Positions 1 through 64,000 of a DNA stretch of 64,000 bases are shown here, piece after piece. Source of the DNA: Serinus canaria (lineage: Eukaryota > Chordata > Aves > Passeriformes > Fringillidae); NCBI RefSeq assembly GCF_022539315.1, contig NC_066342.1:16447346-16511345 (forward strand), in the 5' to 3' direction. Every line of letters starts with the position of its first letter. The stretch's first letter is position 1. The notes under the pieces were generated by a model. That model did no database searches. It was not told the origin of the DNA and worked only from the letters and a program-made list of their open reading frames with translations. The position numbers and the translations under genes are program-made.

Positions 1-16
1 CCCGCCTCGTCCCCCC

Positions 17-548
17 CCCATCCCGGCCTCCTGCTGAGAGCAGATTTGCCCCTGAGCAGGCTGCGCGGTCTGGATAGCTCAGTCCTTTATGGGGACAGAC
101 TGCCAGAAACCCAAGCAGCTCTCAGCCACTGGCTACCTTTAGCAAGCACAAGGGTTATCAGCTCCTTATAGTGATTATCAGCTCTTCTGAGTTCAGCTCT
201 TTTGCTTGCTAAGGTGCAGCAGGCCGGCCGGCAGACGCAGGGCGAAAGAGAAGAAGGCCGTTTTGGCGTTCCACAGCGATGTCTTTATTGGGGGTCTGTG
301 AAGGGTTCCAGCGATGGCTCTTCTGTGCAGAATGGGCTAAAACAGCCCATTATATAGGGTGAGAAGGGATCAGAAATAGTCCAATAGCAGGGGTTAAGGA
401 GAAGTGACCTATGGGGTTACAGAGAGATAAGCTGGGGTCTGAAAGGCAGAAGAGAGGGGCTTCTTTGCTATTTCACCATGACTTGATATTTTCCTATCTT
501 TAAACCTCTTCCCTCCACTGAGCACTAGCAGGCCCGGAGCCTGCTATA
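17..548 (-). repeat. 3' LTR of provirus A
   Basis: Near-identical to 9173-9704. On the minus strand a TATATAA box (complement of about 350-357) and an AATAAA signal (complement of TTTATT at about 283-288) are visible. The first few bases of the outer end are altered or lie in the C-rich window edge (11-19). A purine-rich tract on the minus strand just right of 548 (complement of ctccactttc) fits a polypurine tract. Confidence 0.88.
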
Positions 549-652
549 ACTCCACTTTCTGTATTTAGAAAAAAGACATTCCCTATAGTTCTTTTGAAAC
601 AGTGAACAAGACATGAGAACATAGCTAATACAATAACAACTACAAGGAGAAT

Positions 653-1163
653 TCACAACATTCCCTTAATCAAAGATGCAACCCATCCTGTTAATCCCCA
701 TTGACCGAAAAGGTCATTGACGCAGTCTGGGGTTTTTTCTACTTTCAAGTCCTTCACGAGTTCCTTCATTTCTTGGATGTTTGTGTGCATGAATTCTGAG
801 TATGAAGACAGATTGAAGCAGCACATCCCTTCTAAGTCTTCACAGCCGTGTCCGTCGGCAAGCAGCAGGAAGTCAATCGCAGCTCGATTTTGGAGTGAAG
901 CATGTCTTGTGGTTTCTTCTTCCTTTAAGAGATCGCTCAGGGCAGCAGATGTAGCATTAGCTTGTTTACTGAGCCAGCACCCGAGGTGATTTATTTCACC
1001 AAGGGCGTTAGCTGCAGCTACCCATGGTAAGAATAGGGAGACGGCAATCTTTTTTTGTTTGTTCCAATCGTATAATTTGGGATCACAACTATCATCAAAT
1101 TCAGTGCAGGACCTTTTGTGGCATTTTAATTCACTTTCTTTTTTCCAATTATGTAACAGGGTG
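653..1163 (-). pseudogene. env: Env transmembrane subunit (TM) of provirus A, broken
   Basis: The minus frame carries the conserved TM ectodomain: a helix containing LQNRAAIDFLLL, then a CX6CC disulphide motif (CEDLEGMCC). This family of TM proteins drives membrane fusion as the partner of SU. Reading breaks at a TGA at about 653-655, directly before codons for a hydrophobic membrane span, so the anchor is not translated in this frame. Upstream, the frame runs into the solo LTR at 1164, so the first nine residues of the open frame come from LTR sequence, not env. The SU half continues beyond the LTR from 1808. Broken by at least two lesions. Confidence 0.85.
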
Positions 1164-1807
1164 TGTCCTAGGGTGACTGTTATCCCCATTCGTGTGTATG
1201 TAATTTATGCTGGATATTATGTTCTGTGTCTTTAAGTCTGGCAGAGTGAGAGTTTTGTTTTGGGCCTCTTATCAGCCACTCAGCAGGACATCCAGATAGC
1301 ACCAGTGCATGTTGCTGCTTTTTTGCTTTTTGCCCTGCTTTTTGCTTTCGATCTTGCTTCTGCTTCGCTTCTGCTTTGCTTGCTCTTGCTTTTTCCCCCC
1401 CTTCTCATTGGTTACTTTAGCTAAACAGTCCAAATTCCTTTCTGGACTGTTCTCCCCACCCTGTTGGACCTGCTGACTGCTCCGGACTGAGATTTAGAAC
1501 ACGGAGAGAGAGTTTACACCTTGTGACTGCAGCAGCTGCCTCAGCGCCGGAGGGACTGATAACAGAGCAAACCCCCAGGAGAGACTTTTCTGAATTTGTC
1601 ATCTTTCTCAGAGCAGTGGAAGAGTGGTGTCATCCGGTATTGTTCATTTTGTGTGCTGGGGGGTGCTGTGCTTGTCAAATAAACAGGTTCTTTCCACCTC
1701 TCTCTGAGAAATTCTTCCCAAACCGGTTGGGGGAGGGTCCGTGTGGGTTTGCTTTTGGAGAAGCCTTTTTTGGGGATTCTCTCCCAAATTTGCCCTAAAC
1801 CAGGACA
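1164..1807 (+). mobile_element. Solo LTR, ERVL-type family X, inserted in env of provirus A
   Basis: 644 bp, starting TGTCCTAGGGTGA and ending AAACCAGGACA, with AATAAA at about 1678-1683 in the plus orientation. The host pentamer GGGTG is duplicated exactly at 1159-1163 and 1808-1812, which fixes both ends. Related copies lie at 43707, 45607, 46517, 47401, 54525, 59039 and 61796. The opposite orientation to provirus A and the target duplication show a later, independent insertion followed by LTR-LTR recombination. Confidence 0.95.
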
Positions 1808-2494
1808 GGGTGATATTTGGAGTGAGGGTAGAAAGTTTTCCAAGGGTACAGGGACCTCCCTGGTGTCGGGAGGGGATCCCAGCCCATACTCGGTCACCAC
1901 AGATGAGAAACGTTCCCTTGGGGAATACTTTGGGGTGGAGAGAGGACACAGAGATCACACGAGCAGTGTAGTTACACCAATCGGGATAGTTATAGGCTTT
2001 GTTAATTGGTGATTTTTTTTTCGGTATGTGTTTTTTGTCTGGTCAATTTCTGGCCAATTGTTGTTCGGACGTCTAAAGTAAAATTTGACACAGTATGTGG
2101 CCTTGGAGGACCCCAACAGGTCCAATTCTTGGGGTTCCTCTAGAGCATTGGGCAGCATTTTTGTCCGCTAGTCCCAAGTATCTACCAGGTTGGGTCTCTT
2201 ACCTGTGGTGCAGAGGAGTTCTGAATTATAGATGGGCCAATCATTTGCTACGAAGGGGATTCCTACTAGACATGTAGAAAGTGGGTTATCAATGCTTCCC
2301 ATGGATAGGCACAAGTTATCCTGTTTTAATGTCTTTGCTAAGGTTACCCAAACATTATGGCTAGGATGTGGGCTAATCCAGCCAAAGGCATGTGGTACGG
2401 TGAAGAACATCCAGGCAGAAGTGAGGATAGCACCAATGGAGGTATTTTTCATCTTTGGACAGGAATGGGGCTTTTGATAGGGAATATAAGCCAA
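1808..2494 (-). pseudogene. env: Env surface subunit (SU) of provirus A, fragmentary
   Basis: Minus-strand frames 2168-2494 and 1955-2158 encode SU. The 5' part has a hydrophobic signal-peptide-like stretch (about residues 15-40 from the Met at 2494), followed by NVWVTLAKTLKQDNLCLSM, which closely matches the start of env in provirus I (63236-63481), supporting a shared env family. The frame shifts near 2160 and is cut by the solo LTR at 1807. SU would be the receptor-binding subunit. There is no continuous SU-TM reading frame. Confidence 0.7.
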
Positions 2495-2499
2495 ATTTG

Positions 2500-2804
2500 T
2501 TACCTTTATGATGGGAGGGGAGGGCTAACTCCTTTGTTCTTTTCTCTGTTCCTTCCCCTCCTCCCCCCCCCTTTTTTTTTTTCCTAAGCTAAGTGAGGGG
2601 GAGTGGGTATAAGGTTAAGGGGTTTTGAAAAGAGTTAGGAAAATGGAATATTAGGGTTTTTTGGGGGTAGAAAAGGGGTAACATAATTCAGAGAATACTT
2701 TTGTTTTCAGGCTATCTATGGTTTGATGCAGCAGAATGTTATTCAGCTTTCTATTTTGTTTGCTGTTGCATGATGGGACAGTCTGTTCTTCTGTTTGTGG
2801 GTAT
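2500..2804 (-). other. pol-env junction of provirus A, low complexity
   Basis: A region between the end of integrase and the env signal peptide, with a pyrimidine-rich run at about 2559-2583 (plus strand). A minus frame (2651-2887) overlaps the 3' end of pol but resembles nothing I recognise. In related viruses the env start overlaps or closely follows the pol end, so this may be spacer or the extreme env 5' end. Confidence 0.4.
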
Positions 2805-3995
2805 TCAGCGACGTCTTCGTCTCCAGGAAGAACTGGTTTGGTTTTGAGGAGGTCTTGTATTTGACTCAGGAGAATTCCTGTCACCATTTGTAGTGTTTGC
2901 AGTGCCTAGGTATGGTTTTATGTTTTTTCCTGGATACCATCTTGGACCAGATGATAGTAGCACGCATGCATATCCTCTGCCCCAGGTAATCAACTAAAAA
3001 GGCCCAGAAATTTGGTGTGTGTTAGGGTCCTTCATGAGCATGGGTGGTTTCTCAGTGAGCTTTGCTTGGGTGGTATTTGCAAAGTGGCGAAATATTGGTG
3101 GGTCAGGTTCTGATGCTGTACAGTTCAGGAAGTGGATGACATAGAGAGCCTTGGAAAGTCTTTCCACTGGAGATGTGATTCTCGCATCTGTGTTCTGTTG
3201 ATTGAGGACTCTTTTGAGGGTTTGATTTGTCTTTTCCCCAATGGATTGTCCTGTGGAGTTTACAGGTATGCCTGTCTTGTGTGCTATTCCCCATTCACTG
3301 AACTCCTTTAACTTGCGTGAGGTATAGGCAGGTCCATAATCTGTTTTGATCTCCTTTGGTACTCCTAGGGTGGCAAAGGTGAGAAGGAAGTGTTTTATTG
3401 TGTGCTGCACAATTTCTCCTGGAAGCGATGATGCAAATACCGCTCATGAAAACGTGTCGGCTGATACATGCACGTATTTTGACCTTCCAAAAGGTGTGAA
3501 GTAAGTCACATCTGTCTGCCACAGCTGGCAGCTGTTCAGACCTCGGGGATTGACTCCCGTCCCCATAGATGGAATCTGATAGTTTTGGCAGTTTGGACAT
3601 GTAGCAACAATAGCTTTTGCCTTATCTTTTGAAAGCTTGAACATTCTGATAAGGGCAGGTACATTTTGATGAAAAAATGTGTGACAACTTTGCCTGGGCA
3701 AAGATGTTAGGAACATTAGCAGTTTCTACTGCCATGGCTAATGCGTCTGCTTTCCTGTTCCCTTCTGCGATGATACCTGGGAGGTCAGTGTGTGACCTCA
3801 CATGCATTATATGGTAAGGTTGCTTTCTGTGGGAGATTAGGTGTATTAATTTAGAAATCAATTGGAATAACTTTGGATTGGAAACCTCTTTGAGAAAAGC
3901 ATGTTCTGCTCTCATAGCTATACCAGCAACATAAGCTGAATCTGTGACCAGATTAAAGGGTTCGTTTTTTAACTTTTCAAAGGTTCTGACAACAG
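2805..3995 (-). pseudogene. pol: Pol of provirus A: RNase H C-terminus and integrase
   Basis: Three minus-strand frames in order. 3622-3915 holds the RNase H end (HVRSHTDLPGIIAEGNRKAD). 3444-3716 holds an intact-looking integrase HHCC zinc module (HTFFHQ...CPNCQN) and the start of the catalytic core (LWQTDVTYF). 2994-3410 holds the rest of the core, with the second aspartate in KTDYGPAY and the glutamate in GQSIGEKTNQ, followed by the C-terminal domain with ITWGRGYACV at 2805-2993. Integrase joins viral DNA to host DNA. Frameshifts at about 3715 and 3430 separate the pieces, so no full-length integrase can be made. Confidence 0.85.
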
Positions 3996-4045
3996 CTGCT
4001 AACTGCCATCTGTGGAGATCCCTCCACTATTTGGATGCCAGATTC

Positions 4046-5560
4046 TCATTTTTGTGTCTGAGGGTCTTTCCATGTCATTACAGACTTGTGGGATGACCCT
4101 AAGCCGTATGTAAAGATGGTTAGAGCTTTGAGAGGTGTTCTACTTTGGACTAATTTTGGGGTCAGATGAAAGGTTACATCAGGATTAAAACGTTTGTGTT
4201 TTGGGATGTGAACTGAAATTTGACCTGTATAGCTATCTAGGGCAAACTGGAGATTTTCATTGGTCTGGAGCAAATTCTCCAAGTCCCCAGTGGTCAGTGG
4301 CAAGTATATGCATGTGAACTCACACCCTGCAAAAGAGCAGAGGCGAGTTCTAGCCATTTTTATTAAATGTGCCACGATTTCCTGGAAGGTTGTAACTGTC
4401 TTTGTAGGCTGGTTGTTTGTAAAAATCCATTCCAGTATCAGCAAAGGGTCTCGAAGATGAAAGTCCCATTGGAAAATCAGTCCATAGAATTGAGGTGCTT
4501 TTCCCAGGATGACAAACTGGAAAGGCAGGCTGGGCTCGAAGCGATGGGCTTTGCCTGAACACAGGGCTTCCTGGACCTTGGTGATGGCACTTCGGGCTGT
4601 TGTTGTGAGGGTGCATGGAGAGTCCAGGTCTTCGTTGCCACGAAGAAGGTTGAACAGGGGAGCAAGGTCCGCTGTTGTAATTCCTAGCAGTGGACGTACC
4701 CAGCTGATGGATCCGCACAGGCTGTGTAAGTCTCTCAGGGTTTTTGGGTTGTCTCGGATGGCGAGCTGCTGGGGTATGATGGTCCTTTCCTGGATCTGGA
4801 CTCCAAGGTAAGTCCATGGGTTGGTGTACTGTATTTTGTCCTCACAGATCTCAAATCCTGCCTTTTCTATGGTTTCAATGGTCCTTTTGACTGCTTTGTC
4901 TAAGTAAGCTTTGTCTGATGCACAAACAAGGATATCATCCATATAGTGGTGGATGATAGCATTTGGAAATAAGTTCCAAACGGGAGACAGGATGTGAGCA
5001 ACGTACCACTGGCATATAGTGGGTGAGTTTTTCATTCCTTGGGGAAGATAACACCAATGAAATCTTTTGAGTGGGGCCTCTTTGTTCAGAGAGGAGACAG
5101 AGAAAGCAAACTTTGGAGCATCCTGGGGGTGCAGTGGAATGCTGAAGAAACAGTCCTTAATATCTATGATAGCAAGTGTCCAATCTCTAGGCAGCATCGA
5201 TGGGGAGGGCAGGCCAGGCTGGAGGGGGCCCATGTCCTCGATGACCTCCCTGATTTTATGAAGGTCGTGGAGGAGCCTCCATCTGTCCATTCCAGGCTTT
5301 GGTAGTATGAAGACTGGAGAGTTCCAAGGGCTGGAGGTCTCGATGATCTGGCCTTTGGCGAGCTGTTCTTCCACAAGGGCTTGAGGTGTGTGCAGTTTTA
5401 CTTTAGAGAGGGGCCACTGTTCAATCCAGATCGGGTCATGGCATTTCCAGGTGAGAAGAGGGGTATCTGGCAGTGCACGCTCCTCAGTGGCCCCAGTTAG
5501 AAATCCTGAGTGGGAATACATAGGGAAGCCCCCCACTGGGATAGAACGTCCCTGCCCCAA
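4046..5560 (-). pseudogene. pol: Pol of provirus A: reverse transcriptase and start of RNase H, long open frame
   Basis: An uninterrupted 504-codon frame. The fingers region contains SSPWNSPVFILPKP (about residue 85), the palm contains LPQGMKNSPTICQWYV, and the active site YMDD is intact in HHYMDDILVC. The thumb and connection follow. The RNase H domain begins near residue 485, but its first motif reads FTYGLGSS where the family has a TDG, so one catalytic aspartate is replaced by tyrosine. This is the longest open retroviral frame in the window. RT would copy viral RNA into DNA. The frame stops at 4046, so RNase H and integrase are not continuous with it. The displayed Met may lie inside the protease-RT junction and not be a genuine start. 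Confidence 0.9.
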
Positions 5561-6159
5561 AGGGTGATGGGTGCCCTTACTACAAATAGGTGGATGGTTG
5601 CCAACTTGCCTTCAGGCCCTTCAGCAAGGATGTTGTTGTTGCTTCACATGGATACCATAGCTCCACCAATCTCTGAAATCATGCCTTCAACAGGTTGTAG
5701 ATCCCAGTGTACTGGCCATTCTGAGCAAGCGATGATGGTCACGTCAGCACTGGTGTCCAGCATCCCCGGTAGGTGGATCTTCTCTCCTCTGCAGGTAAGA
5801 CCGCAGTCGATGGTAGGCTTGCTTGGTCCTACAACTTGTGCCCACATTGCTGTAGGGTTGAGAGGAATCTGTTCCCTGTGATTCTTTGGGAGTAGAAAAG
5901 CTTGTGTGATTGGAGTTCCCTTTGAAAGGAAAAATGCTAAGTCCATGCAGTATACCTGGACAAGAATCTCTTGTCCTGGCTGCACTGTTTGCACTTCTGG
6001 AACAACGAAGATTTCCTTTGGGCTATGGAGAGTGTCACCTATAATTAAGATGTCAGAAGGACTACCTTTTGGCCCATGTTTGCCTGTGGGAACACAATAA
6101 ACATTCTCATTATTAAAGTCAATGGACAGAGCAGTTACCAGTTGGCAGCGGGTTCCCAT
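5561..6159 (-). pseudogene. pro: dUTPase-like domain and aspartic protease of provirus A
   Basis: A minus frame at 5644-6159. The N-terminal 120 residues resemble the trimeric dUTPase fold region of betaretroviral pro, ending in KGTPITQAFLLP. The protease follows with MLDTSADVTII, corresponding to the family's catalytic Asp-Thr/Ser-Gly-Ala; the glycine is replaced by serine. It overlaps the gag frame (6135), as expected for a ribosomal-frameshift junction gag/pro. The frame ends before the rest of the protease, which probably continues in another frame towards 5560. The protease would cleave Gag and Gag-Pol; the changed active-site glycine suggests it is impaired. Confidence 0.75.
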
Positions 6160-6846
6160 CTGTATCGCCCCGTAAGTTGGATCCTCTTCTTGTGGTCCGG
6201 AACCTCCTGGGATGATGCATGGTTGGGTCTGGGTGGCCTTTGATTTGTTGTCATAGCCCGGGGCTCCACCGGGCTGCGCGAGGCGTTTCCCAAACGCTGC
6301 TGATAACGCTGCTGATTCTGGGGTCTTTGATAGGTGTTACAGGGGTATTGGGTAGGTGACCTATATGGACAGTCCTTTATAAAATGTCCAAAGTCTCCAC
6401 AGTGAAAGCAGCGGGCCTGGTCTTTAGAAACCATTACTGCATTTGCACCAGAATCTCCTTCAGCAATACCCTTAGCAACTGCTTGGGCCACTGTATTTTC
6501 AGTGGACAAGTGACATGTACAGCATTCCAGCATTTGCTCTTTGGTAGAGTCTGTATCCAAGGGTAGAGACCTCAGAATCATTTTGTATTGTTCATTTGCA
6601 TTACTCATGGCAAGCTTGCATGCGAGTTCCTTTCTTGCCTCTGAGCTCTCTATCTGTTTTTCCGGAGCATCTTTAATTCTGTCCACAAATTTGATAAAGC
6701 TTTCATCTACTCCTTGTTTAATAGTAGGAAAGTGCATAGTGGGCATTGAATCATCATGTATGAGAAGTAAGGAGTTTTTTGCTGCAAGTGCCACATCTTG
6801 CAGTACCTCCTTGGACAGTTTGTTGATTTGTTCAGAGGGTTTCTGT
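6135..6846 (-). pseudogene. gag: Gag of provirus A: capsid C-terminal domain and nucleocapsid
   Basis: The minus frame 6135-6794 (219 codons) begins in the capsid. A major homology region is recognisable around residues 26-48 (IKQGVDESFIKFVDRI), followed by the ELACKLAMSNAN helix. One CX2CX4HX4C zinc knuckle (CFHCGDFGHFIKDC, residues 129-142) is intact; betaretroviruses usually have two. A basic, proline-rich tail follows. The capsid is cut by the solo LTR at 6853-7156, and its N-terminal half lies beyond it. Gag would form the particle core and bind genomic RNA. Confidence 0.85.
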
Positions 6847-6852
6847 TAATCC

Positions 6853-7156
6853 TGTGGAGAGTTAGGGATCTGGCGTGCGGAAGATCTCGGGCTGTACGGG
6901 TAGACAGGAAGCCCCCCCCCCCCCCCCCCGCACCCTGCAGTCTGACCTTTGCTCCGTACCTGGCCGCACCCAGCCAGACATGAGCAAAGGAAGTGACACA
7001 AACTGCCCAAGCCATAAATACCCCTGAGACCCCTCAATAAACTCCATTTGCTGTCCACCACATTGGTGTATGTAGCATTGGACCAAGTGACCCTGTTGGG
7101 CTTTGGGTCACCGTGCCGGACGCCTTGAACCAGGTCGCCATGCCGTAACGGCAACA
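6853..7156 (+). mobile_element. Solo LTR, family Y (about 300 bp), inserted in gag of provirus A
   Basis: 304 bp, beginning TGTGGAGAGTTAGGGA and ending CGGCAACA. AATAAA is at about 7036 and a C-run at about 6912-6930. The hexamer TAATCC is duplicated exactly at 6847-6852 and 7157-7162. A 6-bp duplication is typical of alpha- and some betaretroviral integrases. A sister copy, also with a 6-bp duplication, lies at 15669-15951. Confidence 0.95.
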
Positions 7157-8782
7157 TAATCCCCTTCCCCAGGCAGCTGTTCGACCGTAAAATCTGTCTT
7201 ATCAGCATCTGCAGAATATGTGTCTGATAATGTGTTTAATTGTTTTTTCCAATGCCTTTCCCATAACATATATTCTGCTGGGAAAAGGAGGCAGTGGGCA
7301 ATATTTTTAATCTCGTGGGTTGCTAAAACATGTGCCAAGAACATAGCTTCTAAGAAATTTCTAAAAATATGTGCGCTTCTGCCATGTTCTTTGGCTATAT
7401 TTCTTAATTGTACGAGTTCCTTATTTTAGTTAGATTCCCACGTCTTTATAGTAGATTCCCCGCCTTTTTTTCCCTTTTTATAATCTACTGGGAAGGCGTT
7501 GATTTTCTGCGCCATCTGCCAGTCACCTGCCTTAGTTGCTTCTGTCTTAATTAGAGCCCATGGATTAATGTTCGCTGTATCAGAATCAGAGTCACTGGAA
7601 CTGCTGTCGTCCGAGGAGGAGGAGTGAGAGCAAGCAGTCCGTGTCCTATGCTTTTTATGGCATGTTGAAGAGGGATTTTTTAGGGGCTTTGGGGGCTGTG
7701 AGGAAGCACATGGCATAGCTTGGCCAGAGGAAGGCAGCGGTGGGGCTGGAATGGCAGCACAGCATGTACAAGACTGGGGTAGAGGGGCGGTACCGTGGGG
7801 GGGGTCTCTGGGATTCCGTTCGGGTGACATTGAGGGTGTTTTGGCAGCTGGAAAGCCTGGGGGTGGGGGCAAGGGGGGAGCGGGGGAGAGGGGACAGTGA
7901 GACCGGTCTGGGGTGCCGCTAGTACGCGCGGTGTGCTAGGGCTGGGATGTGCCGGCATGTAGGGAGACCTCCTGCTGTGGCAGGCAGGCTGGAAGGCATG
8001 GGGGTGGGTGTAAACGCGGGGACGGTGGGGACAGCAGCAGGGGTCAGGGCTGGTATTGGGTGACCAGCGGCGGGGGTGGGGAGGACCGGGGCGGGGATCG
8101 GGGGACGGGAGGGAGGGTGGGGGAAGCCGCAGCGAGCGCAGCGTGGGGAGATGCAGCGAGGGCGGGGGAAAAGGTGATAGGGGTGAGGGGGAGGGAGAGA
8201 GGGGTGGGAGGACCCAAGCCGGCAGAAAAGGGCACGGCTGGAGTTGTAGATAAGGGGGAGAATGCTGCGGAATTCACGTTTACCGTGTTCGGGGGTTTGG
8301 GCGGGGGAAGAAAGGATGGTGCAGACCCCGCAGGCACGAGGGAGGGGGGTGGGGGGCGGCACAATCTTTTCAGGGACAGACAGGGGCTGCGGCAGCGCTA
8401 GCACCCAGGGAACCCGAGACCAGGGAGCTGCATTCCAAAGAAGGGCTGTTATCAGTGTAATTAGCATTTGAAGGGAGATTTGCGAAATGCTGGATGAGCG
8501 AGCTATCTCTGTTAGCTTTCTCTACCGTCTTAGTTATAATATGAAATAAAGACATATACCTAGTTACAGAGAAATCTTGGTTAGTTTGGAAATTATATAT
8601 CGAGGTCCCAACTTTTCCCAAAAGAAGTCTTTAGTGATTATGTTGGTATCTGGAAACTGAGAAAGAATCCATTTTATAAAGTTTTTTAGGTTAGTTTTCA
8701 AAAGTTTACCTTTAGAGAAAGAAAAGTTGTTAGAAGATAAGATTTCTAGGATAAATACAAATCTCTCTCGTTCTAGGATCAT
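7157..8782 (-). pseudogene. gag: Gag of provirus A: matrix, proline-rich linker and capsid N-terminal part
   Basis: In minus-strand order, 8564-8782 reads as a matrix-like domain (FIKWILSQFPDTN). A frameshift follows into 8370-8621. A long GC-rich stretch (about 7690-8420) encodes proline- and alanine-rich linker in shifting frames. 7426-7872 contains a Ser/Asp run and a basic tract. 7108-7344 carries capsid helices (AEYMLWERHWKKQL). At least three frame changes occur, so Gag is not continuous. The open frames on the plus strand of the GC-rich part are low-complexity shadows. The likely start near 8782 is weakly supported, since no upstream leader signal decides it. Confidence 0.7.
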
Positions 8783-9154
8783 TTCAAAGTACTAAGTTTT
8801 GACCCCATTTTATCCCGTCCCTTTCAGCAGACAAAACGAGAAAAAAAAAAAAAGAAAAAAAAACCCAAAAGGGAAGAAGGACCCAGAAAAAAAAAAAAAA
8901 AGGTGCGCAATAGAGGCTGTTTTAAAACTTAGACTTCTTCAGCCGTGTAGGGTCCGAGGTCTGCTGGAAGGTGGTCTGCCTTGTCAGAGTTCTTGAACAA
9001 TTTCGTTCAGCTGTAAATTTCTGAGGGTCGATCTGACAATCTGACGACCCCTGCAGAGAAGTCCTGCTACAACGAAGTCTCTCTCCACAAGGGCCGCAGC
9101 GTTCCTAAAGGCAGTTGCGATTTTCCAAAAAAAATTCTGCTCTTGAGTTGTCTC
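8783..9154 (-). other. 5' untranslated leader of provirus A
   Basis: A non-coding stretch between the primer-binding site and gag, containing A-rich runs on the plus strand (about 8841-8900), which are T-rich in the viral sense. I see no recognisable gene in it. Confidence 0.5.
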
Positions 9155-9172
9155 CTTCTGTTCGATGCGCCA
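9155..9172 (-). promoter_or_regulatory. Primer-binding site of provirus A
   Basis: Immediately inside the right LTR the minus strand reads TGGCGCATCGAACAGAAG. The TGGCGC start and the GAACAG core resemble lysine-tRNA primer sites, but with differences, so the tRNA assignment is tentative. Its direct contact with the LTR end (CA before TGG) fixes the LTR boundary at 9173. Confidence 0.6.
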
Positions 9173-9704
9173 TGTGTCCTGGCCTCTTGCTGAGAGCAGA
9201 TTTGCCCCTGAGCAGGCTGCGCGGTCTGGATAGCTCAGTCCTTTATGGGGACAGACTGCCAGAAACCCAAGCAGCTCTCAGCCACTGGCTGCCTTTAGCA
9301 AGCACAAGGGTTATCAGCTCCTTATAGTGATTATCAGCTCTTCTGAGTTCAGCTCTTTTGCTTGCTAAGGTGCAGCAGGCCAGCCAGCAGACGCAGGGCG
9401 AAAGAGAAGAAGGCCGTTTTGGCGTTCCACAGCGATGTCTTTATTGGGGGTCTGTGAAGGGTTCCAGCGATGGCTCTTCTGTGCAGAATGGGCTAAAACA
9501 GCCCATTATATAGGGTGAGAAGGGATCAGAAATAGTCCAATAGCAGGGGTTAAGGAGAAGTGACCTATGGGGTTACAGAGAGATAAGCTGGGGTCTGAAA
9601 GGCAGAAGAGAGGGGCTTCTTTGCTATTTCACCATGACTTGGCATTTTCCTATCTTTAAACCTCTTCCCTCCACTGAGCACTAGCAGGTTTGGAGCCTGC
9701 TACA
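9173..9704 (-). repeat. 5' LTR of provirus A
   Basis: 532 bp, with ends TGTGTCCTGG...GCTACA on the plus strand. It is near-identical to 17-548, with the same minus-strand TATATAA and AATAAA elements. This would be the proviral promoter. Confidence 0.9.
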
Positions 9705-9978
9705 CCCCACCTCTGCCCCACTGGCAGTTTCAGATTCACTGACGACTCTCGCCCCTACCTCTGCCCCATTGGTGGTTCTGGCTTCACTGCTGACCCCCGC
9801 CTTTGCTTCTGTTCGCTCAGAGATACCGGCTCCTGCTGTTCAAATGAAACCCCTTCCTAGCAGAGGGGCACCATACCAAAATACTAGGAGCTCAGTTAAA
9901 ACCCAAAAGCAGCTCCACAATCCCTTTCCTATCAGTACTCCAAAACAAGGAAAAAGGGTTATAAAGAATGAAGAATGT
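9705..9978. other. Unassigned spacer with imperfect repeats
   Basis: About 270 bp between LTRs of A and B. The first 100 bp carry an imperfect repeat around CTCTGCCCCA(C/T)TGG. A plus frame (9769-9987) is proline-rich and resembles no protein I can name; it could be a gag-linker remnant. Confidence 0.3.
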
Positions 9979-10608
9979 TGTAAATGATCAAATCGGCAGC
10001 CAAATTTATGAAAAAAAATTATAAATTTATTAGCTTGACAACCAAAAAATAGAATATTATAAAACCACCACAGCCAAGACAGTGTCAACCCTGGACTTTG
10101 ACTCTGGGTGAACCTGGTTCAAACTGACATAGTGTCAGCATCTCCCCAGAGTTTCACACCAACTGCTCCTGGTAGCCAGTTTTTATACAGTTTATTCTGC
10201 CTGGAGCAGAAATGACCTAAGATTTCTGTAAGTCCCTACATATGTATAACGGGGACTATACAGATTCAGTCCCGTACAAAAGTCAGTCAGGTTTGGATGG
10301 CTGTCTGGGCTTCTCAAGATAGTCTTCTTTTCAGTTGTAGCCAAGACTTCGCCCGTTCCTCTTCCTCGATGTAATCTCTTCCAGGTGAGTTCTGTGAATG
10401 TTCTGGACATTCCTGGGAAATGGTCGATGATCGCCCAGGAAAGACTCGTTCATTCATTAATAGTCATGATTTTATGTGGGAGAGTCCGGGAAATCTTTTG
10501 AATGAAAAGGAAAGCCCTGCTTCTGGCCATGGGGGTCAGAGGCATGGTTGGATCTTTATAATTTTTATACAATTTCCAAAGCATGAATTATCTCTATCAT
10601 ATACTACA
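9979..10608 (-). repeat. 3' LTR of ERV B
   Basis: About 630 bp. In the minus sense it starts TGTAGTATATGATAGAG right after a polypurine tract (complement of 10609-10625, rich in G and A), and has an AATAAA about 50 bp from its far end (complement of about 10026-10031). The outer end (TG at 9979) is inferred from the conserved TG/CA ends and the poly(A) signal; 9976 and 9985 are alternatives. Confidence 0.6.
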
Positions 10609-10692
10609 ATCCCTCCCCATTTATTTTACCCATTTAATTCATGCTTCTACTTTATTAATTTTCTATTTCTACCCATCACCATTGAGGGTTCC

Positions 10693-11463
10693 TCACAAAT
10701 GGAGTACCTCTTCAACTATTCGGTATTCCCCTTGTGGGATGCCCTGATACACTACACTACTTTCTTCTGTGTTTTGCCTTTCAAACCTTGCTAATGCTTC
10801 TGCAGAATCACTGGCATACCTTCTGCCCCCGAGCCTCATGATCTTAGATGCATCACCTCCGGAAGCTCCATCCAAGTCTACGGGGACTATTGCAATCTGC
10901 ATTCCCCTTTCTACAGAGTGGATCAATCTGATAAAACACGGAATCAGACAGGGTAGGAATAGGATCCTGGATACTGAACAGAGTACAAGAAATATTACTT
11001 TGTTCTACCATGCTCTATCGAATAACTTGTCCCACCAGGAGGACTGAAAAATCAAATTCCATTTTTGGACGGGGACATGGGCCACCTTTTTAATTTCGGC
11101 TGCCAAACCTCCTATGGTTTCCCCATAATCATCAATTTCAATACAACATTCTGATTCATTAAATTTCCCACACACCCCTCCTTCTTCGGCCAACAAATAG
11201 TCTAATGCTCTTCGATTCTGGTACACAAAGGCTCTCACCTGTGTGTGCTGCCGACTTAGTAAATCCAGGGCTTCGGAGGTGTGATTCGATACAATTTCCC
11301 TAACTGCTTGCAATCTGATCAACCTGTTCAGTAGGTAGATCGGGGTCCTATATCCATAGCTTCTATCCTGTGCCCACGTGGCCGGCCCATAATAATCGAT
11401 TATTCTTGCCGCTGGCCTCTCCTCTTCCCCCCAGGCGTGCTTCCTGCTTATCACTGGTATCAT
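10693..11463 (-). pseudogene. env: Env TM subunit of ERV B (gamma-like)
   Basis: The minus frame 11005-11463 has a clear fusion-subunit ectodomain: heptad-repeat region, then [17 protein letters not shown] and a CX6CC motif ([10 protein letters not shown]), then a membrane-proximal tryptophan-rich stretch. A frame change leads into 10693-10926, which holds the end of a membrane span and a cytoplasmic tail. The membrane-span codons lie around 10930-11000. The same tail layout is seen in ERV D (20404-20687). The break near 11000 prevents one continuous TM. Confidence 0.85.
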
Positions 11464-11484
11464 CTTCTTCAGACTCCTCCTCTC

Positions 11485-12855
11485 CTATTTCAAGGTCTTG
11501 TACAATGGAGCCCCTAACAGATTGCTTTTCGTTCTCGGGAGAGTGAAGAAAACTGGCCTGATTATACCTAGAGTGCAATACCCTTTCCACCTTGGGGGTA
11601 ATTCACTGTATGCCTTTTTTCCACAGATCCAATAAATTCCATCCAGGGCTTTCCACTTAATGTCTATTTTCCCTGGGTCTCCCCAGAATTCTCTCACACT
11701 TTCCAAGGATTGGAAAGGGTTGGCTCCTGGACTTTGGACCCAGCATAACCCTATTCTCTTGTCCCACTCACAATTTGTATCATTTTTCAGGCTCCAATAC
11801 CCCAAAGGAGGGGCTGGGAGCCATGCCTTGCTTTTTGAATCAGAGTTCACTGTCAGAGTAGATACACATGGAGTGTATCCTACCATTTTGGTGTATTCTC
11901 TCCCCTCCCGACTGACACAAATTGAGCTAATCACTCTTTGGTCCAAAACCCACCCCTCGGGCCTCTGCACCAATTTTGAGATCCTCGGGCTATCCCATTT
12001 AAGGAGTTGCTCAGGAGCCAAACCTTCCCCTTTCCATGGCCATTTCTCTGCAGATTTCAGCCCCCCACAAATCCAACAGTTTGACAAACCCAATCCTGTT
12101 GCAATTTCTTGAATTAGATCAATGAATAAGTTCCTGTCTGGGGAAGGTAATTCCCCATCAGCATATTGTTTTTCCAGTACTTCGTACTGTTCACTCAATG
12201 TTTTCAACCTCTCCTGCTCAATTCTCTGTTTCCTCACTTCTGACTCCCTTCTTTTCATTTCCTGAATTATTTCTTTCATCTTTCCTTCAGGATCCTCATT
12301 ATCTTTGTTGTTCACAAAACAAACCACCCTATCATATTGCAGGCACACCCTGTCATCATTTGCTCGTGACAGATCCAATATGAGTGGGTCCTTGTTCTGA
12401 GTAATTTTATTGTCGAATTTCGTATTCTTTGTCACCCAATACATTTTCCCATTCATCGTGCATATCCCCAACCTTGCGCTATCATAGCACAAAGGGTTCA
12501 CCTGGTGATATGCAATCAAGATTGATTCTGTCTTTCCCCCAACCCACACAGTTCAATTACACTGGTCACAAATGGGGATTGACATGTGTTCTGTGTCAGG
12601 TTTTTTTCTCTGGAACCTGTGATCGTTTGACTGCCCATTCCTTAACCCCGCCTCGGGATTGATGCACCAAGTCCCGATTTCCAATTCCCACTATTTCCCC
12701 CGAGTGCCATTTTCCAACAGTACCTGCTAGTTCCGTTCAGGCATTCCTCTGGGGCTTGGTATGTCGAGAGTCCCCTGTCCCTGGTGACTGGGACCACCTG
12801 AGTGCATTTTCCACACTCATCCACGGAGCTTTCTTTGTTCCTGGGGATCTCAGTG
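11485..12855 (-). pseudogene. env: Env SU subunit of ERV B, 354-codon open part
   Basis: The minus frame 11485-12549 is open for 354 codons. It contains a cysteine-rich start, a highly charged predicted coiled coil (about residues 90-140, rich in E, K, R and Q), then a CXXC motif in SNCWICGGLKSAEKW, the type by which SU is disulphide-linked to TM, and a C-terminal part with YWICGKKAYSELPP that aligns with env of ERV D. Upstream sequence to about 12855 still encodes cysteine-rich env-like residues (VDECGKCTQ) in a different frame. SU and TM frames are offset near 11470. No pol or gag of B is visible; the element is cut where C begins. Confidence 0.8.
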
Positions 12856-12859
12856 CTCA

Positions 12860-14194
12860 GACTCTCCATATATGCTGGATATGCGGTAACAACAGTCAGC
12901 ACAGTAGTGGAGGTAAAAACATTACCACCAAATACATCTGCCCAGAAGGCAGAACTGGTTGCTCTAACCAGAGCATTAGAATTAAGTAAAGGGAAAAAGG
13001 TAAATATACAAAAACCTGAGCAAGTGGCAATTATACACTGTAAAGCACACCGATCAAGAAACTCCAAAATCTGTGAAGGAAATCCAAAGGCAGACTGGGC
13101 AGCCCGACAGGTTGCTCGAGAGGTGCAAACAACAATGGCATTGATACCTTCAAAGCTCAATATATCCCAATTTAATCTGCCTCCAAAACCAAGATATTCA
13201 GTAGAAGATGAGAGACTGGCATATTTACTAAATGCACAAAAAACTCAGAAAGATGGTATTTGACTGCACAAGGACAAATAATGGTACCCCCCTTGATAAT
13301 GAGAGAAGTTCTACAAATTAAACATAAGAAATGTCACTGGGGTGCAGAGGAATTGGCAAAATTGCTAAAGCAGAGTTTAATTTCAGTATGGATGTTAACA
13401 ATGGCAAAATCAGTCATGTCAAAACGCGATATCTGCTTGAAAAACAACCCAGTGGCTAGGTGACAGGCACAGCTAGGAAGAATTCGGATAGGAACAGAGC
13501 CAGGAGACTATTGGCAGGTCGATTTTGTAGAATTGCTAAGAAATCGAGGATACAAATACCTGTTAGTAGGGGTTGACACATTTTCTGGCCAGAAGCCCTT
13601 CCCTGTCGCACAAACCAAGCAAAAGAAACAGTTAAGTGGTTACTACAAGAAATTATTCGTAGGTTTGGAGTACCCCTAGGGGTATCATCAGATGGGGGGC
13701 CCCATTTCATAGCCACAGTAGTAAAAGAAGTAAGTAGATTTCTGGGGGTAACTTGGGACCTCCACACACCGTGGAGACCCTAGTCAAGTGGACAGGTAGA
13801 GAAGATTAAGCTAAAACCTAGGAGAAGGATGTCAGTCAGTCCTTATGAGATATTGTATGAAAAACCATATGAATCTCCTGAGCCTAACCCTAATGTACAC
13901 GTCACAGGAAAACAAGAAGTGTATAATTATGTTCTGTCTCTTGAGAAAACTTAAGCTCATCTCCAGAGCATCCTCGTGTGGAATAGAGCAATAACTCTCA
14001 AGAACCCAGTTCATAACACTTCCAGGAGACGAGGTGTACATTAAAAACTGGAACTAAGAACTGCTGAAAAAAGGTGGAGTGGACCCTATCAGGTACTGCT
14101 GACCACCTTTACAGCAGTCAAAGTAGCCAGCGTGGACCCCTGAATTCACTATACCCGAGTGAAGAAAGTCCATCCTGGATCACGGACTATGTAA
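12860..14194 (+). pseudogene. pol: Pol of ERV C (gamma-like): RNase H and integrase
   Basis: The sequence starts abruptly inside RNase H (YAGYAVTT, then AQKAELVALTRAL and the HCKAHR motif), so the 5' end of C is missing. Integrase follows: an HHCC zinc module around 13340-13440 (HKKCHWGAEE ... CLKNN), the catalytic core with WQVDFVELL near 13515 and SSDGGPHF near 13690, and a C-terminal domain near 14040-14190 (WSGPYQVLLTTFTA, VKK). In-frame stops occur, for example within DTFSG near 13590 and near 14045. Pol ends at about 14194, 27 bp before the env start codon. Confidence 0.8.
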
Positions 14195-14220
14195 ATTGTG
14201 GAACCAAGACGGCAGATAAG

Positions 14221-15668
14221 ATGTGTTTAATTACTTTGAGATTGTTATTAGTAATTGTGCTAATGTTATGGTCATTAATGTCTTTGGGATGTGGAATGCA
14301 AAAAGATCAACTAACCACTCTTCATTCTAGAATGAAAAGAGATGCAGAAACACAAGTGATAAAATTTCTAATGCAGTTCGAGCTGAGAATGTAATGATTA
14401 GATTAGTCAAAGATTTTGCCAAAATACAAAACACCAGTAGAATAACTGTCTGTCTGCCAATACCAAAGGCAGCAGGAGACCTAGTAAATTGGGGAATCAT
14501 AACGTCAAAACCACCTGAAATACAAAAGAACAAAACAATTGCATGCAAACAGGTACTCGAGTTGAGACAGTTGGTCAAGGAAACTTGGGAGAAAATAGGA
14601 ACATGGGTGAGACCTATGAGCCAGAAAGACTGTATCCTAAGTGATGGCATACTAGGAACCCCTATGGGACAGTCGGGAAGCATCACACAATGGCAAAGCT
14701 ATTTGCCACACTATAAAAAGATCATAGAAAATGTTACAGAAACTACTCTGGTATGGAAGTGTGAGGCCGAGGATCAGAAAGATCAGATAGAGCCTTGGGA
14801 CAGTGCATGATCTGTGAGTATACTTCAAAAATTCCAATGTATGGCAAACACCCCTTGGTGTATTAAGTGGGAAGGCTCCGAGAATGAAACAGATCCAGCA
14901 GTAACATACACTGCCACTAGGAGCAGAATGTGGGCAGACAAGGTAAGTTGGTGGGCATGCAATAAAACTTATGACTGTGCTTCTGATAATGCAGAGATAA
15001 AACAGATGCCACCCCTGGCAATAGCCCTACAGATTAGTTGTGCTTGCAGAAGGATCAAACATAAACAAAGCAAAATGAATTATAAAGTGATTATACGATG
15101 TACCAAGAGTACAATTAAAAGTCCAAGACAATTTGTATGGACAACAAGCGATGGTACCTGGATAACACATCTGCCTGTGGATGGGAAAGTAAAAGAAATT
15201 ACTTTGGGCCTCCCAACCTTATGTCCAATTTAGAAAAAGTCCCCATTTAATAGAAAACATGAACTTCTGCAGATAAGAGCAAGACGAGAAGTTCTAGACA
15301 GTGAAAATCCAGATGATACTTGGCAATAACCCTCTAGTGGAGTGAAACTTGGGTGGGCCCTGGAGTCTTTGCTTGTTCCTATAGCAAACTATCAGAGTAG
15401 AGAGATGCTGTACAAACTTACAGGTCAGGTAGATAGACTAGCAAGAGTCACCCGAGAAAGATTTAGAGAATAAACGTACAATTACAAGCCACCACAAAAA
15501 TGACTTTACAAAGTCGATTAGCCTTAGATTTGTTCCTCTTGAAGGAGCCTGGGGTATGTGGATTTTTAAAGGGATGAGTTGATCATTGCTGTGTTCACAT
15601 CCCAAATGTATCTGCAGATATAGAATATGACTTCAATCAGTTGAAACAAATAGAGCATGAAGCACAAG
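14221..15668 (+). pseudogene. env: Env of ERV C: signal peptide, SU and start of TM
   Basis: The ATG at 14221 is followed by a strongly hydrophobic signal peptide (LRLLLVIVLMLWSLMSLG). SU fragments occupy 14394-14810 and 14814-15233, with many cysteines and N-glycosylation sequons. The TM ectodomain near 15490-15560 has [12 protein letters not shown], the counterpart of the immunosuppressive-domain helix, followed by a degraded cysteine motif. Frameshifts lie near 14340-14394 and 14812, and after 15233. A solo LTR cuts the TM at 15669. Confidence 0.78.
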
Positions 15669-15951
15669 TGTGGGAGAGTTAGGGATTGCGGCCGGAAGAT
15701 CTCGGGCTGTTACGCGTAGACAGGAAGACCCCTCCTCACCTTCAGTCTGACCTTGGCTACCTGGCCGCACCCAGGACAAGGGCAGAGGAAGTGACACAAA
15801 CTACCCAAGCCATAAATACCCCTGAAACCTTTGAATAAATGCCATTTGCTATCCACCACATTGGTGTCTGCAGCATATGGACCGAGTGACTCTGTATTTG
15901 GGTCACCGTGCCGTACCCGAGAACCAGGTCGCCTTGTTGCGAGCCGCAACA
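15669..15951 (+). mobile_element. Solo LTR, family Y, inserted in env TM of ERV C
   Basis: 283 bp, from TGTGGGAGAGTTAGGGA to CCGCAACA, clearly related to 6853-7156. AATAAA is at about 15834. The hexamer CACAAG is duplicated exactly at 15663-15668 and 15952-15957. Confidence 0.95.
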
Positions 15952-16259
15952 CACAAGAAGAACAAAAGGATTTGACTGCAAGCTGGTTAGGAAAAATCTT
16001 TAAAGGGTTAGGGTGGAATGTGAGTTCATGGATTAAATCTATCATTGAGAGTGTGATAATCTTACTAATTGTATTCTTAGCAATTTGGTTAGTTTACAGC
16101 ATCTTAAAGAGAGAAATACAGAAGAAAACATCCTGGAACCAGAAAATAATAAAGGCACTGACACGAGATCCACGCCCACTATCTTCTGGTTCTCCAGCCC
16201 GTGATAGCATCCATGACAACTTTCACATCAGCCCTGGATTTGAAAAACATCAAGCATAA
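15952..16259 (+). pseudogene. env: Env TM C-terminus of ERV C
   Basis: After the second copy of the target hexamer the env frame resumes: a membrane-proximal segment (WLGKIFKGLGWNVSSW), a membrane span of about 22 residues (IILLIVFLAIWLVY) and a cytoplasmic tail ending at the stop at 16257-16259. The frame is open from the LTR to the stop. Confidence 0.8.
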
Positions 16260-16324
16260 ATTGAGAAGTAAAGGACTGTATCAAGTGAAAACATTTACAC
16301 CTATAGTGAAGTGAAAATGCTTTC

Positions 16325-16719
16325 AAAGGGGGGATAATGATAGTGAGGCCCTGGAAAAATGCTAAGATAAAACTCTGAAATGTTAAGCCTTGTGTTTTAC
16401 CTGCGTAAATAGTATAATTGCTAGATGTGATGATTGTTTAGTAATTAAAATAATTATTGTATAATCATAAGAAGAACAATGAGAAACTGTATGTTCCTAG
16501 TCTAAGGTGGCGATGCTTGGCTGAAATCTATGTATACTATAGAACAATGTAAGTATATAATTAACATGAAAGTTATATAGCGATAGAATATAAAAGCATA
16601 TCCATCCCGAACCTATGTCGGAATCAGATTTGGGTTTGTACCCCTGACACCCAGAGCTCTTCAATAAAAGCACCTGCATATAATAATTTCTCGTGATTAT
16701 GTGTTCCTGAATGCTAACA
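16325..16719 (+). repeat. Polypurine tract and 3' LTR of ERV C
   Basis: The polypurine tract AAAGGGGGGATAA (about 16325-16337) precedes the LTR 16338-16719 (382 bp, TGATAGTGAGG...ATGCTAACA). A TATA-like GAATATAAAAG is at about 16586 and AATAAA at about 16663. The next bases at 16720 already belong to another env (ERV D). Confidence 0.8.
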
Positions 16720-16734
16720 TTTTGGGATCCCAGA

Positions 16735-17425
16735 AATTTCCAAATTTTGGGAAAATATAAATCAACAGAAAAATTATTATTGGGAAGCACCAGATGGCTT
16801 ATTTTGGATATGTGGGAAAAGACCATACCCAAGACTCCCATCCCAGTGGAAAGGGAGTTGTACTCTGGGAATCATACAGTCTGGATTTTTTCTTTTACCA
16901 GGACCAGATGCATATCAATTAGGAGTACCAATTTATGAGAACCTAAAAAGTAATAAAAGGGAATTGATTGGAGGATTTATAAAATGGGCAGATGAGGAAT
17001 GCCCTCCTGAACATATATTGGAAACATATGGGCCAGCCACCTGGGCATAAGATAGGAGTTGGGGATATCAAACCCAGATTTATATGTTAAATCATATTAC
17101 AAACTCCAAAAAGTTGTGGAGATAATACCAAACAGAACTGATTGGGCATTGGAATTAATATCAAGTCAACAAAGCCAGAAAAGAGCTGCAGTGTATCAAA
17201 ATAGGTTGGCTTTAGACTATTTATTAGCTGAAGAAGGGGGTGTTTGTGGAAAATTTAATACATCACACTGTTGTTTGAAAATAGATAACTATGGAAAGGC
17301 CGTCCTGGATATAGCCAAGAATATTAGAAAAATAGTCCATGTACCGGTCCAGGAATGGGAACCAATGCTAAAAACTAGGCAGTGGGATAATGTATTGGGG
17401 ATAGAATGGTGGAAGAAGCTAAGGG
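16735..17425 (+). pseudogene. env: Env of ERV D (gamma-like): C-terminal SU and TM ectodomain
   Basis: Begins mid-SU (LFWICGKRPYPRLPSQWKG), matching the corresponding stretch of ERV B env. An in-frame stop lies near 17048. The TM frame 17059-17439 contains [18 protein letters not shown] and a CX6CC motif (CGKFNTSHCC). The N-terminal part of this env is absent: it is replaced by the LTR of ERV C at 16719. The CR1 LINE interrupts at about 17426, before the membrane span. Confidence 0.85.
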
Positions 17426-20403
17426 TAGAAGGTTTTTAGCTCATGAACTGGCAGAACTTGTTGAGAGGGCTTTAAACTAGGTCTGAAGGGGGAAGGGGAT
17501 GCATCTTGGCTGTCTGGAAGCAGGCTCAAGGGTGATAAGCCTAAGTTAGGAGAGAAATCAGTAGCCCAGCTGAGGTGCATGTATACCAATGCACGCAGCA
17601 TGGGTAACAAACAAGAAGAGCTAGAGGCCATGGTGCAACAGCAGAACTATGATGTAGTCACCATCACGGAAACGTGGTGGAATGACTCACGTAGTTGGAG
17701 CACTGCACTGGATGGCTACAAGCTCTTCAGAAGAGACAGGAAAGGGAGAAGAGGTGGAGGGGTGGCCCTTTATATTAAGGAGGCTTTTGATGCCATAGCT
17801 ATTGAAACTTATGAAAATGGAGTTGAATGCCTATAGGTAAGAGCTAAGGGGAAGGCCAACAAGGCTGACATCCTACTGGGAGTCTGTTATTGTCCACCCA
17901 GCCAGGAAGAGGAGGTAGACAACTTATTCTCTAAGCAGATAGATACTGTTTCAGGATCATCAGCCCTTGTTCTTGTAGGTGACTTCAACCTACCAGACAT
18001 CTGCTGGGAGCTTAATACAGCAGAAAGTAGGCAGTCAAGGAAATTTTTAGAGTGTATGGAGGACAACTTTTTGTCACAGCTGGTGGGTGGGCCCACCACG
18101 GGAGGGACTATGTTAGACCTGCTGTTTTTAAATAGAGATGGGCTGGTGGGAGATGTAGTGGTTGGAGGCCACTTGGAGCCAAGCGATCATGAAATGATAC
18201 AGTTCTTGATATTTGGTGAAATGAGGAGGAACACCAATAAGACTCTTACACTGGACTTCTGGAGGGCAGACTTTGGCCTACTTAGGATATTTATTCAGAG
18301 AGTTCCTTGGGAAGCAGCCCTTAAAACCAAAGGAGTTCAGGAAAGGTGAGCGTGCTTCAAAACAGAGATCTTGAAGGCACAGGAACAGACTGTCTCTGTG
18401 TGCCGAAAGATGAGTCCATGAGGTAAATGCCCAGCTTGGATGGGCAAGGAGGTTTTGAAGGAACTTAAGAATAAAAGGAGGATGTATCGTCTTTGGAAGG
18501 AGGGTCAGGTCTCTCAGGAAGTATTTAAGGGGGCTGCTAGAGCATGCAGGAAAAAAATTAGGGAGGCCAAAGCTCAGTTTGAACTTAAAATGGTGACTTC
18601 TGTAAACGATAATAAAAAATGTTTTTATAAATATATTAATGGTAAAAAGAAGGGTAAGACCAGCCTTTGTTCTTTACTGGATGAGGGAGGGAACTTAGTA
18701 ACTGCAGACGAGGAGAAGGCAGAAGTGCTTCATGCCTTCTTTGTCTCAGTCTTTAGTGGGAAGACAACTTGCCTTCAGGATAACTGTCCTCTTGGGTTGG
18801 TTGATGGTGCCAGGGAACAGAATGGTCCCCCCATTATCCAAGAGGAGGCAGAGAACTTCTGAGATGCTTGGATATTTAGAAATCTATGGGACCAGATGGG
18901 ATCCATCCCAGGGTGATGAGAGAGCTGGCAGAAGAGCTTGCGAAGCCACTTTCCATCATTTATCAACAGTCTTGGCTCTCTGGCGAGGTTCCAGATGACT
19001 GGAAGCTGGCCAATGTGACACCCATTCACAAAAAGGGTGGGAAGGAGGATCCTAGTAATTATAGACCGATCAGCCTGATCTCAGTACCTGGCAGGATAAT
19101 GGAGCAATTTATACTGAGTGTCATCATGCAGCACTTACAGGATGGCCAGGGTATCAGACCCAGCCAACATGGGTTTAGGAGGGGTAGGTTGTGTTTGACC
19201 AACCTGGTCTCCTTTTATGACCAGGTGACCTGCCTGGTGGATGCAGGAAAGGCTGTGGATGTTGTCTATTTGGACTTCAGCAAGGCCTTTGACGCTGTCT
19301 CCCACAGCATACTCCTAGAAAAGCTGGCAGCCCACGGCTTGGACAGGAGAACTCTTTGCTGGGTTGGGAACTGGCTGGATGGCCTGGCCCAGAGGGTGGT
19401 GGTGAACAGTGCTGCATCTAGCTGGTGTCCAGTCACCAGTGGTGTCCCTCAGGGGTCTGTGCTGGGGTCAGTTCTGTTCAATATTTTTATTGATGACATG
19501 GATGAGGGGATTGAGACTTTCATTAGTAAATTTGCAGATGACACCAAGTTGGGAGCGTGTGTCTATCTGCTGGAGGGTAGGATGGCTCTGCAGAGAGACC
19601 TGGAATGGTTTGTTGGATGGATGGGCAGAGTCTAGCAAGATGATGTTTTTAAGTCCAAGTGCTGAGTCCTGCATTTTGGCCACGATAACCCCCTGCAGCA
19701 TTATAGGCCGGGCACAGTGTGGCTGGACAGTGACCAGGCAGAAAGGGACCTGGGAGTACTGGTTGAAAACCGGCTGAATATGAGCCAGCATTGTGCCCTG
19801 GTGGCCAAGAAGGCCAACGGCATCCTGGCCTGTATCAGGAATAGTGTAGCCAGGAGGAGAAGGGAGGTCATTCTCCCCCTGTACTCGGCACTGGTGAGGC
19901 CGCACCTTGAGTGCTGTGTCCAGTTCTGGGCCCCTCAGTTTAGGAAAGACATTGAGATGCTTGAGCATGCCCAGAGGAGGGCAAGGAGGCTGGTGAGGGG
20001 TTTGGAACACAAGCCCTATGAGGAACGACTGAGGGAGCTGGGGTTGTTTAGCCTGGAGAAAAGGAGACTCATAGGCGACCTTATCACTCTCTACAACTTC
20101 CTGAAGGGTGGTTGTAGTCAGGTGGGGGTTGGTCTCTTTCACCAGGCAGCAACTGACAGAACCAGAGGGTACAGTCTCAAGCTGCATCAAGGGAAATATA
20201 GGTTAGATATTAGGAAAGTTTTTCATGCAAAGGGTGATAAGGTACTGGAATGGTCTGCCCGGGGAGGTGGTGGAGTCGCCATCCCTGGATGTGTTTAAAA
20301 AATGATCGGATGTGGCACTTGGTGCCATGGTTTAGTTGAGGTGTCATGGAACAGGTTGGACATGATGATCTTGAAGGTCTCTTCCAACCTTGTGATTCTG
20401 TGA
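17426..20403 (+). mobile_element. CR1 LINE, 5'-truncated, inserted in env of ERV D
   Basis: A chicken-repeat-1 type non-LTR retrotransposon of about 2.98 kb. It has the typical avian CR1 5' spacer (GAGAGGGCTTTAAACTAG near 17461), an ORF2 with endonuclease and reverse transcriptase, and the standard 3' end (TTCCAACCTTGTGATTCTGTGA). The env coding sequence continues on both sides, so the insertion point is certain to within a few bases, although I cannot define a target duplication. Confidence 0.95.
17579..20298 (+). pseudogene. CR1 ORF2: endonuclease and reverse transcriptase
   Basis: The apurinic-type endonuclease starts with YTNARSMGNKQEELEAMV; its catalytic motifs TETWW (about 17670), GDFNLPDICW (about 17982) and SDHEMI (about 18184) are present. 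RT follows at 18440-20298 with the [19 protein letters not shown] and GVPQGSVLG motifs and the catalytic FADDTKLG near 19530. Endonuclease nicks the target and RT primes on it. Several stops and frame changes occur (for example near 17834, 18346, 18860 and 19633), so the copy is dead, but all catalytic motifs are recognisable. Confidence 0.92.
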
Positions 20404-20687
20404 AGAAATTAGGCTTCTTCCTTTTATGTGCTACAGCTGGTTTGGTATTTCTTCCTTGCTTGATCCCCTGTTTTATTCGGCTAATCACCAGTGTAGTCCA
20501 AGGCATGAAAGGGGTAACAATGCCTATGGACCTGAAATTGGCTACATCTGGGACAGCACAAAAGATCATGGTGTTAAAGAAACAAAATAATAGGGAAGAC
20601 TCCTTTGAAGAAGCAAAATTGATTTGTGAAAAAAATGAGCAAATAATAGGGGCTAGAAAAAAAGATTTTTTTTCTCAAGCCAAATGA
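20404..20687 (+). pseudogene. env: Env TM membrane span and tail of ERV D
   Basis: Directly after the CR1 end the env frame resumes with a hydrophobic span (LGFFLLCATAGLVFLPCL) and a cytoplasmic tail that ends at a TGA at 20685-20687. It closely parallels the tail of ERV B env. A polypurine tract (AAAAAAAGAAGAGGGG) follows at about 20693-20708. Confidence 0.8.
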
Positions 20688-20708
20688 TTTGTAAAAAAAG
20701 AAGAGGGG

Positions 20709-21280
20709 TGTTTATTATAAATACATATTATAATATTGGCTTTTTGCAAATATTAAAATGGATTTTATATGTATAATGTAAAGTAACTTTGCTATAATTT
20801 TTTAATTTCTGTTGTTAAATAAACTTAGTAGTGAAATAGCTACTATAGTGTGCTTGTGTTAAACTGCCTGCTTGGCTGGGATAACATTCAATGAACGTAT
20901 GATGAAGACCTTTGCCAAACTATCAGTACTTACTGTCTGGGCCAAATCCCAAACTGGAGATGATAACAAGAATGGACTAAAACCACAGCCAAGAAATGCG
21001 CATGCTCTAAAAAGGTGGACCCGAGGAGGAGACATGCTAAACAATTCTTAGAACATGTAAACTAGTTTTGGGAAAAATTTTAATATGTATAATTGTTAAT
21101 GAACATGCAGTAGACTGATGCAATAGAAAGGGTATTTAAAAAGCATCTCTGAAATAGCAGGTGTGCTTTTGGCAGAATGCCAAGCACCTGACCCTATATC
21201 TCTGCTTTATTGTCTTTGTGTCCTATTGTCCTTTATTAAATTGTTAAATTTTTCCAGGAGAGTGAACATCGTTTTTCACA
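20709..21280 (+). repeat. 3' LTR of ERV D
   Basis: 572 bp, TGTTTATTATAAATAC...CGTTTTTCACA, preceded by the polypurine tract. A diverged copy lies in inverted orientation at 22623-23217, and more distant relatives (shared inner motif AATTAAGAGAT) at 23398-24010 and 55302-55748. Confidence 0.82.
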
Positions 21281-21678
21281 GGTGGATGACATAGTGGGCA
21301 ACTTCTCAAATCTTGCTGGAACTCTGCGGTTTCCTGTTTGATTTTTGTTGATTTTATCCCTCCCCAACAGAAAAAGGTAATTTTGATCAAAGAAAATTGT
21401 GACAAGTATCAGCTTCCATTGCAATTTTAATGTTTTTATGTGGAAACCAAACACAAAAATATAAAATCTGTCCAGCTGTAAATTGCCTCCCAGCCTTGTA
21501 GCTCTGACAGCAGGCCTGCCTCCTCCTCCTGCCCTGCTCTGGGTTCTGCAGCTGGCAGTGCAGTCAGGGATGCAGGTGAGCCCCAGGCTTCTGTTCTCTC
21601 CTGCCTTTCCACTCTAGAGCAGGAGCACCTACCACATCAGAGTAGCCGATGAATCAACTGGCCAAATGCTTGGGCATT
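21281..21678. other. Unassigned flank
   Basis: About 400 bp after the D LTR. I recognise no gene or repeat in it. It could be host sequence flanking ERV D. Confidence 0.3.
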
Positions 21679-21989
21679 TGTCATGGGTTGACCTTGGCTG
21701 GATGTCCTGTGCAGACCAAGTCCTCTATCACTCCCCAGCTGGACAGGGGAGAGAAAATAAGATGAAAAACATCTTGTAAGTTGAGATAAAGCAGTTTACT
21801 AAAGGAAAAAGCAAAAGTTTGTGTGCACATAAAGAAAGCAGAAAAAAAAAATAGGTTTGTTCTCTACTTTTCATCAATGAGTGATGTCTGGCCACTTTCC
21901 AGGAAGCAGGGCTTCAGCAAGTGTAGCGGTTGCTCTGTCTTGGTTAAAGACAAGTTAAAGGCTGAACACTCCAAAATGAATAACCTCCC
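21679..21989. repeat. Possible ERVL-type LTR fragment
   Basis: Starts TGTCATGGGTTGACC with a following run (CCAGCTGGACAGGGGAGAG, then an AAGATGAAAA-type stretch and AGATAAAGCAGTTTACTAAA) that resembles common songbird ERVL LTRs from memory. No end or target duplication could be fixed. Confidence 0.4.
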
Positions 21990-22622
21990 TGTCCTGGTTT
22001 GAAAGACAAGTGTCTGCCAAGGAAGGCGGGAAGCTCCCTTGGAATGGAAAATATGACCCCTCCCTTCCCTCCAAATTATTATAACTCTGAAATTATGGGG
22101 CTTTCAGACAAAGTTATGGGAAAAGGAATAACATTTCTTTACTAGTATATATAGTCCATTATAGTATATATGTGTAACAAGGCAAACAAACAACCGTGAC
22201 AACAACAAACAAAACCAGAAACCCATAACAGCCTTCTCTCAGCTGTCAAGCCCTTTCCCTTTTGGCGTAGTTATGGTCACAGCTGGCAAGGGCACTGTTG
22301 GCTCCTGGCCAGGCAGGGCAGGTGCAATGATTCTCCCGCGGCTGAAGGGGGCACTGTGGTGCAAGCTCGGCCACCTCTCTGTAAGTGGGTAATGTCAGGG
22401 GTGATGGCAGAAGAGATGAAAAAGGAGCTTCCTTTACAAACTCACAGGAGCAGCCAGTCTCAGTGCCCCTCTGGATGGCAGAATGGGCTGTAGCTGGAAC
22501 CACTGAGCAGTGGCTGCAACGGCAGAGGCAGGCACACCCCAGATGGCAAACAAAGTGTAACAGAAAACTCTGCAGCCTTAGCAGGAGCCGTGGGGATTAT
22601 GCAGACACAGGGTGCTGGGCTA

Positions 22623-23217
22623 TGTGAAAAACAAGGTTCACTCTCCTGGTAAAATTTAAAAGTTTAATACAGGACAATAGGAGACAAAGACAGTAAAGCA
22701 AAGATTTACGACCAGGTGACTCTTGGCATTCCACCAAGAGCACACCTGCTATTTCAGGAACACCCTTCATATACCATTTCTATTGCATCAGCCTGTTACA
22801 CATTCATAAACAATTATGCATATTAAGACTTTTCCCCAAACTAGTTTACATGTTCCAAGAATTGTTTAGCATGTCTCCTCTTCATGTCCACCTTTTTAGA
22901 GCATGTGCATTTCTTGGCTGTGGTTTTAGTTCATTCTTATGATCACCTCCAGTTTTTGGGCTTTGGTCCATACTTTCTACCAATGGTAAGTGTTGATAGC
23001 TGGCATATCAGTAGTAGGGGTCCTCATCATATGTTCATTGAATGTTATCCCAACCAAGCAGGCATTTTAACACAAGCATGCTTACATCAGCTATTTTACT
23101 ACTACATCTGACAAAAATAAAAACTGTATCTTTACACCAAAGCTACTTTAACATTATACATATAGCATCCACTTTATTATTTGCAAAAAGCCAATATTAT
23201 AATACATATCTATAACA
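22623..23217 (-). mobile_element. LTR related to that of ERV D, inverted
   Basis: 595 bp reading TGTGAAAAACAAGG...TATAACA on the plus strand, the reverse complement of the 20709-21280 family. The flanking tetramers GCTA (22619-22622) and GTTA (23218-23221) could be a 4-bp target duplication with one change. It carries short plus frames without recognisable content. Confidence 0.8.
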
Positions 23218-23397
23218 GTTAGAGTGTAGCGAAAAAGCCCAAGGCAGATGGCAGCCGGACTTCTGTGTAGCAGCTGCCGCATGCAGACAGGGAGATGCCC
23301 CTCTGGGAAGGGGGAGGGGGTCTGGGTCCCAGGTTTTTCCCCTGAAGCACCCTAGTAGATGGTGAGGGTCCTTTCCAGTCAGATTGGGTGTTAATAA

Positions 23398-24010
23398 TGT
23401 GAAAAACGTCAATCACTTGTTTTAAAATTTTAAAAGTTTAATAGTAATAAAATGGTTATAAAAATAGTAATACAAATTAGAGTATAAGAATTTGGACAAT
23501 CAGAGTTAGAACAAAGGACAATAAAAGCAAAGAATTATGAATGTTCGGACGCTTTCTTTTTGAAAGCATAGCTCACTAACAAAGGATTAACCCTTAAAAG
23601 CAATAACCTGTGGCATATTCATACATCTCATACATGATTCAAAAATTCTTTTCAAACAAAGGGTGTTCTCTGGTTATTGTCAACTTCCCTCCTTCATCTT
23701 CTAAATCATGGTCAGACTCCATGAAGTCTGCAAGGAGACTAGTTTTTCACGATAAGGAGGCAATAGTTCTTCTCTTTGGGATTTTAGTGTCTTGTTGCTG
23801 TTATCTCTGTGTGAAGAATTTCTTGATTATCTCATCCCTTTCTTGAGCTTGTTAAAAAAAGTATCTTGCATAGTATAGTTTCTATTTAACATTATGCTAT
23901 AACCTAAAATTATATTCTACACACTACTTAAGAAAATTAATACAGCATACCTTTCTAACATAACATCTCTTAATTGCGAGAGCCAGTCATCATAGTACCC
24001 ATTTATAACA
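23398..24010 (-). mobile_element. LTR distantly related to the D/55302 family
   Basis: 613 bp, TGTGAAAAACGTC...TTTATAACA on the plus strand. It shares the inner TCTCTTAATTGCGAGAGCC block with 55302-55748. The flanks (ATAA and GCAC) do not match, so it may be truncated or rearranged. Confidence 0.65.
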
Positions 24011-24337
24011 GCACAATGCCATGGAATTTGCCTTGAGGCTAGTGCAGGACTGCAAAACATAGACTCTTGGAAAACCCACCTGAAGCAATCCCCTCGAGGA
24101 AAAAAGCAAACAAAAGGAAATCAAAAGGGAGGCATTGCTGGCACTGCCTCAGCTCTCTCCCTGCATGAATGAAAGGGAAAGGGCAAGAAAGCTCAACCTG
24201 AGTGACCCCAACTTTAAAAAGACACGCACCTGCAAGCCCCATGGTTTTGTTTCTGACCAGAGGGTCTTAAAGAGACAATAACAATTTTGAGCACAGATAG
24301 ATATGGAATACAATAATATTTTGGGTTACCCAGGACA

Positions 24338-24610
24338 CTCCAGAAGGCAAACATTGTAAATGGTGAATGCCCTCTGTTCGTCCTCCTTCCCTTAGCTTTG
24401 ATATCTGAGCTGATGTCAAATGGTATGGAATATCCCTTTCATCAGTTTGGGTCAGCTGGCCTAGTTGCATCCCCTGCCACGATCTTGCCCACTCCCAGCC
24501 CCTAACGGGGCGTATGTTGAAAAACAGCACTGATGCTGTGCCAGCGCTGCTCAGCAGTAGCCAAAACACTGGTGTGTTATCAACACCTTTCTAGCTACTA
24601 GTGCAAAGCA
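24338..24610. other. Spacer, probably host intron
   Basis: No gene or repeat recognised. It directly precedes the duplicated unit that holds malic-enzyme exons, so it is probably intronic. Confidence 0.3.
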
Positions 24611-24958
24611 CAGTAATGTGAGGGCTGCAATGGGAAATGAACTCCAGTTCAGCCAGATGCAATTCAGCAGCCCTGCAGGCATTGCTGCACTCTTATATAA
24701 ACTCCCATGGTTATGGGGAGTTCAGCCTCCAAAAAAAGGACCTTTTTTTACTAAATGCTTGCAAGCAGAATTCACTGATATGAGCACAGGTTGAAAAGTT
24801 GATCATTCAGAAATTTGAGATTTTGACTACCTTATACTACTTCTCTGAGAGCCCTCTAGTATTAAAAACATTGCAATTTGTTTCTCTAGGGTGTTTTAGC
24901 ATGTTGTTGATCCCATTAGGGATGCATTCAATAAAACTTCTTTGTTTTTCTTACTCAG

Positions 24959-25057
24959 GCATTGACAGAAAAGTTGACTGATGAAGAACTTGCACACAGA
25001 AGACTTTATCCTCCACTGTCTAATATTAGGGAAGTTTCTATTTATATCACTGTCAAG
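24959..25057 (+). CDS. ME2: Malic enzyme (ME2-like) penultimate exon
   Basis: A 99-bp exon with acceptor TTACTCAG and donor GTGAGT, phase 0 on both sides. Its 33 codons ([20 protein letters not shown] is the core) match the C-terminal region of vertebrate malic enzymes, closest by memory to the mitochondrial NAD-dependent isoform ME2. Malic enzyme converts malate to pyruvate and CO2. It splices in phase to the exon at 25437. Isoform assignment rests on recollection of the family; ME1 and ME3 are alternatives. No earlier exons are in the window. Confidence 0.8.
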
Positions 25058-25436
25058 GTGAGTATGAAGCATAAAAGTGGATTGTACTAAAAGTGGTTTA
25101 TGTGTACATTAACCTGATGAATTATACAATATGACCCTTGAACACTAGGTGCTTGGGCACAAAAAACACAGCTCTTTGTGCCTTTAATAGGAGACAATCA
25201 TAAAAATTTTGAGTTTGTTGGATGCTTCAGTTTGACAGTGATGATGGGCCAAAATTATCCTCCTTTGATTTCTGAAATTAGGTTTTCAGATCCCTGATAA
25301 GGCATCCAGGAATTATAAAAGTACTTTAGTGTTTGTCTTTCTCCAGTTTGTCAGTCCTAAATATATTGCAGTAGAAGCATAGGTATTATGTGACTGTATT
25401 AAAAGGCGCAAACTGCATGGTGATTTAACTTTTCAG

Positions 25437-25586
25437 GTTATGGAATATTTGTATGCAAACAACATGGCTTTCCATTACCCTGAACCTGCAGACAAGAACC
25501 GTTACGTTCGATCAAAGGTTTGGACCTATGAATATGAATCCTTCATGCCAGATGTGTATTTCATTTTTCCACACTCTCACAAGTAA
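25437..25586 (+). CDS. ME2: Malic enzyme (ME2-like) terminal exon with stop codon
   Basis: Acceptor TTTTCAG, then 49 codons and TAA at 25584-25586. The start VMEYLYANNMAFHYPEPADK and the later YEYESFMPDVY match the C-terminal end of ME2-type enzymes. The last eight residues (FIFPHSHK) do not look like the usual tail, so the end may be diverged or read into former 3' UTR. The 3' flank runs about 245 bp to the LTR at 25833. Both exons of this copy are open and correctly spliced, so a functional gene end is possible. Confidence 0.8.
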   Translation, partial: VMEYLYANNMAFHYPEPADKNRYVRSKVWTYEYESFMPDVYFIFPHSHK

Positions 25587-25832
25587 TTAAGTAATCGGAA
25601 GTAATTTATGGAAATATTTTTGACATTTTACAAGGGGATTTTCTGCAGTGATGTACCAAAGGATTTTTCTTCCATTTATTAATTTTTTCAAGGTTCTGTT
25701 TTTTCTAAGCTAAATTGTTTTTTTCTTTGCATACCCTTGTTCTCATAAAAAGACTAGCGTGTGATGTTTTCATGACATCACTGACTCAAAAGCTAAGTGG
25801 ACCTGCCACTCCAAACAATCTCTCCCCCCACC

Positions 25833-26254
25833 CGAGACAGAGTAGAAATTTTCCAGGTTCCAGGGTAGAAGTCCTTTTGATTTAGGTTAAATGTACATCT
25901 TTTAGTTAAGCCTTGGAATCTTAGCTGTTTAGTCTGAACTCAGAACATTGCACCAGTGAAGGGCAGAGATAAGGAGGGGGGAGATGGGTCAACTTGGCCT
26001 AGGAATTTTTTTCTGATAACAAAAGAACTAGCGCTAAATATCACGCGAAGTGTGTAAAATGAATATGTATGAACCTATTGTGAAATTGTATGCATATGTA
26101 TTTGGGGAGAAGGATAAAAAGGGGACCTGAAGGTCCCAGAGGTACACATGCCTTTTAAGGGGAGTAATCCCCGCATGCGTCCAGCGCTGCAATAAACATA
26201 CCGGCTTTACAACTTTTACAAAGTTGTGGAGTTTTTGATTTTCTCCGCAAAACA
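25833..26254 (+). repeat. ERV E-type LTR in duplication unit 1
   Basis: 422 bp, (C/T)GAGACAGAGTAGAAATT...CCGCAAAACA, with a TATA-like GATAAAAAGG near 26112 and AATAAA near 26191. It is followed by the ERV E leader up to 27358, where the second unit begins, so it has no downstream viral genes of its own. Confidence 0.88.
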
Positions 26255-27358
26255 TTTTGGCGAGCCAGGCAGAAGATTCCGTCTCTGTCCCCGCAGGGCA
26301 GGAGGGATAGAGGGACCTCCTAGGCGCGCCCCGGGATCTTCCCGGAGGAGCTCCGCTGTATCGCTTCGCCTTCTGTGGGGACAGACAAGGACCTGCTGGG
26401 GGCGTGCGGAATTCGGTATGTATTAGGAGGGCCCCTGGGGGGTAGGAAGGCTGAATAAGTCACTCAGAGACGTCTGAGTGCTCAGCCTGTGCCTGCAGGC
26501 AGACCAGTCGATAGAGCGACTGAGAGGCGAGAGTTCACTGTCCGATAGAGCGGCCGCTAGCAACCCTGGGGGTGGGTTCGAGTGAACTCGTGCGTGTGTG
26601 TGGTGTCCGGACACTGTATTGCTGTGTAGTTCATGCATTGTGTGTGTTTGTAATTGTGTGAGTGCATGGTGTACAAAGGGAGTATATCTACAGTGCGGGA
26701 GGTTTCTACCCGCGACTGAAGGGGCCGAGTGAGGCCTGAGGTACCAGCCAAGGCAGGCTGTGGGAGCAGGGAATGCCCTGCGGTGAAGTGAAACAAGTGG
26801 AGAAACGTTGGTCAAGATGTGTATTGTGTTTAAAGGTAGTGATTTGTGTAAATCGGGCCCATTTTAACTGTGAGTATGAGCTCAGGGAGTTCCTCTGCCC
26901 TGGTACTTAGACTTTATCTCTAGAATTTTGCTGTGTGCTGTTATTTTGATTGTGTCCAGAGTGTGTGGTAGAGGAAACTCGTGTGGGTAAATGCTGAACT
27001 GTATTGTATGCTGTGTTGTGTTGAGAAAAGTGGGCACTTTGAGAGATATGCCCTTTCCCGGTGAGTTTGTGTGGTTCTTCTCCCACATTGTGGTAATTTG
27101 ATGCTCGAATTGTATAGTGATGTTTGTGGTAATTTTAAGATTTTGTTTGCAACAAATGTAGCATTTTACACAGAGGAACTAGGGTATGGTGATTTATGTT
27201 TAACTGTGTTAAAAAGAACTAAAGGAATTCCAAGAATTCCCCCCCCCCAGCAATTCCAGCCCTGACTTGTGAATTTGAGATAAGAGGGGGAGCGGTGTGT
27301 GTCTCTGTTTGTGGGCATATCAAAGTTTTTGCTGTAACAAGCACAGCCTATTGCAAGG
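26255..27358 (+). other. ERV E leader in unit 1
   Basis: Untranslated leader starting TTTTGGCGAGCCAGGCAG, in which TGGCGAGCC takes the primer-binding-site position (tRNA not assigned). GT-rich stretches follow. It is near-identical to 29001-30105. There is no convincing coding content. Confidence 0.65.
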
Positions 27359-27708
27359 CAGTAATGTGAGGGCTGCAATGGGACATGAACTCCAGTTCAG
27401 CCAGATGCAATTCAGCAGCCTGCAAGGCATTGCTGCACTCTTATATAAACTCCCATGGTTTTTATGGGGAGTTCAGCCTCCAAAAAAAAGGACCTTTTTT
27501 ACTAAATGCTTGCAAGCAGAATTCACTGATATGGAGCACAGTTGAAAAGTTGAGCATTCAGAAATTTGAGATTTTGACTACCTTATACTACTCTCCTGAG
27601 AGCCCTCTAGTATTAAAAACATTGCAATTTGTTTCTCTAGGGTGTTTTAGCATGTTGTTGATCCATTAGGGATGCATTCAATAAAAACTTCTTGTTTTTC
27701 TTACTCAG

Positions 27709-27806
27709 GCATTGACAGAAAAGTTGACTGATGAAGAACTTGCACACAGAAGACTTTATCCTCCACTGTCTAATATAGGGAAGTTTCTATTTATAACACT
27801 GTCAAG
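27709..27806 (+). pseudogene. ME2: Second copy of ME2-like penultimate exon, frameshifted
   Basis: 98 bp between the same acceptor and donor sites as at 24959. One base is missing in the AATATTAGG stretch and one is substituted, so the reading frame is lost. The damage is either real decay of a duplicated exon or consensus error. Confidence 0.75.
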
Positions 27807-28186
27807 GTGAGTATGAAGCATAAAAGTGGATTGTACTAAAAGTGGTTTATGTGTACATTAACCTGAGATTATACAATATGACCCTTGAACAATAGGTGCT
27901 TGGGCACAAAAAAAAACACAGCTCTTTGTGCCTTTAATAGGAGACAATCATAAAAATTTTGAGTTTGTTGGAGATTCCAGTTTGACAGTGATGATGGGCC
28001 AAAATTATCCTCCTTTGATTTCTGAAATGAGGTTTCAGATCCCTGATAAGGCATCCAGGAATTCTAAAAGTACTTTAGTGTTTGTCTTTCTCCAGTTTGT
28101 CAGTCCTAAATATATTGCAGTAGAAGCATAGGTATTATGTGACGGTATTAAAAGGCGCAAACTGCATGGTGGATTTAACTTTTCAG

Positions 28187-28335
28187 GTATGGAATATTTG
28201 TATGCCAAACAACATGGCTTTCCATTACCCTGAACCTGCAGACAGAACCGTTACGTTCGATCAAAGGTTTGGACCTATGAATATGAATCCTTCATGCCAG
28301 ATGTGTATTTCATTTTTCCACACTCTCACAAGTGA
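28187..28335 (+). pseudogene. ME2: Second copy of ME2-like terminal exon, frameshifted
   Basis: About 149 bp. Compared with 25437-25586 it shows one missing T after the acceptor, an extra C, a missing A and an extra G just before the former stop. These one-base changes fall in short homopolymers. Confidence 0.75.
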
Positions 28336-28582
28336 ATTAAGTAATCGGAAGTAATTTATGGAAATATTTTTGACCATTTACAAGGGATTTTCTGCAGGTG
28401 ATGTACCAAGGATTTTTCTTCCATTATTAATTGTTTCAAGGTTCTGTTTTTTCTAAGCTAAATTGTTTTGTTCTTTGCATACCCTTGTTCTCATAAAAAG
28501 ACTAGCTGGGTGATGTTTTCATGACATCACTGACTCAAAAGCTAAGTGGACCTGCCACCTCCAAACAATCTCTCCCCCCACC

Positions 28583-29000
28583 CGAGACAGAGTAGAAATT
28601 TTCAGGTTCCAGGGTAGAAGTCCTTTGATTTAGGTTAAATGTACATCTTTTAGTTAAGCCTTGGAATCTTAGCTGTTAGTCTGACTCAGAAACATTGCAC
28701 CAGTGAAGGGCAGAGATAAGGAGGGGGGAGATGGGTCAACTTGGCCTAGGAATTTTTTCTGATAACAAAAGAACTAGCGCTAAATGTCACGCGAAGTGTG
28801 TAAAATGAATATGTATGAACCTATTGTGAAATTGTATGCATATGTATTTGGGGAGAAGGGTAAAAAGGGGACCTGAAGGTCCCAGAGGTACGCATGCCTT
28901 TTAAGGGGAGTAATCCCCGCATGCGTCCAGCGCTGCAATAAACATACCGGCTTTACAACTTTTACAAAGTTGTGGAGTTTTTGATTTTCTCCGCAAAACA
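28583..29000 (+). repeat. 5' LTR of ERV E
   Basis: 418 bp, near-identical to 25833-26254 and to 33448-33867, and related to the solo LTR at 49932-50399. Its first base is C where the 3' LTR has T. Confidence 0.9.
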
Positions 29001-30553
29001 TTTTGGCGAGCCAGCCAGGAGATTCCGTCTCTGTCCCCGCAGGGCAGGAGGGATAGAGGGACCTCCTAGGCGCTCCCCGGGATCTTCCCGGAGGAGCTCC
29101 GCTGTATCGCTTCGCCTTCTGTGGGGACAGACAAGGACCTGCTGGGGGCGTGCGGAATATTCGGTATGTATTAGGAGGGCCCCTGGGGGGTAGGAAGGCT
29201 GAATAAGTCACTCAGAGACGTCTGAGTGCTCAGCCTGTGCCTGCAGGCAGACCAGTCGATAGAGCGACTGAGAGACGAGAGTTCACTGTCCGATAGAGCG
29301 GTCGCTAGCAACCCTGGGGGTGGGTTCGAGTGAACTCGTGCGTGTGTGTGGTGTCCTGACACTGTATTGCTGTGTAGTTCATGCATTGTGTGTGTTTGTG
29401 ATTGTGTGAGTGCATGGTGTACAAAGGGAGTATATCCACAGTGCGCTGGAGTTTCTACCCGCGACTGAAGGGGCCGAGTGAGGCCTGAGGTACCAGCCGG
29501 GGCAGGCTGTGGGGCAGGGAGTGCCCTGCGGTGAAGTGGAACAAGTGGAGAAACGTTGGTCAAGATGTGTATTGTGTTTAAAGGTAGTGATTTGTGTAAA
29601 TCGGGCCCATTTTAACTGTGAGTATGAGCTCAGGGAGTCCTCTGCCCTGGTACTTAGACTTTATCTCTAGAATTTTGCTGTGTGCTGTTATTTTGATTGT
29701 TTCCAGAGTGTGTGTAGAGGAAACTCGTGTGGGTAAATGCTGAACTGTATTGTATGCTGTGTTGTGTTGAGAAAAGTGGGCACTTTGAGAGATATGCCCT
29801 TTCCCGGTGAGTTTGTGTGGTTCTTCTCCCACATTGTGGTAATTTGATGCTCGAATTGTATAGTGATGTTTGTGGTAATTTTAAGATTTTGTTTGCAACA
29901 AATGTAGCATTTTACACAGAGGAACTAGGGTATGGTGATTTATGTTTAACTGTGTTAAAAAGAACTAAAGGAATTCCAAGAATTCCACCCCCCACAGCAA
30001 TTCCAGCCCTGACTTGTGAATTTGAGATAAGAGGGGGAGCGGTGTGTGTCTCTGTTTGTGGGCATATCAAAGTTTTTGCTGTAACAAGCACAGCCTATTG
30101 CAAGGCAGTAATGTGAGGGTCAGTAAAAATGCTTGAATTAGATTGTGCGAGAAGAGAACTAGAAAAAACTGAGATTTTGTTAAAACGAGGTTAGATAGAA
30201 GAGATGAATGAGTTTATGAGACTTCAGTTGGTAATATAGTAAGTTTGAACTGAAAACAGCCCGCCGTAGGGTTAAGTGATAAACGCCGAAGTGATAAATG
30301 GAATAGTCTGTAAGCATTCCTGAGAGCTTTTGGTGTGCATGAGAAGCTGGCACCTTGTGTGCAATGCAGATTTCTGTGCCTTAAGTGTAAATTTAAGGTT
30401 CCTGATCAAGCCAATTCGGAACTTGAGATCTTAAAGCTTCTGTGTGGAGGATCACATCTAATGCTGCCACCTGAAGGTCGTGTGTGTGGGAAAAACTGAA
30501 AAGACGACACTGTGAGGCTGGTAGAAACAAGATAGTATAAAGAGAAAGAGAAA
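29001..30553 (+). other. Leader of ERV E
   Basis: A long untranslated leader with a primer-binding position at TTTTGGCGAGCCAGCC, then GC-rich and GT-rich stretches. Only the part up to 30105 is duplicated. The gag start codon follows at 30554. Confidence 0.6.
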
Positions 30554-31116
30554 ATGAGAACTAACCAGAGCAAAGAAGTTTCTGAACTAGCCCCTTTGGG
30601 AGGGGCTCACTGGGAGAAAGCTGCCAGTAGGGGCGGCTCAGGAAAAAAGGATTTATAATACCTTATTATAGTTAATGATGTTTTAAAATAAGAAAGGACA
30701 TGAAATAAAGTCCCATATGTTGATGTAGTTTTATTTTAAGAATTCACCCAGAATGGCAGAGTAACTGTGGGTTCAGAGCTCCCTCTGACCTACTGGTGTT
30801 AGCCCTTGAAAAAGAAAACAAAGCAAAGAGAAAGCAAATGAAACATGTTGTTCAGCATGCAGCATAAGACAGCAATGTATGAAGTCAGAGAAAGTTTATC
30901 ATACTGAAATGCAAAGCGATTACAGCTCGCAAAATAAGTACTTATAATTTATTAAAGACTCCTCCTAAAGTAAAAGGGGATAAGGAGAAATTCCCCAAAA
31001 GGGAAGAGGACTCAGGCTCCAAAGGTAAACCCATTGGCACCCAACCCCCTCCTGGCAGTTCATCCAGAACTAGGAGGTAACAAGCCCCTCTTCGAGAGGC
31101 AGAGAGACCAGAAAAT
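30554..31116 (+). pseudogene. gag: Gag remnant of ERV E (matrix and linker only)
   Basis: The ATG at 30554 opens MRTNQSKEVSELAPLGG, typical of the N-terminus of avian gamma-like Gag. Stop codons appear from about 30657. Near 30750 HPEWQ followed by VLALEKE marks the matrix end. Capsid and nucleocapsid are absent: the sequence passes directly to the protease, so more than 1 kb of gag is deleted. Confidence 0.7.
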
Positions 31117-31262
31117 GGAAAAGGGTGAAATTTTAGTTGTTACAGGAGCTGTATATTCAGTTTTAAATAAAGCTTTAGTACCTGTGGAGAACCATTGTTT
31201 TATAGTGTGGGGAGCAACTAACCAGTCTGAGAAGGCATACTTTTGCAAATCTTTGAAGTAAC
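31117..31262 (+). pseudogene. pro: Protease remnant of ERV E
   Basis: An open stretch with EILVVTGAVYSVLNKALVP and AYFCKSLK, the gamma-type protease. The catalytic aspartate position of the Asp-Thr-Gly triad reads Val, so the enzyme is inactivated. Confidence 0.72.
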
Positions 31263-31560
31263 ATGTGTACTTAGAAGCTTTTGTATATGCCCAATTCTCT
31301 AAACATTCTCAAATGGGGGGTTACTCTGGAGGCAAATGATATAAAGATGTTAGGCTTAACATTAACAGCCATTGAAATTAAGAAAGAAATTAGTAAAGAG
31401 ATATTATAACAAGTATTTTCATGACTATAGGCTTCTGCTGTACCAGGGAGGGTGAAGAATGCACCCCTTCATAGTAAAAAGGCTTAAGAAAGGAACACAA
31501 CCAGTGAGAATTAAGCAGTACCCCCTGAAAAGAAGATAGGGAAGAAATCAGCCCAATAAC
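31263..31560 (+). pseudogene. pol: Protease-RT linker of ERV E, decayed
   Basis: Fragmentary gamma-like sequence, including a stretch that reads as PVRIKQYPLK-like codons around 31495-31530. Stops are frequent. Confidence 0.45.
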
Positions 31561-32217
31561 TGATAGTACTGGATTGAGGGCTGTCAATAAGATAACAAGG
31601 AATTTATACCCTGTAGTAGCAAATCCATATACTTTACTAACTTGTTTAACACCTGAGCTAACCTAGTTTACTGTTTTAGACCTGAAAAATGGCTTCTTTT
31701 GCCTCCCTATCCACAAAGCCAGCCAGAAAATTTTTCATTCAAATGAGAAAGCCCTGAAAGCAGTGCAAACCCCAGCTCACATAGTCCATGTGCCTCAAGG
31801 CTTCAAAATTTCCCCACTCTGGAGAACAACTTGCAAAAGATCTGGAGTCCTGAGAAGCTCCACAAGAAGAAGGGAGGCTGTTTCAGTATGTGAATTACCC
31901 TCTAGTAGCCACTCAGACGAAGGAAGCATGTGTGGCCTGGACGGTAAGCCTTTCGAATTTCCTAGGACTCCAAAGATACAGAGTACCAAAGAAAAAGGCA
32001 CAAGTAGTGAAACAGAAACTAATCTACCTGGAGTATGAAGCGAGTGTTGGGCAACATACTCTAGGGCAGGCTCGCAAGGAAGCCATATGCCAAACCCCAA
32101 AACCCCAGACAATAAAAGAACTCCGAACCTTCTTGGGCATGGCAGGGTGGTGCCGGCTGTGAGTTTATAATTATGGACTGCTCGTCAAACCCCTCTATGC
32201 TCTTATTGAACATGCAC
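31561..32217 (+). pseudogene. pol: Reverse transcriptase of ERV E, catalytic motif lost
   Basis: Gamma-type RT motifs in order: RAVNKI near 31571, FTVLDLKNGFFCLPIH near 31670, then the palm motif, where the sequence reads QYVNYPLVATQT near 31885. The two catalytic aspartates of the family's YVDD are thus replaced by N and Y. The thumb region PQTIKELRTFLGMAGWCR is near 32105-32160, then a stop. The frame shifts near 31745-31890. Confidence 0.8.
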
Positions 32218-33180
32218 AAGAGATAATCCAGCTGTTAGAAGCAGTTCAGCTGCCTGAAAAGGTAGCAATTATGCATATCAAGGCACACCAAAGAGTGAGC
32301 TCAGAATTGGAAGAAGGGAATGAGCTGGCAGATAGAGAGGCAAAGGAAGCAGCAAAAGGTGAGGTAACTATTGAAGGAGCCCTAATTCCAGATGGACAAA
32401 TTTCCCTTGAAGGTAAGCCAGAATATAGTAAGAGAGATAGAAAATTAATTGAAGATCAAAAAAGGACATATAACCAAGAAGGGTGGGCTACCATTGAAAA
32501 GAAGCTGGTAATCCCTTCCCATTTATTGTGGTCACTAGTAATGGAAGAGCGCCAGAAAGCACACTGGGGAATAAATGACCTATACACCTACTTGATTGAA
32601 AGAATAGTTGCTAGGAATTTATATGACACTATTACTCAGGTGACCTTACAGGGTGATCTTTGCCTCCAGACTAACCCCAAAAATGCTCCCAAACCAAAAC
32701 TCAGTCAGATTGGGAGAGGCCATGGGCCTGGACAGCAGTGGCAAATTGACTTTTCAGAACTCCCAAGGAAAGGGGGGTATTAGTATTTATTGGTATTAAC
32801 AGATACATTTTCAGGGTAGCCAGAAGCATTCCCCACCAGAACTGTCAAAGCTCGAGAGGGGACCAGAGTGTTGTTACAAGAAATAATACCACGCTTCTGA
32901 GTTCCAGCCACAATATCCTCAGATAGAGAATCACATTTCATTTCCAAAATAGTGCAAACACCAGGCTGGAGCTCGGAGCAGGGAGCTAGATGGGCCAGTA
33001 CATAACATACAACCTGGAGATTATGTATATGTTAAGTCTCTTACAGAGAAAACTTTGGAACCACAGTGGGAGGGACCGTTCCAGGTGCTTCTCACCACCT
33101 TCACTGCAATCAAGATCAAGGAGCAGAATGCCTGGATCCATCACTCTCGACTGAAGAAGGCCCCAGAAGCCCCCTTGGAG
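32218..33180 (+). pseudogene. pol: RNase H end and integrase of ERV E, internally deleted
   Basis: The RT thumb is joined almost directly to the RNase H end (HIKAHQRVSSELEEGNELAD at 32271), so most of RNase H is missing. Integrase has the zinc-module residues at HWGINDL and CLQTNP, and the core start WQIDFSELP near 32740 followed by a stop at 32781. The second core motif SSDRESHF is near 32920. After about 32960 the core ends and the C-terminal domain begins (WEGPFQVLLTTFTAIKI near 33070), so the glutamate-containing part of the core is deleted. Confidence 0.8.
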
Positions 33181-33447
33181 AGTGACATCAGGAGATAATG
33201 AACTGAGACTAAAGCTTACATGGGCAAAAATGCGTATATTGCAGTCGGGAGTGGTTCATACTTTCACTTGCAGAATTGTTTTGTATATATTTATAACTGA
33301 TCTTGCTAATTTGGAATTGAATACTACAACGAGTAGCTATGTTAACATCCCTATCAAATGTACATGGCAAAGCATTGAGAGACACCTATTGTCGTAGGAG
33401 TCTGCATTAAGTAAAAGAATTTACTTATTTTCTAGGAAAGGGGGGAA
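33181..33447 (+). pseudogene. env: Env remnant and polypurine tract of ERV E
   Basis: About 250 bp between pol and the 3' LTR; a complete env would need about 1.8 kb. Hydrophobic codons near 33265-33310 could be env start or anchor residue, but I cannot assign them. AGGAAAGGGGGGAA at 33434-33447 is the polypurine tract. Confidence 0.5.
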
Positions 33448-33867
33448 TGAGACAGAGTAGAAATTTTCCAGGTTCCAGGATAGAAGTCCTTTTGATTTAG
33501 GTTAAATGTACATCTTTTAGTTAAGCCTTGGAATCTTAGCTGTTTAGTCTGAACTCAGAACATTGCATCAGTGAAGGGCAGAGATAAGGCGGGGGAAGAT
33601 GGGTCAACTTGGCCTAGGAATTTTTTTCTGATAACAAAAGAACTAGCGCTAAATGTCATGCAAAGTGTGTAAAATGAATATGTATGAACCTATTGTGAAA
33701 TTGTATGCATATGTATTTGGGGAGAAGGATAAAAAGGGGACCTGAAGGTCCCAGAGGTACGCATGCCTTTTAAGGGGAGTAATCCCCGCATGCGTCCAGC
33801 GCTGCAATAAACATACCGGCTTTACAACTTTTACAAAGTTGTGGAGTTTTATTTTCTCCGCAAAACA
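33448..33867 (+). repeat. 3' LTR of ERV E
   Basis: 420 bp, TGAGACAGAGTAG...CCGCAAAACA, following the polypurine tract. It is very similar to the two copies in the tandem units. Confidence 0.9.
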
Positions 33868-33878
33868 CCCCCCCCCAG

Positions 33879-34016
33879 GCAGTGGATGAAGCTGAAACAG
33901 AAAGTGTTAGCAGGCAGCTATTGATACACACATTTACACAAGTTTGGCTGAATGCTTCTTGTGATCTCGATCCAGTATATTTAGTTCTGTTTGAATACAG
34001 GACTCCAAAGATATAA
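33879..34016 (+). other. Unassigned 45-codon open frame after an AG acceptor-like site
   Basis: After a C-rich tract ending CAG, the frame from GCA at 33879 is open for 45 codons (IHTFTQVWLNASCDLDPVY in the middle) until TAA at 34014-34016. The composition looks protein-like and the pyrimidine tract plus AG would serve as a splice acceptor, but part of that tract may be insertion flank. I do not recognise the protein. Confidence 0.3.
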
Positions 34017-34469
34017 TGCTTAGAAGCTCTTAGTTGATCACTCCATCTTCCTCACTCCCTATCCAGGTTTAATTTGTCAGAGCTTTTGTGTGAAAAAAAA
34101 ATAAATTAGCAAGTTGAATCTTTCCTTGCAGTGAATAGTATTGCACATTTGATACAAATACCACAAGATGCATTCCTTTTTATTTAGTTCATATCAGGTT
34201 TGAAAGCCCTCTGTTCCTTCATATTAGCAGTCGAGGACACACAGTGAGTTACAATCTGTGACCTCTAAATCTGGTCTCCATAACAAGAACAATGGTATGT
34301 CAGACTCAGAAATAATGTGCTGTTCCATAGTTTGCTGCATCGAGGCAAAAAAAGGACAAAAATAAATATATAGATATAATAGGGCTATACTGGCAAATGT
34401 GAAGCCAGAATCCAAAGAGATAGTAGAATAAAGCTTGCTCAGAATTTGCCCATGGCAAGCACCTCTCAT
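34017..34469. other. Unassigned spacer
   Basis: AT-rich sequence with no recognised gene or repeat. It may be host 3' flank. Confidence 0.3.
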
Positions 34470-34786
34470 ATCCTCATTTTTATTGGAAAATGCAGTCTCC
34501 ACAGAATAGGCCCAAAATAGAACTGAGGCTGACCTAAAACAGAGGCTAGATGGAATTAAAGAATAAAGTAGGTATTTAATAAAAGGCCTCAATGGATACA
34601 CCTTGGGCAGTACAAGAGCCCAGCCAGGGCTACACCCAAGATGAACCCACAATGGTCACAAAATGGATGACCGGTCACAAGGTCTCTCGCTTTTATAAGT
34701 TGTGGTCCATTAGCATATTGGAGTTAATTGTCCAATTATAGCTTTAGGTTATAAAGTCCCATCCTTCTTGTTTTCTCTCTTCAGTC
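34470..34786 (-). repeat. Probable left part of the 3' LTR of ERV G
   Basis: On the minus strand TATAAAAG (complement of about 34690-34697) is followed about 210 bp on by AATAAA (complement of about 34478-34483), as in an LTR. Since provirus F is flanked by an exact hexamer duplication, this sequence was once continuous with 40398-40581, which abuts the ERV G polypurine tract. The outer end is a guess. Confidence 0.35.
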
Positions 34787-35080
34787 TGTCACCCTGATTT
34801 TGTAAAACTTTGTAAGCCTTCTGATGTTTATATTCTCTCAACAAACTTTCTCACACACAATTCTGTAAATAACCTATGTTTTGCATTCTTTCATGGAGGT
34901 GGAGAGAATTGATGGACCCTTGGTCTGTCCAGTGGCATTGGAGAGGTGGCACTGTCACCCTCCAATCCACTGTCACCTTTGGAAAACTATAAATGTTGGA
35001 GTCAGAAAATAAAGGGGCTCTTTTTTGTTCCCCTCGAGAGCAGCAGTGTCTGTGTCATCATTTCGTGCCTTATCGTGACA
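34787..35080 (+). repeat. 5' LTR of provirus F
   Basis: 294 bp, TGTCACCCTGATTT...CTTATCGTGACA. CTATAAATG (about 34987) is the TATA box; AATAAAGG (about 35008) is the poly(A) signal. It is near-identical to the 3' LTR apart from a few short indels. Confidence 0.92.
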
Positions 35081-35082
35081 TC

Positions 35083-35100
35083 TGGTGAACCCCTTCGTGT
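35083..35100 (+). promoter_or_regulatory. Primer-binding site of provirus F
   Basis: Two bases after the LTR, TGGTGAACCCCTTCGTGT. The first six bases are as in tryptophan-tRNA primer sites of alpharetroviruses, but the rest diverges, so the tRNA is not assigned. Confidence 0.5.
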
Positions 35101-35197
35101 GAATTTGAGACCTTGAGTGTCGTGCGGCCTTGCTGGGTGAGGTTGTATTATTCCCCCCCCCTTGTTTGCTTGGCGTTGCCTGCTGCTCTTGTGAGAG

Positions 35198-36540
35198 ATG
35201 GCAGCCTCTGTGAGTTCCTCGGATGTTTCTGTTCTTTTAGACCTCTGGAAAGTTATCCTCGATCAGAGGGGAGTTTCCCTTTCCTGGAGTGAGTTTGAGA
35301 GTCTGTTTTTGTGGGCCAGAGAGCAAGGGTTTTTTCGGACTCTTTGGAGGCGCTCTCTAGGGAGGCGTGGTCTCGTGTGTCTCATGGTTGTTCTCCTTGA
35401 CGATTCGGTGGATGTGAGATCGCTGATGGTGCACTGGCAGAAGTTGAGTGACATTTGGCGGGGGTCTCTCGTTATGCTCTCGGGGTTCCTAGGGATCCCT
35501 TCTGTCTCGGATATGGAGGAGGGGGAGTCTGATTTTCTGTATGACGCAGGACCCTCATCCCCCACCCCGAGAGGGAGAGCTGGGGGGCAGCTCCGCCTCG
35601 GAGGGCGATGTCTGTTCCCCGGGGTAGATTGGGCTCCTGGCCAGCTAGTCCGAGCCCGGCGGGGGGTGCCCGCGGGCATCTGGGAGCTCCGTGGAGCAGG
35701 GGGGCCGCCCTCGCCCCGCCCCGCCCCGCACGGCTGGCGGGACGGGGGGGGACCCTCCCTCCCTGTGTGCCTTCCCGGCGCTTGGGGACGGCGGGCAGTC
35801 ACGGGCCCTGCTCCCGCCTCTGTTTGACTCTGATTCCGTGACGATTCTGTGTCCGCACTGTGGCTCTCCGCCAAGTACCCCTGGCTGCAGTAGAGACGGC
35901 TTCGCCTCCCCTGGGTCGGCTTCTCGGAGGGGGGGGCGGTTTCTCCCGTCCCTGGGCAAGCGCAGTCCGTGGCCGCAGCCCGGGGCGGGCCGTTCATCGC
36001 TCCTCCGGCGGGCCCGGCCCCCGCGGCCGAGCAGCCGGCCCCGCCTCGCCCGGCGGAGGTGGTACCGGCTGCCGCCTCTCGCGGCACGGGCCCGGCGCTC
36101 ATCGGGGCTTTGCCCGCCCCCCTTGTGCCGGCCCGCTCTGACGTGACTCCATGGGCCGTGCCCCTTTTGGCACCCGGCCCCGCCCCCGTGTCGGGGGAGG
36201 GGGACTCCGCGCCGGTTTCACGATCCGTGCCGACGCCCGCGCCTGCCCCCCCCGCTGAGCCCTCTGCCGGGGCTGCGGCGCGGCAGGGCGCTGAGGTGTT
36301 TCGATTTAGCGCGTCTACCGACGCTGCCGGCGGGAGGCCGGTGACTCCTCGGGGCCATGGTCAATCCTCGTTGGTTTTCTGGACGCTGCCTTCATGTCAG
36401 GCGACGGCTCCATGTTAATGGCCAGGCTTTGCCGGGTTCGGGAAACCGGAAGCGGAGCGCGCCCGGAGAGATGCGCTCCGACACAAGTCTCTCTCCAGAC
36501 CCCGGAGCCGATGGAGGTCTGCTAGGCCGGCTTGCGGCCA
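35198..36540 (+). pseudogene. gag: Gag of provirus F: matrix and proline/alanine-rich linker
   Basis: The ATG at 35198 opens MAASVSSSDVSVLLDLWKVI. The first 120 residues form a helical, matrix-like domain ending near FLYDAGPSS. Beyond about 35600 the sequence becomes extremely GC-rich and encodes proline-alanine-glycine-rich linker in changing frames. No major homology region and no zinc knuckle is visible before the dUTPase at about 36540, so capsid and nucleocapsid seem deleted. The overlapping antisense frame 35263-36102 is a composition artefact. Confidence 0.7.
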
Positions 36541-37300
36541 GCACCCGTGGCATCAGCAGGTGTGGAGTGTCTGCACCGCAGCAGCTGTTGTCTTAGAATC
36601 TTGTCGGATACACAAGATTCCCCTGGATGCTTTTGGTCCCTTGGGTGGGAGGCATGAGTGCTCTCCTGATGGGGAGGTCTAGCGCCACCATTCAGGGCAT
36701 CATTGTGCACCTGGGGGCTCATTGATGCAGACTTCACAGGGCAGATTTGTGCCATGGTTTCCACACCCACCCCCCCGTCACAGTCCCAACAGGGACGCGC
36801 ATTGCTCAACTTGTGCTTTAATTGTCCTCTGTTCGCAGGACGGCTGACCGGTCATGTGGTGTGGGCGGCTTGGGATCACTAAGTCGCCTAAAGTTCCCTG
36901 GAACCACCGTCCTGTCCAAGGACCGTCCCGAGATGCTGGTGAACCCTGTACCAACCCTGGTGTCGACGTTGTCGGACATCCGCCTCCGCGGACTTCATTG
37001 ACAGTGGGGCTGATGTCACGATTCTCTCCCTTGCGCCTCATCCCCCGGACGTGGCCCTGGATCCGGTGGAGACGCCTGTCACAGGACTGGGAGGGACGGT
37101 GCATATGTTTGTGACCAGCGGCCGTGCTGGCGCAAACCCGGAGGGACAGACGGCCGGGTTAGGCCTCATGTTACCTCTACCCCTGCTAACCTTGGGGGAG
37201 GGATGTTCTTCCGCCTGGGAGGTGCACATCGTGACGGGTTTTGATGGGGGCCACTGCGACGAAGGGCACAGACTGTTATGCCTCCTATACGGTGGCTGGT
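36541..37300 (+). pseudogene. pro: dUTPase-like domain and protease of provirus F
   Basis: In shifting frames: CRIHKIPLDAFGPLG (about 36600-36640) and LIDADFTGQICAMVS (about 36720-36765). The latter corresponds to the dUTPase motif Gly-x-Ile-Asp-x-Asp-Tyr/Phe-x-Gly. The protease follows at 36995 with FIDSGADVTILSLAPH, where the catalytic Asp-Ser-Gly-Ala is intact. dUTPase removes dUTP; the protease matures Gag-Pol. Frameshifts separate the domains. Confidence 0.72.
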
Positions 37301-38580
37301 AGACAAGCCTGTTTGGGAGAACCAGTGGCCCACTCCCTCATGAAAAATTGGTGTCGCCCTTCGAAATCTGGTGCAGGAGCAGTGGACCAGGGTCATCTGG
37401 AGTTCTACCAGTCCCTGGAAACACTCTGTCTTCTGCATCAAAAAGATATCTGGGAAATGGAGGTTTTGCACAGACCTCCGAAGGTCAGCCGTGATGGAAG
37501 GCATGGGAACATTGCAGGTGGGCATAGCATCAGCCTACCATGCTTCCCGCGGGATGGCGATCTCATGTGGGTCTGAAGGGATTGTTTCTTTACAATTCCT
37601 TGCATCCAAACGACAGGCCGAAATTGCCTCCACGGTGCCAGCAATTAACACGCTGAGCCGGACAGGAGATATCAATGGATGGACGCTGCCCAGGGCATGC
37701 GCATTCCCCAGCCATATGCCAATGGTATGTGGCCACAGGCCTTGTCTGGAGTTTCGCAAGCAGTTCTCGATGCACGTCTGTATCATTATATGGACGACAT
37801 TTGGTGGCTGGCGCCACCAGATGAGTGCTGAGGATTCAGCCTCTGGTTGCGGATGCTTGCATGCTCATGGGCTGCAAGTGGCTCCAGAAAAGGTTCAACA
37901 ACAACCACCTTGGAAGTATTTGGGGGGCAAAATTCTGGAACGACAATTGTCACCAAGAGGTGCAATTTGTGCATTCTGGTGAAGACACTGAATGATGCTC
38001 AGAAATTGGTAAGTGTCTCACTTGGTTGCGTCCATATTTGGGACGGACCGATGCACAGCTGTCTCCACTGTATGATTTGTTGAAAGCGAGCCAATGATCG
38101 AACGTCAACCTCGCACGGTGACCCCTGAGGCGCAAAAGATGCTGGAGGTGGTTCAGCAAGCTTGTTCGGCTTGCCAAGTTCATCGCATTGATCCCTCGTT
38201 GATGTCACTGTATTCATCACACTCCAGATTCGATCCCACAGGTATCATTGGACAGTGGAGTGACAAATGGTCCGATTCCTTGCACATCTTGGAATGGGTT
38301 TCCTGCCCATCAGCCGCAGAAGATGGCAACTGCATGTTGAGCTAATCGCTCGCTTGATAATCAAATGCCGGCACGGTGTTTGCAATTGATGGGTGCGGAT
38401 CCCGCAAGATTGTACTCCCGGTTTTGCAACGGGGGATTTTGACTGGAGCTTTGCAAAACAGTGTGTCCCTGCAGATGCTCTGGAAAACTTTTCAGGGCAG
38501 ATCACTATCATTGCCCAGCCCTAAGCTGTTGCATGTGGCGAGATTCACACAAATGTCTTTGCGGCCCAAAAAATAGTCAG
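37301..38580 (+). pseudogene. pol: Reverse transcriptase of provirus F
   Basis: The fingers region has LVQEQ and SPWKHSVFCIKKISGKWRF (about 37370-37460). The palm has YHYMDDIWWLAPP near 37780-37815, so YMDD is intact. Thumb and connection fragments extend to about 38570. Frames change many times, with stops near 37970 and 38090, so no polymerase can be made. Confidence 0.8.
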
Positions 38581-39880
38581 GAACCGTGCAAGGACCCACC
38601 GTCTTCACGACGGTTCCGGGAGGACCGGAAAGGCCATTGTTACCTGGAAGGCTGGATCTGAGTGGGATGGTAGGTTTTGGAAGGTGCATGAGGATGGATC
38701 AGCCAATTGGTTGAAACTAGGGCTGCTGTCATGGCATTTGAGAAATTTTCCCAGGAGCCTTTCAACTTGGTCACGGATTCCGCTATGTGGCCGACATCGC
38801 GCTAGCGATGGGTCATTCGGTTTGAAGGAGGTCAGTATCCCTGCCTTGTTTCATTGCTGAAGACTTGTGGCATGCCATTCAGGCTCGGGTTCATCCTTCT
38901 ATGTTTGCATGTGCGGGGTCACACCTCTTTGCCAGCTTTATAGTGGAAGGTAACGCGAGGGCTGACAAGTTGGCGACCCAGCGGGGTGGCACCTCCAGCC
39001 TGCAACACTCGTGGTCAGGCCAAGGCATTCACAGGGGTTTGTTCACACCAAAACGGCACATAGACCCCTGCAGAAGCAGTTTCAGCGAATAAGACAAGGC
39101 AAAACAAAAAAAAAAAAAAAAAAAGAAAAACAACTGCGGCTCGGTGACATGGTGAGTCGTGTGGACGACTTGCCACGCGCTTGCTCCGCCTTTGCCGGCC
39201 AGGGGTAACCCCAGAGGCCTTATGGCCTTGGAGCTTTGGCAGACCGAGGTCAACCCAGATTGCCGAGTTGGCCGGCTCAAGTATGTGCATAGTCACGGTG
39301 GACACGTCTCGCTCTGCGAGGTGGGCTTCTGCTCACACTGGAGAAAGGAGGAAACGGCCGGGATGTTCATTGCACACTAGAGGCAGGCCTTTGGCCGTTC
39401 TGGGCATACCTTCTGCTGTGAAGACCGACAAGGTGTCTGCTTACGCATCACATGAAGGATGCAGGGCAGTTCCTCCTGCAGTGTGGGGGTGTCTCACACA
39501 AAGTTTGGTATCTCTCATTCATCCACCGGTTCAAGCTCGTGTTAGAATCGGCTCATGGTACTCTGAAAGCGGTTCTTCAAAAACAAAAACGGGGGGGGAA
39601 TGCAGGGTGAAACCCCGCACAGTCGGTTGGCGAAAGGCTTTGTACACAATCAATCATCTCACTGTGGCCGCAGAACTCAAATAATCCGTCATTTTGAACC
39701 ATCATTCTCATTGCAGGCTGCGGATGAGGCACTTCAGCCTCGAGCGAAGGTTTCGGGTGCGGAATTTAGTCACCAAACAGTGGGAAGGTCCCTATGACCT
39801 TATCGTCTTTGAGGCGCAAGTATGCTGTGTATCGCACAGATATGGGGTACGCTGGTACACTCGAAGCGTGTTCGCCTGAC
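38581..39880 (+). pseudogene. pol: RNase H and integrase of provirus F
   Basis: The RNase H end is at 38865-38985 (HPSMFACAGSHLFASFIVEG, then NARADKLA). The integrase zinc-module region lies near 39000-39060. An A-run (39107-39123) interrupts. The core is recognisable as NPRGLMALELWQTEVN near 39210 and, after decay, AHGTLKAVLQKQK near 39550. The C-terminal domain is NLVTKQWEGPYDLIVFEAQV at 39760-39825. Multiple frameshifts. Confidence 0.78.
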
Positions 39881-40100
39881 CTGCGACCGCAAGAGACAGA
39901 ACCCGGCCGACGGGCACATGGAGACCGGCCACCTGAAAGGCATCAAGCGGGTGACTCATCGAGTGATGAACTCGGATGCAGACGCGCGAGTGATCGCTTG
40001 ATGACTCCTCCGCAATGGACACTGAACATGTTCATGTTTGTCTTTCACATTGTTCATTTTCTTTTTCGCTTTTTTCTTTTTTAGACAGAAAAGGGTGAGA
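39881..40100 (+). other. 3' end of provirus F, polypurine tract, no env
   Basis: Between integrase and LTR there are only about 220 bp. A frame at 39794-40084 ends in a hydrophobic, phenylalanine-rich stretch (MFMFVFHIVHFLFRFFLF), which could be the remains of an env anchor or chance. AGAAAAGGGTGAGA (40087-40100) is the polypurine tract. Confidence 0.5.
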
Positions 40101-40391
40101 TGTCACCCTGATTTGTAAAACTTTGTAAGCCTTCTGATGTTTATATTCTTAACAAACTTTCTCACACACAATTCTGTAAATAACCTATGTTTTGCATTCT
40201 TTCATGGAGGTGGAGAGAATTGATGGACCCTGGTCTGTCCAGTGGCATTGGAGAGGTGGCACTGTCACCCTCCAATCCACTGTCACCTTTGGAAAACTAT
40301 AAATGTTGGAGTCAGAAAATAAAGGTGCTCTTTTTTTGTTCCCCTCGAGAGCAGCAGTGTCTGTGTCATCATTTCGTGCCTTATCTCAACA
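40101..40391 (+). repeat. 3' LTR of provirus F
   Basis: 291 bp, TGTCACCCTGATTT...TTATCTCAACA, followed directly by the second copy of the hexamer TCAGTC. Confidence 0.93.
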
Positions 40392-40397
40392 TCAGTC

Positions 40398-40593
40398 CAT
40401 GTTGTTTATGCTCTTGGGCCTGAAATTTGGTTCGGTTGCCCTGGGTCCCCAGCTAGAGAAGGAATTGTTTTGTCTAGCTACTCTGTGAAGAGAGCTTACT
40501 ATCCCTTAATATGAAGCTCAGAACTACACACTAAAGCAGTACAGAATCTGAAAAATATAAAAGTTAAAACCTAAGGCATCATTTCCCCCCTTT
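40398..40593 (-). repeat. Right part of the 3' LTR and polypurine tract of ERV G
   Basis: In the minus sense the polypurine tract AAAGGGGGGAAA (complement of 40582-40593) is followed by TGATGCCTTAGG, the LTR start (right end at 40581). The LTR is cut at 40397 by provirus F and should resume left of 34781. Confidence 0.6.
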
Positions 40594-40970
40594 AGAGGCT
40601 CATCAAGGCCTTTACCTTGTCAAGTCTCTATTCTAAATATCTACTAATAAAGGCATTTAATAACAGATAAGTATCTAACAAATAGTAAACAACTATCAAT
40701 ATAAACATCTAGCAACAGATAAATATCTAATAGTAAATAAATACCCAATAGTAGCTAAAGTACTAATAACAATAAATATCTAACAGTAAATATCTAATAA
40801 TAGATAAATTCCTAACAATATTAATAATAATAAACAATATAAACTGTAATAAACATCTAACAACAGTAATGCCGTGCACAGTCGGGTATCATGCAAAGAA
40901 GAATAATGACTCTTGTGAACAGTTCTTTAGGCACATAAGAGGAATCATTTAAAACATGTTTTTATCTGCA
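40594..40970. repeat. AT-rich degenerate tandem repeat
   Basis: From about 40630 to 40880 a loose unit around AAATATCTAA/CAATAGATA recurs many times with changes. It lies between the pol end and the polypurine tract of ERV G, where env would be expected. Confidence 0.6.
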
Positions 40971-41997
40971 TCAGTCTCTGTTTTTTACAGTTGTTTCAGG
41001 AATAGAAGCCTTCTTAACTCTGGAGTAGTGAATCCAGGGTCCTTTGCCAGCAGCTTTGACTGCAGTGAGGATGGTCAGCAGAACCTGGAATAGTCCTCTC
41101 CAATTGGCTTGTAGAGTATCACTGTCCCACCACTTAACATAGACCCAGTCTCCGGGTTGAAATAGGTGTGCAGGTGTGTTAAGTCCTATGGGTCTGGATA
41201 GCACCATGTAATTCTGGAGCTTTTGCAAAGTGGAACCTAAAGCCATTAGATATTTCTGCAAATCAAGTTTCCCCTTCATGTGAATTTCACCTGGAACATG
41301 CGGAATCTGATATGGCCTGCCTTACAGTATTTCATAGGGACTGATGTTATCCCTCTTGCCTTGGTTGTATGCAGATTCTCAGTTAAACTATAGGCAAGGC
41401 CTGAACTCATGTCATGGATGTTTCCCGACAAATTTTGCTAATTTATGTTTTGAGAGTCCCGTTCATATGTTCAACTTTACCACTCACTCGGGGTCTATAA
41501 GATGTATGCAGATCCCAAGTAATTCCTAAAACCCAACTAATTTCTTTAACCACTGTTGCAACAAAGTGTGGTCCCCTATCTGATGACATCCCCAAGGGAA
41601 CCCCGAACCTTGGAATTATATGATTGAGCAAAGCTTTCACCACTTTTTTGGCTGTGTTAGTGCAACAGGGGTAAGCTTCTGGCCATTTACTGAAGGTGTC
41701 AACTAATACCAGTATGTACCAGTATCCCTCTTTGCATGGTAACTCCACAAAATCTATTTGCCCATAATCTCCAGGAAAATCCCCTGCTTTTGTTGCTCTT
41801 AACACAACTCTTTTTCTTGTGTTAGGGTTGGTTTTACAACTGATTTCACATTTGCTCACTATTGATTGTACAATATCAGTCGTTCCCTTTCCTACTACTA
41901 CCTTCTTTAGAAATTTCAGAAGGTTTTCAACCCCAAAATGTGTGTTTTCATGGTCTCTCTGAGCTTGCTCCCGAAGGATCAGGGGTGGGACTACCAC
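40971..41997 (-). pseudogene. pol: Pol of ERV G (gamma-like): integrase
   Basis: The minus frame 41443-41997 is open for 184 codons. It contains a zinc module (HENTHFGVENL ... CEISCKTN) and a catalytic core with YGQIDFVELPC, SSDRGPHFVATVVKE and GKVEHMNGTLK, so the three acidic residues appear present. The C-terminal domain is at 40971-41279 (WVYVKWWDSDTLQANWRG, IHYSRVKKA). Between 41280 and 41443 the frame is broken. This is the best preserved integrase in the window but is split in two frames. Confidence 0.85.
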
Positions 41998-42059
41998 CTG
42001 GTTTTCTGGTGTATCAGCCCATCCACACTCTGTGATCTCAGCTTTAATAAACTTAATTA

Positions 42060-42656
42060 GTTTGTGGTCTGCTTGGCCATATTTTGGGGTCTACCCTGAC
42101 AAATCAATCTCTTTTTGTGGAATTACTGCAAGAATAACTTTTTCTGCAATCCCTCTTGCTGCTTTATCAGCAAAGCAATTTCCCAATTCTGGAGTGGTTT
42201 TCCCTTTTTGGTGACCTCTACAATGCATGATAGCTATTTCTGCAGGTTTTTTAATGCTCTCTAAGAGAGCAAGTATTTGTTCAGCATGTTTGATTTGATT
42301 ACCTTGAGCGTTCAGAAGTCCTCTCTCCTTCCAGATGGCTCCATGGGAGTGGACAACACTTAAATGCATATTTAGAGTCAGTCCACGTATTTACCTTTTT
42401 TCCTTCACTCAGGTCTAGGGCTCTCATCAGTGCAATCAGTTCACCTTTCTATGATGAGACATCTGCTGGGAGGGCCTTTGCCTCGATCATCTTGTCCTGT
42501 GTGGTCACTGTATAGCCTATAATCCTTTTGCCATTTTTCATAAAGCTGCTTCCATTTGTAAAAAGCTCCCAATCTGGATTTCCCAGGGGCATGCCTTTCA
42601 GGTCTGGTCGGCTGGAATAGACTTCTTCAATTGTTTGCAAACAATCTGTCTTGGTT
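42060..42656 (-). pseudogene. pol: Pol of ERV G: RNase H
   Basis: Minus frames: 42449-42640 with WELFTNGSSFMKNGKRIIGY (the first catalytic aspartate of the TDGSS motif reads Asn), then 42091-42369 with IMHCRGHQKG and CFADKAARGIAEK. A solo LTR interrupts at 42657; the coding sequence resumes at 43374. Confidence 0.8.
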
Positions 42657-43373
42657 TGAAAAGATAGGTGTCTGCTAAAAGGAAGGTAAGAGCCTCCCCT
42701 GAAATGGACAATGTAAACCCCCTCCCTCTGAATTTTTATAATTTTGAAATTAAAAGGCTCTCAGGCAAGGATATGGGAATAGGAATAACAGTTATTTACT
42801 AGAAAAACTAAAAATACAAATGCAATAGTACCAAAAAAAAAAAACCCAAACCAAAACCAACACTGACAGAGTCAGAATACAACCTGACACCCTGTGGGTC
42901 AGGGTGGTGGTAGCAGTCTGATTAAATGGTGGCTGCTGCAGTCCTCCTGGAGTGACAAATATAGTTCTGTTTAAGCAGTGATCCTGTAGAAGGGTGTAGT
43001 TTTCCTCTGAAGGTATGGTGGTGGTGTAGATGGGCCTGGTCTTCCTCTGGGAATCCAGTGGAGAAGACAGCTGCTCCTCTGGGAATCCAGTGGGAAAAGG
43101 CTGCCTCTTATGTTCCAAAATCTCAGACTATATCCAAGAAGGAATGCTTGGCTCCTCCTCCAGGGCAGAGCATCTCACAATGGGATGATGTAATTTTATC
43201 AGTCATGCAGTGAGACTCAGTGGCCCATTAACAGAAGATATTTCCCAAAGAGAGGATTGGTTTGTGGAAGAGATAAAGAAAACTGCCCAATTAACAGAAA
43301 ATAACTGCCCCACCTCTAACAGATGGCAAATAGAATACAACACTTATCTTACAACCCAGGACACAATCATGTT
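42657..43373. mobile_element. Solo LTR, ERVL-type family Z, inserted in pol of ERV G
   Basis: 717 bp, TGTCTTGGTTTGAAAAG...ACAACCCAGGACA. The pentamer CAATC is duplicated exactly at 42652-42656 and 43374-43378. It is related to the outer LTR at 21990-24337. A second copy after the N gap (44554-45263) is almost certainly the same insertion assembled twice. Confidence 0.92.
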
Positions 43374-43706
43374 CAGGCTTGTGGAAACTTGGCTAGCTGG
43401 GATAAATGGTGGTTTAACCTCAGTAGCATATACAGAAGGTGTTAACCTGAGACTGTGGGGAACAGGATACTTAAAAAGAGACCCTTAGCCAGGTCATGGC
43501 AGGAAGAGTGGGGTCATGGGAATCAATATGTTAATAGAACTATCCTATATTTGGCCAGGTTTCTGTTTCTTGTTCTCAGTTGGCTGGGAACCTGTTACTT
43601 ATAAGGTCATGTTCTGAGTTTGCATTCGTGATTGAACACTTACCCACAGAAGACCCCTATACCTTGTGGCGTTTGCCACGCCCCCCCATCTTTGGATCTT
43701 GACCCC
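43374..43706 (-). pseudogene. Sequence upstream of RNase H of ERV G, or LTR of I
   Basis: The minus strand next to the LTR reads in frame into RNase H (PPFIPASQVSTSLNMI before the target pentamer). Further right no RT motifs are visible. On the plus strand a TATA-like ACTTATAAGG (about 43597) could belong to the 5' LTR of provirus I. The border between the two elements is not resolved. Confidence 0.4.
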
Positions 43707-43891
43707 TGTCCTAAGGTGATGTTATGATGCTTGTATCCCCAATCGTCTGTTCTGTTAATGCTGGATATTATATGCTGTGCCTTCAAGACTGGCTGAGAGC
43801 GAAGGCAGGGAGAAGAAGAAGCACAGAGTTTGTTATCAGGGACTGGACTCACTCCTCCTCAGTCTACTGGAACACTGTTATTGTCTGGGCA
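43707..43891 (+). mobile_element. Start of family X solo LTR, cut by the gap
   Basis: 185 bp, beginning TGTCCTAAGGTGATG, identical in content to the start of 45607-46246, then runs into N. It is interpreted as the first assembly copy of that LTR. Confidence 0.85.
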
Positions 43892-44391
43892 NNNNNNNNN
43901 NNNNNNNNNNNNNNNNNNNNNNNNNNNNNNNNNNNNNNNNNNNNNNNNNNNNNNNNNNNNNNNNNNNNNNNNNNNNNNNNNNNNNNNNNNNNNNNNNNNN
44001 NNNNNNNNNNNNNNNNNNNNNNNNNNNNNNNNNNNNNNNNNNNNNNNNNNNNNNNNNNNNNNNNNNNNNNNNNNNNNNNNNNNNNNNNNNNNNNNNNNNN
44101 NNNNNNNNNNNNNNNNNNNNNNNNNNNNNNNNNNNNNNNNNNNNNNNNNNNNNNNNNNNNNNNNNNNNNNNNNNNNNNNNNNNNNNNNNNNNNNNNNNNN
44201 NNNNNNNNNNNNNNNNNNNNNNNNNNNNNNNNNNNNNNNNNNNNNNNNNNNNNNNNNNNNNNNNNNNNNNNNNNNNNNNNNNNNNNNNNNNNNNNNNNNN
44301 NNNNNNNNNNNNNNNNNNNNNNNNNNNNNNNNNNNNNNNNNNNNNNNNNNNNNNNNNNNNNNNNNNNNNNNNNNNNNNNNNNNNNNNNNNN
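43892..44391. other. Assembly gap, 500 N
   Basis: Exactly 500 N, a conventional placeholder for unknown length. The open frames that run across it are meaningless. Confidence 1.
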
Positions 44392-45791
44392 CTCGATCAT
44401 CTGGTCCGTGGTCACTGTATAGCCTATAATCCTTTTGCCATTTTTCATAAAGCTGCTTCCATTTGTAAAAAGCTCCCAATCTGGATTTCCCAGGGGCATG
44501 CCTTTCAGGTCTGGTCGGCTGGAATAGACTTCTTCAATTGTTTGCAAACAATCTGTCTTGGTTTGAAAAGATAGGTGTCTGCTAAAAGGAAGGTAAGAGC
44601 CTCCCCTGAAATGGACAATGTAAACCCCCTCCCTCTGAATTTTATAATTTTGAAATTAAAGGCTCTCAGGCAAGGATATGGGAATAGGAATAACAGTTAT
44701 TTACTAGAAAAACTAAAAATACAAATGCATAGTACCAAAAAAAAAAACCCAAACCAAAACCAACACTGACAGAGTCAGAATACAACCTGACACCCTGTGG
44801 GTCAGGGTGGTGGTAGCAGTCTGATTAAATGGTGGCTGCTGCAGTCCTCCTGGAGTGACAATATAGTTCTGTTTAAGCAGTGATCCTGTAGAAGGGTGTA
44901 GTTTTCCTCTGAAGGTATGGTGGTGGTGTAGATGGGCCTGGTCTTCCTCTGGGAATCCAGTGGAGAAGACAGCTGCTCCTCTGGGAATCCAGTGGGAAAA
45001 GGCTGCCTCTTATGTCCAAAATCTCAGACTATATCCAAGAAGGAATGCTTGGCTCCTCCTCCAGGGCAGAGCATCTCACAATGGGATGATGTAATTTTAT
45101 CAGTCATGCAGTGAGACTCAGTGGCCCATTAACAGAAGATATTTCCCAAAGAGAGGATTGGTTTGTGGAAGAGATAAAGAAAACTGCCCAATTAACAGAA
45201 AATAACTGCCCCACCTCTAACAGATGGCAAATAGAATACACACTTATCTTACAACCCAGGACACAATCATGTTCAGGCTTGTGGAAACTTGGCTAGCTGG
45301 GATAAATGGTGGTTTAACCTCAGTAGCATATACAGAAGGTGTTAACCTGAGACTGTGGGGAACAGGATACTTAAAAAGAGACCCTTAGCCAGGTCATGGC
45401 AGGAAGAGTGGGGTCATGGGAATCAATATGTTAATAGAACTATCCTATATTTGGCCAGGTTTCTGTTTCTTGTTCTCAGTTGGCTGGGAACCTGTTACTT
45501 ATAAGGTCATGTTCTGAGTTTGCATTCGTGATTGAACACTTACCCACAGAAGACCCCTATACCTTGTGGCGTTTGCCACGCCCCCCCATCTTTGGATCTT
45601 GACCCCTGTCCTAAGGTGATGTTATGATGCTTGTATCCCCAATCGTCTGTTCTGTTAATGCTGGATATTATATGCTGTGCCTTCAAGACTGGCTGAGAGC
45701 GAAGGCAGGGAGAAGAAGAAGCACAGAGTTTGTTATCAGGGACTGGACTCACTCCTCCTCAGTCTACTGGAACACTGTTATTGTCTGGGCA
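44392..45791. repeat. Second copy of 42482-43891 (probable assembly duplicate)
   Basis: Starts CTCGATCATCTGGTCC, as at 42482, and follows the same order: end of ERV G RNase H, the family Z LTR (44554-45263, with the same CAATC pentamers), the 330-bp segment and the start of the family X LTR. It is about 10 bp shorter than the first copy, nearly all by single-base losses close to the gap. Confidence 0.92.
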
Positions 45792-46246
45792 TGGATGGGG
45801 CAGAACACTGCACTCCTTTTGCTTTTTAGTTAGCTAGCTGAGGCAGTCCAAGCTTTCCCTGGACTGTTTTTCTTTCCCTTTTCTTGGAACCGTTTGAACC
45901 TGCTCCAGATCAGGACCCAGGGAAATACCAAGAGCACGCACTTTGTAGCCTGCCGAGGCCTACTCTGCAGCCTTTCTCAGCGCTAGAGGGACTGATAACA
46001 GAGTGACCACCCACCAGAGACACTTTCTGGATTTGTCCTCTTTCAGAGCAGCGAATGAGTTTTGTCATCCCATATTGTTCATTTTGTGTGCTGGGGAGTG
46101 CTTTGCCTGTTAAATAAACAGGTTCTTTCCACTTCTCTATGAGGAAATTTTTTTTCAAACCAGGTGGGGTGATGGGACATGTGGGTTGGCTTTCTGGAGG
46201 TGCCCCTTTTGGAGGTTTTGTCCCAAATTTGCCCTAAACCAGGACA
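45607..46246 (+). mobile_element. Solo LTR, family X
   Basis: 640 bp, TGTCCTAAGGTGATG...AAACCAGGACA, with AATAAA near 46115. The flanking pentamers ACCCC and CCCCC match at four of five positions, in a C-rich context. It may lie inside the 5' LTR of provirus I. Confidence 0.85.
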
Positions 46247-46516
46247 CCCCCGAACTCTGTGATTTTCCACATTTGTTATATTGTTATTAAAGTCTTTATT
46301 TTTCAGGGAAGACAATGGTTCCGGTTCCTTATTTTGCCAGTACCCCCTGGCCAAGCCGAACTACGGGTCACAGCAAGCGAAGACTAAGATAACTGGTGCT
46401 CAAACTAGAAACCTCACATTGAGGGACCTTCTTCGGTTTGGTTTGGCTGAGTTTTGGCCAAATTGGTAGGACCTATTTTTTCTCTTCTGTGGATTCAATC
46501 ATCAGGCCTGACGTGG
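46247..46516 (+). other. Probable 5' leader (R/U5 to gag) of provirus I
   Basis: 270 bp ending at the left target duplication of provirus H. It has an ATTAAAGTC poly(A)-like signal near 46285. After removal of H it would be continuous with gag-like sequence at 55176. The primer-binding site is not clear. Confidence 0.4.
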
Positions 46517-47168
46517 TGTCCTGGTTTAGGGCAAATTTGGGAGAAAACCTCCAAAAGGGGCACCTCCAGAAAGCCAACCCACATGTGCCGTCACCCCACC
46601 TGGTTTGGAAAAAAATTTCCTCATAGAGAAGTGGAAAGAACCTGTTTATTTAACAGGGCAAGCACTCCCCAGTACACAAAATGAACAATACCAGATGACA
46701 AAACTCATTCACCACTCTGAAGCGGTTACAAATCCAGAAAGTGTCTCTCTGGTGGGTGGTTGCTCTGTTATCAGTCCCACTGGCAATGGGAAAGGATGTT
46801 GCCCAGAGTAGGCCCCCAGCAGGCTACAAAGCGCGAGCTCTCGGTGTTTCCCCGGTTCCTGGTCTGGAGCAGGTTTGAATGGTTCCAAGAAAAGGGAAAG
46901 AAAAACAGTCCAGGGAAAACCTGGACTGCCTCACCTAGCAAAACTAACTAAAAAGCAAAAGGAGTGCAGTGTTCTGCCCCGTCTGTGCCCAGAAAACAAG
47001 AGTGTTCCAGCAGACTGTGGAGGAGTGATTCCAGTCCCTGATAAAAAATTCTGTGCTTCTTCTTCTCCCCGCCTTCTCTCTCAGCCAGTCTTGAAGGCAC
47101 AGAATATAATATCCAGCATAAACAGCACACGACTGGGGATACATGAATCATAACATCACCCTAGGACA
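46517..47168 (-). repeat. 3' LTR of provirus H
   Basis: 652 bp, TGTCCTGGTTTAGGGC...CACCCTAGGACA on the plus strand, preceded in the viral sense by a purine-rich GGGGATAAAGGGTGGAT (complement of 47169-47185). By eye it groups with 45607-46246 more closely than with its partner LTR at 54525. Confidence 0.9.
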
Positions 47169-47400
47169 ATCCACCCTTTATCCCCATATCGCCAACTTAC
47201 TACCAAACCTCATACATTTTATTTATGTAAAAACTTCCATCTGTTCCCCCCCAAAAATAACAAGTAATACCCATAATGCCCCCATCACGTCCCCACAATG
47301 AACCACTGAATCCAGGCCCCAGACTTCAGAGTTGCAGGATTACCCACTTTCATTCTACTCACTCAAAACCCCATCTTTCACTTGCTCAGATCTTCAACAA
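47169..47400 (-). other. 3' untranslated part of provirus H
   Basis: 232 bp between the polypurine tract and the inserted LTR. No coding content recognised. Confidence 0.5.
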
Positions 47401-48041
47401 TGTCCTAGGGTGATGTTATGATGCTTGTATCCCCAGTCATTGTTCTGTTTATGCTGGATATTATGTTCTGTATCTTCAAGACTGGCTCAGAAGAGCAAAG
47501 ATTTGTTTTGTTTTGTTTTCTTTTGTTTTCTTTTGTTTTGTTATCAGTCTGCTCCCTTCCCCAACGGTCGCCGGGACACAGAGACATAGTGCAGCTTTTA
47601 CTTCTTGCTTGTGCTTTCGCTTTGCTATTGCCTCTGCTTTGCTCCTGCTTTGCTCTTGCTTTTGCTTCTGCTTGTTAGTTTAGCAAGGCAGTCCGAATTT
47701 TCCCTGGACTGCTTTTCTTTTGCTTTCTTGGAACCACTCGAACCTGCTCCGGACTGGGACCTGAGAAACACCAAGATTTTGCACCTTGTAGCCTGAAACA
47801 GTTATTCCCAGTGCCAGAGGGACCGATACCAGAGCTACCACTCCCAGGAGAGACTTTCTGAATTTGTCATCTTTTTCAGAGTGGTGAAAGAATGCTGTCA
47901 TCCTGTTAAACAAACAGGTTCTTTCCACTTCTCTCTGAGGAATCCTTCCCAAAGCGGTTGGCGGGGAGGGGTCATCTGGGTTTGCTTTCTGGAGGGGCCC
48001 CCTTTGGAGGTTTTCTCCCAAATTTGCCTTAAACCAAGACA
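47401..48041 (+). mobile_element. Family X LTR inside provirus H, opposite orientation
   Basis: 641 bp, TGTCCTAGGGTGATG...AAACCAAGACA. A TTTTG/TTTTC simple repeat lies at about 47502-47540. The flanking pentamers (AACAA and GACAC) do not match, so the insertion may have been followed by deletion or recombination. Confidence 0.85.
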
Positions 48042-48133
48042 GACACACATTTCCTTCTATTACATGTCTTTATGGTTTAATGTAAAGACAATGGCAGTAA
48101 CATCCAACAAACAGTGATATTTACATGTGATTC

Positions 48134-48990
48134 TCACCCCACAATCAGATCTCCCTGAGGTACACATCGTGTTATTCCATCTCTCTGCATTATCCACCAT
48201 GTACAACCTGGTCCCTGAGCAAAGACAACCCCACATATGGGTTTGTACGTACGCGAGGCAGAATTGATCCACACAGTCTTCCTTAACAAACCACTGACAT
48301 GTACCACTGGGACTTTATCTCCATCTACCATATTCAGGGACTCAGACTGGGCAGGACCTGCTTGGTTGGTGGACCCTCGGCTGTTAACTAACCAGGTGGC
48401 CTTTGCTAAATGCTGCTCCCAGTTTTTGAAAGATCCCCCACCCAAGGCTTTCAACTGGGTTTTTAGTAGTCCATTATACCTCTCCACTTTGCCTGCAGCT
48501 GGTGCATGGTAGGGGATATGGTACACCCACTCAATGCCATGTTCCCTAGCCCAGGTGTTGATAAGGCTGTTCTTGAAATGAGTCCCATTGTCTGACTCAA
48601 TCCTCTCAGGGGTACCATGCCTCCAAAGGACCTGCTTTTAAAGGCCCAGGATGGTGTTATGGGCAGTAGCATGAGACACAGGGTAGGTTTCTAACCATCC
48701 CGTGGTGGCTTCAACCATTGTGAGCACGTAGTGCTTGCCTTGGCATGTCTGGGGCAGTGGGATGTAGTCAATCTGCCAGGCCTCCCCCTACTTGTACTTG
48801 AACCACTGCCCACCATACCAAAGGGGCTTTACTCGCTTGGCCTGTTTGATGGCAGCACACGTCTCACAGTCATGGATAGCCTGAGAAATACTGTCCATGG
48901 TTAAATCCACCCCTCGGTCTTGTGCCCACTTATAGGTAGCATCTCTACCCTGATGGCCTGAGGCATCATGGGCCCATCAAGCTAGGAATA
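48134..48990 (-). pseudogene. pol: Integrase of provirus H (ERVL type)
   Basis: The minus strand shows, in order, the zinc-module end (CETCAAIKQAKRVKPLW), a core start with WQIDYIPLPQTCQGKHY, SDNGTHFKN near 48580 and GKVERYNGLLKTQ near 48480, then a C-terminal domain ending VVFAQGPGCTWWIMQRDG and a stop at 48134. All three core acidic residues are visible. In-frame stops occur near 48792 and 48640, and a frameshift near 48530, so it is inactive. 48042-48133 is 3' untranslated. Confidence 0.85.
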
Positions 48991-49931
48991 ACTGTCCCTT
49001 GTGTTCCTAATCTAGGTCTATCTTTGACACCCCTATCTTTGCAGCCTGGTCTACTTGCTTATTGTTTTGGTGCTCCTCATTATCTCTACTCTTGGGGACA
49101 TGGGCATCTATGTGACGGACTTTCACAGGTAGCCTCCCTACCCTGGTAGCAATGTCTTTCTACTCTATAGCAGCCCAAATTGGTTTTCCCCTATGCTGCC
49201 ATTTAGCATCTTTCTACCTCTCCAGCTATCCCCACAGAGCATTGGCCACCATCCATGAATTAGTACAGAGGTAGAGCTTTGGCCACTTCTCTCTTTCTGC
49301 AATGTCCAGGGCTAGTTGAACAGCTTTGAGTTTTGCAAGTTGGCTTGATTCACCTTCTCTTTCAGTGGGCTCTGCGACCTGTCATGGGGGCTCCATATGG
49401 CTGCTTTCCACTTCTAGTTCATCCCTACGATGCAACAGGAACCATGAGTGTAAAGAGTGTAGTGTGTTTCCTCTGATGGAGGTTGGTTGTATGGTGGAGC
49501 TTCTTCAGCCCGTGTCACTGGTTCTTGTTCTTCATCTGTGACGCCAAAATTTTCCCCTTTGGGCCAATTTATAATTACCTCCAAAATCCCAGGGTGATTC
49601 AGTTGACCTATACAGGCGTGCTGTGTGATAAGAGCAATCCGCTTGCTCCATGCAGTGCTGGTGGCATGGTGGGTGGAAGGAACCTTGCCTTTGAACATCC
49701 ACCCCTGCACCGGTAGTCAGGGTGCCAGGAGGAGTTGTGCTTCTGTACCAATCACCTCTGAGGCAGCTTGGACTCCTTCATAGGCAGCCAAGATTTCTTT
49801 CTCTTTTGGGGTGTAGTTAGCTTCAGACCCTTTGTAGCTGCAAGTCCAAAATCCTAGAGGTCGGCCTCGAGTCTCACCAGCCACCTTCTGTCAAAGGCTC
49901 CTGGACAAACCATGGCTCCCGGCTGCAGAGT
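48991..49931 (-). pseudogene. pol: RNase H and connection of provirus H
   Basis: A minus frame at 49414-49710 with TLYTHGSCCIVGMN, the RNase H start (the TDG aspartate reads His), preceded by connection-domain sequence (ITQHACIGQLNHPGILEV). Decayed RNase H codons continue to about 49000, with further stops. Confidence 0.7.
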
Positions 49932-50399
49932 TGAGACAGAGCAGAAATTTTCCAGAGCAGAAATCCATTTTGATTTAGGTGAAATGTACATTTTTGAATT
50001 AAGTCTGTGGCTTGCAGACATAGCTGTTTGGTCTAACTCCCTGTTCTCGAGAAAACATATGCTATAACAAACTGCTTTGGGCGAAGGACAGAGATAAGGA
50101 GGGGCCCCTTGAACTCTGAAACAGAGTCTGCAGGAGACAAGGCAGGATGACCCAGGAGTTCTTTCTGATAAAAAACTAGAGGTAAATATAACTGAAATCA
50201 GAAGAATGAATAGGTATAAATCTATTGTGAATTTGCATGGATATGGATTAGTAAGGGAGATAAAATGAGATCTGTATTTCCCAGAGGTGTGCATGTCCTT
50301 TTAAGGGGAAGGATCCCCACATGCATCCAGCGCGGTAATAAACATACCAGCTTTACAACTTTCACAAATGTTGTGGAGTTTGTTTCCTTCCGCAAATCA
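49932..50399 (+). mobile_element. Solo LTR, ERV E family, inserted in pol of provirus H
   Basis: 468 bp, TGAGACAGAGCAGAAATT...CCGCAAATCA, clearly related to the ERV E LTRs. AATAAA is near 50336. The tetramer GAGT is duplicated at 49928-49931 and 50400-50403, as expected for a gamma-type integrase. Confidence 0.93.
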
Positions 50400-51298
50400 G
50401 AGTAGAGCATGTTCTTCACATCTGGTCCTGTCCTGACTCGGCCAAGGGCTACCGCGTGAACGATCTCCTACTTAATCTGGGCAAAAGCTTGTTGCTGCTT
50501 AGGGCCCCAGTTAAAATCGTTCTTCTTGCGAGTGACCAGGTAAAGAGGGTTCACAACCTGACAGTACTCAGGAATGTGCATTTTCCAAAAGCCTATGGCA
50601 CCTAGGAAAGCTTGCATCTCCTTCTTATTGGTTGGTGGAGACATTGCTGTGATCTTGTTGATGACAACTGTAGGAATGTGACGGAGTTCATCTTGCCACT
50701 TTACTCCTAGGAATGGAATCTCACGAGCTGGTCACTTTACTTTGCTCTTTTTGATGGCAAAACCAGCTCCCAGGAGGATTTGGATGATTTCCTTTCCTTT
50801 CTCAAACACTTCTGCGTCTGTGTTCCCCCACACAATGATGCCATCAATATACTCTAGGTGTTCTGGAACCTCACCCCTTTCTAGTGCAGTCTGGATCAGT
50901 ACATGGCAGATGGTAGGACTGTGCTTCCACCCCTGGGGCACTCGGTTCCAGGTATACTGCACTCCCCTCCATGTGAAAGCAAACTGAGGCCTGCATTCTG
51001 CTGCCAGAAGAATGGAGAAAAATGCATTGGCAATATCAATAGTGGCATACCACTTTGCTGCCTCTGACTCAAGCTCATACTGGAGCTCTAATATATCTGG
51101 CACGGCAGTGCTCAGTGGTGGAGTCACTACATTCAGTGCAGGGTAGTCCACCGTCAATCTCCATTCTCCTTCAGATTTATACACAGGCCAAATGGGGCTG
51201 TTGAGGGGTGAGTGGGGTTTGCTGACCACCCCTTGGCTCTCCAGCTCTCGGATCATTTTATGGATGGGGATCAGAGCATCTTGAGTTGTTCTATACTG
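50400..51298 (-). pseudogene. pol: Reverse transcriptase of provirus H (ERVL type)
   Basis: The minus frame 50732-51256 has SPLNSPIWPVYKSEGEWRL, then TIDIANAFFSILLA, then RVPQGWKHSPTICH, then EYIDGIIVWGNT. The catalytic motif reads YIDG where the family has YIDD, so the second aspartate is lost. Thumb sequence continues past 50720 to the solo LTR at 50399 with stops. Confidence 0.87.
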
Positions 51299-51782
51299 TC
51301 AGCAATGCACTGTGGACATGGCAATTGGTAGCTGTTGCTCTTGTCCCTTCAGAAGTCCTACTGCAGATGGAGTCTCAGACAGTCGAGGCAAGGTGTTCAA
51401 TTGCTGGACACCCTCTGTCACTACAGCCGCTATCCCAAAAGCCCACCTGAGTCCTTTTGGGTCTTTGAAATACCCACTTCGGAGGTAACCTATGCCCAAA
51501 ATGCATGGGGCCTCTGGGCCAGTCACAATAGGACATTTCTTCCACTCATTTCCAGTCAGGCTCAAGTCAGCTTCCACCAAATTAAACTCCTGTGATCCCC
51601 CTGTCACACCAGCAATAGAAACAGATTCTGTCCCCACGTCTCGATGGGATTAATGTGCACTGCGCACCAGTATCGAACAAAGCTTCATAATCTTGTGGTT
51701 CAGATGTGCTAGGCCAACGAATCCACACAGTCCCGAAAACATGGTTTTCCCTAGCCTCTACCTGGCTTGAGGCAGGGCCCCT
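51299..51782 (-). pseudogene. pro: Protease of provirus H
   Basis: The minus strand at about 51635-51690 reads ALFDTGAQCTLIPSRR, an intact Asp-Thr-Gly-Ala active site. After a frame change the frame 51299-51637 continues with VEADLSLTGNEWKKCPIVTG and CILGIGYLRSGYFKDPKG, the flap and C-terminal half of ERVL proteases. Confidence 0.78.
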
Positions 51783-52883
51783 CTAAGCCTGATTATCCTT
51801 CTTTCCTTGGACGTATGTCTTGGAGGTTCCTTCAAGGGGATCGGACATATCATCATCATCATACCTGGCAGTTCGGCTATGGGCCACTGGAGCTGCTTTC
51901 CTTTTGGTGGAACTCGCTCTCTGAGCCTTGCCTTCCTTCAATTCATGCACCCGTTGGGCCAGAGCAGCAGTAGATTTTCCATCCCATCTCCTCATGTTTT
52001 CTTTGCAATCATGCAGGCAGAACCACAGCTCAGCTAGTGGGGTGTACCTTCTCACTCCATCTGAGGAACTTCTGCGGTAGATACTAGAACTTTTGATCTG
52101 TACTGCCGAGATTTGGAGAAGGTCTTCTTTAATCTCCTCCTTGAGTTTCTTATGATTCTCCTCCATCTTGTCCTCTTATTTCTGCAGACGCATTTCCACT
52201 GCTGGGATTATGGCATGTGTTGGGCCACGTACAGCATCTGCATATGCACAGAGATTGTTCGCTATCTCAAACACGGTCTCATCCCTGTCATCCCGCATCA
52301 TTATTGCTAAAGCAGAAGCATATTCATGTGGCCCAAGTCATAAAAGTTTTCGCCACCTCACAGACCTCCATGGTACCAAGTCTGGATTCCTAGTTGTTAT
52401 GTCATCTGAGAAGATAATCTCTGCCGCTGCCATTTCTCTCAGGCATTGGATCCCTTGTTCTATGGTCTTCCACTGGCTTTGCTGCATATAGAGATCATCT
52501 GCACAAAGGTATCTTTGTGCTACACTTTCTAGCATCTGTGCCCAGAGGCTGTGAGGGTTAGCCCCCCTCATCATTCCTTGGTTGATGACAGAATCATGTG
52601 ACAGGGATCCCAAATGCCTCGCCTCAGTGCCATCCAGAATTGAAGCCTTGCCTGCAGCATCCCGAAGACAGAAACACCAACTAATTATAGATTTGTCAGG
52701 TCTGTCAGAACCCAGGACATTCCTATAACTGCCCTGGAGGATTCGAGACCCTGGCAAGGGTCTCAGAGACCTTGGCACGGGGTCAAAAACACCTGTGCCT
52801 TCGATTTTAACCCATTGAAAAAATTACCAACTTTGTCTAAGGACTTACAAGCCACAATAATTGAAGTAGAATGATAGTTAATT
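51783..52883 (-). pseudogene. gag: Gag of provirus H, C-terminal half
   Basis: Minus frames 52338-52778 (with QMLESVAQRYLCADDLYMQ and GIQCLREMAAAEIIF) and 51783-52166 (basic and acidic stretches, WDGKSTAALAQRVHELKEG). These resemble ERVL Gag by recollection: helical capsid-like part, then a charged C-terminus without zinc knuckles. One or more frameshifts lie at 52170-52340. Confidence 0.65.
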
Positions 52884-53307
52884 TGTCACGGGGTGAAAAA
52901 GTAGAATTTTGGGGATTTAGAATGGGGGTTCAAGAGGCAAGATGGAGGAATCTGGGTGTGTCCTGTTCTTCTCCTTCTTCTTCTTGTCCTCCATCTTCTG
53001 CTGTGATGGTGACACTTCTGGATTGGTTTTGAGTAAAGACAGACTGTCCAGCATAGGTGATAGGTATTGGAAAATTATTGTAAATAAAGTACACTTAATT
53101 CTTAGTATAAAAAGCTAACACCACCCCAAGGGTGGTCAGTGTGCCACGAACCGACCTGACAGACCGACCTCAGCGAGTCAGAGAAAGAATGTAATAGATA
53201 AGAGAAAAAAAACAGCCTTGAAAACCAGAGCCGAGGAATCTTGACTTCTTTGGTCGCGGGGCTGGGAAAAAAGACTCTTTAATACCTCGTGAGCCATTTC
53301 AACCACA
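52884..53307 (+). mobile_element. Songbird-type LTR inserted in gag of provirus H
   Basis: About 424 bp, beginning TGTCACGGGGTGAAAAAG, with a CTTCTT-rich stretch, TATAAAAAG near 53107 and an end near CATTTCAACCACA. The start and inner landmarks match an abundant songbird LTR that I remember. The right end is uncertain (53307 or 53309) and no target duplication was found. Confidence 0.7.
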
Positions 53308-54505
53308 CAAAACCTGGGACTGGTCATCGAGTGTAATCCTTTCTTAGGCCGCAAAGGTCCTTCAGGGTAAAGGACTCAGTATTGGCTTCTGATCTTGTGC
53401 CTGCTGCTTTGACTCCTGATTTTCTGTCATGAAGTGTTGAGGGTCCTTCTCATGCATCATGACCATCATCATCATCCACTGGTCTATCGGTCTGGTGCGT
53501 GCACTTTCCACTTCTAATGCTGGTAGCAGCAGCCATTGGTTGAGGCATATTGTCTGGTTTAGCTGCTGGCTTACGCTCACTATCTGGTTTAGCTGCTGGC
53601 TTCGAGCCTGGGGTGTTTGCTGTAGCCTGGGTGACTGAGATAGCGGTTAATTTATCTCCCTGCCCCCCTGCCTCTGTCTGCTGCCCTACAGTATCTAGCA
53701 GCGTGCGATAAGCATATGCCAGGGCCCAGCTCACTGCAATGATCTTTTTCTCCTTAGGGTCATCCTGGTACTTCTCTTTCAGGTATTTCCCCACCTCAGC
53801 TGGGTTCTGAATTTTTTCACGTGGAATGTCCCAGGCTATAAGGTCAGAGAATTCCTTCAGGATTTGGCCCATATCCTCCCATTTCCCACACCACTCAGGA
53901 TTTTCCATGCCTGGGTCTACTCCTGGGTCAGGGGTCTCATCAGCCCCTCTAGAAATCTCAGCCCGGATTCTAGAGAAGCTGCAGACTGTATAGAGGAAGC
54001 TTACCAGATTGAATACCAGAAAGATGGTCTCTTTAACATTCAGGGGAAACTGAACATTCTCCAATAGGGAGGTAACAGATTCAGAGGAGAAGAAGGAAAG
54101 CAAAGTCTGAAAAGCCTCATCCCCTGCTCCTCCTCTAACCAACTGGATGCATAACCATAGCCATGAACCATTCATACCTGGAACAGACCCCAGCACCTTT
54201 ATAAACTTCTTACAAATAATTACCACCAATCTCAGCCAAATAGCTATTCTGGTCACTGCCCCTCTGCTGTGAAAACTACATATTAGGGACAATACTAGAG
54301 CTATTTCTGGATAAGAAAATAAGCCTAGGGTACATAGAGGTATTAAGACCTCAAAAAAACCTAGGGACCAGAAACACATGCAAGCCTCCACCCCAAGAGA
54401 CATTATGAATTCAAAAAGCATGTCTAATAACTGCTTTATACCAACACAGACTAATTGCATCCAAAATGCAGTCAGAACAGGGTTTTTTCCACTCTCTCGA
54501 GCCAC
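53308..54505 (-). pseudogene. gag: Gag/leader open frame of provirus H, 351 codons, hydrophobic N-terminus
   Basis: The minus frame 53450-54505 is open for 351 codons from a GTG inside the primer-binding region; the first in-frame ATG is about 15 codons later. The first 120 residues contain several hydrophobic, membrane-like segments (for example FFEVLIPLCTLGLFSYPEIA), followed by a soluble acidic part (WDIPREKIQNPAEVGKYLKE), an alanine/threonine-rich stretch with a duplicated KPAAKPD motif, and an acidic DDDD end. The soluble part fits Gag; the hydrophobic start is unlike ordinary Gag. Its start codon and expression are uncertain. Confidence 0.55.
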
Positions 54506-54518
54506 ACATTGGGTGCCA
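54501..54518 (-). promoter_or_regulatory. Primer-binding site of provirus H
   Basis: In the viral sense TGGCACCCAATGTGTGGC lies six bases inside the LTR. It resembles lysine-tRNA type primer sites with about three differences. Confidence 0.6.
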
Positions 54519-54524
54519 AATATT

Positions 54525-55170
54525 TGTCCTGGTTTAGGGCAAATTTGGGAGAAAACTTCTAAAAAGGGGCCTGTCTAGAAAGCAAACCTACACGGACCCT
54601 CCCCCCAACTGGTTTGAGAAGGATTTCTTTGGAAAAAATTGGAAAAAACTTGTTTATTTAACAGGCAAAGCACTCCCCAGCACACAAAATGAACAATACG
54701 GGATGACAAAATTTATTTGCTGCTCTGAAGAGATGACAAATTCAGAAAGTCTCTCTGGTGGGTGGTTGCTCTGTTATCAGTCCCTCTAGCGCTGAGAAAG
54801 GCTGCAGAGTAGGCCCCAGCAGGCTACAAAGTGTAAGCTCTCAGTGTTTCTCCAGGTCCTGGTCTGGAGAAGGTTTGAATGGTTCTAAGAAAAGGGAAAG
54901 AAAAACAGTCCAGGGAAAACTTGGACTGCCTCAGCTAGCTAAACTAACTAAAAAGCAAAAGGAGCACTGTGTTCTGCCCTGTCCGTGCTTAGACAACAAG
55001 AGTGTTCCAGCAGACTGTGGAGGAGTGAGTCCAGTCCCTGATAACAAACTCTGTGCTTCTTCTTCTCCCCACCTTCACTCTCAGCCAGTCTTGAAGGCAC
55101 AGAATATGATATCCAGCATAAACAGAACAGACGATTGGGAATACAAGCATCATAACATCACCCTAGGACA
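54525..55170 (-). repeat. 5' LTR of provirus H
   Basis: 646 bp, TGTCCTGGTTTAGGGC...CACCCTAGGACA on the plus strand, with AATAAA on the minus strand near 54655. By eye it groups with the solo LTR at 61796-62437. Confidence 0.92.
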
Positions 55171-55175
55171 CGTGG

Positions 55176-56141
55176 TTATGAATGACCCTCAGAGTTGGCT
55201 CAGATGCTTCACATGCATGACCCAAAAAGCAGGTAACAGGAGAAAAGGGACAAGATGGGAATACGCCTATCTACTCTGGAAAGGAACCTATATGATTGCT
55301 TTGTGAGAAACAACTTCTCACTTTTTAAAATTGTAAAGGTTTATTAAACCTTAACAAAAAAATACAACAAAAGGCCTAAATAAGGAAGAATAACAGTGCT
55401 GGAAGCCCCCGCCCAGGTGGCTGCCAGCCATGTGGCTCGTTCACAAAATGGCTGCTCCACCTTTTATACCCTTGGTGTTGCATCAGATAATCCTAGCCCC
55501 TCCCAAAGTCTATCATTTAATTCTTCGTCGCCGTCCACTGGTGGAGACTGCTTCATTGCAACTTGATTGGAAGTCAAGTGTTGCCATGCCGTGCCTCTTA
55601 GTAACAAGCCTTCCCTTCCCCTAAATGCCCCGACCACCAAGGCCATTATAGGTGACATAATACAGTAACATAACTACACATCTTAACATAAACATAATAT
55701 TTATCTCTTAATTGTGAGAGCCAACTATTACATTACTTATCTATAGCAGCTTTAATCTTTTGTTAGCAGTCCATGAAAGAAAGGTCCAAAAGCACTAGTT
55801 AAAAAACCTTCTAAAATGGGTATTTCGGAACTTTTCATTGAGTGTAGCTAGTGGTGCTGCACCAGGTGCTGCCACCGCCTCTCCTGAAACTGCACTGCCC
55901 TTACCCACAAGAGCTTCCTCTGCTGCTTCCCCCCCCACTCACCCGCCTGTTGGGTGCTGCTGCAGCCTGGCCCCGCTTGTCGGTCCCACTGCTTCTGCCT
56001 CTCCCACTGCCTCTCGCCTGCCGCAGCCTGCGGGACAGCCCCGCACAGCTCTGCGGAAAATAATATGGACTATGGAATTTTTTCAGTGGGATTTTGGGAT
56101 TTTTTGGGTGTCACACTTTATGACTTAGCTACTAGGGGAAC
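55176..56141 (+). pseudogene. gag: Gag of provirus I, matrix region, split by a solo LTR
   Basis: After the right target duplication of H the plus strand carries a matrix-like fragment split by the solo LTR 55302-55748. It continues at 55753 with LLKWVFRNFSLSVAS near 55795-55845, similar in type to FIKWILSQFPDTN of provirus A, followed by an alanine/proline-rich linker (55838-56128). A further solo LTR cuts at 56142. The reading frame has stops between these pieces. Confidence 0.6.
55302..55748 (-). mobile_element. Solo LTR in gag of provirus I
   Basis: 447 bp, TGTGAGAAACAAC...CTATAGCA on the plus strand, with flanking tetramers GCTT at 55298-55301 and 55749-55752 identical. It shares an inner block with the LTR at 23398-24010. 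Confidence 0.9.
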
Positions 56142-56782
56142 TGTCACGATCTGCTAGGGCAAGCGAGGTCGTGATAGTTCATTTACAGATCCCAAAAGTG
56201 CAAAAGACAAACAGCAGGGAGTATCAGTTTAATCACAACAAATGCACCTTTATTGAGGGCCAACAGAAAATGCGATAGAGGAATCAGAAAAGGTAATAAA
56301 GGATAGAAAGAAAAAGAGGGGAAGGGGAATATAGCTACCAACAAGACGGAATCTTCACGGTCCAGCCACATAGATGCGCCGTCACCCATGGGGGGGGGGG
56401 GGTCACCAAAGTCGTCTCAAAAGTTTCAGTTTATATAGTCTCAATCCAAAGCGAGTGGCATCTGGCCAAAAGGTGGGGAAGATTCATGGGCCATTGTGTT
56501 GAGACCCCTTGGTCTGTGAGGCAGGTGTGAGCATGCAAGGACAAGCCACTGCTTGTCAGAACTTGTGAGGCAGGTGCAGGCGTGTAAGCACAAGCCACCA
56601 TTTATCAGAACCTGTTTGAAGCAGTGTTCTGTGAAGGCACAGCGAGCACACCTGCAAAAAATCACTTGGCATGACATCCAGAAAACGTCCCACTCATCCA
56701 GGCCAGAGCTGCTGTCGGGGGTCTTCAGGGCCCTTGTGACGATCGTGAGGCAAATGAAGGAAACTCCGGACCGTCTCTTACA
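56142..56782 (-). mobile_element. Solo LTR, second insertion in gag of provirus I
   Basis: 641 bp, TGTCACGATCTGC...CTCTTACA. On the minus strand TATATAA (complement of about 56430-56440) and AATAAAGG (complement of about 56247-56254) are visible. The pentamer GGAAC is duplicated at 56137-56141 and 56783-56787. A G-run lies at about 56391-56402. Confidence 0.9.
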
Positions 56783-56787
56783 GGAAC

Positions 56788-58607
56788 CCCTTTGCGTCGC
56801 TTCTGCTTCCTGCTTTCTGCGCAATTTTCAAAGTGCTCAAAGCTGAAGAGCACCGACTCCTAGCTCTTGGCCCCTCCCCCACCTTACCAGCACGGCAGGA
56901 ATCCGAGGGGTCTGGGACCACTCCACCAAGTGGGATCCCTTCCCAAACCGAGACTGCTTTTAACCCCCCCTAACCCTGGGGGTTATTACCTGCTAAACAC
57001 TCTCCTAATGTCTGTCCCACCGAAAGATACTGTGTTGCCTCAGGGTTCCTCCCTGAGCTCCATCCCCGTTGCTCCAGGTCCCACTGCTCCCACTCCGGAC
57101 TACAACTCCCAGCATGCCTCAGGGTTCCTCCCTGAGCTCCATCCCCGTTGCTCCAGGTCCCACTGCTCCCACTCCGGACTACAACTGCCAGCATGCCTCA
57201 GGCCATTCCCTTCCTGGGGAAACTGGAACCACGCCCACCATGGTCCAGGAAACACTGCTCTCCAATATGGTGGTGTCCATGTCGCCCACTCTGCTGGCTG
57301 TGCCAGAGAAAAAGCTCTGCCTTTATCCATCCAGCAATAACAACACTGTGCTTGCATCCTCCCCCCCCCCCCCCCCAGAAGAAGACCTCACTTCTCCTAG
57401 ATCCAGTGATTCCATCGATCCATAGGAAAGGATACAGGCAAGTGCTGTAAAGGATGGGAATGGTTTCAAAAATCACTGCTTTTCCCGTGCAGTACAAAAA
57501 GGGGAGAACTAGTCCTAAATGGGAACCTCTAGCCTATGGGGAAATAAAAGAACTCTGCAAAGCTGCCAAAGACCATGGTATGGATTTCCTTTTTTTAACA
57601 ATCTAATATGGGCTACTTTTACTGCACACTTATGAACTCTCCTCATGATTCAAAACACATGATGACTGTGCTGCTATTCCCCACTGAATTCACCCTGTGG
57701 GAAGGAGAGTGGAAAAGACTTAAAACAATTATTGCTTGACTATGTGGAAGACCAAGTACAGGCAATGCTAACACTACAACATTTAACTGGAGAAGGGGCA
57801 TACTCCTAACCCAATGAGCAAGCCACAAACCTCCCAAGGGCGGTGCTTAATGATATTAAAAATGCAGCAAAGAAAGCACTTTTGCAAGTGCCAGATGGTA
57901 ACACACCTACACAAGATTTTGTAGAAATAAAGCAGGGGCCTGGTGAATCATACATGAAATTCATTGACCACCTTAAGCAAGTAATTGAAAAACAAATCAT
58001 AAAAGAGAAAGCTAAAGATGAATTAGTGAAAAAACTGGGCATGTCAAATGCAAATCCTGAATGCAAGAAAGAATTACATGCCCTTCCCCTTGAGCCTGAG
58101 CCAACTTTAATGCAAATGACTGAGGCCTGGAATCACCTCGGAACTCCGGAACACTCAGCTACCCTACAGGCTCAAGCAGTGGGACAGGGAGTGGCTGAGG
58201 CTTTGGCAGCAATGGAGATTATTCCTCAAGGACCTCAACAACCGCAAGGTCCTATCCCTGCCACACAAACTGTCCCCCATGGGCCACAACAACAAGGTCC
58301 TGGCCTGTGTTTTGAATGCGGCAAACACAGATATTTCAAAAGAGACTGCCCCCGACAAGGAGCGAGGGCCAAGGTTCCTGCCTGTTCTAAGTGTAAAAGG
58401 AGTTACCCTCACACTAACCAATGTTGCCCAAATGGGGGTTATGGCAAGCCAGCCTCGGGAAACTTCCAGGAGAGCGCAGAACGGCCCTGTGCTATGAAAC
58501 AAATGCCCCAGCTGTTTCTGCCCACAACCACTGGAAGCCAGGTAGCTCAGAGCTTCAACACCTTCTCTCAGGGCTACCACCAGCCTTGCTCCCAGGTGCC
58601 AGGCTGA
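56788..58607 (+). pseudogene. gag: Gag of provirus I: linker, capsid and nucleocapsid
   Basis: The linker (56867-57425) is proline-rich and contains a 79-bp tandem duplication (57037-57115 and 57116-57194) that shifts the frame. Decayed capsid N-terminal codons occupy 57430-57840. The frame 57843-58607 is open for 254 codons: the major homology region (KQGPGESYMKFIDHLKQVI, about residues 29-47), the KKLGMSNANPE helix, and two zinc knuckles. In the first (CFECGKHRYFKRDC) the zinc-binding histidine position is Tyr. The second (CSKCKRSYPHTNQC) has its cysteines and a histidine. It is related to Gag of provirus A. Confidence 0.82.
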
Positions 58608-59038
58608 ATCTGGCAAGTGCCAAGCCATTAACACTGACTGATTATTTTACATACACCATATCAACAGGTCAACCTTGGGCCCAAAGATTGTCCCCGTGAA
58701 CTGTTAATTTTGGGAAAGTGCAGATCAAGGACCGAGGGACTTTTTGTGTTACCCTCTGTGTTATCAGTAACATCCCAACAAGAAATCACTGTGTTAGCTA
58801 TGTGCCCTGACCCACCTTGCTTTATCCCCCAGGGACTGGTAATTGCTCAAGTGATTTTGCTCCCTGAACAGGACTTTAACAATACATCAGAGTCCTTAGT
58901 AAAGTGGACTAGGATAATAAGCCTTAATCGACCTCAACTAACCTGCACATTAGAACTTAACACCAAAAACATTGTTCTCTCAGGACTCATTGACACAGGT
59001 GTGGACATGACAGTCATCTCACAGTCCAAGTGGCCTCC
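58608..59038 (+). pseudogene. pro: dUTPase-like/protease region of provirus I
   Basis: The plus frame 58710-59051 is open. Its first 80 residues resemble the dUTPase-like part of provirus A pro (QGLVIAQVILLPEQ compares with KGTPITQAFLLP). It then reads LSGLIDTGVDMTVISQSKWP, the protease start with Asp-Thr-Gly present and the next alanine changed to valine. The solo LTR at 59039 cuts it there. Confidence 0.75.
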
Positions 59039-59616
59039 TGTCGTGGGGTGACAGCCTTTATCCCAATATCGTGTGTTATGTCTGGCATGTGCGCCTTTCT
59101 TCTCCCCCCCCCCCCCCCCCCCCCCCCCGGCCGTCTTGCCGCGGCGGGGCGGGGAGGGGGGGGTGAGGGTGACCGGGCACCTTGGCTTTTGCTTTTGGCT
59201 GGCTGGCTGCTGCTGCTTAGCTGGCTGGCTGCTGCTGCTTAGCTTGCTGGCTGCTGCCGCTTAGCTTGCTGGCTGCTGCTGCTTTTGCTTGCTTGCTTTT
59301 TGCGCTTTTTTTTTCTTCCCTCTTTCTTACCCTCCCCTGAAGATACCGTACCGGCTCCGGACCTGACCTGGGACGTCCAGGACCCCCCGGAGCCTGCGAG
59401 AGACGCTCAGCACCCTACACAACACTGCCTGTTTTTTTCCTTTTCTTGTGTTGGGGAATGTTCCCTTGTTACTTGTTATTAAATAGGTTTTCTTTTCCAC
59501 TTTGCTCCTCCGAGGAATTCCTTCCCGAACCTGGTATTGGGGGAGGGGTGGTTGGAGGTTTGTTTTTAGGGGACTCCCTTTCGGAGATTTCCCCTAATTT
59601 GTCCTAAACCAGGACA
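59039..59616 (+). mobile_element. Solo LTR, diverged member of family X, in pro of provirus I
   Basis: 578 bp, TGTCGTGGGGTGACAG...AAACCAGGACA. The pentamer CCTCC is duplicated exactly at 59034-59038 and 59617-59621. It contains a long C-run (about 59103-59128) and four tandem units around GCTGCTGCTTAGCTGGCTG (about 59190-59285). Confidence 0.93.
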
Positions 59617-59621
59617 CCTCC

Positions 59622-60690
59622 CGACTTGATTCTTACGCTTGCTTCAGGAATGCTATAGGGGATTGGAGGTTCCAGTGACAGCCTGAGAATTATGCAGCTG
59701 ATTAAGTTCAAGGGACCTGAAGACTGCATTGCCACCACCAGACCCCTTGTGGTAAGATCCCCTATAGTTTTGTGGGGAAGAGACATTTTGTCCCAGTGGG
59801 GAATGCACCTAGAGATGAATTTGTAATTGGGACAATTGAACAGCATGACGTCCTTAAATTAAACTGGAAAACTGATAAACCCATGTGTATTAATCAATGG
59901 ACCCTCCTTGAAGCAAAACTCGCGATGCTTAAGTCTCTAGTTCAAGAACAACTCCAAAAGGGTCACATTATATCGACCACAAGCCCATGGAATACACCTG
60001 TCTTTGTCATCCAAAAACAAACTAGCAATAAATGGTGATTCCTGCAAGACCTAGGTAAATTTAATGAGGTCATCGAAGACATGGGCACACTACAACCTGT
60101 TTTACCATCCCCTGTTAAGATTCCTAAGGAATGGAAATTTACTGTTATCTATTTAAAAGACTGATTCTTTGACATTCCCCTTCATCCCGATGATGCCCCT
60201 CAATTTGCTTTTTCAATACCAAGCCTTAATAGACAGACCCCTCTCCAGAGGTACCACTGGACAGTACTACCCTAAGGCATGAAAAATTCTCTGACCATAT
60301 GCCAATGGTTTGTGGCTAAAGTTTTAGCTCCAGTTCGCCAAGGTCATCCACAAGCAATTATTTACCATTATATGGATGATATACTTATTGCAGCTGAAAA
60401 TGATCCATCTTTAGATACAACTTTAAAAGCCACTGTCACAGCCATCCAACAAGCAGGACTAACCATCTCAGAGGAAAAGATGCAACAAACGTCACCCTGG
60501 AAATATTTGGGACTTAAAATTCTCTCTCAGACTGTACAGCACCAACCATTGCTGCTAAATGAGAAACCAGAAGCACTCCACAATTTACAAAAACTGTTAG
60601 GAACCATTAATTTGATTAGGTCTTTGCTGGGAATTAGTAAGGAAGATTTGGTTCCATTGTTTGTTTTGTTAAGGGGGGGGATTCTGAGTT
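59622..60690 (+). pseudogene. pol: Protease end and reverse transcriptase of provirus I
   Basis: Protease C-terminal codons lead into RT at about 59830. 59772-60038 contains TSPWNTPVFVIQKQ and ends at a stop near 60036. 60279-60692 is open and contains SLTICQWFVAK, YHYMDDILIAAEN with intact YMDD, and SPWKYLGLKILSQT. Additional stops lie near 60162 and 60272. It is closely related to the RT of provirus A. Confidence 0.85.
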
Positions 60691-61795
60691 AAATTCACCT
60701 AGGCAGCTAACTGACAAAGCAAGGGATGCCTTAGATAAAGTATCCCATGCCATTCAAACTCATCAGGCACATAGAATAAATCCAAACTTACCATTCCTGC
60801 TAGCTATTTTGGGAAAAGGACCCCAACCCCATGCTCTAATTTTTCAATGGGACCCCAAGGCGTCTGATCCTTTGTTAATATTAGAATGGGTTTTCCTACC
60901 CACCAGCCTGGTAAAATCATAACAACGAAGCCAGAGATGATGGCTCAGCTTATTATAAGAGCCAGGTCACATTTATTTTCTCTTGCAGGGAAAGATTTCT
61001 CTACTACATTCTTACCTACAACTACTGTATATTTAGTCTGGCTATTGCAACAATCAGAATGTTTGCAAATTGCACTCGAAAATTTTAGTGGGTAAATTTC
61101 AATTCATTACCTTTAACATAGACTGTTGCATTCCTCCCTTAGCTTAATTCCTAAGCCTTTCAAAAGTGATGCACTCCTTAATGCACTAACCATCTTTACC
61201 GATGTATCAGGACAATCCTATAAATTGGTTATAACCTGGCAAAACCCTGTGATACATGACTGGGAATCTGACATAGAAACAGTAGAAGGTTCACCCCAAA
61301 TAGCTGAATTAGCTGCAGTTGTTAGAGCTTTTTCCAAGTTCACATGCTCTTTTAATTTGGTAACTGATTTAATTTGGTCACTGATTCTGCTTACTTTGCA
61401 GGTATTGTTGAGAGAGCTGAAAATTAATTCCTAAAAACAGTTTCTAATGATCAGTTATACTTTTTGCTTAAAACTTTAGTTTTTATTCTTTCTCAGACAC
61501 AGCATCCCTATTTTGTCATGCACATTTGTTCTCATACTTCTTTGCCAGGATTCCTAGCAGAAGGTAATAGACCAGCTGATACCCTGACAATGACCATACA
61601 AACAACACTTCCAAACATCTTTGAACAGGCACAGCTCAGCCATGCATTCTTCCACCAAAATGCACCAGCACTAACACACATGTTTAATATCTCCAGAGAT
61701 CAAGCTAAAGCAATTGTCACTACATACCCTGACAGCCAAAAATGTTCTCTGCTGTCTATTGGGGCAGGAGTCAGTTCTAGAGGGCTGTTCTAAGG
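60691..61795 (+). pseudogene. pol: RNase H and integrase zinc module of provirus I
   Basis: Plus frames 60886-61095 (connection, SLAGKDFSTTFLPTTTVYLV), 61126-61434 (RNase H start, LTIFTDVSGQSYKLVITW, where the first aspartate is kept but the next residue is Val, then SPQIAELAAVVRAF) and 61464-61793 (HICSHTSLPGFLAEGNRPAD, then HAFFHQNAPALTHM). In the zinc module the two cysteines read Tyr-Pro-Asp-Ser, so zinc binding is lost. A solo LTR cuts at 61796. Confidence 0.8.
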
Positions 61796-62437
61796 TGATG
61801 TTATGATGCTTGTATCCCCAATCGTCTGTTCGGTTTATTCTGGATCTTATATTCTGTACCTTCAAGACTAGTTCAGACAGTGAAGGCAGGGAGAAGAAGG
61901 AGCACAATTTAGTTATCAGCTGCACTCTCCCCCACAATCTGCTAGAACACAGAACTCCACTGTTGTTGTCTAAGCACGGACAGGGCAGAACACAGTGCTC
62001 CTTTTGCTTTTTAGTTAGTTTAGCTAGCTGAGGCAGTCCAAGTTTTCCCTGGACTGTTTTTCTTTCCCTTTTCTTAGAACCATTCAAACCTGCTCCAGAG
62101 CAGGACCTGGAGAAACACTGAGAGCTTACACTTTGTAGCCTGCTGGGGCCTACTCTGCAGCCTTTCTCAGCGCTAGAGGGACTGATAACAGAGCAACCAC
62201 CCACCAGAGAGACTTTCTGAATTTGTCATCTCTTCAGAGCAGCAAATAAATTTTGTCATCCCGTATTGTTCATTTTGTGTGCTGGGGAGTGCTTTGCCTG
62301 TTAAATAAACAAGTTTTTTCCACTTCTTCCTGAACAAATCCTTCCCAAACCAGTTGGGGGGAGGGGCCATGTAGGTTTGCTTTCTAGACAGGCCCCTTTT
62401 TAGAAGTTTTCTCCCAAATTTGCCCAAAACCAAGACA
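61796..62437 (+). mobile_element. Solo LTR, family X, in integrase of provirus I
   Basis: 642 bp, TGTTCTAAGGTGATG...AAACCAAGACA, with AATAAA near 62304. The pentamer AGGGC is duplicated exactly at 61791-61795 and 62438-62442. Confidence 0.95.
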
Positions 62438-62442
62438 AGGGC

Positions 62443-63130
62443 TTCACAGTTTACAAATTTGGCAGTGCGATGTTACCCATTATGCATCTTTTGGTCGCTT
62501 TAAAGATATACATTTCCATAGACACTTTCTCTGGAGCAATCTTTGCCTCTGCTCACTTAGGTTATGAAACATTTCCTGCAAGCATTTTCAACTCTAGGCA
62601 TCCCACAAGAAATAAAAACAGATAATGGGCCTGCCTATGTCTCCCAGAAAACACAGCAATTTTTTAATCTGTGGGGAATCAAACATATCACAGGCATTCC
62701 ATGCTCTCCCACAGGCCAATCAATTATTGAAAGAACACATGGGTCTCTTAAACGCCTGCTAGAGCAACAGAAAGGGAGAATAGAGACCCTATCCACAGTC
62801 GAAAGGCTTGCTAAGGCCGCATATGTATTTAACATTTTTAATAATTCCTTTTGGGAACCAAATCCCCTAATTATCAGGCACTTTTCTAATACAACACAGG
62901 CACAATTAAAGAAGAGACCCCCAGTGTTAATTAAAGATCTTGATACAGGCCAAATTATAGGACCCTTTCCTCTGATTACTTGGTAGAAAGGGTATGCTTG
63001 TGTTTCTACAGGTAAAGGACCTCAGTGTGTTCCTGCAAACCACATCAAGCCATACCTGCAGCCTCTACAAGATCACCAAGAATCTCTACAGGAGGAACCC
63101 CAGGAAGAACCTACAGAAAAGACAACTTGA
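62443..63130 (+). pseudogene. pol: Integrase core and C-terminus of provirus I
   Basis: The core start resumes after the LTR in shifted frames near 62445-62560. 62564-62986 is open for 140 codons with IKTDNGPAYVSQKTQQF and TGQSIIERTHGSLKRLL, containing the second aspartate and the glutamate of the catalytic triad. The C-terminal domain follows to about 63130. Confidence 0.82.
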
Positions 63131-64000
63131 GGCTTGCGGATAACCTCATACCTTTTGCTGATTAATAACACTGGTTTCTTAATTCCTTGAGCATTATTAA
63201 TTTTTGAGTTAAATCCACAGGTTTTTCCACCAGACATGACTCCTAAAAGACTCCTCACTATACCCATCCTGGTCGATGCCATGCTCCTCGCTAAGACCTG
63301 CAAAGTCCTGCAGCCAAAGAAAAATGTCTGGGTTACGTTAGCTAACATCACCAAGCAGGAAACCCCGTGTCTGTCAGTAGCCACCCCTGAAAACCCCTTT
63401 TCCACCTGTTTAGTTGGGTTACCAACAGATGTGTGGCCGCTAACCAAGGATGCCATCCACGAATTGCATTCCCACAATTAATGGATTCACAATACTGTTG
63501 ATAACTGGGATTACTGGGCCTGGAAACTACTGCATGCACCACTAGAACCCTAAGAATTGGAAATTCTGGACTCTGTAAAAATGGATTTTTGTGTTAAATT
63601 TCATGATATCGAAAAGACTCCCAAATTAATGCCAAGTATAATTGGTGCCCAGGCTATAAGAAAGCAACCAAATACATGGTGGGATGTTTCCCCACATCAT
63701 CCAGTCTATAAAAATGGAAGTACTTGGTGTAACTACACCTCACCCATCTTTTCCTGGTCCAGTGATTCCCCATTACAGTTACCATCTGGGACGTTTCTCA
63801 TTTGTGGAGACAGAGCATGGCCTGCCATTCCATCTCGCATTTAGGGCAGACCACGTAGCTTGGGGAGGCTTACTGTGCTAGCACCTGAGATTTCCCCAAT
63901 TCGTGACAAAAAAGTAAGATGTAAGAGATTTATCCATCAATTCAAATCATATTGCAAAGATGAAAATAACTTTTGGAGTAAAGGAAAAAGAATAGCAGCC
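63131..64000 (+). pseudogene. env: Env SU of provirus I, runs off the window
   Basis: The plus frame 63236-63481 contains NVWVTLANITKQETPCLSV and STCLVGLPTD, matching the start of env in provirus A. 63557-63844 continues SU with NGSTWCNYTSP and FLICGDRAWP. Stops and frame changes lie near 63480, 63555 and 63841. TM and the 3' LTR must lie beyond 64000. Confidence 0.75.

What the first reader, a model, noticed from the sequence alone, without database searches (positions are those of the whole stretch)
46247..64000. One old beta-like provirus carrying at least five nested insertions, most dated by exact target duplications
Coding sequence of provirus I (gag, pro, pol, env) resumes after every interruption: H (CGTGG), solo LTRs at 55302 (GCTT), 56142 (GGAAC), 59039 (CCTCC) and 61796 (AGGGC). 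H itself contains three more LTRs. The window thus preserves a readable stratigraphy of retroviral activity: provirus I, then H, then a gamma-type solo LTR with GAGT. Different duplication sizes (4 and 5 bp) separate the integrase types.
Basis: partly seen in the sequence, partly recalled or inferred. Interest (0 to 1): 0.75.

Follow-up and report, generated by a model that had tools for sequence, protein, structure and literature searches.

The report
Nested bird retroviruses with LTR conversion

Summary
H holds three more LTRs; one has an exact duplication (GAGT).

Coding continuity against a related provirus in the window is close at two of five junctions (59039, 61786) and modest at 55302. 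At H and 56142 the case rests on the duplications. Provirus I has no demonstrated LTR: its 3' end lies outside the window, and its 5' side nears an assembly gap with an artefactual duplication.

Two corrections. H is class III (spumavirus/ERV-L-like), not beta, fitting its 5-bp duplication. And the LTRs are not independent clocks: H's 5' LTR and the inverted solo LTR 61786 match at 344/346 positions in the middle but 143/168 beside it, while H's own LTRs match there at 305/346. Gene conversion is the best reading. A known kind of locus with a useful caution.

The parts
46247..46516 (+). Sequence between solo LTR 45607-46246 and H; left target flank of H (ends CGTGG). Probably 5' LTR end or leader of provirus I, not demonstrated
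   Evidence: Exact CGTGG at 46512-46516; no similarity to the first 1177 interior bases of provirus A above shuffled controls (score 26, null max 38)
55171..55301 (+). Provirus I leader end and start of gag (ATG at 55255), between H and LTR 55302
   Evidence: ATG and following codons resemble, by eye, the gag start of provirus A at 8808 on the minus strand; nucleotide score 28 is within the shuffled range (max 33)
55749..56141 (+). Provirus I gag, matrix and Pro/Ala-rich part
   Evidence: 55781-55834 matches A 8707-8654 (18 aa, E 0.002, no complexity filter); nucleotide score 47 against shuffled max 42, in a low-complexity part
56783..59038 (+). Provirus I gag (capsid) and first part of protease
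   Evidence: Pfam Gag_p24_C 3.9e-17; RVP profile positions 7-35 ending at the insertion
59617..61785 (+). Provirus I rest of protease, RT, RNase H region, integrase zinc domain
   Evidence: RVT_1 1.2e-16, RVT_thumb, Integrase_Zn; 48.6% identical over 321 aa to provirus A
62438..64000 (+). Provirus I integrase core and 5' part of env (3' end outside window)
   Evidence: rve 7.8e-10, weak Avian_gp85 below the curated cut-off; best PDB match 3jca at 90.3 bits
46517..55170 (-). Provirus H, class III (ERV-L/spuma-like), TSD CGTGG
   Evidence: LTRs 46517-47168 and 54525-55170; TSD; RT 87.6 bits to 7kse against 55.0 to 7sr6; integrase closest to PFV-type chains
54525..55170 (-). H 5' LTR; about 54996-54650 nearly identical to solo LTR 61786
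   Evidence: 344/346 identical in alignment columns 226-608; longest run reached in 0 of 10000 permutations
46517..47168 (-). H 3' LTR
   Evidence: 305/346 identical to H 5' LTR in the same columns; 3' block 122/126 identical to solo LTR 45607
47401..48041 (+). LTR inside H, relative of the H LTR family, no TSD
49932..50399 (.). Solo LTR inside H pol, TSD GAGT, related to LTRs at 28584 and 33449
   Evidence: five bird proteins adjoin at the insertion
52703..53326 (.). LTR inside H gag, TG..CA ends, no exact TSD
   Evidence: 9 of 11 bird gag proteins have pieces on both sides; flanks read separately
55302..55748 (.). Solo LTR in I gag matrix region, TSD GCTT
56142..56782 (.). Solo LTR in I gag, TSD GGAAC
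59039..59616 (+). Solo LTR in I protease, TSD CCTCC, distant relative of the H LTR family
61786..62437 (+). Solo LTR in I integrase, TSD AGGGC, same family as H
45607..46246 (+). Further solo LTR of the H family just left of the stated start; flanks ACCCC/CCCCC (4 of 5)

Best explanation
In a bird genome, probably a passerine's, a class II (beta-like) provirus, I, integrated first. Later at least five elements integrated into it at separate sites: class III provirus H on the opposite strand and four elements that survive as solo LTRs; a sixth (45607-46246) may lie in I's own 5' LTR. H was itself hit by three further LTRs. Each integrase left its own duplication length, and the solo LTRs are what is left after recombination between the two LTRs of an element (inferred from known ERV biology). 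After integration, H's 5' LTR and the oppositely oriented solo LTR at 61786 exchanged sequence by non-crossover gene conversion over about 350 bp. Shown: insertions, duplications, nesting, classes of I and H, mosaic identity. Inferred: gene conversion as the cause, its direction, and membership of the H and 56142 flanks in I.
For: Duplications and termini. Ordered I domains on the + strand. Junctions in I against provirus A, which lacks these insertions: left of 59039 the hit ends at A 5713 = I 59036, and on the right an antisense-frame hit colinear with the sense hit 59710-59811 reaches A 5716 = I 59616. Left of 61786 the hit ends at A 3537 = I 61787 and on the right starts at A 3545 = I 62436. 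Placed on these lines, the two duplication copies cover the same five A bases at each of the two junctions. Junctions in H: 9 of 11 bird gag proteins have pieces on both sides of 52703-53326 (in P0129 residues 297 and 298 adjoin, in the other eight the pieces overlap by 12-42 residues because alignments run on into the LTR; flanks); 17 of 193 proteins have pieces somewhere on both sides of 49932-50399, five with residues adjoining or overlapping by up to four. Classes. Conversion: H5 and 61786 differ at 25/168, 2/346 and 11/126 positions in 5', middle and 3' blocks (Fisher 3.6e-11, 5' against middle; block edges were chosen after seeing the data); longest run 42 polymorphic sites, reached in 0 of 10000 permutations, a test without blocks. 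The other five pairs differ at 35-42 of 340-346 in the middle, so that block is not slow-evolving. Of 40 fully ungapped H3/H5 differences there, 61786 has the H5 state at 39. The middle-block tree joins H5 and 61786 with near-zero branches (support 0.952); the 5' tree does not.
Against: Continuity at H and 56142 is not shown: the 46247-46516 flank matches nothing in the provirus A leader, and both sides of 56142 give overlapping low-complexity hits to one Pro-rich part of A. I's LTRs are not demonstrated. The 55302 support is one 18-residue hit (E 0.002, no complexity filter) and an ATG matched by eye, with spacing 101 nt in A against 75 in I. The 3' block of H5/61786 differs at 11/126, so the tract is interrupted or a second event is needed. 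Other LTR pairs also show unusual runs: 45607/H5 in columns 114-185 (15 of 10000 permutations) and H3/H5 in 178-225 (113 of 10000), so the mosaic is more complex than one exchange. An assembly chimera cannot be excluded without reads. The host genome search did not complete.
Confidence: 0.83

Rival explanations
1. Nesting is real, but the near-identical middle tract of H's 5' LTR and solo LTR 61786 is an assembly artefact (collapsed or chimeric repeat), not gene conversion.
For: A 500-N gap at 43892-44391, about 1.9 kb left of the stated interval and 10 kb from H's 5' LTR, is flanked by unmerged 99.2% overlapping contig ends, so the assembly is imperfect nearby.
Against: Each LTR has its own intact, different duplication. 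They differ at 25/168 in the 5' block and 11/126 in the 3' block. No other run of five or more N lies in the window.
Confidence: 0.1
2. The solo LTR 61786 came from a virus whose LTR was a recombinant sharing the middle of H's LTR; no post-integration conversion.
For: Its 5' block is an outlier (82.5-85.1% to the other three LTRs), so 61786 looks mosaic.
Against: H's two LTRs were identical at integration (established), yet 61786 shares the H5 state at 39 of 40 middle differences, 16 of them with H3 equal to 45607. A daughter of H would carry U3 from the 3' LTR (established retroviral biology), but it matches H5; that the tract is mostly U3 is inferred from the AATAAA position.
Confidence: 0.06
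3. H is not a single provirus: its LTRs belong to two elements joined by recombination.
For: H's LTRs differ at 79 of 643 aligned positions, more than H5 and 61786 do (38 of 640).
Against: Exact CGTGG on both outer sides; gag, RT and integrase pieces collinear on one strand.
Confidence: 0.05
4. Segments assigned to provirus I belong to more than one old element of the same strand, and the insertions do not all lie in one provirus.
For: The H and 56142 flanks have no conclusive homology test.
Against: Exact duplications bind both sides of each insertion; domain order is a normal gag-pro-pol-env.
Confidence: 0.1

Closest known systems
Songbird ERV solo LTRs classed ERV1/ERVL/ERVK by TSD of 4/5/6 bp (PMC6523648, passages seen; PMC11009239, search listing and one passage)
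   Same: TG..CA ends, duplication lengths of 4 and 5 bp, mostly solo LTRs
   Different: Here at least five insertions lie in a single recognisable provirus and three more in one of them; the passages seen do not treat nesting
Ectopic gene conversion between human LTRs (PMC4921805, passages seen)
   Same: Tracts of tens to hundreds of bp; the authors think linked donors are favoured
   Different: Bird ERVL-type LTRs in opposite orientation about 6.6 kb apart; tract about 350 bp, near the upper end of that paper's maximum-tract range (14-450 bp)
Spumavirus / ERV-L class III retroviruses
   Same: H RT and integrase rank foamy-virus-type chains first (partly recalled names); 5-bp duplication
   Different: H is decayed; its primer site, read by eye, looks lysine-like against a recalled consensus, not the leucine type recalled for HERV-L

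Membership tests
Class II (beta-like) ERV, for provirus I | RT and integrase closest to betaretroviruses | tested here: met
   7sr6 84.7 bits against 46.1 next; 3jca/7usf about 90 bits; names recalled
Class II (beta-like) ERV, for provirus I | gag-pro-pol-env in order on one strand | tested here: met
   7 of 10 pieces matched, in order; env is partial and below its cut-off
Class II (beta-like) ERV, for provirus I | Paired LTRs with 6-bp duplication | not testable with these tools
   3' LTR outside window, 5' LTR not resolved
Class III ERV (ERV-L), for H | RT and integrase closest to spumaviruses | tested here: met
   RT chain identities recalled, integrase chains named PFV
Class III ERV (ERV-L), for H | 5-bp duplication | tested here: met
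   CGTGG
Class III ERV (ERV-L), for H | Leucine primer-binding site | tested here: inconclusive
   Site read by eye looks lysine-like; primer consensuses are recalled
Gamma-type (ERV1), for LTR 49932-50399 | 4-bp duplication | tested here: met
   GAGT
Gamma-type (ERV1), for LTR 49932-50399 | Relation to an element with gamma-type pol | tested here: inconclusive
   LTR relatives at about 76-79% flank an RNase H with nine weak gammaretroviral-type hits
Gamma-type (ERV1), for LTR 55302-55748 | 4-bp duplication and relation to gamma-type pol | tested here: inconclusive
   GCTT only; no relative found in the window
Ectopic gene conversion | Sharply bounded identity between paralogues exceeding that of true siblings | tested here: met
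Ectopic gene conversion | Unconverted state in a related species | not testable with these tools
   no bird genome collection at hand; host genome search unanswered

The most novel reading that the evidence does not exclude
Neighbouring inverted LTRs in this locus homogenise in pairs after integration: H's 5' LTR with 61786 (344/346 over about 350 bp) and H's 3' LTR with 45607 at the U5 end (122/126; 6 of 10000 permutations). Nested ERV piles would then be self-converting, and LTR divergence would date exchange rather than insertion.
Probability: 0.35. Interest if true: 0.45.

Novelty: new member of a known kind. Interest (0 to 1): 0.3.

Why it matters
It is a clean worked example of three levels of nesting in which the relative order is secure but the usual LTR clock is not. 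The overall H3/H5 divergence (79/643) is about twice that of the 5' block outside the shared tract (11/172). Dating H by its LTR divergence would therefore be unsafe, and the same may hold for other nested bird ERVs.

Tried and rejected
Looked for relatives of I integrase and H RT in viral contigs: none confirmed among 12 and 8 pattern matches. tRNA scan of the window: none. Tried four times to search the host genome; did not complete. Scanned 52600-53420 blindly for duplications (350 TG/CA pairs) and got two 4-bp hits, about what chance gives; replaced by homology-defined edges, which give no exact duplication. Considered 45607-46246 as I's own 5' LTR: rejected, because no primer site was seen after it, it belongs to the H family, and it has its own near-duplication. 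A single crossover (inversion) between H's 5' LTR and 61786: rejected, because it would have exchanged the outer duplications, which are intact. Homology of the H left flank with A's leader: not found. The tblastn printed nothing; rerun without one option.
Full report
What was checked. The finding says that one old beta-like provirus, I, carries at least five insertions with exact target duplications. I read 45000-64000, compared the window with itself, tested ends and duplications by script, classified pieces by Pfam and PDB sequence searches, and tested continuity piece by piece against a related provirus in the same window and against bird proteins.

Insertions in I. H 46517-55170 (CGTGG), 55302-55748 (GCTT), 56142-56782 (GGAAC), 59039-59616 (CCTCC) and 61786-62437 (AGGGC) all have TG..CA ends and exact duplications. 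Together they make up 10972 of the 17754 bases of the interval. A further LTR of the H family, 45607-46246, ends just left of the interval with flanks ACCCC/CCCCC; it is probably a sixth insertion, but what it interrupts is not shown.

Chance. Random TG/CA pairs share an adjoining 4-mer in 972 of 200000 draws and a 5-mer in 280 of 200000. For H and 61786 the ends were fixed by LTR similarity. For 55302, 56142 and 59039 boxes of 35, 24 and 30 pairs were scanned, so their evidence is weaker, weakest for the 4-bp case; 59039 had one competing candidate.

Is it one provirus? Pieces on the + strand give, in order, Gag_p24_C, RVP, RVT_1, RVT_thumb, Integrase_Zn, rve and a weak Avian_gp85 below its curated cut-off; 7 of the 10 pieces had a match. 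Provirus A (21-9702, minus strand, LTRs 98.1% identical) is a relative without these insertions. At 59039 the left hit ends at A 5713 = I 59036; on the right the sense hit (59710-59811) is colinear with an antisense-frame hit that reaches A 5716 = I 59616. At 61786 the left hit ends at A 3537 = I 61787 and the right one starts at A 3545 = I 62436. On these lines the left and right duplication copies fall on the same five bases of A at both junctions, as an insertion with a 5-bp duplication requires. At 55302 the support is modest: the gag ATG (55255; A 8808) was matched by eye and one 18-residue hit (55781-55834; A 8707-8654, E 0.002, no complexity filter) lies in order, with spacing 75 against 101 nt. 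At 56142 both sides give overlapping hits to one Pro-rich part of A (E down to 1.7e-4, low complexity), which fits but proves little. The left flank of H matches nothing in A's leader. Of the four segments compared by nucleotide alignment only 55749-56141 exceeded its shuffled controls (47 against 42).

Classes. I's RT piece matches 7sr6 at 84.7 bits and HIV chains at 44-46; its integrase matches 3jca/7usf at about 90 bits; its capsid piece has only moderate PDB hits, HIV chains first (43.5 bits), which does not class it. H's RT matches 7kse, 7ksf, 7o0h, 7o0g and 7o24 at 85-88 bits (foamy viruses by recall), MLV chains at about 70 and 7sr6 at 55.0; its integrase ranks PFV-type chains first at 38 bits. 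H's RT has 786 relatives at E <= 0.001, of which 120 were listed; those with a readable species name are birds, the closest passerines (Hirundo, Turdus, Zosterops; 83-89%). One listed relative is named 'endogenous retrovirus group K member 19 Pol protein-like' [Sturnus vulgaris], a source's name that goes against my class; I rely on the PDB ranking. I's gag piece found two relatives, one in Hirundo at 36% and one without a name at 70%. The host is therefore probably a passerine, which is an inference. Songbird curators assign 4, 6 and 5 bp to ERV1, ERVK and ERVL (PMC6523648, passage), so the 5-bp duplications here point to ERVL-type integrases; the same paper notes one element with both 5 and 6 bp. 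Only H was classed independently by its pol; the solo LTRs at 61786 and 45607 share its LTR family, 59039 is a distant relative (69-75% over short pieces), and 56142 is unclassed.

Inside H. Of 11 bird gag proteins tested, 9 have pieces on both sides of 52703-53326; residues 297 and 298 of P0129 adjoin there, and the flanks read separately agree. This LTR has no exact duplication. Around 49932-50399 (GAGT) 17 of 193 proteins have pieces somewhere on both sides; in five (P0007, P0028, P0036, P0142, P0144) the residues adjoin or overlap by up to four. LTR 47401-48041 has no duplication.

The LTRs are not independent. The two LTRs of a provirus are identical at integration (established). Yet H's LTRs differ at 41/346 positions in the middle block while H's 5' LTR and the solo LTR 61786 differ at 2/346; beside it the latter pair differ at 25/168 and 11/126 (block edges set after seeing the data). 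Permuting the 128 polymorphic columns never gave such a run (0 of 10000). The other five pairs show no slow middle block. Of 40 ungapped H3/H5 differences there, 61786 has the H5 state at 39, 16 of them with H3 equal to 45607; in the 5' block it has the H5 state at 7 of 11 and in the 3' block at 20 of 27. A second, weaker case is H's 3' LTR with 45607 at the U5 end: 122/126 (6 of 10000 permutations). Both pairs are inverted neighbours. Against neat pairing, 45607 and H5 share a run in columns 114-185 (15 of 10000), and H3 and H5 one in 178-225 (113 of 10000). Since each LTR keeps its own duplications, a net inversion is unlikely and non-crossover conversion is the simplest account. Direction is uncertain; the rising H3/H5 difference (11/172, 41/346, 27/125; Fisher 0.062 and 0.00016 against the first) suggests that H's 5' LTR was the recipient at least at its 3' end. 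Ectopic LTR conversion is known in humans (PMC4921805, passages). My five searches listed at most 20 papers each and I saw passages of four papers; none of these titles or passages describes such exchange in a bird ERV nest, which is a weak negative.

Left edge. A 500-N run at 43892-44391 is flanked by 42482-43891 and 44392-45791 at 99.2% identity, ending and starting exactly at the gap. This is best read as an unmerged contig overlap, so the partial LTR at 43707-43891 is a phantom copy of 45607.

Verdict. The relative order I, then H, then the GAGT LTR is secure if the H flanks are both I, which its duplication supports; ages are not known.

Noticed in passing
42482-45791: 500-N gap at 43892-44391 with the same 1.4 kb on both sides at 99.2%: best read as an unmerged contig overlap, so one copy is artefactual.
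   Followed up: yes
24598-30119: Adjacent copies of about 2.75 kb at 96.9%, each holding an LTR (25834-26254, 28584-29000); a third LTR lies at 33449-33867 beyond a decayed gamma-type pol.
   Followed up: partly
21-9702: Provirus A (minus strand, LTRs 98.1%), a relative of I, with a relative of the H LTR family nested near 1163-1810.
   Followed up: partly
57036-57202: A 79-bp tandem duplication in gag of I (98-99% identical copies); 79 is not a multiple of three.
   Followed up: no
63554-63841: Weak match of I's env to avian retrovirus gp85 (21.7 bits, cut-off 32.2) behind a beta-like pol: possibly a mosaic class II element.
   Followed up: no
54501-54518: H's primer site, read by eye on the minus strand, looks lysine-like against a recalled consensus although its pol is class III.
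   Followed up: no
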